Of a DNA stretch of 43,982 nt, positions 1 to 43,982 are shown piece by piece (positions within the stretch are counted from its first letter, which is position 1; each line of letters opens with the position of its first letter). The DNA comes from Bacteroidota bacterium (lineage in GTDB: Bacteria; Bacteroidota; Bacteroidia; Bacteroidales; F082): NCBI GenBank assembly GCA_947505205.1, contig CANNKD010000006.1:1-43982 (forward strand). Reading direction: 5' to 3'. A program made the position numbers and the translations under genes. The notes below the pieces were generated by a model, which saw only the letters and a list, made by a program, of their open reading frames with translations, ran no database searches and was not told the origin of the DNA.

Positions 1-419
1 GGAATTCTCCAGCTACGGAAAGCGTTGTTCGTTTGCAGAAGAAGGCTGTCATTCAGATAGATACTGCAATAGGTATCGAGCCCACCAAATTGCAATTCAA
101 TTTGACCGCATTGAAGCAAAGATTCATCAGGCAAAAAGGTGCAGGAATAATCCCATTGCTGGTCACCAATCCATTGTAAATCAGTTTCATTTTTGCCAAA
201 AAACGGATCTTCAATAACCTGATTTTCAAACAAAGTGGTGTGGACTTCTGAAGGAATCCGACAAGGAAACAATTCGCCGGTTTTTGAATTCGTCAATTTC
301 CAATCATTCGTAAGTGATTGATCAACTTGATTTTGCGCAGATAATTCGAAAGTAAACGCTTCATAAAAAGCGAAAACGACCAAGAACAGATTCAACAACT
401 GCCAGATTCTACATTTCAC
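1..419 (-). CDS. Beta-mannosidase (GH2-type), N-terminal part, cut by window edge
   Basis: This open frame starts at a GTG (417-419) and runs off the left edge. An in-frame stop lies just upstream and no in-frame ATG is available, so GTG is the likeliest start, with TTG ten codons upstream as an alternative. The first ~28 residues are hydrophobic and look like a signal peptide ending near LSAQ. They are followed by the sugar-binding jelly-roll segment of family-2 mannosidases: NDWKLTNSKTGELFPCRIPS, then EVHTTLFENQVIEDPFFGKN, a WIGDQQWDYSCTF stretch and FGGLDTYCSIYLND. The family removes terminal beta-mannose from oligosaccharides, here probably in the periplasm. It is the last visible gene of a minus-strand run with cutC and hutU. 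The catalytic domain is outside the window, so activity cannot be judged. Confidence 0.75.
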   Translation of the reverse strand, partial: MKCRIWQLLNLFLVVFAFYEAFTFELSAQNQVDQSLTNDWKLTNSKTGELFPCRIPSEVHTTLFENQVIEDPFFGKNETDLQWIGDQQWDYSCTFLPDESLLQCGQIELQFGGLDTYCSIYLNDSLLLQTNNAFRSWRI

Positions 420-486
420 TGAGCTATAATTTTGAATGATGGGCAAACAAACCTAAATTACAAAGCTACGGAAAGAAGCTACAAAC

Positions 487-1242
487 CTAACGATTTGATG
501 TTCCGTGACTTTTACAAAAATGTGACATTCCTTTAACCTCTTCTAAATCTGCATCTTCCGACTTTTCAACATCAGGCGGTTTTATTGAAATTCCAAACTG
601 ATCCTTGAGCAAAAGACTGCCTGATGCTTTTGATTTCCGGGCAGAACTATGAAAATTTTTCAAACCGGTTTCAATCGCAATTTGTTGAATATTAGCACTA
701 TTCACGCCTCCACCGGCCATTATATCTATATGATTTCCAACTTGATTTTGCATTTCTTCTAAAAGTCGAATACCTTCCAAAGCTGTTGGTTGCTGGCCTG
801 AGGTAAGCACACGGTTAAAACCAAAATCAACAAGTTTCTTCAATAATTTCCCAGGTTCTGACGAAATGTCAAGCGCACGATGAAAAGTTATCTGTAGTCC
901 TTCTGCAGCCTGCATGAGAGCTTTGATCGCACTCAAATCCAGATTAGCATAACGATCCAATGCACCGATCACAACGCCTTTCACACCCATTTCTTTGAAA
1001 GCATGAACAGAAAGCAGCATTTGGTCGATTTCTTTGTTCGAAAAAACAAAATCACCCGATCTTGGCCTGATTAATATATGTGCTTCAATTTTGGTTTTGG
1101 CTAAAACTTCCTTTACAAACTCAACAGAAGGTGTAACTCCCCCGACTGCAAGATTCTCGCATACTTCTACCCGATCTGCTCTGCCTTGTTCAGCATGGAC
1201 AGCAGAAACCAGCGATGATGTACATATTTCGAGTTTATACAT
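487..1242 (-). CDS. cutC: CutC family protein (copper homeostasis-associated TIM barrel)
   Basis: The 251-residue product matches CutC throughout. It begins MYKLEICTSSLVSAVHAEQG, with the family's RADRVEVCENLAVGGVTPS segment near residues 21-40, IRPRSGDF near 58-65, the ITFHRALD strand near 118-125, LTSGQQPTALEG near 146-157 and IMAGGGVN near 174-181. Length is close to the usual ~245-250 residues. CutC is a cytosolic TIM-barrel protein historically linked to copper tolerance, but its biochemical role is poorly settled. The gene lies 24 bp downstream of hutU and 67 bp upstream of the mannosidase, which suggests one transcript. The last ~30 residues (acidic, then KGMSHFCKSHGTSNR) are less typical of the family. 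Confidence 0.88.
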   Translation of the reverse strand: MYKLEICTSSLVSAVHAEQGRADRVEVCENLAVGGVTPSVEFVKEVLAKTKIEAHILIRPRSGDFVFSNKEIDQMLLSVHAFKEMGVKGVVIGALDRYANLDLSAIKALMQAAEGLQITFHRALDISSEPGKLLKKLVDFGFNRVLTSGQQPTALEGIRLLEEMQNQVGNHIDIMAGGGVNSANIQQIAIETGLKNFHSSARKSKASGSLLLKDQFGISIKPPDVEKSEDADLEEVKGMSHFCKSHGTSNR

Positions 1243-1266
1243 GGAGCTTTTTGATAAATAAATTCG

Positions 1267-3276
1267 TTAAAAATACTTATCAATCAAATCGTTATCTGCA
1301 ATATTTGGCAATGTAATTTGCAATCTCGGTTCACTTTCCATGGCTCGTTTGATAGCGAAAATTGCTTCATCGTTTCGAGCCCAGCTGCGCCGAGCAATAC
1401 CATTATTCACATCCCAAAACAACATATTTCTGATTCGCCGGTCAGCCTCTTCCGAGCCATCGAGCACCATTCCAAAACCACCATTGATCACTTCGCCCCA
1501 GCCAACGCCACCGCCATTGTGGATGGAAACCCATGTGGCACCTCTGAACGAATCACCGATGACATTTTGAATCGCCATATCAGCCGTAAAGCTCGATCCA
1601 TCGTAAATATTTGATGTTTCGCGGAAAGGTGAATCCGTACCTGAAACGTCATGGTGATCGCGACCCAAAACAACAGGTGCCGAAATTTTACCATTTCGAA
1701 CCGCTTCATTAAAGGCAATGGCAATTTTAATTCTGCCTTCTGCATCGGCATAAAGTATCCTGGCTTGTGAGCCAACAACCAATTTATTTTGCTTTGCTTC
1801 CCTGATCCAATGAATATTATCGTTGAGTTGCTCCAAAATTTCAACGGGTGCTGTTTTGGCCATTTCTGTTAAAACAGCATAAGCAATCTGATCCGTTGTA
1901 TCAAGATCTGCAGGTTCTGAAGAAGTGCAAACCCATCGAAAAGGGCCAAATCCGAAGTCAAAACATTTGGGTCCCATAATATCCTGAACGTATGATGGAT
2001 AGCGAAATTTTCCCTTGTCATTCATCACTTCAGCACCGGCACGACCGCATTCGAGCAAAAAAGCATTTCCATAATCGAAGAAATACATTCCTTTCGCAGT
2101 TAATTTGTTGATGGCCGCAATTTGTCTTTTCAATGAGTTATAAACAGCATGTTTGAATGAATCCGGATCTTTAGCCATCATGCTATTTGACTCATCAAAA
2201 CTCAGTCCTGCCGGGTAATAACCACCTGCCCAAGGATTATGCAATGAAGTTTGATCTGAACCAATGTCAATGTCAATATTCCTTGATGCAAGGCGTTCCC
2301 ATAAATCGACAATATTACCCAGAAATGCAATGGAATGGGGTGTGTTTTTGGCTTTCCATTCAAGGGCGGCATCAATTGCAACATCCACATTTTCAATTAC
2401 TTCGTCAACCCAACCCTGACTTTGTCTTTTATAAGCTGCTTTCGGATTTATCTCAGCGGTTATACTTACCACGCCGGCAATATTTGCGGCTTTGGGTTGC
2501 GCTCCACTCATTCCACCTAAACCACTGGTAACGAATAACTTCATTCCATCTTTATAGTTTGGGTGTTGTTGCATTCGGGCAGCATTCAAAATTGTAATTG
2601 TGGTTCCGTGCACAATTCCCTGCGGACCAATATACATGAAGGAGCCAGCCGTCATTTGACCATATTGAGAAACACCCAAAGCATTCATTCTTTCCCAATC
2701 ATCTGGTTTAGAATAATTTGGAATCACCATTCCGTTGGTAACAACCACTCTTGGCGCTTCTTTATGGGATGGGAAAAGGCCCATCGGATGACCGGAATAC
2801 AAAACCAAAGTCTGTTCATCAGTCATGGTTGCCAGATATTTCATTGTAAGCAGATATTGCGCCCAATTTTGAAAAACAGCACCATTGCCACCGTAGGTTA
2901 TCAGTTCGTGCGGATGTTGCGCTACCGCCACGTCAAGATTATTACTGAGCATCAGCATGATAGCGCCAGCCTGAACAGACTGATACGGAAAATCACTGAT
3001 TTTACGAGCAAAGATTTGATAATCAGGACGAAACCGATACATATAAATCCGGCCAAATGCATCCAATTCATGGGCAAATTCCTTTGCCAGGTCAGCATGC
3101 TGATTAGCTGAAAAATACCGAAGAGCATTTCTTAACGCCAGCTTTTTTTCATCATTGCTTAAAATATCTTTCCTTTTTGGAGCGTGATTCATGGACGAAT
3201 CATACGCTTTTGTGGGAGGTAATTTTTCAGGAATACCTTGTAATACAGCTTTTTGGAAATCAAGGATTGAATGCAT
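1267..3276 (-). CDS. hutU: Urocanate hydratase, long form
   Basis: The 669-residue protein is a urocanase, the NAD+-dependent enzyme converting urocanate to 4-imidazolone-5-propionate in histidine degradation. Diagnostic stretches are YSGHPMGLFPSH, FVTSGLGGMSGAQPKAA, FDYGNAFLLECGRAGAEV, FGFGPFRWVCTS and the terminal GGVGWGEVINGGFGM. It carries the ~70-residue N-terminal extension and internal insertions of the long urocanases (eukaryote-like, ~670 residues) rather than the ~555-residue form of Pseudomonas or Bacillus. No hutH, hutI or formiminotransferase is adjacent. A hutD-like gene sits about 16 kb away on the other strand. It appears to head a minus-strand unit with cutC and the mannosidase. 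A possible -7 variant TAATTTAG lies just upstream (about 3298-3305), but I am not confident in it. Confidence 0.93.
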   Translation of the reverse strand: MHSILDFQKAVLQGIPEKLPPTKAYDSSMNHAPKRKDILSNDEKKLALRNALRYFSANQHADLAKEFAHELDAFGRIYMYRFRPDYQIFARKISDFPYQSVQAGAIMLMLSNNLDVAVAQHPHELITYGGNGAVFQNWAQYLLTMKYLATMTDEQTLVLYSGHPMGLFPSHKEAPRVVVTNGMVIPNYSKPDDWERMNALGVSQYGQMTAGSFMYIGPQGIVHGTTITILNAARMQQHPNYKDGMKLFVTSGLGGMSGAQPKAANIAGVVSITAEINPKAAYKRQSQGWVDEVIENVDVAIDAALEWKAKNTPHSIAFLGNIVDLWERLASRNIDIDIGSDQTSLHNPWAGGYYPAGLSFDESNSMMAKDPDSFKHAVYNSLKRQIAAINKLTAKGMYFFDYGNAFLLECGRAGAEVMNDKGKFRYPSYVQDIMGPKCFDFGFGPFRWVCTSSEPADLDTTDQIAYAVLTEMAKTAPVEILEQLNDNIHWIREAKQNKLVVGSQARILYADAEGRIKIAIAFNEAVRNGKISAPVVLGRDHHDVSGTDSPFRETSNIYDGSSFTADMAIQNVIGDSFRGATWVSIHNGGGVGWGEVINGGFGMVLDGSEEADRRIRNMLFWDVNNGIARRSWARNDEAIFAIKRAMESEPRLQITLPNIADNDLIDKYF

Positions 3277-3414
3277 AGGTCAAAAACTTTATACGGCTAA
3301 ATTAGGGAAAATAAGGTTAGAAATCCTTTGTTAAGATGTGAAAATTGTCCATGGCCGAGACGAAAAAAGCAGCAATAATTCCAAGCTAATCTGTTTCAAA
3401 CCTGTGAAATCTGT

Positions 3415-4869
3415 CTATTCTTTTAATGGAAATTTATTCAGAAAATCAAGCACCAAGCGAACTCCAATGCCTGTACCACCCAATCCTCTGTAAGAATCGG
3501 CTTTTTCGAGGAAAGCCGGTGAGGCAATATCGAAATGGATAAACGGATAAGCAGTAAAATGTTCGAGAAACTTTCCGGCTGTTATGGCACCGGCCTCAAT
3601 GCCACCAATATTTTTCAGATCAGCGATTTTTGATTTTATTTGTTCTTTGTATTCATCCCACATCGGAAACTCAACCAATCGCTCATGAACATTGTTTCCA
3701 CTTTCTTCAAGTTCATCAAAGAACCCGCGCGCATCTGCCTGCATGGCTACAATACCTTGAGAACCAATGGCGCGTGCAGCCGAACCTGTGAGTGTGGCAA
3801 AATTAAGCACCAACATTGGATCATATTTTTTAGCATACGTCAAAGCGTCAGCCAGAATCAATCGTCCTTCTGCATCGGTATTGAGCACTTCCACAGTGGT
3901 TCCATCCATCATGGTGATGATGTCGCCCGGGACATAGGCATTACCAACCAACCGGTTATCGGTTGCCGGAATGAGCGCAATAATATGAACCGGCAATTTT
4001 AAACTTGCAGCAGCCCACACAACTGCCGAAACAGCCGCTGCTCCTGCCATATCGCATTTCATTGTTTCCATGGATGAGCCGGGTTTCAGGCTGTAACCAC
4101 CTGAATCATAGACAACTCCCTTACCAACCAACACGATTGGTTTTTCGTTTATCGCATTTTCGGGTTTCCATTCCAAAATAGTGAACGTTGGCGGATCCAC
4201 ACTTCCTTTGTTCACGGCGATTAATCCACCCATTTTTAATGCTTCAATCTTTTGAAGATTTAACACCTCGGCTTTTGCTCCACAATCTCTTGCCTTTTTG
4301 CTGATTTGCTCAGCTAAATCATTGGCATTTAATTTATTAACCGGCTCATTGATCAGGTCACGTGCCCACATCGTTGCTTGCGAAGTGACTTTTAAGTGCT
4401 CAATCTCATTTTCACTGAGCTTTTTTGAAATAATGGACAGCTTTTGTAGATGGTTTGCCTTTTCCTTTGAGTCGCTTTTGTACTGAAGAAATTGATAATT
4501 ATTCAAAACAATTCCTTCAGCTAGAGTCAGTAAAGAAGGTACATCAGTATCACAATCAGCTATTTGCAATATATCAACTCCATTCGCATTGGCATGATTT
4601 CCAATTTTGGCACCAGCTTTTCTTAAGTTTTCAAGCATGATTGCCTGCGTTTTGGCCTTTTTAGTGAAAACAAGATAAATCCAGTAAGCAAACCGATTGA
4701 GTATTACCAATTCCTTCTTCAATTCGGTGCGCTGATAATCAATAAATTTGATTTCATCCCCGGAAAAATGAAAACTTTCAAGTGAATTATCTTCTTTCAA
4801 AATATATATAATACTCTGATTATCTGATAATTTATCTGATTTAATTATTGAAATTTGTGTATTACCCAT
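3415..4869 (-). CDS. pepA: Leucyl aminopeptidase (peptidase family M17)
   Basis: The 484-residue protein has the M17 two-metal catalytic core in its C-terminal half: VGKGVVYDSGGYSLKP (metal-binding Asp and catalytic Lys region), MKCDMAGAAAV, then NTDAEGRLILADAL (metal ligands and the catalytic Arg), and GGTGIGVRLVLDFL at the end. The divergent N-terminal ~170 residues correspond to the macro-domain-like region of the family. It releases N-terminal amino acids from peptides in the cytosol and forms hexamers in characterised members. Met1 (4867-4869) follows a clear -7 box, so this start is favoured. The gene appears monocistronic. Confidence 0.93.
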   Translation of the reverse strand: MGNTQISIIKSDKLSDNQSIIYILKEDNSLESFHFSGDEIKFIDYQRTELKKELVILNRFAYWIYLVFTKKAKTQAIMLENLRKAGAKIGNHANANGVDILQIADCDTDVPSLLTLAEGIVLNNYQFLQYKSDSKEKANHLQKLSIISKKLSENEIEHLKVTSQATMWARDLINEPVNKLNANDLAEQISKKARDCGAKAEVLNLQKIEALKMGGLIAVNKGSVDPPTFTILEWKPENAINEKPIVLVGKGVVYDSGGYSLKPGSSMETMKCDMAGAAAVSAVVWAAASLKLPVHIIALIPATDNRLVGNAYVPGDIITMMDGTTVEVLNTDAEGRLILADALTYAKKYDPMLVLNFATLTGSAARAIGSQGIVAMQADARGFFDELEESGNNVHERLVEFPMWDEYKEQIKSKIADLKNIGGIEAGAITAGKFLEHFTAYPFIHFDIASPAFLEKADSYRGLGGTGIGVRLVLDFLNKFPLKE

Positions 4870-4918
4870 GGTGAATGTATTTATCGTTTTGGTACAGAAA
4901 TAAACTTTATTGAGTGGA

Positions 4919-4926
4919 CAAAGTTA
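4919..4926 (-). promoter_or_regulatory. Candidate -7 promoter element for pepA
   Basis: On the minus strand this reads TAACTTTG, an exact match to the Bacteroidota -7 consensus TAnnTTTG, 49 bp upstream of the pepA start. No TTTG -33 element is visible at the usual spacing, so the call rests on the -7 match and its position. Confidence 0.4.
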
Positions 4927-5005
4927 CGGAAATAAAGGTTTTTGGTAGATTAGATCCAATTAAGGTTCGGAATTTAACCATTTTAAAACCAAAACCGTTG
5001 GTCAA

Positions 5006-5821
5006 TTATTCCGTTCTGAGTTTTGATTTGAGTAAAGTCGTTTTCTCTTCCTCTGTCAAACCACTTTTGTAATCGTACAATGGTTTTTCCCAGGCACCGT
5101 AAATCGGATTCGGAAGAACAATGAATTTCTCGCCAAACTCATCGCGAAATTTCTCAACGGCTTCCTTGCCGTAATTCTGACTTCTGTCTTCAAAAGCTTC
5201 TGAAAAATCGTTCAGATTGTCGCCCAATAGCAATACAATCTCATGATTTTCAGATACTTTTGCTCTTCGGCCAACTTTCGAGCTGGTGCTGCCTGTGCTA
5301 TATGAAAGGTCAGATTTAGTTAGTAAATGCGCATCATCGGCAAAAGGAAAGCCTTCAGAAATAAGATTTTTTAATGTTGCAGCGCGTTCATTATCATCGC
5401 GGTTGGTGATATAAAACAACTCTGCTCCTTTGCTTTGGATATATTTAGCAAACTCCAATGCGCCCGGAAGTGCTTTCGCACCAGCTTTTGAACTCCATTC
5501 ATGCCAGGATGTCTGGTCGTTAGTATTTTTGATCGAGTTTACTTCAAATGGACTATTATTGAGCAAAGTTTCATCAATATCGGCCACAACGGCCAGTGGT
5601 TTGGACTGTTTGTTGCTGGCAATTGCATCATCCAATCGTTCCTGTGCCAGATTGAATCCCTGATAATATAGCGCCATCATCTCAGGTGAATTTTGATACC
5701 AGGCAACAGCTATCAATTTGCTATTATGCTCATTATTTGATAGTTGTGTTGCCTTTTGTGAAGACTGACACGAAACAATGATAACTGAAATTATTGCCAG
5801 AAGAATTATTTTTGCTTTCAT
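5006..5821 (-). CDS. e(P4)-type class C acid phosphatase / 5'-nucleotidase lipoprotein (HAD superfamily)
   Basis: The 271-residue protein begins with a lipoprotein signal peptide and lipobox ending IIVSC (Cys18), so it is probably anchored to the periplasmic face of an envelope membrane or surface exposed. The HAD motif I nucleophile pair is in VADIDETLLNNSPF (Asp81, Asp83), motif II is in the FYITNRDDNERA stretch, and motif IV is LLLGDNLNDF. The WHEWSSKAGAKALPGALEFA region is typical of class C acid phosphatases related to Haemophilus e(P4). Such enzymes dephosphorylate nucleotides and other phosphomonoesters for scavenging. Length is close to e(P4) (~274 residues). The gene stands alone, with its own -7 element upstream. 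Confidence 0.9.
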   Translation of the reverse strand: MKAKIILLAIISVIIVSCQSSQKATQLSNNEHNSKLIAVAWYQNSPEMMALYYQGFNLAQERLDDAIASNKQSKPLAVVADIDETLLNNSPFEVNSIKNTNDQTSWHEWSSKAGAKALPGALEFAKYIQSKGAELFYITNRDDNERAATLKNLISEGFPFADDAHLLTKSDLSYSTGSTSSKVGRRAKVSENHEIVLLLGDNLNDFSEAFEDRSQNYGKEAVEKFRDEFGEKFIVLPNPIYGAWEKPLYDYKSGLTEEEKTTLLKSKLRTE

Positions 5822-5860
5822 TGACTGATTTTATTATTTAGAAATAGTTGAAACTGGAGG

Positions 5861-5868
5861 CAAAATTA
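5861..5868 (-). promoter_or_regulatory. Candidate -7 promoter element for the acid phosphatase gene
   Basis: The minus strand reads TAATTTTG (TAnnTTTG match), 39 bp upstream of the ATG. A TTTG lies further upstream but at about 24 nt spacing, longer than usual, so the -33 element is uncertain. Confidence 0.4.
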
Positions 5869-6031
5869 CCTTTATTGATCATGATCCACCACCAAAAATG
5901 AAAACTTAACAATAAATTAAACATTGCGTGAACATCTTGCTCTATGCTTTCACTATTCATACCTTCTAATAAGCCGTTGTGAAGCCTTATCTTCCAGAGT
6001 CAATTTTGAATAAACAAGGAACTCCAGTCGC

Positions 6032-6049
6032 GTGGATTTATAAATCTAC
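6032..6049. repeat. 18-nt near-perfect palindrome
   Basis: GTGGATTTATAAATCTAC pairs with itself, with one G/T wobble. It lies in a gene-free stretch 92 nt before a second palindrome and resembles the GTGGATTT-type palindromic intergenic elements of Bacteroidota. It is a single copy in this window. Confidence 0.4.
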
Positions 6050-6140
6050 AACAATAACTCAAAGCCTTTTTCTCAGTTCAGTCGGCTATGTAGTTTTACT
6101 GACAATGCCATGACAAACAAACAATTAGTTGATTTACAAA

Positions 6141-6154
6141 CGGTCGGGAGACCG
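6141..6154. repeat. Short hairpin CGGTC-GGGA-GACCG
   Basis: The five-base arms CGGTC/GACCG with a four-base loop match the first hairpin of the 97-bp repeats at 33917-34013 and 36153-36250, where the loop is AGGA. This may be a degraded relative of that repeat. Confidence 0.45.
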
Positions 6155-6205
6155 CTAAATATCAACGCCACAAATGCAAACAACGCCGTACAATACAATT
6201 TCAAC

Positions 6206-7426
6206 CTAAAACCTCAATCCAACTTTGAAATCCAGAAAAGAATTATCATAATTTATTGCAGTCTCAGTCCAGGTTCCATAACTGCCGTGATCTATGGGTT
6301 CGGCATAATATCTGAATAACATATTACTCCAATTTTTAGAATAACACATTGATAAAATCAATTCCTGTTTTTTACTGATTGGTACGAGATAGCCAATCCC
6401 GCCACTTATACCAAAGCCCAATGTTTTATTAGGGAACTCTACGAGTTTCTCTTTTGTAATTCTTAATCCATGTAATGGATTTTCAATATATACTCCCGTT
6501 TGTGACATATTAAAATTAAGTCCGCCATAAACCCCGACATATAATTCCAATGTGTTTTTCATATTTCCCAGATGATAAACTGCATATAACGGGATTCGTA
6601 ATGTGCTCATTTTGAAAGTGACCTCATCACCAACGTAACTATTAGTCTGAAAAACTAATTCCAACCTCAGTCCAAATCTTTCATCCAATGATGGAACGCT
6701 CAATTCACCTGATAAACCAGCAGTCGGGGAGAAAGAGGTCTTGTATGTATTATCGAGATTTTGATATTCTGATGTTGCAAATCTGAGTGATGAAAAGGAA
6801 ACCCCGGCATGAATACCGAAATTCATTGTAGGGGTTCGCTTTTTCTCAATAAAAATTTCACATTTCTCATTGGGACAATTAAGTAAATGATATTCAGAAG
6901 TAAATGCAATAATATTATCACGGTTGAAATTACTTTTGGAAATTTCAACTCTTAATTCTGGAGATTTTTTGAAGAGATAAATCAGTCTTCCCTTTGTTTT
7001 GTTACTGTCTTTGGGTGAATCAGGATCAGTGACTTCAGAATACGTATTGTCATTACTCCTTATAAAAAACCGCTCATTTCCATCTTTATCATGATAAACC
7101 AGTAAATCAGCAAACCCCTTGACCAAGACTTGAGCGAATTGTTGAACGGAAATATTGTTTTCATTTACTGTGACAGAGCGAAAATGTTTGCCTTCAAATG
7201 TCCCCCAAGCCTTTATTTCATCCGGTTTATACTTTTTTGCAAAACCATTTTGATCCATGAAAAGACATATTGACTGATTCTTATTGCTTTTATTATCAAC
7301 CACTTGTCCTTGTATTGTATCTGTATCTTCAATGATATAACCTAAAACCGTCATCTTTTGACTATAAAGCCTAAAAGATGTAAATACCAATAGAACAATA
7401 ATCAAACATTTATTACAATTTTGCAT
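6206..7426 (-). CDS. Secreted PorT-like outer-membrane beta-barrel protein, unknown function
   Basis: The 406-residue product starts with a signal peptide (LIIVLLVFTSFRLYSQ). Residues ~25-190 form a soluble region with the pattern GYIIEDTDTIQGQVVDNKSN, seen in Bacteroidota proteins that carry a small N-terminal domain before a barrel. From ~200 on, alternating amphipathic strands (NFGIHAGVSFSSLRF, FGLRLELVFQTNSYVG, STLRIPLYAVYHL, LELYVGVYGGLNFNM, FGISGGIGYLVPI) end in the aromatic LDFKVGLRF typical of outer-membrane barrels. It probably sits in the outer membrane with its N-terminal domain in the periplasm. It has its own promoter and no operon partner. The specific function is unknown. Confidence 0.8.
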   Translation of the reverse strand: MQNCNKCLIIVLLVFTSFRLYSQKMTVLGYIIEDTDTIQGQVVDNKSNKNQSICLFMDQNGFAKKYKPDEIKAWGTFEGKHFRSVTVNENNISVQQFAQVLVKGFADLLVYHDKDGNERFFIRSNDNTYSEVTDPDSPKDSNKTKGRLIYLFKKSPELRVEISKSNFNRDNIIAFTSEYHLLNCPNEKCEIFIEKKRTPTMNFGIHAGVSFSSLRFATSEYQNLDNTYKTSFSPTAGLSGELSVPSLDERFGLRLELVFQTNSYVGDEVTFKMSTLRIPLYAVYHLGNMKNTLELYVGVYGGLNFNMSQTGVYIENPLHGLRITKEKLVEFPNKTLGFGISGGIGYLVPISKKQELILSMCYSKNWSNMLFRYYAEPIDHGSYGTWTETAINYDNSFLDFKVGLRF

Positions 7427-7487
7427 TATGAATATGTTTTTGGATAATCTTAAGAAACTGGATTTGAAAATTCGAGTTAGTACTTCT

Positions 7488-7495
7488 CAAATTTA
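7488..7495 (-). promoter_or_regulatory. Candidate -7 promoter element for the barrel gene
   Basis: The minus strand reads TAAATTTG, matching TAnnTTTG, 61 bp upstream of the ATG. A weak -33-like TTTA lies 19 nt further upstream. Confidence 0.4.
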
Positions 7496-7596
7496 CACAA
7501 AATTTTGATACGGATAAATTTAGAACAAATTATTCTTTGCTCACACATGTCGTCCTGAGTATTTAGCGGAAGATGCATTTTGGCACGAAAAACCTT

Positions 7597-7646
7597 GGGC
7601 TAAAGCCCCTAACGTATTGATTTTCATTTTCCATGACCTGACGGTC
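7597..7646. repeat. Double-hairpin intergenic element
   Basis: Two short palindromes lie ~26 nt apart: GGGC-TAAA-GCCC (7597-7608) and GACC-TGAC-GGTC (7635-7646), the latter followed by GGGGCTAATAAAG. The combination resembles a dispersed intergenic element that I recall from many Bacteroidota genomes. Only one copy is present in this window, so the repeat status is inferred. Confidence 0.45.
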
Positions 7647-7703
7647 GGGGCTAATAAAGCGGGGTTATACAATGCGTAAAAATATTCTGATTGTATTTTA
7701 CAA

Positions 7704-7802
7704 CCCACATTGTCGAATTGTCACATTTTCAAATTGTCACATATTCAAATTGCCGAATTCTCTTATTGCTGAATTATCAAATTAGCACACTCTCAAACTC
7801 CT
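7704..7802. repeat. Degenerate 16-nt (2 x 8) tandem repeat
   Basis: Six consecutive 16-nt units follow the pattern GTCACATTTTCAAATT. Each unit splits into octamers close to AAATTGTC, giving about twelve octamers in phase. Units at 7720-7735 and 7736-7751 differ at one position. The last units run into the final codons of the neighbouring oxidoreductase gene (stop at 7777-7779). Confidence 0.75.
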
Positions 7803-10800
7803 TATCAATCTGTTTATTCAACACATCGCAACCATGTTCAAACATTCGGTTGGCATTGTCTTTTTCTTTGAAATTGAAATGGTAAGTAGCCTGTGAATCC
7901 TGTTTTGGCAACAACGAAAATGCTTCCAGCAGAGTTTGTCCGGGTGTTTCAGGGTTTTTCACATCAAAAGTCTTCAATAGGTTTACCAACTGATCGAAAC
8001 CTGTATGTTGGATCGGACTTTCGATCTGTTTATCAATTTGCTGAATATGATGCAAGGTATTTGTATAGCTTCCGCCAACTTCCCATGGCATGGATGCCGG
8101 CATAACCAAATCGGCCCGTTGGGCGGTTTCGGTCATTGTGAAATCCTGAACCATCACAAATTGAACACGTTCAAACCAGTGTTTCACTTCAATAGGGTTG
8201 ATGGCGCAGCCAATCGGGTCTTCCCCAAAAATGAAGGCATTGCTGATCCGACCACTCGTAAAATGTTTGTAAACACTGTTTAGCGTAAAAGGCAAATCGT
8301 CTACGCTCCAGATTTTCATCATCTTTTCCTGCAAAGTCTCCTCAAGAACCGGCACTGCACCCACACCAATTTTATGACAAACGCCCATATCGAAAATACC
8401 GTGCGCGTTATTTTTCTCTTTCAGCGCGATAATGCCATTGGCAGTTTTGCCCAGTTTACCGGTAATCATGGCTAATTGATGTACTGCAACGCTTGCATTG
8501 GCCGAAACTTCCTTCTCGCTAAACAACAAAACAGCATTCATTTCATCGTTATATTCAGCCGCAAAAGCCGCCACAGTAGCTTCATCGGTGCCGGCCCAAT
8601 GCAATAATTGTTCGAAATCATGCAGAACCAATTCCTTGGCGAATGTTTCGTAACCATCAGTGCGGTCGTTGATAAACATAGCGTTTTTCAAATTATTTGT
8701 AATCAGATAATGGTTCACCGCCTGCACAAAATAGAAATAATCCTTGTAGCGGATTACACGGTCGGCTTTGATGCTGAATTTTGAGTTTTTGCTTGTCGTA
8801 AGATGAACAATTTCAACATTGACTTTGTGCTTTGCATTGAATATCAAATGATTCACGGCAGGATGATCGTGGTGAAATTCGTCACCCATGATATAAATCT
8901 TCGATGCAGATTGCAGTTGATCAAAAGAAGTATTGCCAACAGAATTATGGAAATAACCTTCGCCGCGTCCCATATAATGGAAACTGCTGACATTGTTGGT
9001 TTTGGCACCGGCACGAGCCAGTTTCTGAATCAGATATAATTCTTCGTTGGTCAATCGCGCGCCACCAAAGAAAGCGTTATTATCAGCCTCAACCGAGCGC
9101 ATTTTTGTTGCGATCAGCGTATAAGCTTCATCAAAAGTGATAGGTTTGAATGTGCCGTTTTCTTTCAGCATCGGAGTTTTGATTCTTCCGGCTGCATTCA
9201 GCCATTTGTAACCAAACAGCGCATTCCGGTTGATATAATTATAGGTATTGATGTCTCCGATACGTGATTCGGCTTTGTAAAAAAGGCCTTTATGATGTAA
9301 AAGATTGATTTCGAAACCTTCGGAACCATACGGATCGATGGTTGATAATTTCTCTAATTTGAGCGGTCCGGGTTTGAAACTGAAGTTTTCGGTGATGGCA
9401 GCTGTCGGACAGGTCGTGATACACATTCCACAGCTTTCGCAGCTTGTTTCGTGTAATGGAAGTCCCATGGCAGGCGAAACGTAACTTTTAAAGCCACGGT
9501 TGACCAAACCCAATGCGCTTGCTCCAACAACTTCGGCACAGATTCGGATGCAACGTGAACACAAAATACATTTGTTGTTGTCAATCTCGATGAAAGGATG
9601 ACGAAAATCAATATCAAACTCACCAAATTCACCTGCAAAAGCCTTTTGTTCAGCATCATAAGTGGTAGAATGCTTTTTCAGATCGCAGCTGTAATATTCG
9701 GTGCAGCCGCATTCCAAGCAACGTTGAGCTTCTTCATGAGCGATAGTCGCATTGGCATAACCCAGTTCAACTTCCGTAAAATTATTTCTTGCTGAAGGAT
9801 CCAAAACCGGCATTTCATGCCTTTTTTGGTGCGCATATTTGTGATTATAATCGTCTGAAACCTGGGTTTTGAAATTGTCTCGTTTGCTTAAAAACTCTTT
9901 ATCAGGAGCAGCCAGCGGCTGTCCGGATAAATACTGGTTACATGATCGGGCGGCGATTTTAGCCTGCGCGATTGCTTCGATAATCGTTGCCGGACCTGTA
10001 ACACCATCACCGGCAGCAAAAACTGACGAAATTCCCGTTTGCAATGTAATTTTATTGGCTTCAATATCGCCCCAGCGGGTAACCGCTAACTTGCCATTTG
10101 TGGCAAAAGCATTGATATTATCGATGAAATTTACTTCGGTTTTTTGTCCGATGGCAGCCAACACGAAATCGGCTTCCAATTCGAAATCGGAACCAATAAG
10201 TGGAACCGGACGACGACGACCGGAAGCATCGGGTTCACCCAAGGTCATCCGACTGAGTGTGAGCGATTTCAAACGTCCGTTTTCGTCTTTGTTTATCTGG
10301 TTTGGATTAGTAAGAAACAGATATTCAACACCTTCCAGCTTCGATTCATGAATTTCGATCGGATTGGCCGGCATTTCTTTTTCGGTGCGCCGATAGACGA
10401 CATACACTTTCTCTGCTTTGCAACGGATGGAAGTGCGGCAACAATCCATGGCCGTGTTCCCACCACCCACTACAACAACAGTTTTACCACTGAAATCGTA
10501 GCGCTGACCCGTCATTTCCATGTTTTTCAGGAAATCGATTCCAGAGAACACATTTTCGGCATCGTCACCTGTGCAACCAACAGAAGTTCCCTTTTGAGAA
10601 CCAATGGTCAGAACGGCTGCATCAAAATCATGTTGAATAGTCTCGTAACTCAGGTTTTCACCTAATTTCTGATTATAATGAATCTTTACACCTAAGTCAG
10701 TGATATTTTTCACTTCCATATCCAGCAAATCGTTGGGCAACCGATATTCCGGAATACCAAAGCGCAGCCAGCCACCGGGTTTATGGGCTGCTTCAAAAAT

Positions 10801-11469
10801 TTCGACCTGATGACCTTCCAAACGCAGAAACCAGGCGGTTGATAAACCTCCGGGGCCTGCACCGATCACAGCGACTTTTTTGCCCGTTTCGGGTTTAATT
10901 GTTGGGACAAATTTATCTGGTGATGCAAGATCAGTATCTGCCGCAAAACGTTTCAGATAATCAATACCAACGGCGGCACCTTCATCCAAAAGGTTACGGC
11001 GACAGGCAGCTTCACAAGGGCGAACGCAAACACGACCGCAAATAGCGGGCAACGGATTTGTTTCTTTTATCAAAGCAACGGCATCGGAATAGCGTTCTTT
11101 ATCGATGAGTGAAATATATCCTTGTACATCTACGCCAGCCGGACAGGTTTGTTTACAAGGTGCCATACAATCAGCATAATGATTGCTCAACAGTAGATCC
11201 AGTGCGGTTTTGCGCGATTTCTTCAACTCTTCACTTTCCGTTATCACCTCCATTCCGGGTGTAATTTTCGTGGAACAGGATGGCTGATGACCACGCATCC
11301 CGGCCACCTCAACCACGCAAACATAACAGGATGAATAGGGATCGATGCGTGGATCATGGCAAAGCGTCGGGATGTCGTATCCATGACGGGTGGCACATTC
11401 GTAAATGGTTTCGCCCATTTTGCCATCAACCGTTTTGCCGTTTAACTGTATCTTTATTTTTTCACTCAT
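7777..11469 (-). CDS. Stn/NfnB-like NADPH-site subunit fused to a formate-dehydrogenase-like domain
   Basis: This 1230-residue modular protein has, in order: a [2Fe-2S] ferredoxin domain (Cys37, 48, 51, 65); a GltD/NfnB-type cysteine segment (Cys101, 105, 109, 144, 148, 152, 156); a two-Rossmann flavoprotein domain (GAGPGG at 203-208, a second nucleotide fold VVVVGGGNTAMD followed by VVYRRTEKEMP, whose arginines suit NADP(H), and FAAGDGVTGPA near 500); a CLECGC motif; two [4Fe-4S] motifs (CILCSRCIRIC and CESCGMCITTCP, roughly 640-705); and a ~500-residue C-terminal region resembling formate dehydrogenase/NuoG (FGYKWLNAAGRIKTPM, TNEELYLIQKLARA, EKNNAHGIFDMG, ADLVMPASMPWEVGGSYTN). The cysteine motif expected at the start of that domain is absent, and the catalytic Cys/Sec position appears to be Gly. 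Together with the two upstream genes it probably forms a soluble NADH/NADPH/ferredoxin electron-transfer complex. It is not a recognisable hydrogenase. Confidence 0.8.
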   Translation of the reverse strand: MSEKIKIQLNGKTVDGKMGETIYECATRHGYDIPTLCHDPRIDPYSSCYVCVVEVAGMRGHQPSCSTKITPGMEVITESEELKKSRKTALDLLLSNHYADCMAPCKQTCPAGVDVQGYISLIDKERYSDAVALIKETNPLPAICGRVCVRPCEAACRRNLLDEGAAVGIDYLKRFAADTDLASPDKFVPTIKPETGKKVAVIGAGPGGLSTAWFLRLEGHQVEIFEAAHKPGGWLRFGIPEYRLPNDLLDMEVKNITDLGVKIHYNQKLGENLSYETIQHDFDAAVLTIGSQKGTSVGCTGDDAENVFSGIDFLKNMEMTGQRYDFSGKTVVVVGGGNTAMDCCRTSIRCKAEKVYVVYRRTEKEMPANPIEIHESKLEGVEYLFLTNPNQINKDENGRLKSLTLSRMTLGEPDASGRRRPVPLIGSDFELEADFVLAAIGQKTEVNFIDNINAFATNGKLAVTRWGDIEANKITLQTGISSVFAAGDGVTGPATIIEAIAQAKIAARSCNQYLSGQPLAAPDKEFLSKRDNFKTQVSDDYNHKYAHQKRHEMPVLDPSARNNFTEVELGYANATIAHEEAQRCLECGCTEYYSCDLKKHSTTYDAEQKAFAGEFGEFDIDFRHPFIEIDNNKCILCSRCIRICAEVVGASALGLVNRGFKSYVSPAMGLPLHETSCESCGMCITTCPTAAITENFSFKPGPLKLEKLSTIDPYGSEGFEINLLHHKGLFYKAESRIGDINTYNYINRNALFGYKWLNAAGRIKTPMLKENGTFKPITFDEAYTLIATKMRSVEADNNAFFGGARLTNEELYLIQKLARAGAKTNNVSSFHYMGRGEGYFHNSVGNTSFDQLQSASKIYIMGDEFHHDHPAVNHLIFNAKHKVNVEIVHLTTSKNSKFSIKADRVIRYKDYFYFVQAVNHYLITNNLKNAMFINDRTDGYETFAKELVLHDFEQLLHWAGTDEATVAAFAAEYNDEMNAVLLFSEKEVSANASVAVHQLAMITGKLGKTANGIIALKEKNNAHGIFDMGVCHKIGVGAVPVLEETLQEKMMKIWSVDDLPFTLNSVYKHFTSGRISNAFIFGEDPIGCAINPIEVKHWFERVQFVMVQDFTMTETAQRADLVMPASMPWEVGGSYTNTLHHIQQIDKQIESPIQHTGFDQLVNLLKTFDVKNPETPGQTLLEAFSLLPKQDSQATYHFNFKEKDNANRMFEHGCDVLNKQIDKEFESVLI

Positions 11470-11552
11470 GTTTCATTATTTTAATCTTTTCAAACATTTT
11501 ATTGAAGACTTGATGTTGGATACTTCGTGCTTTGTGCCTCCAACTTTTATCT

Positions 11553-13349
11553 TCATTCAACCAAAACGGCGTCAAACTTGCAAACATTAAAACATTCACC
11601 ACATTGGATACACAGATTCTGATGAATGGAATGAACGGTTTTGCGACCACCTTCGATGGCAGATGACGGACATTTCTTGCCGCAGACAGTACATCCCGTG
11701 CACTTTTCAGTATCGATGGTGTATGTCAATAGCGGTTTACACACTTTGGCCGGACATTTCTTGTTGAAAATATGTGCTTCATATTCATTTCTGAAATATT
11801 TTAAGGTCGTAAGCACCGGATTTGGAGCCGTTTGACCCAACCCACAAAGTGAATTGTTCTTGATCTGAAATGCTAGTGTTTCCAATTTTTCAATGTCGGT
11901 CGGTTCACCTTTTCCTTCGGTGATTCTTTCAAGAATCTCTAACATTCGTTTTGTCCCGATGCGGCAGAATGTGCATTTACCGCAGGATTCGTCCTGAGTG
12001 AAATGTAGGAAGAACTTTGCCAGATCAATCATACAGGTCGTTTCGTCCATCACAACCATACCGCCAGAACCCATAATGGCTCCTGTTGCATTTACTGAAT
12101 CGTAATCGACAATGGTATGACCGAGTTCGGCCGGAATACAACCGCCGGAAGGTCCTCCCAACTGAACGGCTTTAAACTTTTTATCGTTCTGAATGCCGCC
12201 ACCCAGTTTGTAAATAATATCGTTGATGGTGATTCCCATAGGCACTTCAACCAAACCACCATGTTTGATTTTGCCCGTTATAGCAAATACTTTGGTTCCT
12301 TTACTTTTTTCTGTTCCATAAGCCGAATAGGCAGCCGCTCCATGGTTCATAATCCACGGAACATTTCCCCATGTTTCAACATTGTTGATATTGGTCGGTT
12401 TCTTCCAAAGACCTGATACCGCAGGGAAAGGTGGCCTTTTGCGAGGCATGCCGCGTTCACCTTCGATGGATGCTATCAAGGCGGTTTCTTCGCCACAGAC
12501 AAATGCACCGGCACCTTCTTTCACATAAATATCGAAACTGAAATGGTCGTTTCCCATCACTTTTGCGCCCAGATAGCCTTTTTCCTGTGCCTGTTTGATG
12601 GCTATATTCAGACGTTTAATCGCAAGAGGATATTCGGCACGGCAATAAATGATACCCGTTGAGGCACCAACAGCATAACCTCCGATAATCATTCCTTCAA
12701 GAACTGCGTGCGGATCGCCTTCGAGCAGCGACCTATCCATAAAAGCACCCGGATCGCCTTCGTCGGCATTGCAGATGATGTATTTTTGTTTGTTTTCGTT
12801 TTGAAAAGCAAATTTCCATTTCATTCCTGTTGGGAAACCACCGCCTCCCCTGCCCCGTAAACCAGAATCGAGCATAGTCTGAATCACATCCAACTGCTTG
12901 ATATCGTTTTCAAGGATGTTTCTGATTGCCTTATAGGCATCTTTTGTCTCAGCCTCTTCGATAGATTCCGGATCAATATAGCCACAATTACGCAGAGCAA
13001 TTTTCACCTGACCATTGAAATAGGCATCTTCCGAAGCTTCGCTGTAGGATGCATGAACGGCCATTTTTTCAACAAATTTATCTGTCGAAAAATGCTCTTC
13101 AATCACCGCAATTACCTTATCTTCAGTCATATCACCGTAAATAACCGAACCGGATTTGTCCTGCACCTCAACCAAAGGTTCTTTGTAACACATTCCAATA
13201 CAACTCGTTTTGGAAAGTACGAAATCATATTTTCCGCTATAAGACAGCATCAGGAGTTTGTCAAAGGTTTTGGCCGCACCAGCAGCGATGCCGCAGCTTC
13301 CGAGACCAACAATAATTCTGGGTTTCATACTCGTTTCCATGTGCTGCAT
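11553..13349 (-). CDS. NuoF/HydB-like NADH-binding flavoprotein subunit
   Basis: This 598-residue diaphorase subunit has an N-terminal thioredoxin-like iron-sulfur domain (GLGSCGIAAGA, then SCIGMCYKEPLVEV) and the FMN/NADH domain (GRGGGGFPTGMKW, CNADEGDPGAFMDR, GAGAFVCGEETALIASIEG, NNVETW). The N3-type [4Fe-4S] motif CGKCTFCRIGTKR with CGLGQTAPNP follows, and two C-terminal [4Fe-4S] motifs, CTGCTVCGKKCPSSAI and CIQCGECFNVC, complete it. This layout is that of HydB/HndC/StnB proteins rather than plain complex I NuoF. It should carry the NADH site and pass electrons to the 1230-residue subunit. It overlaps the upstream NuoE-like stop by one base (TAATG at 13347-13351), so the two are translationally coupled. 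Met8 (MKPRII) is an alternative start. An 83-bp gap separates it from the downstream gene. Confidence 0.9.
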   Translation of the reverse strand: MQHMETSMKPRIIVGLGSCGIAAGAAKTFDKLLMLSYSGKYDFVLSKTSCIGMCYKEPLVEVQDKSGSVIYGDMTEDKVIAVIEEHFSTDKFVEKMAVHASYSEASEDAYFNGQVKIALRNCGYIDPESIEEAETKDAYKAIRNILENDIKQLDVIQTMLDSGLRGRGGGGFPTGMKWKFAFQNENKQKYIICNADEGDPGAFMDRSLLEGDPHAVLEGMIIGGYAVGASTGIIYCRAEYPLAIKRLNIAIKQAQEKGYLGAKVMGNDHFSFDIYVKEGAGAFVCGEETALIASIEGERGMPRKRPPFPAVSGLWKKPTNINNVETWGNVPWIMNHGAAAYSAYGTEKSKGTKVFAITGKIKHGGLVEVPMGITINDIIYKLGGGIQNDKKFKAVQLGGPSGGCIPAELGHTIVDYDSVNATGAIMGSGGMVVMDETTCMIDLAKFFLHFTQDESCGKCTFCRIGTKRMLEILERITEGKGEPTDIEKLETLAFQIKNNSLCGLGQTAPNPVLTTLKYFRNEYEAHIFNKKCPAKVCKPLLTYTIDTEKCTGCTVCGKKCPSSAIEGGRKTVHSIHQNLCIQCGECFNVCKFDAVLVE

Positions 13350-13873
13350 TATATTTCTTTATCCATATTTACTTTCATTTCGCGAATTACCTTTGATGCC
13401 AGTTTCCCAGTTAGTTTGGCAAAAGTGTTCTCACCAATCATCATCACAGGTGCCAACGAACAACAACCCAGGCAGGCAACTGATTCAAGCGTAAACAATC
13501 CATCAGGCGTAGTTTCGCCGTCTTTCACTTCCAATTCATCCTTCATGGCATCGGTGATAGAATTTGCATTCTGCACATGACAAGCCGTTCCGTGACAGAC
13601 TTTGATAATATTTTTACCGACTGGATTTAGTCGAAACTGCGCATAAAAAGTTGCAACACCATATATATCAGCTATTTCTATTCCTGTTTCTTTCGAAATA
13701 AGTTCGAATGCCGGTGCCGGTATAAATCCGTAAAGATGCTGAGTGCCTTGCAATAAAGGGATCAGATTGCCACTTTTACCTCGATATTTCTCAAATAAAT
13801 GTTCAAGCGGACCTAAATCTACCTGCTTCTGTTCTTGTTTTATCTTTTCGACCTGAAATCGTTGAATGCGCAT
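13349..13873 (-). CDS. NuoE/HydC-like [2Fe-2S] subunit
   Basis: The 174-residue protein matches the NuoE/24-kDa family: a helical N-terminus with LIPLLQGTQHLYGFIP, the YGVATFYAQFRLNPVGK segment, and a thioredoxin-like fold with the cluster cysteines in CHGTACHVQNA and ACLGCCSLAPVMMI. It is the first gene of the three-gene oxidoreductase operon. In related soluble complexes (HydC, HndA, StnC) this subunit supports the NADH-oxidising flavin subunit through its [2Fe-2S] cluster. No complex I membrane subunits are present, so the complex should be soluble. Confidence 0.92.
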   Translation of the reverse strand: MRIQRFQVEKIKQEQKQVDLGPLEHLFEKYRGKSGNLIPLLQGTQHLYGFIPAPAFELISKETGIEIADIYGVATFYAQFRLNPVGKNIIKVCHGTACHVQNANSITDAMKDELEVKDGETTPDGLFTLESVACLGCCSLAPVMMIGENTFAKLTGKLASKVIREMKVNMDKEI

Positions 13874-14216
13874 ACTATCATGTTTTTGTTTGACACAATT
13901 AAAAGTGAACTAAATTAAAAAATTAGCCCGAGAAAACGAGTGTCATCATGATAATGAGGTCAATTTATTTTTAATCTAAATAGCTTGCGTACCTAAAAGT
14001 CTGAAAGCCTTGATGAAAGACGAAAGCCACTGAATCTCGCGTCGCAATTCTTTGATTTTTGCGTAGTTTTGTTAACGCATTTACGCTCAGTAAAATACTG
14101 AATCGCATTGCAAGTTTTGCTGATAATTCCGGCATTTGACTGAATGGCTTTGATGTAATAATTTTTTTCGCCAGCACAGGCAACCTTTTTGAACAATGGT
14201 GTTTTAGCTTTAAGAT
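13874..14216. other. Divergent intergenic region between the oxidoreductase and sigma-factor operons
   Basis: No convincing gene lies here; short minus-strand frames at 13971-14222 have no recognisable features. On the + strand, TAGTTTTG (14064-14071) matches TAnnTTTG but lacks a -33 element. It falls inside a small inverted repeat TGCGT-N10-ACGCA (14060-14079). These could belong to the sigma operon promoter; the evidence is weak. Confidence 0.35.
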
Positions 14217-14786
14217 ATGCAACGAAGTAATGAATCCTTAGTTACAAGACTTAAAAAAGGCGAAAAGAAAGCTATGGAAGAATTTTACGACAAATATTCA
14301 CCGGTATTGTTAGGAATTTCGATGCGCTATTGCGATTGTCGTGAGGATGCGGAGGATATGTTGCACGATTCGCTCATGAAAATTCTAAAAGGAATTCAGC
14401 AATTTACCGAAACATTTGAAGGCTCATTCGAAGCCTGGATAAAAAGAATCACGGCAAATAACTGCATCAACGCACTTCGGAAAAAGATTGAAACGGTAAA
14501 ATTGCATGGAGGTGAGTTTGAAAATTTTGGACATGATGAAAATGAATTCTTCGATTTACCTACACATCATATTGAACCAGAGCTTGTTATCGAAATGATT
14601 CAGTCATTACCTGTTGGATATCGAACCGTTTTGAATTTATTCGTTTTTGAAAAAAGATCACATAAAGAAATTGCCAAAGATTTGAATATCAGTGAAAACA
14701 CTTCAAAATCACAATTGTCAAAAGCAAGAAATCTCCTTCGCAAGAAGCTCGAAACTTTTCATAAACTGCAGGAGGCCGGACGATGA
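14217..14786 (+). CDS. ECF-type RNA polymerase sigma factor
   Basis: The 189-residue protein has sigma region 2 (FYDKYSPVLLGISMRYCDCR followed by EDAEDMLHDSLMKILKGI) and region 4 (LPVGYRTVLNLFVFEKRSHK, then EIAKDLNISENTSKSQLSKA), with only a short linker between, as in extracytoplasmic-function sigma factors. It should redirect RNA polymerase to a small regulon, probably including its own operon. It overlaps the next gene by four bases (ATGA, 14783-14786), the standard arrangement for a sigma factor and its membrane anti-sigma factor. The likely pairing is discussed under the next gene. Confidence 0.92.
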   Translation: MQRSNESLVTRLKKGEKKAMEEFYDKYSPVLLGISMRYCDCREDAEDMLHDSLMKILKGIQQFTETFEGSFEAWIKRITANNCINALRKKIETVKLHGGEFENFGHDENEFFDLPTHHIEPELVIEMIQSLPVGYRTVLNLFVFEKRSHKEIAKDLNISENTSKSQLSKARNLLRKKLETFHKLQEAGR

Positions 14787-16123
14787 CAGAGAAAAACCAA
14801 CTTGATGATTTGTTGCGCGGTTCATTGGAAGATTACAAAGCCGTTCCAAACCCCGATCAACGCGCACGTTTTCTGGATGATGCAGACAATTTTACTATTT
14901 CATCGGGTTCAAGCAACAATAAGTGGATTTACATTGGATTTGCCGCCTTACTTTTGTTCGGAATTACAGCAGGATGGATGTTTTATGGTGAAGAATCTGT
15001 AAATGGAGTACCAACTTTCAATGAAAACACAAAGCAACCCACGACAACTATCGAAAACGGCAAATCAGCCAAAAAAAATGAACAGTTTGAGCCAGCAAAA
15101 GCTCAAAAAAGTGAAACGAAAATCATCCAAACATCTGCTTTATTAAGCAACACTTCAAAGAGCGAACAATATTATTTAGAAGTTGAAAAGACTGAAAGTT
15201 CGGAAATAGAACAACAAAACTCAATTGCTTTTCCTTTAATAAAAGCTGATAATGAAGGTGTTAAAGAAATTATAAACTCAAAATCAAATGAAGTTTCAGG
15301 TGAAAAGGTAAATAAAACTATCATCACTTCAGACACCAATACCAGTCTTCCGGCAGACGAAACCGCAGAGGGAGCGAACCCCGAAGAAACGAAAAAAGAC
15401 ATTCCGGCGCACAAGGAAATCTTTCTTCAAAACCATACAACGATTTATAGTCTGTATTATCGCCCCGAAATGATTTACAATATTATCGAAGATAGCAAAC
15501 TCATGCACGCTTTTGGAGCCGAGTTTCAGTTTAAACTATTTGATAATAAATATGTTATAGGAACAGGAGTCGGCCTATCGGTAAGTGAAGGTTATTACGA
15601 ATATGCCATTGATTACAATGAATTTTTGGGAACATTCAAGAAACTTGACTCTATCAGTTACAGTTTCAATGAAGCCAACTTTCAAATGACACAAACAGTA
15701 CATACTTCTGAATCTCAGGTATTTGACACTGCAACCCAAACTGATTATGCACGCGTTTATCGTCAGTTCGTTTATTTGCAAATTCCACTCACCTTGGGTT
15801 ACGACTTTGTTCAAAAAGAGAATTATAGTATTGGCGTCAGATTTTCATCCATTCTATCCATCCTCTTGACCAACGAACCTATTGATTTTCAATACGATGC
15901 AGGACAAAATCAAATCATTCAAATAAACCAGATAACGCCTGAACGTGTAAAAACAAACTGGCAGCTTGCGGCAGGATTCAATTACACCCATTCCATAGGA
16001 AATCGTTTCGTAATTGAACTAGAACCGCGTTTTACCTATTACTTCAATTCTGTCTATCAAAAATCGGATCACACAAAGACACCTTATGGTTTCGGAATAA
16101 GATTAGCCGTAGGAATACGTTAA
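14783..16123 (+). CDS. Putative dual-membrane-spanning anti-sigma factor (inner-membrane helix plus outer-membrane barrel)
   Basis: The 446-residue protein has no N-terminal signal peptide. Residues 1-46 are a polar cytoplasmic segment, 47-68 a single membrane helix (KWIYIGFAALLLFGITAGWM), ~70-210 a hydrophilic, low-complexity linker rich in Lys, Glu, Thr and Ser, and ~215-446 a set of amphipathic strands (FGAEFQFKLF, YVIGTGVGLSVSEGYYEYA, FVYLQIPLTLGYDF, YSIGVRFSSILSIL, RFVIELEPRFTYYF, YGFGIRLAVGIR) fitting an outer-membrane barrel. This matches the layout of dual membrane-spanning anti-sigma factors (Dma) reported in Bacteroides, where a cytoplasmic segment holds the sigma factor and a barrel senses the outer membrane. 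Its four-base overlap with an ECF sigma gene supports that reading. Sigma binding is inferred, not visible from sequence. Confidence 0.7.
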   Translation: MTEKNQLDDLLRGSLEDYKAVPNPDQRARFLDDADNFTISSGSSNNKWIYIGFAALLLFGITAGWMFYGEESVNGVPTFNENTKQPTTTIENGKSAKKNEQFEPAKAQKSETKIIQTSALLSNTSKSEQYYLEVEKTESSEIEQQNSIAFPLIKADNEGVKEIINSKSNEVSGEKVNKTIITSDTNTSLPADETAEGANPEETKKDIPAHKEIFLQNHTTIYSLYYRPEMIYNIIEDSKLMHAFGAEFQFKLFDNKYVIGTGVGLSVSEGYYEYAIDYNEFLGTFKKLDSISYSFNEANFQMTQTVHTSESQVFDTATQTDYARVYRQFVYLQIPLTLGYDFVQKENYSIGVRFSSILSILLTNEPIDFQYDAGQNQIIQINQITPERVKTNWQLAAGFNYTHSIGNRFVIELEPRFTYYFNSVYQKSDHTKTPYGFGIRLAVGIR

Positions 16124-16166
16124 AAATAAATATTACGTTAATAATCAAATAGTTAAATTTTAAAAA

Positions 16167-18668
16167 ATGAAAAATCTACTCACAATTTTAATCACACTTT
16201 TTGCACTTACGGCTTCAGCCCAAATGCAAATAACAGTGTCGGGGCACATAACACAAGTGCAGACTGGCTATCCAGTTCCCAACCACGAAGTTTACATCAC
16301 TTTGATGAGCAACAACGATCCATCGGGTGGAACTTCCTCGGTAATACTCACCGATTCATCAGGATTTTATGCATTTTCAGGATCGATGACAGGCGAATCC
16401 GGAACATTGCAGGTAAGCACCTCAGCTTGCGATGGAACCACGCAAGGCGAAGTTGTACCCATCGGTCCGAACAGCCCGAATGAGTTTATTTTTGACTTCG
16501 TCATTGCCTGCGATGGTGGTGGCGGATCAGGATGCCAGGCAAATTACACTTATTATCCTATTGATAATCAAACTATTCAGTTTATAAACGAATCTTTTGG
16601 CGATAACCTTCAATACGCATGGAGTTTTGGCGACGACACTTATTCTTATGAAGAAAATCCATTAAAAAACTTCTCCTATTCGGGCGTGTTCGAAGTTACG
16701 CTGAATATCAGCTCAACCGATTCGAGCTGTAATTCAAGTTTTACTAACTTCATTTATATTGGAGACACAATTATTTTCAATTGTCAGGCATCATTTATGT
16801 ATGCTCAAACCCCCAATAGCAATGAAGTACAATTTTTTGATACTTCCATTGGCGATCCAACTACCTGGATCTGGGATTTTGGCGATAACACTGTCTCGTA
16901 CGAGCAAAACCCAATTCATACCTACAATCTGACTGGTGATGTAAACGTATTTACTGTAACATTAACAATCCAGAATGCCGATACATCCTGTAACTCAACC
17001 TATTCTTTGTGTATTTATCTCGGTGGAACTGGCAATTGCCTTAGTCAGTTTCAGGCTATGCCAAATCCAACCGGTAACACCGTTAATTTTCTCGACATGT
17101 CAATGGGCAATCCCGATTCCTGGTTTTGGGACTTTGGTGATGGAAATTCGTCAACCCAACAAAATCCGACTTATACCTATTCTCAACCGGGAATTTATAA
17201 TGCATGCTTAAGTATCTATAAAGCTGATAGTAGCTGTTTTGATATGAGCTGCCAGACTGTTCTTGTTGGACAATCGAGTGATTGCTTGGCCCAATTTACC
17301 TACTATCCTGATTCATTAAACTATGAATTTGGATTGCAATTTATTGATCTTTCTTATGGTCAGCTTACGGATTGGAGTTGGAGTTTTGGTGACGGAACCG
17401 CTTCCACAGAACAGAATCCAATGCATATTTTTGCTGCAGAAGGTATTTATGAAGTGTGTTTAACTGTAAGTGGTTCGCCAAATCCTAATGGAACAGTCTG
17501 CCAAAGCAGTTGGTGCGAACAAGTGCATGTTGGGACAATTGTTCCTCCGGATTGCTACAATTATTTCACCTATTTCACTGCCGGAAACAGTGTTCAATTC
17601 GAAGGATTTCACTCCACAGATATTCCTGCATCATATATTTGGGACTTTGGTGATGGAATTACGGCAGTTGGAAATCCGATTACCCATAATTATCCTAACA
17701 CAGGTATTTACTATGTTACGCTAACAAGTTGGGACGATAACAATTGTTCAGCCATTTCGGCACAAACAGTGGTTGTTGGCGACAGTATGGATTTCAATCA
17801 GGTATATGGTCAGGCATTTGAAGGAAACTGGCCATTAGCCAATGGTTTTGCCATGATTTTCTCCATGGAATCAGATACAAATTACTATCCATTTTTCTCA
17901 CTTTCCACCATTGATTCGATGGGAATTTTCACTTTCCCAATGGTACCAAACGGTGAATTTGCATTATTGGCTGTTCCAACCACCGAAAGTGGCTATCTTC
18001 CAACCTATTACGGAAATACAATTTTCTGGGAAGATGCAACACCAGTTATTCCAGGAGTAACGCAAAATCCTTGCAATATTAATCTGGTAAGTGCACAAAA
18101 CACCATGAACCCTGGCAATGGTTATATTACCGGCTATATCAGTCAGGTAAATATGCGAAATGGATTCATAGATAAAATTAATGTGTTGTTAATGAATGAA
18201 AATCACCAAACATTATCATTCACCGAAGTTGCTATTGATGGTAGCTTTATGTTCACAAACTTAGCCTATGGAACCTATTTCATTTACCCGGAACTAACCG
18301 GTGTAAACAGTGATTACATAAGGGTTGATGTAACTGAAAGTCAAAATAGTGGCACTATCAATTTATCATTTGCCGATAACAATTTCCTCGGTTCAGTTGA
18401 AAACCAAACAGATATTTCTGTTGGAGATATCTTTCCAAATCCAGTAAACGATATCGCACGAATCATCATAAATTCTGATAAAATTAGCCGGATGAATGTG
18501 ATGATTTATGACCTTTCGGGAAGAATGATTTCAGAAAAAGCTGAGCAAATTTCAACCGGAATTAATACAATCGAAATTACTGTCAATAATCTTGAATCCG
18601 GCATTTATTTCATGAAAGCCGTTAGCAATAACGGAACAACTTTCACCAGAAAGATTGTAAAGGAATAA
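16167..18668 (+). CDS. Secreted multi-PKD-domain protein with type IX secretion C-terminal domain
   Basis: The 833-residue protein opens with a signal peptide (LLTILITLFALTASAQ) and a carboxypeptidase-regulatory-like beta domain (~20-115). Five PKD domains follow, each marked by a W-x-F/W-FGD motif: YAWSFGDD, WIWDFGDN, WFWDFGDG, WSWSFGDG and YIWDFGDG. A further beta-sandwich region comes next (FTNLAYGTYFIYPE), and the last ~80 residues are a type A T9SS sorting domain (GDIFPNPVNDIARIII, IYDLSGRMIS, NLESGIYFMKAV, TFTRKIVKE). It should be exported through the T9SS and attached to or released from the cell surface. Cysteine pairs in the PKD repeats suggest disulfides. It lies 43 bp after the putative anti-sigma gene and ends in a strong terminator, so it is probably part of that operon. 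No enzymatic domain is visible; adhesion or matrix roles are guesses. Confidence 0.88.
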   Translation: MKNLLTILITLFALTASAQMQITVSGHITQVQTGYPVPNHEVYITLMSNNDPSGGTSSVILTDSSGFYAFSGSMTGESGTLQVSTSACDGTTQGEVVPIGPNSPNEFIFDFVIACDGGGGSGCQANYTYYPIDNQTIQFINESFGDNLQYAWSFGDDTYSYEENPLKNFSYSGVFEVTLNISSTDSSCNSSFTNFIYIGDTIIFNCQASFMYAQTPNSNEVQFFDTSIGDPTTWIWDFGDNTVSYEQNPIHTYNLTGDVNVFTVTLTIQNADTSCNSTYSLCIYLGGTGNCLSQFQAMPNPTGNTVNFLDMSMGNPDSWFWDFGDGNSSTQQNPTYTYSQPGIYNACLSIYKADSSCFDMSCQTVLVGQSSDCLAQFTYYPDSLNYEFGLQFIDLSYGQLTDWSWSFGDGTASTEQNPMHIFAAEGIYEVCLTVSGSPNPNGTVCQSSWCEQVHVGTIVPPDCYNYFTYFTAGNSVQFEGFHSTDIPASYIWDFGDGITAVGNPITHNYPNTGIYYVTLTSWDDNNCSAISAQTVVVGDSMDFNQVYGQAFEGNWPLANGFAMIFSMESDTNYYPFFSLSTIDSMGIFTFPMVPNGEFALLAVPTTESGYLPTYYGNTIFWEDATPVIPGVTQNPCNINLVSAQNTMNPGNGYITGYISQVNMRNGFIDKINVLLMNENHQTLSFTEVAIDGSFMFTNLAYGTYFIYPELTGVNSDYIRVDVTESQNSGTINLSFADNNFLGSVENQTDISVGDIFPNPVNDIARIIINSDKISRMNVMIYDLSGRMISEKAEQISTGINTIEITVNNLESGIYFMKAVSNNGTTFTRKIVKE

Positions 18669-18686
18669 GCTGAATTTCAAATATTT

Positions 18687-18719
18687 AAAAGCCCTGTGTA
18701 GATAATATGCAGGGCTTTT
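18687..18719 (+). terminator. Rho-independent terminator after the PKD protein gene
   Basis: Perfect 10-bp stem AAAAGCCCTG / CAGGGCTTTT with a 13-nt loop, continuing into a T-run. It closes the sigma/anti-sigma/PKD unit. An ATG at 18707 lies inside this stem, which argues against it as the start of the next gene. Confidence 0.85.
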
Positions 18720-18763
18720 TTGTTTTATTGATACTTTTGATTGAGAAAATCATCAAAATATAT

Positions 18764-19243
18764 ATGCAAACCTGGCTGAATAACCGTGACATAGTTATCG
18801 AAGAAAACAAAAAGTTCCTTTTTCAACTCACCAAACAAAAGCTTAAAGAAGTTGCTTCAAAAGCCAATGAAGTTCATGACGAGGTTTTTGAAAGGATTGA
18901 TTGTTTGGATTGTGCCAATTGCTGTAAAAGCATACCTCCTATTGTAAATCAAACAGATAGCCGAAGAATTGCCAGATATCTAAAGCTTAGCGAATCACTG
19001 TTTTTTCAAAAATATCTTTGTAAAGATGAGGATGGTGATACGGTTATCAACCAATCACCATGTCCGTTTTTAGAAAGCGACAACAAATGTCAGATTTACG
19101 AAGTTCGTCCAAAGGCCTGCCGCGAATATCCGCACACAAATAATCATGAATTTGTGAAAAATATTCGTTTGCACACGCAAAACACGCAATATTGTCCGGC
19201 GGTTTTCCATATCGTTGAAAAACTGAAAGAAATTTATAAATAA
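18764..19243 (+). CDS. YkgJ-family cysteine-cluster protein
   Basis: The product from this start is 159 residues and contains the metal-binding cysteine set of the YkgJ / CxxCxxCC family: CLDCANCCKSIPPIV, then CPFLESDNKCQIYEVRPKAC and a final QYCPAVF. Such proteins are predicted to bind iron or zinc; their function is not established. I chose the ATG at 18764 rather than the upstream in-frame ATG at 18707, because the latter is inside the terminator stem of the preceding gene and would add a hydrophobic stretch foreign to the family. hutD follows 17 bp after the stop, so the two may be co-transcribed. It is unrelated in layout to the membrane-anchored cysteine-cluster protein at 34283-34771. 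Confidence 0.85.
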   Translation: MQTWLNNRDIVIEENKKFLFQLTKQKLKEVASKANEVHDEVFERIDCLDCANCCKSIPPIVNQTDSRRIARYLKLSESLFFQKYLCKDEDGDTVINQSPCPFLESDNKCQIYEVRPKACREYPHTNNHEFVKNIRLHTQNTQYCPAVFHIVEKLKEIYK

Positions 19244-19260
19244 TTCATCATCTGCACTTT

Positions 19261-19824
19261 ATGACTTTCGAAATTCTGAAACCTGAAACTTACAAGAAAG
19301 CGCAATGGAGGGGTGGAACCACCACCGAATTGTATATATTTCCGGAAGGATCAAGTCTGCAAAATCTTGATTTTCAATTCAGAATCAGCACTGCAACAGT
19401 GGAAGTGGAAGAATCTACATTCACTGTTTTTCAGGGCGTCAGCCGTATTATTCTTCCGCTGAAGGGCACTATGACTTTGGTACACGACAACGGCCAGCCC
19501 AAACGGTTAAAACCTTTTGAACAAGACGTTTTTTCTGGTGAAAGCCTCACAAAATGTTATGGAAAAGTAACCGATTTCAACTTAATGAAGCGAGGAAGTG
19601 AGCAAGGCACCATCGAAATCATTCAGTTAACGGTCGGTGAGGAAATAAAATTGAAATTATTAAATTCAGTGATTTATTGTTTTTCTGGACAATTATTGTT
19701 TGATAATCAGTTATTTAGCAGTCATGAAACCCTATTAAATAATACAACTGAAGAAAACACTTTCGCGATGAAAGCAATTACTCAATCGGTATTGATTAAG
19801 GTTGACATTAATTCTGGAACGTAA
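19261..19824 (+). CDS. hutD: HutD/Ves family cupin-like protein
   Basis: The 187-residue protein shows the HutD pattern: KKAQWRGGTTTELYIFP near the N-terminus, FRISTATVEVEESTFTVFQG, then RIILPLKGTMTLVHDNG, and a VTDFNLMKRG segment. HutD/Ves proteins are double-stranded beta-helix proteins linked genetically to histidine utilisation in some Proteobacteria, where a role in limiting urocanate or formiminoglutamate accumulation has been suggested. Its presence fits the hutU gene on the opposite strand ~16 kb away, although the two are not in one operon. It is convergent with the adenylate kinase gene across a 20-bp gap that holds no obvious terminator. Confidence 0.8.
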   Translation: MTFEILKPETYKKAQWRGGTTTELYIFPEGSSLQNLDFQFRISTATVEVEESTFTVFQGVSRIILPLKGTMTLVHDNGQPKRLKPFEQDVFSGESLTKCYGKVTDFNLMKRGSEQGTIEIIQLTVGEEIKLKLLNSVIYCFSGQLLFDNQLFSSHETLLNNTTEENTFAMKAITQSVLIKVDINSGT

Positions 19825-19844
19825 AATAATCCTTCAGGTTTGCT

Positions 19845-21017
19845 TTATCCTCTCGCCTGCTTGATGGCGCTTTTCATGGCCACTTCGAGGCGACTATTCA
19901 CAACATCTTCATTTCCTGCTCCGTCAACTTCAAAGAAAACACTGTGTTTCTTATAGTTATCAATTACCGGACGTGTCTTTTTTTCGTATTCCTCCAGGCG
20001 ATTCAAAATCATTTCGGTGCTCGTATCGTATAAGCGCATTTTTTCAGTTTTCGAACGGTCATTTAGCCGTCGGATGGCTTCAACGGTAGTAAGTTTAAGG
20101 TTAATCATACAACTGACCCTTGAGTTCAGACGACGAAGCAAGCCGTCCAGAATATAAGCTTGTACGATCGTACGCGGAAATCCCTTGAAAACGAAACCTG
20201 CGGCATCAGGATTATCCTCAATTTTATGTTCAATCACACGAATAGCAAGCTCATCGGGCACAATTTCTCCACGATCCATATAGGGTTTCGCCATGCGCCC
20301 AATCTCGGTATCAGCAGATATTTCTTTGCGCAATAGTTTACCGGTCGAAATATACACCAGATTATAGTTGCTTGCCAGAATTTCACCTTGAGTACCCTTT
20401 CCCGAGCCCGGTTTACCCAAAAGCACTACATTGAAATAATCCTGTTTGTAGGTATTTTCGATGGTTTCGCATAGGTTTCCGAAAATATCATCTACGGTTC
20501 CTACGCCTTTTATTGGAAAATATTTTCCTTTTTCCTGATAAAAATTAATTACAGGTTTGGTCTTTTCTTCATATTCCTGCATCCTGTACTTGATCACTTC
20601 AAGTGTATCGTCGGATCGACCACTAACTATAGCCCGCTCGAGTAAACGGTTAACTAATTCATCATGTGGCACTTCCAAACTCAACATACAGGTAAGTTTG
20701 GTATTCATTTTCAACAAAAGTCCTTCGAGAATATAAGCCTGCACCACGGTGCGCGGAAATCCGTCGAACAAAATACCCCGTGAAGTAAGATTCATCGTTA
20801 CTTTCTTTTCGATAATCTGAACAATGATTTCATCCGGAACCAAACCACCTTTTTCAATAATCGATTTTGCCTCGGCACCAAGTTCCGTTTGATTGGAAAT
20901 TTCCTCACGGAGCATATCACCTGTTGAAATATAGGTGAGGTTGTATTTTTCGAGCAATAACTTCGACTGGGTTCCTTTACCTGCACCGGGAGGTCCAAAA
21001 AGAGCAATGTTTAACAT
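19845..21017 (-). CDS. adk: Tandem-duplicated adenylate kinase, second domain degenerate
   Basis: The 390-residue protein consists of two adenylate kinase domains, roughly 1-190 and 193-390, twice the normal length of a short-LID bacterial Adk. Domain 1 is intact: P-loop GPPGAGKGTQ (8-17), STGDMLR (31-37), DGFPRT (85-90) and LID GRSDDT (133-138). Domain 2 keeps the P-loop GKPGSGKGTQ (201-210) and FPRT, but the conserved acidic residues are replaced: STGKLLR (Lys227) and KGFPRT (Lys278). Its LID reads RLYDTS in place of GRSDDT. Domain 1 should interconvert ATP, ADP and AMP; domain 2 may be inactive or altered. The gene lies 15 bp downstream of hpt and is probably co-transcribed. Fused hpt/adk genes are known in some Bacteroidota, but a double Adk is less usual to me. 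Confidence 0.9.
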   Translation of the reverse strand: MLNIALFGPPGAGKGTQSKLLLEKYNLTYISTGDMLREEISNQTELGAEAKSIIEKGGLVPDEIIVQIIEKKVTMNLTSRGILFDGFPRTVVQAYILEGLLLKMNTKLTCMLSLEVPHDELVNRLLERAIVSGRSDDTLEVIKYRMQEYEEKTKPVINFYQEKGKYFPIKGVGTVDDIFGNLCETIENTYKQDYFNVVLLGKPGSGKGTQGEILASNYNLVYISTGKLLRKEISADTEIGRMAKPYMDRGEIVPDELAIRVIEHKIEDNPDAAGFVFKGFPRTIVQAYILDGLLRRLNSRVSCMINLKLTTVEAIRRLNDRSKTEKMRLYDTSTEMILNRLEEYEKKTRPVIDNYKKHSVFFEVDGAGNEDVVNSRLEVAMKSAIKQARG

Positions 21018-21032
21018 AATGAAATGTTTGTT

Positions 21033-21590
21033 TTATTGTACAATTTTATAAATATCAGGAAAATTTCGGGCATGTTCGTTGTAATCGAGACCATAGCCAA
21101 TGATGAAATCATTAGGAATTTCAATTCCCACATAATCAATGGTATAATCGAATTGAAAAGCTTTGGGTTTGAATAACATCGTGGCTATTTTGACCTCATT
21201 TGCTTCCAGTTTCAACATTTTTTCCACTGTAAATTTCATCGTTAATCCGGTATCAATGATATCCTCAACCATAACGATATTTCGACCATGAATGGAATGA
21301 TCAAGCCCAATTAATTCGCGGACAACGTTTGTCGAGGAAGTGCCGGAATAAGACGAAAGCTTTACGAACGATATCTCACATTCTATTTCAATATTTTTAA
21401 ACAACTCGGCAGCAAACATAAATGCTCCATTCAACACAACCAAAAACAACGGATTTTTACCGGCATAATCTCGGTTAATATCGTCTGCCACTTTACGGAT
21501 TGCTCTTTCAATTTGATCCTGAGGAATATATAATTCAAACTCCTTATCATGTACTTTTACTCGGCTCATACTTCTTTCTAATTTAATCAT
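21033..21590 (-). CDS. hpt: Hypoxanthine phosphoribosyltransferase
   Basis: The 185-residue protein contains the phosphoribosyltransferase signature VMVEDIIDTGLTMKFTVEKM (PRPP-binding loop), the FLVVLNGAFMFAAELFKNI segment, the SSYSGTSS loop and the C-terminal DFIIGYGLDYNEHARNFPDI region typical of Hpt. It salvages hypoxanthine and guanine with PRPP to IMP and GMP. A well-formed Bacteroidota promoter sits just upstream (21610-21639), giving a leader of roughly a dozen bases to Met1. Met8 (MSRVKV) is an alternative start. It heads an hpt-adk unit, linking purine salvage to adenylate balance. Confidence 0.94.
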   Translation of the reverse strand: MIKLERSMSRVKVHDKEFELYIPQDQIERAIRKVADDINRDYAGKNPLFLVVLNGAFMFAAELFKNIEIECEISFVKLSSYSGTSSTNVVRELIGLDHSIHGRNIVMVEDIIDTGLTMKFTVEKMLKLEANEVKIATMLFKPKAFQFDYTIDYVGIEIPNDFIIGYGLDYNEHARNFPDIYKIVQ

Positions 21591-21609
21591 TCAACACGAA
21601 ATGAACTCA

Positions 21610-21639
21610 CAAATATACTGAATGAATAAATAAGTCAAA
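21610..21639 (-). promoter_or_regulatory. Promoter of the hpt-adk operon
   Basis: On the minus strand TTTG (21636-21639) is followed after 18 nt by TATATTTG (21610-21617). Both elements match the Bacteroidota -33 (TTTG) and -7 (TAnnTTTG) consensus, 20 bp before the hpt ATG. Confidence 0.65.
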
Positions 21640-21648
21640 ACATTATCT

Positions 21649-21656
21649 TAATTTTG
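21649..21656 (+). promoter_or_regulatory. Candidate -7 element for purE
   Basis: TAATTTTG on the plus strand matches TAnnTTTG, 78 bp upstream of the purE ATG. No -33 TTTG is seen at the expected spacing. It is divergent from the hpt promoter. Confidence 0.3.
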
Positions 21657-21734
21657 TCCGATATTTATGGGAAGATAGAGTTGGGCGAGCTGTTTTTTCC
21701 TTCTTCAAATTACTGAATTAACACAAAATAATAT

Positions 21735-22241
21735 ATGCAACCACTTGTAAGCATAATCATGGGAAGCACCTCCGATTTGGGAGTGATGGAAAAAGCTGCT
21801 TCATTTTTTAACGAAATGGAAATTCCATTTGAAATGCATGCTTTCAGTGCGCATCGCACACCCGAATTGGTGGAACAACATGCGACAAATGCAAAAGACA
21901 GAGGCATTAAAGTGATTATTGCCGGTGCCGGCATGGCAGCGCATTTACCCGGTGTAATTGCCTCATTAACACCACTTCCGGTGATTGGTGTGCCGATAAA
22001 ATCTGGTTTTGAAGGCCTTGATGCTTTATTGGCTATTGTACAAATGCCTCCGGGTGTTCCGGTTGCAACTGTAGCGGTAAACGGCGCTCTAAATGCTGGA
22101 ATTCTGGCCGCGCAAATCATTGCAACCGGTGACGAAGCAGTGATGAAAAAAGTAGTTGCTTACAAAGAGAATTTGAAGATCAAAATCACAAAAGCAAGTG
22201 AAGAATTGAAAGAACTGCACTTTAAGTTTAAGACGAATTAG
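21735..22241 (+). CDS. purE: N5-carboxyaminoimidazole ribonucleotide mutase, class I
   Basis: The 168-residue protein has the class I PurE core: IIMGSTSDLGVMEKAA (phosphate-binding loop), FSAHRTPELV with the conserved His, AGAGMAAHLPGVIA, PVIGVPIKSGFEG and IVQMPPGVPVATVAVNGALN. It converts N5-CAIR to CAIR in de novo purine synthesis and usually works with PurK, which is not in this window. The gene stands alone, divergent from hpt. Confidence 0.95.
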   Translation: MQPLVSIIMGSTSDLGVMEKAASFFNEMEIPFEMHAFSAHRTPELVEQHATNAKDRGIKVIIAGAGMAAHLPGVIASLTPLPVIGVPIKSGFEGLDALLAIVQMPPGVPVATVAVNGALNAGILAAQIIATGDEAVMKKVVAYKENLKIKITKASEELKELHFKFKTN

Positions 22242-22320
22242 GGAGTCTATAGTGAACTAAAGTGCGGAATTATGAAAAAAATAATTCATTTATCAACTTT
22301 AGTTCACTTTAGTTCACTCC
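22241..22320. repeat. AGTGAACTAAAG-type imperfect inverted repeat between convergent genes
   Basis: Between the convergent stops of purE and the O-methyltransferase gene, AGTGAACTAA on the left pairs with two direct copies of ACTTTAGTTCACT-like sequence on the right, with GGAGT/ACTCC at the outer ends. It could fold into a long imperfect hairpin and serve as a two-way terminator. It resembles simple AGTGAACTAA repeats found between Bacteroidota genes. Confidence 0.45.
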
Positions 22321-22335
22321 GAACTTTCATTCCCT

Positions 22336-22968
22336 TCAAAGTTTTCGTATCAACATCAATCCATCACGCATGGGTAGTAAAACCTGTTCAACGCGAGGAT
22401 CATCAGCAACCATTTTGTTGAAATTGATAATTGCTGTTGTTTCACTATCTTTATTAGCCGGTTGAAGCACTTTTCCACTCCAAAGCACATTGTCAGCAAG
22501 TATAAACCCACCCTTATTTAACTTTTCTATAACCTGTTCATAATAAATTGAATAGCCTTCTTTATCAGCATCAATAAACACCAAATCGAAAGTTTCAATT
22601 AATGTTGGTATTATTGCTTTTGCATCACCGATAATGAGTTGAATTTTAGCTTCAAAACCAGCTTTTTGTATGAAATAACGAATCATATCTTCATATTCTT
22701 CATCATATTCAATGGTGATTATTTTGCCGTTGTCCGGAAGTCCTGCCGCCATTGACAAGGCTGAATAACCCAAAAAAGTTCCTATTTCTAACACTTTCGA
22801 AGGTTTCAGCATTAAGGTTATCATTTCGAGAAATTTACCCTGAATTTGACCCGACAACATACGCGGATATCTGGTCTTGAGATTCGCATAACGTGTCATT
22901 TCATGCTGCAAATCTGTTGCCGGACTCGTGTGTTTTTCTAAATAATCTTCTAATACAATTTCATTCAT
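22336..22968 (-). CDS. SAM-dependent O-methyltransferase (catechol/caffeoyl-CoA OMT family)
   Basis: The 210-residue protein matches the family-3 O-methyltransferases: SAM-binding motif VLEIGTFLGYSALSMAAGLP, acidic IITIEYDEEY, then LVFIDADKEGYSIYYEQ (the metal-binding Asp region) and ADNVLWSGKVL. Length is normal for the family. Its substrate cannot be inferred from sequence. The start codon overlaps the stop of the preceding small secreted-protein gene by four bases (22965-22968), and that gene overlaps the M16 peptidase gene, so all three form a tightly coupled operon. Confidence 0.9.
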   Translation of the reverse strand: MNEIVLEDYLEKHTSPATDLQHEMTRYANLKTRYPRMLSGQIQGKFLEMITLMLKPSKVLEIGTFLGYSALSMAAGLPDNGKIITIEYDEEYEDMIRYFIQKAGFEAKIQLIIGDAKAIIPTLIETFDLVFIDADKEGYSIYYEQVIEKLNKGGFILADNVLWSGKVLQPANKDSETTAIINFNKMVADDPRVEQVLLPMRDGLMLIRKL

Positions 22969-23504
22969 TCAATGCGCGATTCAAAATCAACAATTATCTT
23001 GTGAATGGTATCCGGAATAATATTAACCTGCTCAATATCAAATATTTGATCTTCATCATTCACTTCCAACAACATGGGACTTAATACGATATAACCTATT
23101 TCGTCGGTACCCACACTCTCGCAAAGCATATCGGCTTTAACGGTTTCACCCGGTTTCACTTTTGTAAAGAAAAGCGATTGCTCACGGTACAGAAAGCTTT
23201 TCCGCTTGTCTAATAAGGATGCCTGTAACCAGAAATTATCAACAAAATCTTTCGATTGATTAGTAAATGAAATGACAATCCGACTGCTTTGAAAATAACG
23301 ACTCAAATGCACCAATTCAATATCATAATGCTTTGAATATGTTATAGTTATAGGCTGAATTAATATGGGAATTGTATCCATTTTGGTCTTTATTTTTGGT
23401 ATTTTCAATTTACCAAATTCAGCAACTTCAGGTTGAATTTGTCCGGAAACATTCGTCACACAAACCAAACCAACCAAAAGAAATATCCACAGATGCTTAT
23501 TCAT
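22965..23504 (-). CDS. Small secreted protein of unknown function
   Basis: From the chosen ATG at 23504 the product is 179 residues, with a signal peptide (MNKHLWIFLLVGLVCVTNVS) and a beta-rich mature part containing IVISFTNQSKDFVDNFWLQA and VKPGETVKADMLCESV. I do not recognise a family; the strand pattern suggests an Ig-like or similar sandwich fold, which is only an impression. An upstream in-frame ATG at 23516 would add four residues, and the first possible start at 23564 would lengthen the overlap with the peptidase gene and place ~20 residues ahead of the signal peptide, so it is unlikely. It overlaps the upstream M16 gene by 8 bases and the downstream methyltransferase by 4. Confidence 0.65.
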   Translation of the reverse strand: MNKHLWIFLLVGLVCVTNVSGQIQPEVAEFGKLKIPKIKTKMDTIPILIQPITITYSKHYDIELVHLSRYFQSSRIVISFTNQSKDFVDNFWLQASLLDKRKSFLYREQSLFFTKVKPGETVKADMLCESVGTDEIGYIVLSPMLLEVNDEDQIFDIEQVNIIPDTIHKIIVDFESRIE

Positions 23505-24765
23505 TGGGTTTTGCATATTCTTCACGCCCCAGATAGAGTAATGTTGAAAGATTTTTCGGATCAAAAGTCAGCTGGGCAGCCTCCATTAATTGCATTTCGT
23601 TAAGATTATCAATCTTTTTGATCACCTGCTGCATTGTATCAACTTTATCAAACAACAGATGACTTCGTGCAATTGAAAGCATTTCTGTCAATCCTGATTC
23701 GAAATTTATCGCAAGCTGCCCGATCAATTGCAATTTTGCCCGATGCAGCTGTAAACTTCCCAACTTTACGTTCCTAAGTTTATCTAACTCTTTGTAAACC
23801 AGAGAAATAGTTTTATCCACCGATTTTGGATCGGTACCAAAATAAACAGCAAACATTCCGGTATCCGAATATGACGCGTATTGCGAATCGATGGTATAGG
23901 CGAAACCATATTTCTCGCGGATGTTCAAATTCAATCGGGAATTTAAACCTTGTCCTCCCAAAATATTATTTACTAAAATAAGTGCATGTTTATGTGGATC
24001 TTTTCTGCTGAACGCAATATTTCCTATCATACAATGACTCAAATAGTTATGACGTTCTTCTCTTCTTTGTGAAGTATCATAATCTGTAAACACTTCTCTG
24101 CTGTGAGTAATTGAAGCAGAACCAATTTCATTAAAATATAACCCGACCACCCTTAGCAGTTTTTCAAATTTTATGTTTCCAACCGATGCAATTACAATTT
24201 TTTGAGTTGAATAATTTGAGGCAATAAAGCGAATGATATTGTCGCGTTTGAGTTTCAACAGATTTTCCTCAGTACCAAGGATATTACGCCCAATTGGATG
24301 ACCCTTAAACAGCTGATTCTCAAATTCGTCTAAAATTTCCTCTGCCGGATTATCTTTATAGGATTTAATCTCATCAATAATAACGTCTTTTTCTTTCTCA
24401 AGTTCCTGCTCAGGGAAAGTTGAATGAAAGAAAATATCTGAAAATAACTCGACAACACGATCGTAATAGGGCGCCATAAATGAGGCGTGAATGCAAGTTT
24501 CTTCTTTGGTGGTAAAGGCATTCAGGTCGCCACCAATATGTTCGAGCCGGCTCAAAACATGATAAGCCTTTCGCCTAATTGTCCCTTTAAACATCATGTG
24601 CTCAATCAGATGCGCCATTCCGTTTTCCTCAGAAAGTTCATCTCTCGTGCCAACATCAATCATCAAACCAACATTTGCGACTGCACTATTTGTTTGCCGG
24701 TGAATCAATCGTATTCCGTTTGGAAATTGGAAATACTGGTAGCTCTCTCTCTTTTCACTTATCAT
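23497..24765 (-). CDS. M16 family zinc peptidase (processing-peptidase/insulinase type)
   Basis: The 422-residue protein has the inverted zinc-binding motif HLIEH (His52, Glu55, His56) with the third ligand Glu132 in VIIDEIKSY, 76 residues on, as in active M16B enzymes. Further family features are GGDLNAFTTKEETCIHA and, in the C-terminal half, NNILGGQGLNSRLNLNIREK followed by YGFAYTI. There is no signal peptide, so it is probably cytoplasmic, acting on peptides. It heads a three-gene operon. Its start lies only a few bases from possible -7 boxes (TATCTTTA at 24776-24783 and TAGTTTTG at 24770-24777), so the transcript may be nearly leaderless. Confidence 0.92.
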   Translation of the reverse strand: MISEKRESYQYFQFPNGIRLIHRQTNSAVANVGLMIDVGTRDELSEENGMAHLIEHMMFKGTIRRKAYHVLSRLEHIGGDLNAFTTKEETCIHASFMAPYYDRVVELFSDIFFHSTFPEQELEKEKDVIIDEIKSYKDNPAEEILDEFENQLFKGHPIGRNILGTEENLLKLKRDNIIRFIASNYSTQKIVIASVGNIKFEKLLRVVGLYFNEIGSASITHSREVFTDYDTSQRREERHNYLSHCMIGNIAFSRKDPHKHALILVNNILGGQGLNSRLNLNIREKYGFAYTIDSQYASYSDTGMFAVYFGTDPKSVDKTISLVYKELDKLRNVKLGSLQLHRAKLQLIGQLAINFESGLTEMLSIARSHLLFDKVDTMQQVIKKIDNLNEMQLMEAAQLTFDPKNLSTLLYLGREEYAKPNE

Positions 24766-24823
24766 CAGGCAAAACTAAAGATAATCTCGCCACAATCAGA
24801 TGTAGTATTTTGGGAATTAACTA

Positions 24824-24853
24824 ATTTTACTTGAAAGTGTTTTTCTATCTTTG
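24824..24853 (+). promoter_or_regulatory. Promoter that fixes the start of the following barrel gene
   Basis: TATCTTTG (24846-24853) is an exact TAnnTTTG match, with a TTTT 18 nt upstream (24824-24827) as a weak -33. Transcription should begin near 24860, downstream of the first in-frame ATG at 24831, which therefore cannot be the main start. Confidence 0.55.
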
Positions 24854-24878
24854 TGCCACTACATCAGAAAATACTATT

Positions 24879-25634
24879 TTGCGTAAGATAACACTTTTTT
24901 TAATACTAACATTTTGTATTTCAATAGCTTATAGCCAAAGAAATGTGAAAGATTCCGCTGTTTCGTCTTTCATATTTCATGCGGCATACAGTTTTCAAGT
25001 TCCAAATGGAGATCTCACCACGTATTTTGGTGTAAACTCGACCATTGGTGGTGGTCTAAGTTATAAAACGGATCAGAATTGGCTGTTTTCCACCACATTA
25101 AATTTCATTTTTGGCGATCAGGTTGACCATCGCGAAGATATATTAAGTATGGTAATTAATTCTGATGGCGAAATCACCGATGGAAATGGGGCAGTAACCA
25201 GCCTGGCACTTTTTGAACGGGGATTTCATCTTCAGGCTAAAGCAGGCAAAATATTCGATTTATTAAGTCCGAATTCGAATTCTGGCATTTTTGTGATGGG
25301 AGGTATTGGCTACCTTCAGCATCGCATACGCATTGAAGATCAATTTGGTACGGCTCCACAAATTATGGGCGATTACGCAAAAGGATATGATAAACTTCGG
25401 GGCGGTTTTGCTGTTACCGGAGAAATGGGATATTTCATGCTCAGCAATTCGCGTGTTCTGAATTTCAGTATTTCTGCCGAAGCAGTTCATGCATTTACCA
25501 AAAGCCTTCGCGATTACGATTTTGTTGAGATGAAGTACATCGATGGACGATTTTCTGACACTTATCTTGGGATAAAAGTCCAATGGATGATTCCCACTTA
25601 CGCACGTGCTCCCGAAAAATATTATTACGATTAA
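24879..25634 (+). CDS. Outer-membrane beta-barrel protein, unknown function
   Basis: I place the start at the TTG at 24879, which gives a clean signal peptide (MRKITLFLILTFCISIAYSQ) and 251 residues. The in-frame ATG at 24831 lies upstream of the probable transcription start and would add a polar stretch before the signal peptide. The mature protein shows barrel-like strands (HAAYSFQVPNGDL, TIGGGLSYKTDQNWLFSTTL, GIFVMGGIGYLQHRIRI, GFAVTGEMGYFML, DTYLGIKVQWMI). It resembles Bacteroidota barrels encoded next to envelope genes, and it precedes waaA by only 11 bases. Co-transcription with waaA suggests an outer-membrane or lipid A related context, but no function can be assigned. Confidence 0.75.
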   Translation: MRKITLFLILTFCISIAYSQRNVKDSAVSSFIFHAAYSFQVPNGDLTTYFGVNSTIGGGLSYKTDQNWLFSTTLNFIFGDQVDHREDILSMVINSDGEITDGNGAVTSLALFERGFHLQAKAGKIFDLLSPNSNSGIFVMGGIGYLQHRIRIEDQFGTAPQIMGDYAKGYDKLRGGFAVTGEMGYFMLSNSRVLNFSISAEAVHAFTKSLRDYDFVEMKYIDGRFSDTYLGIKVQWMIPTYARAPEKYYYD

Positions 25635-25645
25635 CAAACTACATC

Positions 25646-26884
25646 ATGCGATTGCTGTATAATTTTCTGATACAATGCTACAGCCACGTGGTTTTTATTG
25701 CAGGCTTCTTCAATGAGAAAGCTCTGCTTTGGCACAAGGGAAGACGAAATATTTTTGAACTTCTGGAAACCCAAAGTAAAAAATCGAACCATTGGGTTTG
25801 GTTTCATGCAGCTTCATTGGGCGAATTTGAACAAGGTCGTCCAGTAATTGAAGCACTTAAAAAACAAAATCCTGAGATCGCCATTCTGCTGACTTTTTAT
25901 TCTCCGTCAGGTTACGAAATCCGAAAAAATTATGAATTAGCCGATTGTGTAGCGTATTTGCCTTCCGACACCATACAAAACGCTAAGAAACTGACCGCTT
26001 TGTTTCAATTCAAAGCTGTATTTTTCATCAAATATGAGTTTTGGTTTAATTATATGAATCAGATTCACATCAAACAGATTCCGCTCTATTTTATTTCTGC
26101 CCGTTTCCGTGAAAACCAGTATTTCTTCAGCTGGTATGGTTATTGGTTTAGAAAACAATTAAAAAACGTTTCTCATTTCTTTGTTCAAGACTCAGGCTCA
26201 GAATTATTGTTGAAATCTATTGGAATACAAGCTATTACCATAACCGGTGACACGCGTTTCGACCGTGTTGCTTCTTTGGCAAAGACAGCCAAAAAATTTG
26301 AAAACATTGAAAGATTTATTGGAACAAATACTGTTTTCATTGCAGGAAGCACATGGCCCGAAGATGAAAAATTATTGGTTGAAGCGATCAAAACACTCCC
26401 GAAGAACTACAAAATCTTTATTGCTCCTCACGATGTGAGTAATTCGCATATTGAAAATATTCAGAAATTGATTGGAAAAGATCATCAGTTATACAGCACA
26501 TTCAATCCTGAAAACAATTCTAATATATTGATAATTAATAGTATAGGGATACTTTCACAACTCTATCAATATGCCAATTTTGTTTATATCGGCGGTGGAT
26601 TTGGCAGTAATATCCATAATATTCAGGAACCTGTCACATTCGGTTGTCCGGTTGTTTTTGGCCCTAATTATCGAAATTTCACGGAGGCTATCGACTTAAT
26701 TCGTTTGGGAGGTGCTTTTGCTGTTTCTGATCAGATTTCCCTCAATGAAATTTTACAACAATTGGCTAATGACAAGCTTTTCAGAAGCAAAACATCAGCC
26801 ATTTGCAAAAAATATGTTGGGCAACAGATTGGCGCTACTGATAAAATTTTGACTAAACTGAACGCCTTTAATAAGCACAATTAA
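25646..26884 (+). CDS. waaA: 3-deoxy-D-manno-octulosonic acid (Kdo) transferase
   Basis: From the ATG at 25646 the protein is 412 residues, typical for WaaA/KdtA. It has the GT30 family N-terminal segment WVWFHAASLGEFEQGRPVIE, LLTFYSPSGYEI, VFFIKYEFWFNYM, ITGDTRFDRV, FIAGSTWPEDE, and the C-terminal nucleotide-sugar region YIGGGFGSNIHNIQEPVTFG with CPVVFGPNYRNF. A membrane-associated N-terminal stretch precedes the catalytic domains. It transfers Kdo to lipid A precursor at the inner membrane, so the organism makes a Kdo-containing lipopolysaccharide core. An earlier in-frame ATG (25583) lies within the preceding gene and is unlikely. The gene ends in a strong two-way terminator. Confidence 0.94.
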   Translation: MRLLYNFLIQCYSHVVFIAGFFNEKALLWHKGRRNIFELLETQSKKSNHWVWFHAASLGEFEQGRPVIEALKKQNPEIAILLTFYSPSGYEIRKNYELADCVAYLPSDTIQNAKKLTALFQFKAVFFIKYEFWFNYMNQIHIKQIPLYFISARFRENQYFFSWYGYWFRKQLKNVSHFFVQDSGSELLLKSIGIQAITITGDTRFDRVASLAKTAKKFENIERFIGTNTVFIAGSTWPEDEKLLVEAIKTLPKNYKIFIAPHDVSNSHIENIQKLIGKDHQLYSTFNPENNSNILIINSIGILSQLYQYANFVYIGGGFGSNIHNIQEPVTFGCPVVFGPNYRNFTEAIDLIRLGGAFAVSDQISLNEILQQLANDKLFRSKTSAICKKYVGQQIGATDKILTKLNAFNKHN

Positions 26885-26920
26885 CGCAAAGAAATTCCGA
26901 TTCTGTAGTATTTGAAACAA

Positions 26921-26946
26921 AAAAAGCCGGAAAATTCCGGCTTTTT
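26921..26946. terminator. Bidirectional terminator between waaA and the convergent lipoprotein gene
   Basis: Perfect 12-bp stem AAAAAGCCGGAA / TTCCGGCTTTTT with a 2-nt loop. A-run and T-run flanks let it terminate transcription from both directions. Confidence 0.9.
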
Positions 26947-26967
26947 CAAAAATTATTTCAGCTTCTG

Positions 26968-28110
26968 TTATCGTTTCCTAACAAACTTGAAGGTTCCATC
27001 ATCATTCATAATATCTGAGAGCCATTCATACGTTCCATCTGCATAAACAACAGCCAAATTTGGAGAAGTGTAGTTGTATTCATCCGTATAAAGTTTGAAC
27101 GCAAGGTCGCCTATTTTTGCATTTAAAACTGTTTGGAAAAGCTCCAATGATATCTGACTGTTCAGATAATCTAAATCATAGTTACCGCCATTACCTTCTG
27201 TTTCAGTAATATACGTTTCGATAGCATTTAAATTAGCCCATCCTTCAATCTTCAACGGACGCATATGATAATATCCAGTAACCTTATCAACTTTCTCTAA
27301 ATCAGAAGAATAGACAATATCCAAACTGTAACCCATCATCTCAACATCCGATTGTTTAAAGGACAAAGAAGTATTAAAATTAGTACCACTGCCCGATAAA
27401 CTCATATCGAATTGATATGGTGGCATAGAAATCGAAACATTGGCTGAAGTAGGATATCCGCTTTCAGAAAGCGTACCTGAATAATTGCCTGACATTTGTT
27501 GTACACCATCAATTGTCAAACTTAGATTAAGATTTGTTGGAATTGTTTCATCGTAAGTATCTGTGATCCAGGTTTGTGAATACTCATCCCAATACGTATC
27601 AGTGTAAGTGACTGTGGTATAAGTTAAATTATCAGCAACCAATTCCGCATTGTTTTGCCGATTTGCAAATGCTATGTCAGAGGCAGGATATTTGATGACC
27701 AATTTTGTTGAGCTGGCTTCAATCAACTCAAAATCGTTGATGTCAAAGTTGTATTGATATACGCCAAAGTCGCCAATACCATTAGCTTTCGATTTTCCTG
27801 TTTCATCTTTTCGAAAAGCATCTTTTACTTTTGACAGGTTTAAATCCCGGGTTTGGAAAATCAATATTTTAATCGTCGATTTCCATGTTCCATTGTCAAG
27901 TAGAGTCGATAAATAGTTAACGGATTGAATTGGAGCAGTATTCATTACCTGATCCATATTTGTGTTAACTTCCTGACTTGCACTTCTGACTTCGACTTTT
28001 GCCTCGTCAGTTGTAAGGGTTTTCACTTCTTCTTTTGTTTTGTTGCATGCTCCAATAGCGAAAATCAGCATGACAAAAACGGCTAAATAACTAAATAATT
28101 TCTTTTTCAT
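26968..28110 (-). CDS. Lipoprotein of an uncharacterised Bacteroidota family (paralogue 1)
   Basis: The 380-residue protein has a lipoprotein signal peptide (YLAVFVMLIFAIGAC, lipobox Cys about residue 22). A helical segment follows, then a long beta-rich region rich in Thr, Tyr and Ser, and a C-terminal block PNLAVVYADGTYEWLSDIMN ending TFKFVRKR. That block resembles PMIRYSDGTVENLEDMLLFV in the lipoprotein at 28986-30023, so the two look like diverged paralogues. I do not recognise a named domain. It is divergently transcribed from the YiiX-like gene and has a good promoter of its own. Its role is unknown; an envelope location is likely. Confidence 0.75.
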   Translation of the reverse strand: MKKKLFSYLAVFVMLIFAIGACNKTKEEVKTLTTDEAKVEVRSASQEVNTNMDQVMNTAPIQSVNYLSTLLDNGTWKSTIKILIFQTRDLNLSKVKDAFRKDETGKSKANGIGDFGVYQYNFDINDFELIEASSTKLVIKYPASDIAFANRQNNAELVADNLTYTTVTYTDTYWDEYSQTWITDTYDETIPTNLNLSLTIDGVQQMSGNYSGTLSESGYPTSANVSISMPPYQFDMSLSGSGTNFNTSLSFKQSDVEMMGYSLDIVYSSDLEKVDKVTGYYHMRPLKIEGWANLNAIETYITETEGNGGNYDLDYLNSQISLELFQTVLNAKIGDLAFKLYTDEYNYTSPNLAVVYADGTYEWLSDIMNDDGTFKFVRKR

Positions 28111-28142
28111 GGTCTTGTATGATTTTAATGTTAAATCGTTAA

Positions 28143-28174
28143 CAAAAGTAAATCAAGTTTTATTAAATTTCAAA
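28143..28174 (-). promoter_or_regulatory. Promoter of the lipoprotein gene at 26968-28110
   Basis: On the minus strand TTTG (28171-28174), 20 nt spacer, TACTTTTG (28143-28150). Both elements match the Bacteroidota consensus, about 33 bp before the ATG. Confidence 0.6.
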
Positions 28175-28184
28175 TATTTTTTTT

Positions 28185-28203
28185 AAGTATTGAAGCAATA
28201 CTT
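28185..28203. promoter_or_regulatory. Perfect inverted repeat between divergent promoters
   Basis: AAGTATTG-AAG-CAATACTT has perfect 8-bp arms. It lies just upstream of the -33 of the minus-strand lipoprotein gene and immediately before a TAATTTAG (28204-28211) that may be the -7 of the plus-strand YiiX-like gene. It could be an operator affecting both genes; no regulator is known. Confidence 0.35.
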
Positions 28204-28227
28204 TAATTTAGCATTGAAATAAAATAT

Positions 28228-28974
28228 ATGGCTCGACTTATTCAAATATTTCAAAGAACACTCGTTGTTATCACCTTCTCAACGATTATTTATTTTGTAT
28301 TAGGTTGTCAAACTGATAATTACATAAAGAAGGCCGAGCAAAATTTAGAATCATTTCCATTTGCTTTCGTCGGCATAAACGAACTTAAAAAGGGCGATAT
28401 CATCGTAAAACCAAATTCAAATATACTTCCCGGCAGCTCTTTTGTTACAAACGGAAAAGGATTTGGGCATGCTGCACTCGTCATTTCTGATTTTCAGCAT
28501 GAAAATATTGATAGCCTTTTGGCTGGTGTCGAAATTATTGAATCAATAGCTAAGGATGTTCCTGTGGAATTTCAGGTCCGGCGAATCAAAGGTTTGGTAA
28601 TAAATAAATCAGATGCTTTCAATAATACAAATTTTGATAAACACTTTCAGGGAAACTTATACCGACTTCGTTTGGAACTTACCGAACAACAAATTGACTC
28701 AATCATTGCTTTTGCGCTTGATCAGCGAAACAACCGATCTGCCTGGAATGCTTCCAAATCATTTCCAGATGAGGAAAATTACCCTGACAAAATTCGAAAA
28801 AACTGGGCTGACAACAATACCTGGTATTGCTCATTATTAGTCTGGCAATCAATTTATTATGTCACCCGAAATGATACCGATCCTAACGGAGCTTATATGG
28901 TTTATCCCAACGACTTGATTAACAGTAAATTATTCGATAATTCAAGCTTGCATCGAGGAAGGGTACGATTTTAA
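28228..28974 (+). CDS. YiiX-like permuted NlpC/P60 (papain-like) lipoprotein
   Basis: The 248-residue protein has a hydrophobic N-terminus ending TIIYFVLGC (probable lipobox). Its core matches permuted NlpC/P60 proteins of the YiiX/YaeF/pox G6R type: LKKGDIIVKPNSNI, GHAALVISDF with the conserved His, and NTWYCSLLVWQSIYY with the presumed nucleophile Cys. The residue after CS, often Glu in relatives, is Leu here. These proteins are thought to be hydrolases or acyl-processing enzymes of the envelope; the substrate is unknown. It sits between two related lipoprotein genes and is divergent from the first. Confidence 0.75.
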   Translation: MARLIQIFQRTLVVITFSTIIYFVLGCQTDNYIKKAEQNLESFPFAFVGINELKKGDIIVKPNSNILPGSSFVTNGKGFGHAALVISDFQHENIDSLLAGVEIIESIAKDVPVEFQVRRIKGLVINKSDAFNNTNFDKHFQGNLYRLRLELTEQQIDSIIAFALDQRNNRSAWNASKSFPDEENYPDKIRKNWADNNTWYCSLLVWQSIYYVTRNDTDPNGAYMVYPNDLINSKLFDNSSLHRGRVRF

Positions 28975-28985
28975 GAAATTTGTTG

Positions 28986-30023
28986 CTAAAGATGTACAAG
29001 TTTGAAATTGAGCAATTTACGGACGAACAACAACATATCTTCCAAATTTTCAACTGTTCCATCTGAATATCTTATCATTGGATTAAGTCTGTCGCGACCT
29101 GAAATTTTATCAAGAAAAATCTCTCCTATCAGTTGATTTTTTCCGTCGAAAATGACGAAATTACTTTGGCTATTAAAATTTTCAATAAAATGTGAAGCAT
29201 CAGGATTTGAAAAATCTTGTTCGGATTTAAACCGAATTAGAATCGGAAATACCTCAATATCAATGGTTTTATTATTATAGACTATGGAATTTTCTTTGGT
29301 GAAAGCCACATCGGTAATCATTTTCACAGTCAAAGCTGACTTACCACTCTCTTCAATTTGAAGCTTCAGATGCATGGTTGCATCCGACTTACGAAAAGTG
29401 GTTTCCATCACCAGATTCACAATAAAATTGCCGAAAGAAATTTTCGCTTCAATACTGGCAGGTAAATCGTGCTTCAAAATCGCCTTTTCAGAGATGGAAA
29501 TCAGTTTTGACCCATTAGCTATAATGCACGCTTCAATGGTTTTGGGAAACATCATTTGCAACTTCGTAGCTGCCTCGCTATAATCAGACAAAATAAACTG
29601 TGCATGGCTGTCATTTCGTGATTTATAGGCAAAAACAATTGAAATAGAATCACTCTTTCCGATTTCATTTAGACAAAATTCTTCATTTTGGGCAAGATAA
29701 TTTCCCTTCGCCAAATCAAAACTATATGATTGAAGACCAGATATGCTATCCGTACAATTTTGAACCATCATCGGCAATGGAAGTGCCTGATATAGAGATA
29801 ATTGTTTAAGCGCTTGCAATCCTTCGGTATTATTCATCCGGGTAAAAAGTTGAGTAATCTCGTTATCAAACGCACGTAAATGTTTTTGGCTGTTTTCCTT
29901 CGTTAAGGGTTTGGAACACGAAATAAAAAGAAAAACGATAAGGATCAAAAGAATTTTACTCTTAACATATAACCCTGATATACTGCGATTTAATATCCCT
30001 TTACGGAAGTGATTATCAACCAT
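28986..30023 (-). CDS. Lipoprotein of an uncharacterised Bacteroidota family (paralogue 2)
   Basis: I choose the ATG at 30023 (MVDNHFRKG), because a TATCTTTA box at 30051-30058 would start transcription after the longer frame's first codon at 30077. The 345-residue product has an unusually long polar N-terminus before the signal core ILLILIVFLFISC, and a mature part with alternating strands. The C-terminal block PMIRYSDGTVENLEDMLLFV resembles the end of the lipoprotein at 26968-28110, although the pair is otherwise strongly diverged. The gene is convergent with the YiiX-like gene across an 11-bp gap. Function is unknown; an envelope location is likely. Confidence 0.65.
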   Translation of the reverse strand: MVDNHFRKGILNRSISGLYVKSKILLILIVFLFISCSKPLTKENSQKHLRAFDNEITQLFTRMNNTEGLQALKQLSLYQALPLPMMVQNCTDSISGLQSYSFDLAKGNYLAQNEEFCLNEIGKSDSISIVFAYKSRNDSHAQFILSDYSEAATKLQMMFPKTIEACIIANGSKLISISEKAILKHDLPASIEAKISFGNFIVNLVMETTFRKSDATMHLKLQIEESGKSALTVKMITDVAFTKENSIVYNNKTIDIEVFPILIRFKSEQDFSNPDASHFIENFNSQSNFVIFDGKNQLIGEIFLDKISGRDRLNPMIRYSDGTVENLEDMLLFVRKLLNFKLVHL

Positions 30024-30184
30024 ACTATTTTTTTCAACGCATTGATTGCGTAAAGATAATAATAGCACCAACATCATCTCATGTGTTTGAATTTTGTTTA
30101 AACGAACTAATGAAATTGCAAAATCGTAGGTTGATAAAACAATCTCAAATTTTTTAGCTGGTCTCGTTATGTTTACTTATTGCG

Positions 30185-30192
30185 TACTTTTG
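30185..30192 (+). promoter_or_regulatory. Candidate -7 promoter element for ade
   Basis: TACTTTTG matches TAnnTTTG and would give a leader of ~145 nt before the ade ATG. No clear TTTG -33 is seen. Confidence 0.4.
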
Positions 30193-30225
30193 AAATGAAA
30201 ATCCAGATAATTGAAACGAATTAAC

Positions 30226-30288
30226 GTGAATGCAAAAGCAAAATATTTACTCTTACTTCTTTTGATAAGTGTATTTTTTGTTACATGA
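30226..30288 (+). CDS. Possible 20-residue leader peptide or signal-peptide remnant
   Basis: A GTG-initiated frame encodes VNAKAKYLLLLLLISVFFVT and stops at TGA. It looks like a lipoprotein or secreted-protein signal peptide cut short before its cleavage region. It may be a decayed gene start or an upstream leader of ade; nothing shows it is translated. Confidence 0.2.
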   Translation: MNAKAKYLLLLLLISVFFVT

Positions 30289-30342
30289 TCACCGCCAAAT
30301 TCAAGACAAAATACTGACAAACAACTTATTAATTGCAATACT

Positions 30343-31986
30343 ATGATACAGAATAATTTTGAAATTACCGGACAAATTGTTGACTTAGTTGAAGGAAAAA
30401 TATTTCCAGGTACAGTTAAAATAGAAAACGGAAAAATAACTCAGATACGTGAGGAAGCCACCAAAGAAACCCGGTTTATCATGCCCGGATTGATTGATTC
30501 GCACGTACATATTGAAAGTTCGATGCTGGTTCCATCTGAATTTGCACGTCTGGCGGTTGTTCACGGTACAGTGGCAACCGTTTCCGACCCACACGAAATT
30601 GCCAATGTTTTAGGAATTGATGGCATCAAATATATGATCGAAAATGGGAAATCTGTTCCTTTCAAATTCTTTTTCGGTGCTTCGAGTTGTGTTCCGGCAA
30701 CGGGCTTTGAAACATCTGGCGCCACATTAGGTGTTGAGGATTTAGATCAATTACTCAAACTTGATGAAATAAAATACATGGCCGAAATGATGAATTATCC
30801 CGGCGTTATCTATGAAGATCAAGAAGTTATGGCAAAGCTGGCGTTGGCTAAGAAATACAATAAACCCGTTGACGGCCACGCACCCGGTTTAAAAGGAGAA
30901 CAAGTTGGCAAATACATTGGCGCCGGTATTACTACTGATCATGAGTGCTTTACGATGGAAGAAGCACTCAACAAAATCAAATATGGCATGAAAATTCAGA
31001 TTCGTGAAGGAAGTGCCGCGAAAAACTTTGATGCTTTGGTAGGCTTACTCGACACGCATCCTGAAATGGTGCTTTTTTGCAGCGACGACAAACACGCGAA
31101 TGACCTTGTTCTTGGCCACATCAACCAGTTGGTGAAAAAGGCAATACAAGCCGGATATGATCCTATCAAAGTTTTGCAATGTTGTATTTTGAACCCAATC
31201 AAACATTATAATTTGGAGGTTGGACAACTTCAAACTGGCGATCCAGCCGACCTCATTGTTGTCGATAATTTGCAGGATTTCAATGTTTTGCAAACCTATG
31301 TAAACGGAATTTTGGTTGCAGAAAAAGGTAAATCACTCATCAATCCTGTTAAAGATTCAACGCCAAACCGATTTGTTGCTTCTCCGGTTTCGGCTGGAGA
31401 ATTCGCTATTTCCTACAATGGAAATAAAATAAAAGTGATTGAAGCACTTGAAGGACAACTCATTACGAATACTATCATCGCCGAACCAAAAGTTGTTGAT
31501 GGAAAAATGGTAAGCGATGCTGACCGTGACATCTTAAAAATTACTGTGATCAATCGTTATGAGAAAACAAAACCTTCGGTAGCTTTCATCAAAAATTTCG
31601 GATTAAAAAAAGGTGCAATCGCATCTACAGTAGCGCATGACAGCCATAATATTATCGCCATTGGTGTAGATGATGAAAGCTTGGCAAAAGCGGTAAATCT
31701 GGTAATTAAAAATACCGGAGGCATTTCTGCTGTTTCTGACAAATTTGAACATATACTACCACTTCCGGTAGCTGGATTGATGTCGAACGAAAATGGTTAT
31801 TTAGTTGCAGCTGAATATGATATAATTGACGCACTTGCTAAAGAACTTGGCACCACGCTTAACGCTCCATTCATGACACTTTCTTTCATGGCATTGTTGG
31901 TGATTCCGGAATTAAAAATAAGTGATAAAGGCTTGTTTGATGGTACAAAATTCAGTTTTACTGCCTTGGAATTTTCTCCTAAATAA
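30343..31986 (+). CDS. ade: Adenine deaminase
   Basis: The 547-residue protein matches the amidohydrolase-type adenine deaminases (~550-590 residues). It has the metal site MPGLIDSHVHIESSM, TVATVSDPHEIANVLG, the FGASSCVPATGFETSG loop, KPVDGHAPGLKG, GITTDHECFTMEEAL, FCSDDKHANDLVLGHINQLV and the C-terminal AHDSHNIIAIGVDDESLA with ISAVSDKFEHILPLPVAGLM. It converts adenine to hypoxanthine in the cytosol, feeding Hpt, which is encoded ~9 kb upstream. It appears to be a single-gene unit with a ~145-nt leader. Confidence 0.95.
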   Translation: MIQNNFEITGQIVDLVEGKIFPGTVKIENGKITQIREEATKETRFIMPGLIDSHVHIESSMLVPSEFARLAVVHGTVATVSDPHEIANVLGIDGIKYMIENGKSVPFKFFFGASSCVPATGFETSGATLGVEDLDQLLKLDEIKYMAEMMNYPGVIYEDQEVMAKLALAKKYNKPVDGHAPGLKGEQVGKYIGAGITTDHECFTMEEALNKIKYGMKIQIREGSAAKNFDALVGLLDTHPEMVLFCSDDKHANDLVLGHINQLVKKAIQAGYDPIKVLQCCILNPIKHYNLEVGQLQTGDPADLIVVDNLQDFNVLQTYVNGILVAEKGKSLINPVKDSTPNRFVASPVSAGEFAISYNGNKIKVIEALEGQLITNTIIAEPKVVDGKMVSDADRDILKITVINRYEKTKPSVAFIKNFGLKKGAIASTVAHDSHNIIAIGVDDESLAKAVNLVIKNTGGISAVSDKFEHILPLPVAGLMSNENGYLVAAEYDIIDALAKELGTTLNAPFMTLSFMALLVIPELKISDKGLFDGTKFSFTALEFSPK

Positions 31987-32001
31987 TTATGATACAGGTA
32001 T

Positions 32002-33807
32002 TTACTTGAACTTCCCTTTCAAATCCCATTCTTCCTCTAAATCCCAATTGGCTCTTATTTCGAGTTCTTTTGGAAATATATTCACTCTTTCAGGCTGTAT
32101 CTTTCCGGCATAGTTTCCGCTGTCCCACCGACCATTTTTATTTCGATCCTGAATTACTTTGATCTTGTATTTTCCAGGATTGAGGGTGTTAAAATGGACG
32201 ATTTCTGATTTATGCAATTGATTTTCCGCCAAAACCAAATCCTTTGTATTTAACAATTGGACAATCATTGTTTCAGCGCTATCAATCTGAATATCAATTA
32301 CTAAGTTTCCATAATCTTCAAGTGTCGGGACTTTAAAATTCATTAGAATTGTATCATTCCATTTACCGCTGAAGCCTACAAAAACGGAATCAGGAATACT
32401 CAAATCGTAAGATCCGCCTGCTTCAAATGTTGCGCTCATACGATAATTCAATCCGAGTGAATCCATCTTGGTAAACGCAACCTGATTGTAAATGGTGTCT
32501 TTGTTATTGATGAAACGGTTTGAATCACGCATTTGATACCAAACAACAGGTTCCTCAAACTTCAAATCCAAATATTTATTCAAATCTAGTTTTCGATATT
32601 TAGCCGAAGAACTATAGCGGAGTGAATTTACGTTTTCAACCAATTTGGAGGCTTTCTTGGCTGTTGGTTTAGCACGTGGAATAAGCGATAAACTCACCGT
32701 ATCATTTATTGTGGAGTCCTTTGTGATATGAATATTCAGTGAATCAAGTACTTGCTGACTAAAATACCAATACAATGAATCGGCATTTTTATTATAATAT
32801 TTCATCACCTGAAACGAATCTGGTACAGGATAAAGGCTTTCTACTTCTATGTCTGAAGCCGGAAACCGAAAAGCAAAAGTGAGCATTCCAGCTTTGGTCA
32901 ATTCGGCACGAAGCAACTTTTGTGTTGAATCAACCTGGCTGAACAAATAGAGATATTTGCTGCTTTTTGTAAGTTTAATCAGGCTATCCTCTTTCTTCTC
33001 AGGCATAAGACCTCCGGCAATATTAGCTAACGAATCTCTTGCAACCACAACTAATGAATCAGCCGTTTTAAGCGTATCCTGCGCAACGGGCTTAACAAAT
33101 TCAGGCGAAATCAATGAATCAGAAAACGCAATTGCTTCGCCGGGTAAATCGAATAAGAAATTACTATTCATATCATTGATTGCGAATAACTTATACTGTT
33201 CATTGCGTAAATTTTGTAGTCGAAATGTACCTTGTTTATTGGTTCTGGAAATATAATAAGGCCGCACAAAATAGGGCAGTGAATCAAGCGGAATCGTATC
33301 ATTATCATCGAGATACAACATTACAAAGGTCTCTACTGATGGCTTTAAATCAAAAGCATTGACAACCTGACCCGTTATCGACATGGAATCGAGGATGCTT
33401 CCGGTTGAAAACACATAAGTATAACCTGCGATCGGATTTCCCTCGGTAAGATCTACTATGGCATCTCCAAAATATACCGAATAAGTAGTTTCGGGTTTTA
33501 AATCTTCTAAAAATTTGATATGAATGGATTTACCTTTTAATTTAATCTCAGGTAATTCATTCGTTGGAGGCGATATCAATAACTGTTGCTGCAATTTATT
33601 GAGTTTTACGAACTCATTAAATGTGACAATGATACTTTTTTGGTCAAAATTTGTCGAATAATTTTCGGGAACCGCCTTCACAACAATTGGAGGCTCAGTG
33701 TCTTTCAGTCCTCCTCCCGGAGAGACAGGATGCGCACAAAGGCTGAACAAATAAATAGCACTTATTGCAAATAAAAAATAGGCAGTTCTTCTGATTCTCA
33801 TTTTCAT
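32002..33807 (-). CDS. Ig-like-domain (Big_5-type) lipoprotein
   Basis: From the ATG at 33807 the protein is 601 residues. It has a signal peptide and lipobox ending YLFSLC, followed by AHPVSPGGGLKDTEPPIVVK, the hallmark start of the Bacteroidota Ig-like lipoproteins in which the first domain (SIIVTFNEFVKL, KPETTYSVYFGDAIVDLTEG) is Big_5-like. The remainder is beta-rich with a GTFRLQNLRNEQYKLFAIND segment resembling a carboxypeptidase-regulatory repeat and a final KIKVIQDRNKNGRWDSG stretch. Function is unknown; probably surface or periplasmic. The first codon of the longest frame (TTG, 33813) sits at the likely transcription start, so ATG at 33807 or 33801 is used. Confidence 0.8.
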   Translation of the reverse strand: MKMRIRRTAYFLFAISAIYLFSLCAHPVSPGGGLKDTEPPIVVKAVPENYSTNFDQKSIIVTFNEFVKLNKLQQQLLISPPTNELPEIKLKGKSIHIKFLEDLKPETTYSVYFGDAIVDLTEGNPIAGYTYVFSTGSILDSMSITGQVVNAFDLKPSVETFVMLYLDDNDTIPLDSLPYFVRPYYISRTNKQGTFRLQNLRNEQYKLFAINDMNSNFLFDLPGEAIAFSDSLISPEFVKPVAQDTLKTADSLVVVARDSLANIAGGLMPEKKEDSLIKLTKSSKYLYLFSQVDSTQKLLRAELTKAGMLTFAFRFPASDIEVESLYPVPDSFQVMKYYNKNADSLYWYFSQQVLDSLNIHITKDSTINDTVSLSLIPRAKPTAKKASKLVENVNSLRYSSSAKYRKLDLNKYLDLKFEEPVVWYQMRDSNRFINNKDTIYNQVAFTKMDSLGLNYRMSATFEAGGSYDLSIPDSVFVGFSGKWNDTILMNFKVPTLEDYGNLVIDIQIDSAETMIVQLLNTKDLVLAENQLHKSEIVHFNTLNPGKYKIKVIQDRNKNGRWDSGNYAGKIQPERVNIFPKELEIRANWDLEEEWDLKGKFK

Positions 33808-33818
33808 TGTCAAAGGTG

Positions 33819-33826
33819 CAAAGATA
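33819..33826 (-). promoter_or_regulatory. -7 element just upstream of the Ig-like lipoprotein gene
   Basis: The minus strand reads TATCTTTG, an exact TAnnTTTG match, only 11 bp from the ATG at 33807. The leader would be a handful of bases, close to leaderless. No -33 is evident. Confidence 0.45.
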
Positions 33827-34282
33827 ATTTATTGCATCATTGGTTTGGCATAGTAATTTGGATATGGAAACGATCAGCACGGATTACACAATGCGCAGCC
33901 TTACCCGCTGCAACCAGAGGATTTCATCCCGATCTGAAAGTGGAAAATGGTTTATTATCGGTCAGGAGACCGAAAAGTAAACCGACGTAGTCTGGAGACT
34001 ACGCCGAGCGGGGCCAGTATTTTATTTTACGCTGAAATAAGTTTTACTTTAAGTCTAAAAGATTAAAATTTCTATTTATGACAATATTTAGGAAAATAAT
34101 TAATAAAAATTCATTGCAAACAATGGATTCAAATAAATAATCCTCCTGTATCAATTATGGCGTGCAGAAAACCGCGAAAAAAGTTTTCTGGTAATAATAC
34201 CAATTGCTCGATCAATATAGTCCCATTTCGACTTTTTTTGTGGCCTATTTTCAATTAGCATAGGAATTACCTTTGTAAAGTT
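33827..34282. other. Intergenic stretch with one 97-bp repeat copy and a hairpin
   Basis: It holds repeat copy A (33917-34013) and an 8-bp stem CAGAAAAC / GTTTTCTG with a 10-nt loop (34165-34190). No coding sequence is evident; the remainder is AT-rich and featureless to me. Confidence 0.55.
33917..34013. repeat. Double-hairpin REP-like repeat, copy A
   Basis: 97 bp matching copy B (36153-36250) at about 93% by hand alignment. It starts GAGGATTTCATCCCGA and contains two hairpins, CGGTC-AGGA-GACCG and GTAGTCT-GG-AGACTAC, separated by GAAAAGTAAACCGAC-like sequence. Paired short palindromes of this kind are typical of REP/BIME elements mobilised by REP-associated Y1 transposases; no such transposase is in the window. 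Confidence 0.8.
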
Positions 34283-34771
34283 TTAATGTATTATTTCCCA
34301 TTTCGGACAACTGTAATAGTCAATTTGTTTTTGCGTTTCAGGGAAACGGCCGCAATTAAAGTAACGCCAGTATAGCGAACCATAACCCGCACAGCGATGG
34401 TGCTCATCCATGAAAGGACAACCGCGCATTTTGCAACAATACGAACAACCATTGCATGATCCGTCAATTACTGGCCAGTCAGCTCTGATTCTAACTTTTT
34501 GACGATCAGGAGCTATCCTTGGTAGTGATGCAAATTGAATAGGAAAAGACTTGCGATAGCCTGGATTGGTTATAAAATCATACATATACCTGTATGTTTT
34601 AGAAATCATCGGAAGGATGAATTTATTGTTTTTTGAAAAACGCAGGTCTCCCGAAAAATACCATACGTACACAGGATATAATATAAAAACGCTTAGCCCT
34701 CCGGTTATCAGCATAAGCAGTAATAAAACAAAAAACGAAATTCGAATGGTTGCCCAATAAACTTTACGCAT
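34283..34771 (-). CDS. Membrane-anchored cysteine-cluster protein
   Basis: From the ATG at 34771 the protein has 162 residues. A hydrophobic N-terminal region (ISFFVLLLLMLITGGLSVFI and on) forms one or two membrane helices. The C-terminal part carries a dense cysteine set, CNGCSYCCKMRGCPF, then HRCAGYG, FNCGRFP and YYSCPKW, resembling YkgJ-type metal-binding clusters but with a compact arrangement. It probably holds a metal or iron-sulfur centre at the membrane; function is unknown. It begins 12 bp after the CPBP protease gene, so the pair is probably co-transcribed. The longer frame uses a TTG two codons upstream. Confidence 0.7.
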   Translation of the reverse strand: MRKVYWATIRISFFVLLLLMLITGGLSVFILYPVYVWYFSGDLRFSKNNKFILPMISKTYRYMYDFITNPGYRKSFPIQFASLPRIAPDRQKVRIRADWPVIDGSCNGCSYCCKMRGCPFMDEHHRCAGYGSLYWRYFNCGRFPETQKQIDYYSCPKWEIIH

Positions 34772-34783
34772 AAGCAATCGGTT

Positions 34784-35704
34784 TTAGAAAAATGTCCAAT
34801 ACCCCATCAAGCCAGCTGCATTACCTACCAAAAAATGAGATATGCTCACACCAACAAGAGTTTTATGCCGTTCATACATCCATCCCCACAACAAACTTGT
34901 TAGCAAAGCTGAGAAACTCAGGGCAATAGAATGACTCATATGCAGGGCTCCAAAAAGAAAAGAGGTAACTAAAACAGCCAGCAAACCACTATTTTTCCCT
35001 GGTAAAAGCAGACTCAAACTCCCTTGCATCGTGCCACGGGCGATAAATTCTTGCATGGGAGCCACAAGCAAATAGGTAATGTAAGTGATACCAAAATATC
35101 CAAAATTAAAGATAGCAGTCTCAGAAAACAGTGGTGATCCGGATTGAATCATGAAATATTTAAAAACTGCCAGCATCCCAATCACCACAAAAGAAACGGC
35201 CACCGACTCGATAGCTGATCGTTTCCAGCCTGTGGAAGTAACGCCAAATTCTTTCAAAGACAGGTGCATCAAACGGATGAAAAGTATCACGATACCCAGA
35301 GTAATTACTTCAATTACCCGTGAAGAGAACTCTCTTATCTGACCAATATTGGATAGGTTACAAATAGTTTTTAATTCGAGAAAACCCAGCACAAAAATGT
35401 AAAATGTTGTTAGTAGCACAGTACTGATGAAAATGACACTCAGCTGAGAGCGAAGCTTAACAAGTAATTCAACTTTTGACTTCTCTTCTTTCAATTTCGC
35501 GATCGTTTGCTCAAGCGCAAATTCTCTTGCTTCCACTTTCACGACCATCATACCAAATGTCTCAGCGAGATCGGCAACCTCAGGTGAATGTGACGTTGAA
35601 TCGGTTAATAAAAAAATCTGTTTAACATTTTCGTACGACCCGGCAATGACTTCTTTCGCATGAACTGTTAGTGCCACAATGGCAGAACGAATATCTTCAT
35701 TCAT
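34784..35704 (-). CDS. CPBP-family intramembrane protease with a distinct N-terminal domain
   Basis: From the ATG at 35704 the protein has 306 residues. Residues ~1-85 are soluble and partly coiled (EQTIAKLKEEKSKVELLVKL), preceded by a VKQIFLLTDSTSHSPEVADL stretch I cannot assign. The rest has about seven or eight membrane helices with CPBP/Abi (CAAX protease-like) motifs: APMQEFIARG (motif 1, Gln-Glu in place of Glu-Glu), FLFGALHMSHS (motif 2) and ISHFLVGNAAG (motif 3, HxxxN). Such proteins may be site-2-like proteases or bacteriocin self-immunity factors. The GTG at 35722 seen in the longest frame lies inside the -7 box, so ATG at 35704 is preferred. It is followed by the cysteine-cluster gene. 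Confidence 0.8.
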   Translation of the reverse strand: MNEDIRSAIVALTVHAKEVIAGSYENVKQIFLLTDSTSHSPEVADLAETFGMMVVKVEAREFALEQTIAKLKEEKSKVELLVKLRSQLSVIFISTVLLTTFYIFVLGFLELKTICNLSNIGQIREFSSRVIEVITLGIVILFIRLMHLSLKEFGVTSTGWKRSAIESVAVSFVVIGMLAVFKYFMIQSGSPLFSETAIFNFGYFGITYITYLLVAPMQEFIARGTMQGSLSLLLPGKNSGLLAVLVTSFLFGALHMSHSIALSFSALLTSLLWGWMYERHKTLVGVSISHFLVGNAAGLMGYWTFF

Positions 35705-35721
35705 ATTCCCTGAATTATCCA

Positions 35722-35752
35722 CAAATATAAAAAGTCTTTTCCGTTATTCAAG
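35722..35752 (-). promoter_or_regulatory. Promoter of the CPBP protease / cysteine-cluster operon
   Basis: On the minus strand CTTG (35749-35752), 19 nt, then TATATTTG (35722-35729). The exact TAnnTTTG match and normal spacing place the transcript start close to the ATG at 35704, which rules out the upstream GTG. Confidence 0.55.
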
Positions 35753-35888
35753 AACTCAACTCACTAGTGGTGCATTAAATTCTAATTTCTTATAATAACA
35801 CATTAAAAAACAATCATTTATAAACGTTCTTTAATTTTGAGATTTGAATTGACTTGCTATTCAATTTTGTACTTTAAAAGTGTAAATT

Positions 35889-36152
35889 ATGAATTCAGGA
35901 AAATATGTATTTCGTCAGATGTTGGACTTCGTGAACCAATACGAATTTAATAAATGTGTGAGGCGCTATTCTGGCAATTATCGGGTACGTGATTTTAAAT
36001 GCTGGAACCAGTTTGTACAACTGTTGTTCGGACAAATAACTTCGTTGGATTCGCTTCGTTCAATCTGCACCTGTTTGCAAGCACACGAAAGGCAGCTGTA
36101 TCATCTGGGCGTAAAACAAAGCGTTGATCATACAACATTTTCGCGCGCCAAC
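35889..36152 (+). pseudogene. Truncated IS4-family (DUF4372) transposase, N-terminal fragment
   Basis: 88 codons encode the start of an IS4-type transposase with an N-terminal DUF4372 domain: MNSGKYVFRQMLDFVNQYEF, then CWNQFVQLLFGQIT, LDSLRSICTCLQAH, LYHLGVKQSVDHTTFSRANE. The frame then leaves transposase sequence exactly where the 97-bp repeat begins (36153) and stops after eight foreign residues. The DDE catalytic domain is missing, so the element is dead. The AT-rich stretch upstream (about 35760-35888) may hold the IS left end, but I cannot identify its terminal repeat. Confidence 0.8.
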
Positions 36153-36250
36153 GAGGATTTCATCCCGACCAGATAGTGGAAAATGGTTTATTATCGGTCA
36201 GGAGACCGGAAAGTAAACCGACATAGTCTGGAGACTACGCCGAGCAGGGG
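36153..36250. repeat. Double-hairpin REP-like repeat, copy B
   Basis: Near-identical to copy A at 33917-34013, with about seven differences including a one-base insertion near the end. It joins the broken transposase on its left and lies four bases before the stop codon of the TetR gene on its right. Confidence 0.8.
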
Positions 36251-36254
36251 TAGT

Positions 36255-36701
36255 TTACTTTTTGTGATCATAATATTGGTTTAATAAATTCCCATCAGAA
36301 CTTTGTAAAGCATCGGAAAGAGGTATTTTTGAAGATACGAGCCAGATATTTAATTCCTTTTCTTTTCTTTCCCAATCTTCGGAATATAATTCCTTAAGTG
36401 TTAGCTCAAATAAAATCTGGTTGTTGTAAAGCTCTGTGTACAAAAACCAGGTTGCTTCTGCTATCCATTCGCGGTCAGACGAAAAATTAAATGTTGTAGA
36501 TAGTATTAATTCAGTCATTAATCTGACAACGATTTTGTATAGTTTTTTCTTTGATCGATAATAATAATGGATAGCCGATTTATTGACACCTGCTTTGGAA
36601 GCAATTTGCTGAAGTGTTGTTCCATGGTATCCATATAACATGAAAACAGCATAAGCTGCATCATAAATTCTGATATCGGCAGTTACCACAGCTCTTGCCA
36701 T
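36255..36701 (-). CDS. TetR-family regulator, unusually short
   Basis: The 148-residue protein begins with a normal TetR DNA-binding domain (DAAYAVFMLYGYHGTTLQQI, then ASKAGVNKSAIHYYYRSKKK LY). The ligand-binding part is only about 90 residues, whereas TetR proteins usually total 185-210. The stop codon falls four bases from the edge of repeat copy B, so the C-terminus may have been cut by the same rearrangement that broke the transposase. It is the last gene of the efflux operon, 10 bp after the PldA-like gene, and would be expected to repress it. Whether the shortened protein can still dimerise or sense a ligand is uncertain. Confidence 0.82.
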   Translation of the reverse strand: MARAVVTADIRIYDAAYAVFMLYGYHGTTLQQIASKAGVNKSAIHYYYRSKKKLYKIVVRLMTELILSTTFNFSSDREWIAEATWFLYTELYNNQILFELTLKELYSEDWERKEKELNIWLVSSKIPLSDALQSSDGNLLNQYYDHKK

Positions 36702-36711
36702 AAAGTTTGTT

Positions 36712-37608
36712 TTAAAATCGTAGTTTTTCTGTCATCAAACCAAAACGAAGTACATCCAACCTATTATCAAAATAGATGTTGTAATAATCTGAACCATGAT
36801 AGTACTGAACAAATAAACCGATATCCTCCAAAAACTTAGGATGATAATACAAGGTTAAACTCAGGTTAAGCCTTTCAGCAGAAATTGCGGTCAAATCATT
36901 CACATCACCAAACATCCATGTAACTTCACCTTTCACTGAAATATTTGCATTTTTTCTGGAATAACGATCATTTAACAATGGCAGCTTGAAAATAGAAAAA
37001 GTATTGTGCCAGCGTACTGTACTGTAAATTCCATCGAGTTCTTCAATATGCCATCCCTTCGGATGTATTTCTATGGATGTTTTGAAAAACTGATAGGCGT
37101 TAAAACGAGTATTGAAATTTGTAGCAATAAATCCTGTTTCAAGATAATTCGTAGCAAAATTCCCCGAGTTTAAATTCACTTCACCATTTTCCAGAAAAAA
37201 ATCTCCCTCCTGCCCGTTCGAGTGATGCGCAAATCGGCCATAAATACTAATTTCTTCGGTGTTACATTTTCCTTTAAAGAAATAATAAACTGTAATTTGC
37301 GGCATATAACTCGGGGTGCGAACAGGGAAAGATTCCTGCTGATACATCCGGATGATAATCTGTGGTGTTAATACTCCAATAAAACGCGAATTTTTACTTT
37401 CCCTTATATAAAAATTAGGAATTAAATTGGCCTCAAACCAAAGTGGTTCAATATTACCAATATCAGTAGGAAAAGTGATATAGCTGTTTCCCTGGTTTAC
37501 CTGAGATATTATTGGAAGCCCAATCGGGGGTATTGAATCTCTTCCCTGCCCTTTGACTGAAAGGACAAGAAATATAGAAATCCATATAATTATTGAGCAT
37601 CGTTTCAT
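36712..37608 (-). CDS. PldA-like outer-membrane phospholipase A
   Basis: The 298-residue protein has a signal peptide (IIIWISIFLVLSVKGQ) and resembles OMPLA/PldA. The catalytic motif HHSNG (His128, Ser130) aligns with HDSNG of the E. coli enzyme (His142, Ser144). An Asn about 20 residues on, in NFATNYLETGF, could serve as the third catalytic residue. The C-terminal VQYYHGSDYYNIYFDNRLDV and FGLMTEKLRF resemble the last two strands of PldA, ending in Phe. It would hydrolyse phospholipids in the outer membrane, probably as a calcium-dependent dimer in relatives. It is encoded 1 bp downstream of the DUF2141 gene in the RND efflux operon, an unusual setting. Confidence 0.72.
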   Translation of the reverse strand: MKRCSIIIWISIFLVLSVKGQGRDSIPPIGLPIISQVNQGNSYITFPTDIGNIEPLWFEANLIPNFYIRESKNSRFIGVLTPQIIIRMYQQESFPVRTPSYMPQITVYYFFKGKCNTEEISIYGRFAHHSNGQEGDFFLENGEVNLNSGNFATNYLETGFIATNFNTRFNAYQFFKTSIEIHPKGWHIEELDGIYSTVRWHNTFSIFKLPLLNDRYSRKNANISVKGEVTWMFGDVNDLTAISAERLNLSLTLYYHPKFLEDIGLFVQYYHGSDYYNIYFDNRLDVLRFGLMTEKLRF

Positions 37609-37609
37609 C

Positions 37610-38059
37610 TTACAGGTATATCAAATTAACCTTTATCCTTTTGTCTTTCTGTACAATAAATGACGCTTTTGTAAATGAGGATCTGTTCGAAAAACCAATA
37701 GATTCATAATTGGAAAACCCAATTCCCTCTTTTGGCAAGATGATCCCTTTCTTAATTTTGCCATCATTGTTTTCATCGTGCAAAATATTCACAGCATATT
37801 TTCCTTCCGGAAGGTTTTTGAATGTTATAGTCGAGGTCCCGTTAACTATTTTCCCGGTAAGCTTTTTGAAATACTTTTTGTAATGCTCATCGGGGAATGC
37901 ATCTTCTCTGTTGTATAAGGCGAATTGTACAGTACCTTTTGAATTTCGCAATCCGCTCACATCAATTGTTAATGAGCAGGTTTCCAGCTTTTGATTACTG
38001 AATGAAGAAAGCATTAGAATTGTCAAAAACGAAAGAAGGATTTTGATTACTCCCTTCAT
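37610..38059 (-). CDS. DUF2141 secreted protein
   Basis: The 149-residue protein has a signal peptide (ILLSFLTILMLSSFSNQ) followed by a DUF2141 domain: LTIDVSGLRNSKGTVQFALY, then TFKNLPEGKYAVNILHDENN and GFSN repeats near FSNYESIGFSNRSSF. The family is a small secreted beta-sandwich of unknown function, often seen near transporters or outer-membrane proteins in Bacteroidota and Proteobacteria. Its ATG overlaps the RND pump stop by four bases, within a 17-nt duplication (38042-38074). Confidence 0.85.
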   Translation of the reverse strand: MKGVIKILLSFLTILMLSSFSNQKLETCSLTIDVSGLRNSKGTVQFALYNREDAFPDEHYKKYFKKLTGKIVNGTSTITFKNLPEGKYAVNILHDENNDGKIKKGIILPKEGIGFSNYESIGFSNRSSFTKASFIVQKDKRIKVNLIYL

Positions 38060-38074
38060 TTGATTACTCCCTTC
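38042..38074. repeat. Tandem duplication at the RND/DUF2141 gene junction
   Basis: TTTGATTACTCCCTTC occurs twice with a 17-nt period (38042-38057 and 38059-38074). The copies encode the same KGVIK residues in two frames: the last residues of the RND pump and the first of the DUF2141 protein. Confidence 0.85.
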
Positions 38075-41000
38075 CTATTTGCTATTTTCTCTTTAATACG
38101 ATCTACAACATAGTAAACCATCGGAACTAAATAAACTGTCAGAATCATAGACGAAAGTAAACCTCCGATGATTACCCATGCCAGGCCGTTTTTCCACTCG
38201 CTCGCTGTACCTTGTGCCAATGCAATGGGCAACATTCCGATGGCCATAGCAAGCGTGGTCATTAAAATGGGGCGCATACGCTCTTTGCCTGCAATGATCA
38301 ATGCTTCTTTGTAATGTTTGCCCTGCGCTTTTAGCTGGTTGGTAAAATCCACAATCAGGATCGCATTTTTTGTGACCAGCCCCATGAGCATGATTAACCC
38401 CAATTGTGCAAACAAAGTCAGGTGGTTTAGCGATAAGTTTAAGGCAAGGAATGCGCCAATGGCAGCCATCGGTATGGCAAATAAAGCTACGAAAGGATAA
38501 ATGTAACTATCATAAAGGGCTACCATGATCAGATAAATCAGTATAAATGAGATGATAAGAACCGAACCCAAAGCTCCGAAACTTTCATCCTGCGTTTTGA
38601 TATCAGCCCCCCAGGTTAATTTTACACCTTCTGGTAATGGTTGTGTTTTCAGAAAGACAATTGCTTCATCAGCAAGAGTACCCGATGGTCTTCCAAACGA
38701 TTCGGAAGTAATGGTTACCGAAGGTTGACGGTCCAGCCTTTCGAGCAACGAAGGCGAATTATCCTGCCTGACTTCAGCAAATTGAGATACTTCAATGGGG
38801 ATGTTCATTGGGTTGACGATGGAAAGACGCTGCACATCTTCAAAGTTTTTGCGGTCAAAATCATCCAGCCATATCCTTACCGGATATTCGGTTCCATTTT
38901 CGGTTAACGAGGCATCATCGTTTCCGGTGAAGGCAGTCCTTAAATTTAACCCGACATAAGCAGTTGTTAATCCCAACCGCTGCATCTTATCTTTGTCGGG
39001 GATCACCTTGAATTCAGGGCTTCCTTCTTCTACTGATAACTGGACATTATCGGCACCAGGTATTTTTTCAATAGCCGCTTTCAGTTCATTCCCGGTTTTC
39101 ATTACTAAATTCAGATCGCTTCCGCTCAGGGTTATTTTGATGGGAGCCTGTTTGGGTAATAAACCCAGAACTGCCATTGAAAAGTTTACTCCGGAAAACT
39201 GCTTTTTCAGCTCTTCGCGAAGCGATTTCATAAACACCTCAGTTTTGATGTCCCTTTCTTTTTCAGGCTTTAGCTGAATGGTAAATTCTGATAAATTGGC
39301 CGAGCCAACCCCCAAACTTCCGATACCAGTACTTGGCCCGGCAACGTTGCTGAAAAGTGTGGCTACTTCAGGTTGCTGAAGGATAAAGTTTTCTACCCGC
39401 TGAGTTCTGATATTGTTCTCCTGAACGGTGGTAGTTTTATCATATTCCAGATTAAGACGAAACTTTCCCTGGTCGCCGGTCGACATCATTTCTTTTCCGA
39501 TAATGCCTTGTTTCATCATCACACCGGTCATTACCAACAGGAAGACAACAATTCCGGTAAAGATGAGCTTATGGCGAAGTACCCATTCCAATTGATGGCC
39601 GTACCAATCGATAAAGGTTGTTAATTGCCTTTCAAACCACAGCAAAAAACGGTTCATGAAGTTGGTCTGTTGTAAATCTTCCTTTTTGCCGATTCTCGAA
39701 GCCAGCCAGGGAACCAGTGTAAAACCTACCAATAGGCTGGTTAGTGTAGAGGTTATTACCACGATTGAAAATTGTTTCAGCATATCGGCCACAAATACCT
39801 GCAAAAACAGAATCGGTAAGAATACAACCACATCGACCAGCGTAATTGAAATGGCCGAAAACCCAATTTCCATACGCCCTTCCAATGCGGCGGTTTCTTT
39901 GTCTTTGCCCATATCGAGGTGTCGCTGGATATTTTCCAGAATTACAATGGCATCATCTACCAGGATACCAATGATTAAAGACATAGCCAGCAAGGTCATC
40001 AGGTTTAAGGTGAAACCCATCAGCCACATTATGGCAAATGCTGTAATTAATGAGGTCGGGATTGCAATTAATACGATCAAGGAATTCCGGTAGCTTCGTA
40101 AAAACAGGAACATAACCAATGAAACCAGGATTACAGCCAGAATAAGGTCATCAACCACTGAATTTACTGCTGCAATCGTCATATCGGTTGAATCATCGGC
40201 AACATCAAATTTCACCCCATAGCTGGAGTTTGCACTTTCGATTTGTTTGAGTTTTGCATGAACCAATTTAGAAACTTCCACTGCATTGGCATCGCCTTGT
40301 TTTTTTAACAAAAGACCTATTCCGTTTACCCCATTGTAACGGCTTACCGAACTTATTTCTTTCACCCCATCGATCACGGTTGCCACATCTTTTACATAGA
40401 CCGGCATTCCCGGCGCAGGCATAGCAACCTGTACATTCATGATGTCGTTTACGGTCGAGAATTTTCCGGTCAGACGGACAGAATTGCTTTCCTTATCGGT
40501 CTGCGCTTTACCAGCGGGCAAATCAATTCCCGAGCGGTTAATGGCCTCAACCACCTGATAGAGTGATATTTTATACAGTTTAAGTTTATCCTGATTGGCC
40601 TTCACCTGAATTTCACGTTCTTCGCCGCCAAGCAGCGTAATTTCAGCCACCCCTTTCAATTGTTGGATTTGGGGCAAATACTCATCCTTCATTTTTTGAT
40701 GAAATTCAGTCGCAGGCAAACTACTTGTTGCACTGATCGAGATGATTGGCAAATCGTTGGGCGAAACCTTACTCATCACCGGACTCAAAATATCAGCCGG
40801 AAGATCTTTTTTAATATTGTCGATATAGCGCTGGGCATCCTGCATGGCGATGTTTAAGTCCGTTCCGTATTTCAGGTTGGCAATGATAACTGAAGCATTG
40901 GGCATCGACTTGGTTTCCAGATAATCGACTCCTTCGAGATTCGATAATGCATCCTCAATTTTTCTGGAAACCGAAGTTTCCACCTCATTGGGCTCGGCAC

Positions 41001-41157
41001 CAGGGTATATTGTTTTAATCACAACCACCGGCTGGTTGAAGTCGGGCAACAGTTCATACCCCAGGTTTGTAAATCCAATGATTCCCAGTAGGGCGAATAC
41101 GCTGAAAAGAACGATGATCAGCGATGGACGATCGATTGCTATTTTTGTAATATTCAT
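38056..41157 (-). CDS. RND efflux permease (HAE-1/AcrB-type)
   Basis: The 1033-residue inner-membrane pump has the usual two-fold RND layout: a first helix (IIVLFSVFALLGIIGFTNLG), large periplasmic loops, and two helix bundles near 330-540 and 850-1020. The proton-relay aspartates are in LIIGILVDDAIVILENIQRH (about residue 400), with LPDFNQPVVVIKTIYPGA and GAEPNEVETSVSRKIEDAL near the N-terminus and NAILIVDFTNQLK near the C-terminus. It should export small molecules (drugs, solvents, lipids or metabolites) using proton motive force, with the adjacent adaptor and TolC proteins. The adaptor gene lies 5 bp upstream and DUF2141 overlaps downstream. The substrate cannot be read from sequence, but the operon's phospholipase hints at lipid or membrane stress. 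Confidence 0.94.
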   Translation of the reverse strand: MNITKIAIDRPSLIIVLFSVFALLGIIGFTNLGYELLPDFNQPVVVIKTIYPGAEPNEVETSVSRKIEDALSNLEGVDYLETKSMPNASVIIANLKYGTDLNIAMQDAQRYIDNIKKDLPADILSPVMSKVSPNDLPIISISATSSLPATEFHQKMKDEYLPQIQQLKGVAEITLLGGEEREIQVKANQDKLKLYKISLYQVVEAINRSGIDLPAGKAQTDKESNSVRLTGKFSTVNDIMNVQVAMPAPGMPVYVKDVATVIDGVKEISSVSRYNGVNGIGLLLKKQGDANAVEVSKLVHAKLKQIESANSSYGVKFDVADDSTDMTIAAVNSVVDDLILAVILVSLVMFLFLRSYRNSLIVLIAIPTSLITAFAIMWLMGFTLNLMTLLAMSLIIGILVDDAIVILENIQRHLDMGKDKETAALEGRMEIGFSAISITLVDVVVFLPILFLQVFVADMLKQFSIVVITSTLTSLLVGFTLVPWLASRIGKKEDLQQTNFMNRFLLWFERQLTTFIDWYGHQLEWVLRHKLIFTGIVVFLLVMTGVMMKQGIIGKEMMSTGDQGKFRLNLEYDKTTTVQENNIRTQRVENFILQQPEVATLFSNVAGPSTGIGSLGVGSANLSEFTIQLKPEKERDIKTEVFMKSLREELKKQFSGVNFSMAVLGLLPKQAPIKITLSGSDLNLVMKTGNELKAAIEKIPGADNVQLSVEEGSPEFKVIPDKDKMQRLGLTTAYVGLNLRTAFTGNDDASLTENGTEYPVRIWLDDFDRKNFEDVQRLSIVNPMNIPIEVSQFAEVRQDNSPSLLERLDRQPSVTITSESFGRPSGTLADEAIVFLKTQPLPEGVKLTWGADIKTQDESFGALGSVLIISFILIYLIMVALYDSYIYPFVALFAIPMAAIGAFLALNLSLNHLTLFAQLGLIMLMGLVTKNAILIVDFTNQLKAQGKHYKEALIIAGKERMRPILMTTLAMAIGMLPIALAQGTASEWKNGLAWVIIGGLLSSMILTVYLVPMVYYVVDRIKEKIANRKGVIK

Positions 41158-41162
41158 GATTC

Positions 41163-42218
41163 TTAGTTGCTAATTTTCACATTTGCGCCATCAAAAAGAT
41201 TGATAAACCCGTTGATTATAATTACATCGCCTTCGGTTAAACCACTTGAAACCTGTACTTTATTTTGAAACCGTTTTGAAGTGGTGATATTCTGAAGCAT
41301 GGCTTTACCATTTTTTACAAGATAAACCTGTGGTTGAATGTTTGTTCCAACAATAGCAGATGCCGGGATAATGATTAACTTTTCTTCTCCATTATTTTTC
41401 AACTGTACATTTCCAAACATTCCTGATTTAATTTTTAAATCAGCGGTGTTGTTTACTGAAAATTGTACCGGAAAACTACTCCCTATATTGGCTTTGCTGC
41501 CTGTCATGATCACCTTTCCCGACAAAACCGTTTCCGGATAAGCATCTGCGGAAAGCTCGTATTGCTGATTGGTTTCGAACTGACCTAACTCCCGTTCCGG
41601 AACATTTACAGTAAACTTCAGGCTTGAGATGTCTGTGATTTGAAGTAAAGGAATACCTGGCGCCGCGAAGGCGCCTTCTTCGGTTAGTTTGGCGGTAATA
41701 ATTCCGCTGAAAGGCGCTGTAATAGTCGTTTTATTGATTTGCTCCACTAAGGTAGCCTTCTGTACTTTGGCAGATTTTAAAGCCAATTCGGTCTTTTCCA
41801 ACTGAACGCCCTGAATGGCATCGGCATTGGCAAGAACGGTATAGCGTTTTACATCTGCTTCCAATCCTTCAATCTGAATTTCAATGGTTTGTAATTGAAG
41901 TTTCAGCAAGGAGTTGTCCAGTTGAACCAAAGCCTGACCTTTTCGGACCGCGCTTCCGGCATCCACCAAAACGGAGTTTATCTTTCCCTGAATATCCGCG
42001 CTGATTCTTGTCTCTTTGTTAGGTTCAAAAGTTCCCGGGTAAGAAATATCGTTTTTAACACTTTCAAGCTTCAGGGTGATGGCCTGCACATTAATTGCCT
42101 GTTCTTTATCGTATTGATAAACTCTGTTTACTGTTGTTGCTTTGTTGCTTCTGAGCTGAAATACCACGATGGCTATTAACGCCAATGCTACAACTATATA
42201 AATGATAGTTTTTTTCAT
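41163..42218 (-). CDS. RND periplasmic adaptor (membrane fusion) protein
   Basis: The 351-residue protein has an N-terminal membrane anchor (IIYIVVALALIAIVVFQL) without a lipobox. The split biotinyl-lipoyl domain (ISADIQGKINSVLVDAGSAV, RKGQALVQLD, then TTITAPFSGIITAKLTEEGA) brackets a short helical hairpin, followed by the beta-barrel (FTVNVPERELGQFETNQ) and membrane-proximal domains. It should bridge the RND pump to the TolC-like channel in the periplasm. It lies 32 bp downstream of tolC and 5 bp upstream of the pump gene. Confidence 0.92.
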   Translation of the reverse strand: MKKTIIYIVVALALIAIVVFQLRSNKATTVNRVYQYDKEQAINVQAITLKLESVKNDISYPGTFEPNKETRISADIQGKINSVLVDAGSAVRKGQALVQLDNSLLKLQLQTIEIQIEGLEADVKRYTVLANADAIQGVQLEKTELALKSAKVQKATLVEQINKTTITAPFSGIITAKLTEEGAFAAPGIPLLQITDISSLKFTVNVPERELGQFETNQQYELSADAYPETVLSGKVIMTGSKANIGSSFPVQFSVNNTADLKIKSGMFGNVQLKNNGEEKLIIIPASAIVGTNIQPQVYLVKNGKAMLQNITTSKRFQNKVQVSSGLTEGDVIIINGFINLFDGANVKISN

Positions 42219-42250
42219 TTCCTTGATTTTTAATTCGTAATTATTAATTT

Positions 42251-43555
42251 TTAATTTTTTATTGCAATCAGGTTTCCTGTTACACGTTTGTATTCCAGTT
42301 CAGCTTTTCGCAGATTTACCATTGCAACAATATAGTTTTGCTGTGCTTCCCGTAAGGAATTGTCGGCCAGCAGCAAGTCGGTAATATTTGCAAGGCCTTG
42401 TTCATTTTGTAACACAGTATTGTCATAAATCTTTTTAGCGAGTTCAATCTGGATCTTGACATTGGCAATGTTTGCGTTTGCTATGTTGAATTGCATTTCG
42501 GCATTCACCTTGTCAAGTGCAACCTTTTCAGAAACTATTTCCTTTTGAATAATCGTTTTATTTACTTCTTTCTTTTTCCCATCTATTTTATGTCGTGTAA
42601 TCATACCATTAAAAAGGGGGATTGTAAGTTGAGCCCCGACATATCCTATTGGATGGAAATTAAAAAAACTATTGGTACCGGTAGTGCCAAAGCCATTCGA
42701 GCCGTATATTCCATAGGCATTCAGCGATGGCAATCTTGAATTTTTCAGTCCGCTTAACTCTGATAAACTTAGTTCCATCTTTTTTTCAATCAAAAGCAGA
42801 TCAGTTGTTATTTTATCCTGCAAGACAACTTCAATAACCGGACTTTCATTAAGCAAAACTCTGATGGAATCAGAAATGGGTTTTCCCATAAGGAATTTAA
42901 GTGCATTTAATACTTGCTGATGTTGGGAAAACACTGTGCTTCTTTGCGTTTTTAACTGTTCCTGCTGCAATTTCAGTCTGTCAACATCAGTGCCTTTGGC
43001 CAGCTGTTGTTGGTTGAGTAGTGTAGTTGTCTGCACCAGTTTATCGATATTTGTAATATTGCTATCCATAAAAGCCAACTGATTTAGCAAAATCTGGGCA
43101 TTGTAATAGGCATTTGAAACTTCCAGAACAACATCTTCATCTGTTTTCTTCTCCATAATTCCAGAAAGTTCGTTGGCAATGCGTGTACTTTTAATCGCGC
43201 TTAAAACTGAGGGATTGAAAAGTGGCATTGCGATCTGCAGATTGGCACTCAGGTTGTGAGGTACGCCAAACTGAATTTCCTTATACGCATCAGGCGGACC
43301 ACCAAAAGCTGATTGTGGCATTATCTGATAGGGCAGATCGGTATAATATCGGTAGTCAGCGAAACCGACAATTTTGGGAAGTAAAGCGCTTTTCGCTTCG
43401 CGGTTCTTTTCTTTGGCAATCAAACCATCCTGCTGAGCCAATTTGATGTTGCGGTTGTAAACCAGCGCAGTGTCAATGCATTGCTGCAGTGAAAGGGTTT
43501 GGGCCGGGACAATTGCTGGCACCAGCAGAATGACCAAAAAAAATAGAAATTTCAT
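42251..43555 (-). CDS. TolC-family outer-membrane efflux channel
   Basis: From the ATG at 43555 the protein has 434 residues, with a signal peptide (FLFFLVILLVPAIVPAQ). The TolC/OEP pattern follows: TLSLQQCIDTALVYNRNIKL at the start, two long heptad-rich helical regions, a central PIGYVGAQLTIPLFNGMITR motif and LADNSLREAQQNYIVAMVNL then RKAELEYKRVTGNL at the end. It should form the trimeric outer-membrane duct of the efflux system. Twelve additional codons upstream (to 43591) precede the signal peptide and are not likely to be used. It is the first complete gene of the operon in this window. Confidence 0.92.
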   Translation of the reverse strand: MKFLFFLVILLVPAIVPAQTLSLQQCIDTALVYNRNIKLAQQDGLIAKEKNREAKSALLPKIVGFADYRYYTDLPYQIMPQSAFGGPPDAYKEIQFGVPHNLSANLQIAMPLFNPSVLSAIKSTRIANELSGIMEKKTDEDVVLEVSNAYYNAQILLNQLAFMDSNITNIDKLVQTTTLLNQQQLAKGTDVDRLKLQQEQLKTQRSTVFSQHQQVLNALKFLMGKPISDSIRVLLNESPVIEVVLQDKITTDLLLIEKKMELSLSELSGLKNSRLPSLNAYGIYGSNGFGTTGTNSFFNFHPIGYVGAQLTIPLFNGMITRHKIDGKKKEVNKTIIQKEIVSEKVALDKVNAEMQFNIANANIANVKIQIELAKKIYDNTVLQNEQGLANITDLLLADNSLREAQQNYIVAMVNLRKAELEYKRVTGNLIAIKN

Positions 43556-43614
43556 TTTTTTGATTGTTTGTAAGTGAATATTTACTAACATAATTAGATA
43601 AATTTTTTTGATTA

Positions 43615-43982
43615 CTATTTATTTCTTTTTGAAATCATGAAATAAGCGAGTGCAGTAAATACGCTCGTAACAATTATTCGGAAAACCATTGCGCCAATTG
43701 TTTTGGTTTCATATATGCCACCTGTATAAATATGTATAAACAGTCCTGCAAAAGCCAATAACAAAACTAAAACAGAAACGCCCAATGGCCTTAATGTCCA
43801 GGTTTTCAATTTAATAAAACCAACTGCAGCAAAAAGATACAGGATGCTGCTGATGAAATTTGCCCAGACAACAAACAAAACATAGTTTCCTTCTTTGGCT
43901 CTGATACCAAACAAATCGAGAATCACCGAACCACTGAGAAAAAGAGTGACGAAACCAAAAAAAGCTAAAATTCCAGCGATAC
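43615..43982 (-). CDS. Small integral membrane protein, 5' end outside the window
   Basis: The frame stays open to the right edge: upstream of an internal GTG at 43926 it continues as IAGILAFFGFVTLFLSGSVI with no stop, so the real start is probably beyond 43982. The visible part (over 120 residues) has four predicted membrane helices, including FVVWANFISSILYLFAAVGF, LGVSVLVLLLAFAGLFIHIY and MVFRIIVTSVFTALAYFMIS, and ends in a basic ISKRNK tail. I do not recognise a family. It precedes tolC by 59 bp and may be the first gene of the efflux operon. Confidence 0.6.
   Translation of the reverse strand, partial: IAGILAFFGFVTLFLSGSVILDLFGIRAKEGNYVLFVVWANFISSILYLFAAVGFIKLKTWTLRPLGVSVLVLLLAFAGLFIHIYTGGIYETKTIGAMVFRIIVTSVFTALAYFMISKRNK

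Follow-up and report, generated by a model that had tools for sequence, protein, structure and literature searches.

The three-gene operon analyzed here is a cargo-coupled form of the Dma systems, in which the genes for an ECF sigma factor and a dual-membrane anti-sigma factor (Dma) are followed by that of a T9SS cargo. The pair of sigma factor and Dma protein is already known; the new part is the third gene, and the findings are its linkage to the pair, a conserved promoter, and a transthyretin-like (TTL) domain shared by the cargos. In the open-licence literature searched, no report of a Dma protein linked to a T9SS cargo was found. The reading leaned towards, taken as a whole, is that of an autoregulated Dma circuit which has the cargo as its main output and on whose barrel the TTL domain may dock.

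The operon and the predicted proteins

The operon lies in the window (the whole stretch of DNA analyzed, 43,982 nucleotides), which is contig 6 of a 3.49-Mb draft genome in 288 contigs. As the original prediction had it, the ECF sigma gene overlaps the gene for the putative anti-sigma factor by 4 bp, and a gene for a T9SS cargo with five PKD domains is followed by a terminator; the cargo gene begins after a gap of 43 bp. The features are as follows:

14179–14203, + strand: predicted ECF promoter, GGCAACC-N-GTGTT (conserved motif; autoregulation inferred)
14217–14786, + strand: ECF sigma factor, 189 aa (ORF and Pfam/NCBIfam profiles)
14783–16123, + strand: Dma-type dual-membrane anti-sigma factor, 446 aa (ORF, profiles, predicted structure, fold matches)
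14783–14911, + strand: N-terminal cytoplasmic segment of Dma, presumed to bind sigma, residues 1–43 with helices 6–16 and 24–35 (predicted structure; profile kinship across the phylum)
14912–14986, + strand: inner-membrane helix of Dma, residues 44–68 (hydropathy and predicted structure)
14987–15436, + strand: disordered periplasmic tether of Dma, residues 69–218 (predicted structure, conservation, tether lengths)
15437–16120, + strand: C-terminal 8-stranded outer-membrane barrel of Dma, residues 219–446 (predicted structure and fold matches)
15587–15778, + strand: long hairpin of barrel strands 3–4, residues 269–332, predicted to be extracellular, candidate docking site (model and conservation; topology inferred)
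16167–18668, + strand: T9SS cargo, 833 aa, five PKD domains (ORF and profiles)
17793–18371, + strand: double TTL domain of the cargo, residues 543–735 (common to all complete coupled cargos scored)
18429–18659, + strand: T9SS type A C-terminal sorting domain (CTD) of the cargo (Pfam, NCBIfam, fold match)
18687–18722, + strand: intrinsic terminator (hairpin of −20 kcal/mol, z −5.2, T run)

The promoter and the TTL domain had not been part of the original prediction.

The sigma factor was recognized by its Sigma70_r4_2 (E 4e-14) and r2 (E 6e-14) regions (Pfam); its best NCBIfam subfamily match, TIGR02985, was below the cut-off of that subfamily. The sigma factors that pair with Dma proteins belong to group ECF21. 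Dma proteins consist of an anti-sigma domain, a transmembrane helix, a disordered tether, and a C-terminal barrel (PMC13088901), and this is also the layout that AlphaFold, run on 56 aligned sequences, predicted for the 446-aa protein. The N-terminal part contains the two predicted helices listed above and shows profile kinship with the N-termini of Dma-like proteins phylum-wide. A single transmembrane helix follows, for which the best hydropathy window begins at residue 49 (44–68 in the model). The tether (pLDDT < 50 over residues 70–134 and 136–203) is 151 aa long by hydropathy, the median of the 56 sequences being 154 (range 110–222); fully stretched, 150 residues would reach ∼50 nm (0.34 nm each), which is sufficient for the periplasm. 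In the model, eight main strands between residues 219 and 445 form the barrel (pLDDT block means 85–98, one block 67), which matches the fold of 8-stranded outer-membrane proteins: OprF (4rlc; Z 16.8, rmsd 2.5, 131 aligned) and also NspA, OmpW, and OmpA (VIA-align). The Pfam barrel match of this protein was below the cut-off, and a Pfam search of the window proteins, taken up to E 1, matched neither FecR nor STN. A soluble periplasmic domain in the C-terminal part, which would have refuted the original prediction, is ruled out by the confident barrel model and the fold matches. The Dma-type architecture proposed there is, as a predicted structure, hardly in doubt; the layout stood, and the lengths were mended, from 46 to about 43–48 residues for the cytoplasmic segment and from ∼140 to about 150 for the linker, enough to cross the periplasm. 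Very probably, the protein functions as an anti-sigma factor, the N-terminal segment being the presumed site of sigma binding.

Compared by description, Dma1/Das1 and Dma2/Das2 of Bacteroides thetaiotaomicron are alike in that an ECF sigma factor stands beside an anti-sigma factor with a transmembrane helix, a tether, and a barrel; the gene of Dma2 is one of three in its operon, which, together with PULs, is the main regulatory target of Dma2 (PMC13088901). They differ from the system in the window in that their phenotype is vesiculation and in that the available sections of that report describe neither a T9SS cargo nor a TTL domain or PKD partner; as the ligand of Dma2, an unknown glycan is merely hypothesized in the Discussion of this 2026 paper (PMC13088901).

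In the cargo, five PKD_4 stretches and, at the N end, CarboxypepD_reg were matched (Pfam). Its sorting domain was assigned by Por_Secre_tail (residues 755–831, E 1.7e-14; Pfam), by TIGR04183 (above its cut-off), and by fold matches to the CTDs of two proteins, mirolase (8qb1; Z 11.6, rmsd 1.5, 77 aligned) and PorU (6za2; Z 11.0, rmsd 1.9, 87 aligned). Residues 543–735, modeled together with the sorting domain at a mean pLDDT of 89.6, are read as two transthyretin-like sandwiches on the grounds of CarboxypepD_reg-type Pfam and fold matches. CarboxypepD_reg is a common fold, and TTL is one of its forms. The T9SS translocon component SprA is present in the same genome, in two contig pieces.

Linkage of Dma to the cargo and the shared promoter

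A Dma gene followed by a PKD cargo gene was found in all four genomes of the genus that were examined (4/4), and the Dma protein of the window was matched in 47 of 149 genomes of the family. A wider count drew on 40 of the 74 match places in the family besides the window, mostly top-ranked, plus all 61 loci of relatives (metagenome assemblies, most with Bacteroidales or Bacteroidetes in their titles and many bearing the names of lakes); duplicates, many from the same genomes, were removed, and Dma frames shorter than 225 aa were left out. Among the resulting 84 distinct loci, from the window's family and its Bacteroidales relatives, a sigma gene was located upstream of Dma in 80 (including L163), the other four having no upstream frame of at least 90 aa in the locus. 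Any of the next three genes counted as a cargo if it lay on the same strand and had TTL, CTD, or the N end plus PKD; by this definition, a cargo was present in 81/84 loci, and in 77 it was the very next gene. In the four loci where it was not, either the Dma frame was in two pieces (L084 and L197) or an opposite-strand frame intervened (L166 and L170). The three misses (L097, L155, and L176) run into contig ends, L155 still showing the start of the cargo N end. Every complete cargo (73/73) had TTL and CTD, the presence of the former being partly by construction, since these same cargos had been used to iterate the TTL profile; at least one PKD domain was found in 72 of the 73, their number varying between 0 and 8. 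At 13 loci, more than one TTL cargo (two or three) lies within three genes. Thus, the succession of Dma and cargo, recurring in 4/4 genomes of the genus and in 81/84 distinct loci, is not due to chance.

Phylum-wide, the Dma profile was matched in 87 of 395 genomes. At 19 control Dma loci from the phylum, a sigma gene was found in all, but a cargo in none (0/19). Two further loci of the phylum (L246 and L247, from genomes G185 and G165), chosen because a TTL search pointed to their cargo, are cargo-coupled, with the cargo gene before sigma in L246 and after Dma in L247. Cargo-coupled Dma outside the family is, hence, rare but not absent. On a rapidly built tree of 63 sigma rows, four changes between the coupled and uncoupled labels are needed; the branches of this tree are long. 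At L220, in a genome of the same order, a NigD-like lipoprotein takes the place of the cargo after Dma. This recalls NigD1, without which the dma1 mutant does not show its vesicle phenotype (PMC13088901).

The cargo-less loci bear on a different explanation, namely that Dma senses the state of the outer membrane (lipid, barrel assembly, or a soluble ligand) and that the cargo is a mere product which never touches the sensor. Besides the 0/19 controls, the lipoprotein in the cargo slot of L220 would fit this explanation, as would the description of the third gene of the Dma2 operon, given there just as a protein of unknown function (PMC13088901).

Upstream of the sigma gene, GGCAACCTTTTTGAACAATGGTGTT (14179–14203) is the sole match to the promoter motif in the window; 0 of 100 shuffles contained a match. 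Its position implies a leader of just a few bases. The motif was counted in the very regions that had yielded it, 77 distinct stretches upstream of coupled loci; the strict form was present in 33 and the relaxed form in 55, compared with 0/19 control regions and at most 2/77 in 200 shuffles. Inspected by eye, many of the 22 misses still contain GGCAAC, the second half being weaker or the start codon having been placed too far upstream, and a divergent clade carries the variant TGCAACC...TGTCA. (An earlier count on longer regions that were not de-duplicated gave 66/92 coupled and 1/19 control, the control match lying 144 bases from the start codon; this count is superseded by that of the 77 regions.) In the window's own genome, the strict motif occurs once, at this operon, and in each of the three other genomes of the genus one strict site precedes the orthologous sigma gene (in G001 on another contig, with sigma confirmed); therefore, autoregulation of the operon is very likely. 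One extra strict site each in G001 and G002 corresponds to the level of the reversed-pattern control, one per genome. A wider regulon was consequently rejected for the strict motif. This operon is the sole target found with it; a looser motif could reveal more.

Of the two roles originally considered for the cargo, output of the circuit or ligand of its sensor, the first gains from the conserved promoter and its single strict site in the genome, which suggest that the cargo is probably the main output. A promoter that leaves the operon as sole predicted target equally suits a cargo that is a mere product. It suits less well a circuit that reports on the capacity for secretion, the barrel monitoring export or anchoring of the cargo; PorA, acting upstream of PorXY-SigP, has been proposed to have such a role. 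Such surveillance, which overlaps with the main reading, would agree with the presence of SprA in the genome and with the effect of PorA, a CTD protein, on SigP and on T9SS gene expression in Porphyromonas gingivalis (PMC7712824). However, with the strict promoter confined to this operon in the window's own genome and the variable PKD head left unexplained, it is improbable. PorA-PorXY-SigP resembles the window's system in that an ECF sigma factor is under the influence of a surface protein carrying a T9SS sorting domain; it differs in acting via a two-component system and through a 246-aa protein with a FimH-like domain, and a barrel anti-sigma factor is not described in the parts of the source available (PMC7712824).

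The TTL domain and the barrel hairpin

In the window's genome, three TTL places contrast with 132 CTD matches. Twelve genomes of the family contained 35 TTL places, of which 29 had an E value of at most 1e-20 (one, G030:C23, was judged from coordinates). Of these 29, 26 adjoin the gene of a barrel sensor, which is of the Dma type at 16 places and of the FecR + STN-barrel type at 10. Systems of the latter type consist of FecR, a FecI-like sigma factor, and a third protein whose relative matches STN and a barrel weakly; at one of the ten (L244), no sigma gene was seen in the stretch. The second TTL system of the window's own genome (L201) is of this type, with FecR above and STN below the cut-off, and its 1016-aa cargo has a β-helix head instead of PKDs. 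The remaining three strong places (L232, L234, and L236) had no adjoining sensor and no operon-type promoter before them, and L245, the only one examined of the six weaker places, had no sensor by profile. Outside the family, where the association is weak, TTL was followed in 26 loci from 25 genomes, taken from the best rows of a longer list. Four had a same-strand sigma gene within five genes: L246 and L247, with Dma by profile, and L262 and L267, with a barrel-like anti-sigma factor by eye, although these two barrels had no Pfam match. In L261, sigma is on the other strand, and in the other 21, none of the profiles was matched within five genes.

Among the three parts of the cargo compared over 63 loci, TTL has diverged least, its median distance being 1.64, whereas that of the N end is 1.96 and that of the CTD 2.15. 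A mirror-tree analysis of the same number of loci was rejected as proof of coupling between barrel and TTL, as the correlation given sigma was 0.46, barely above that of barrel and CTD (0.38).

A possible site of contact on the barrel is the hairpin L2. Strands 3 and 4 measure 40 and 44 residues and would form a long outside hairpin if the N-terminus is periplasmic. By an approximate division into strands, the outside regions are conserved about as the membrane strands are (2.66 versus 2.78 bits; tether, 0.73), with 25/122 and 21/95 positions, respectively, conserved at ≥90%. L2 reached 2.72 bits in cargo-coupled Dmas (lowest of 300 draws of 13: 2.48) but 1.91 in 13 cargo-less ones, a control set from which 5 of 18 had been dropped as odd by eye (L210, L215, L218, L219, and L220) and to which L202 did not belong. 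The L2-to-strand ratio was 0.92 versus 0.61, and the length of L2 61.9 ± 0.2 versus 68.5 ± 6.7, with overall identity similar in the two sets (0.42 versus 0.46). Loops L3 and L4 are equally conserved in cargo-less Dmas; L2 alone differs. Judged from these alignments, the extra constraint fits a fixed partner in the coupled systems, for which the co-encoded TTL would be the natural candidate.

The explanation by a cargo that never touches the sensor accounts neither for the added constraint on L2 nor for the fact that a rare domain is found in 73/73 complete cargos and, in addition, beside the FecR + STN-barrel sensor. A cargo of this kind is possible, though doubtful. As for the cargo as ligand of the sensor, the association of TTL with the barrel and the conserved hairpin give the original prediction indirect support; docking of TTL on the barrel is quite possible, if short of probable. 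To our knowledge, the barrels PorP and SprF have no anti-sigma part. PorP-PG1035 and SprF-SprB are nevertheless alike in that a T9SS-exported protein binds an outer-membrane barrel; they differ in that the cargo is of type B (PMC9143113). By analogy, PorA-SigP on the one hand and type B cargos on barrels on the other make it plausible that a cargo docks on the barrel and acts back on the sigma factor of its own operon. The same complexes could be taken to mean that the Dma barrel mainly holds the cargo in the membrane, signaling being secondary. This is very unlikely because the sorting domain of the cargo is of type A, and type A proteins are anchored by lipopolysaccharide (PMC9143113), and because the barrel forms one polypeptide with an anti-sigma-like N-terminus and is encoded beside sigma in 80/84 loci.

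A proposed circuit

In the autoregulated circuit favored here, the N-terminal segment of Dma would hold sigma at the inner membrane, and the tether would cross the periplasm to the protein's own outer-membrane barrel. Once freed, sigma would read the GGCAACC...GTGTT promoter of its own operon, leading to synthesis of the PKD protein and its export via T9SS. From outside, the exported cargo would return to the barrel, TTL docking on the extracellular hairpin and the variable PKD head facing the environment. Docking, or its loss, would alter the pull on, or the proteolysis of, the tethered anti-sigma factor. Release by proteolysis is known for other anti-sigma factors, and the release step is probably of this kind here, too. 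Provided that docking takes place, the feedback would be somewhat more likely negative than positive, that is, a homeostat in which docked cargo keeps sigma bound.

Control of an ECF sigma factor by an outer-membrane protein is known from FecI-FecR-FecA, a likeness also present in the window's own genome, where L201 is a FecI-FecR system with an STN-barrel. In contrast to it, the system in the window would have one polypeptide spanning the envelope, without a FecR or STN match. In RsgI-SigI of Clostridium thermocellum, a Gram-positive with a single membrane, extracellular binding modules are joined to the anti-sigma factor; there, the head is fused, whereas that of the window's system would be a separate exported protein. 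Taken one step further, the cargo and Dma might make up a split receptor, a T9SS protein with an exchangeable head (PKD, or β-helix in L201) plugging via TTL into the barrel hairpin and signaling from the outside to the cytoplasm without a TonB-dependent transducer. TTL docking would then be reused with at least two anti-sigma systems, Dma and FecR + STN-barrel, and perhaps with a third (L262 and L267). This reading of a split receptor is speculative and rather unlikely.

The linkage of Dma to a surface cargo suggests that the switch controls this cargo and perhaps also senses it. A candidate partner of Dma is encoded just downstream in 81/84 loci, and the parts that may meet, TTL and the hairpin, can be named. 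If docking is true, T9SS export and transcription would be joined in one loop, which would explain how news of an exported protein's arrival, or of its ligand, can reach the genome.

Genes flanking the operon

On the minus strand, beyond the sigma/anti-sigma/cargo operon, lies the following gene:

19845-21017 (-), tandem adenylate kinase protein

Its product carries two adenylate kinase domains in tandem within a single protein. A 390-aa frame downstream of the operon is also present in three other genomes of the genus. In many relatives with lake names (loci L160, L172, L183, L184 and others), the operon is preceded by a gene of ~805-849 aa and followed by one of ~944-1002 aa; according to Pfam, the former encodes a proton-pumping pyrophosphatase in the one locus tested (L158), and the latter a glycine cleavage P-protein, likewise in one (L162).

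Related loci in other genomes

L262, 984-2336, and L267, 1660-2925: ECF-like sigma, apparent anti-sigma and TTL cargo in distant phylum members
L220, 3052-5121: sigma, Dma-like barrel protein and NigD-like lipoprotein in a same-order relative

In both L262 and L267, an ECF-like sigma gene adjoins that of an apparent anti-sigma of another type, with cargo containing the double transthyretin-like (TTL) domain downstream. These apparent anti-sigmas, for which a Pfam search returned no family match, have a linker (repetitive in L267) and a barrel-like C-terminal end. L220, encoding a NigD-like lipoprotein (PF22221) as third protein beside its Dma-like barrel protein, resembles the known Dma1-NigD1 link.

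Further sigma-cargo linkages in the same genome

L201, contig 51, stretch 4000-14500 (1924-8205 within the locus): second ECF system
L229, contig 90, 198-6021: sigma-cargo linkage

L201 encodes, in order, a FecI-like sigma, FecR, a weak-STN and barrel protein with a TDT-rich linker, and a beta-helix T9SS cargo, which shares the TTL domain with the operon cargo. In L229, an ECF sigma and a possible anti-sigma (369 aa, without recognized domain) precede two proteins with T9SS C-terminal sorting domains, both lacking TTL. L229 is a third linkage of a sigma with T9SS cargo in this genome.
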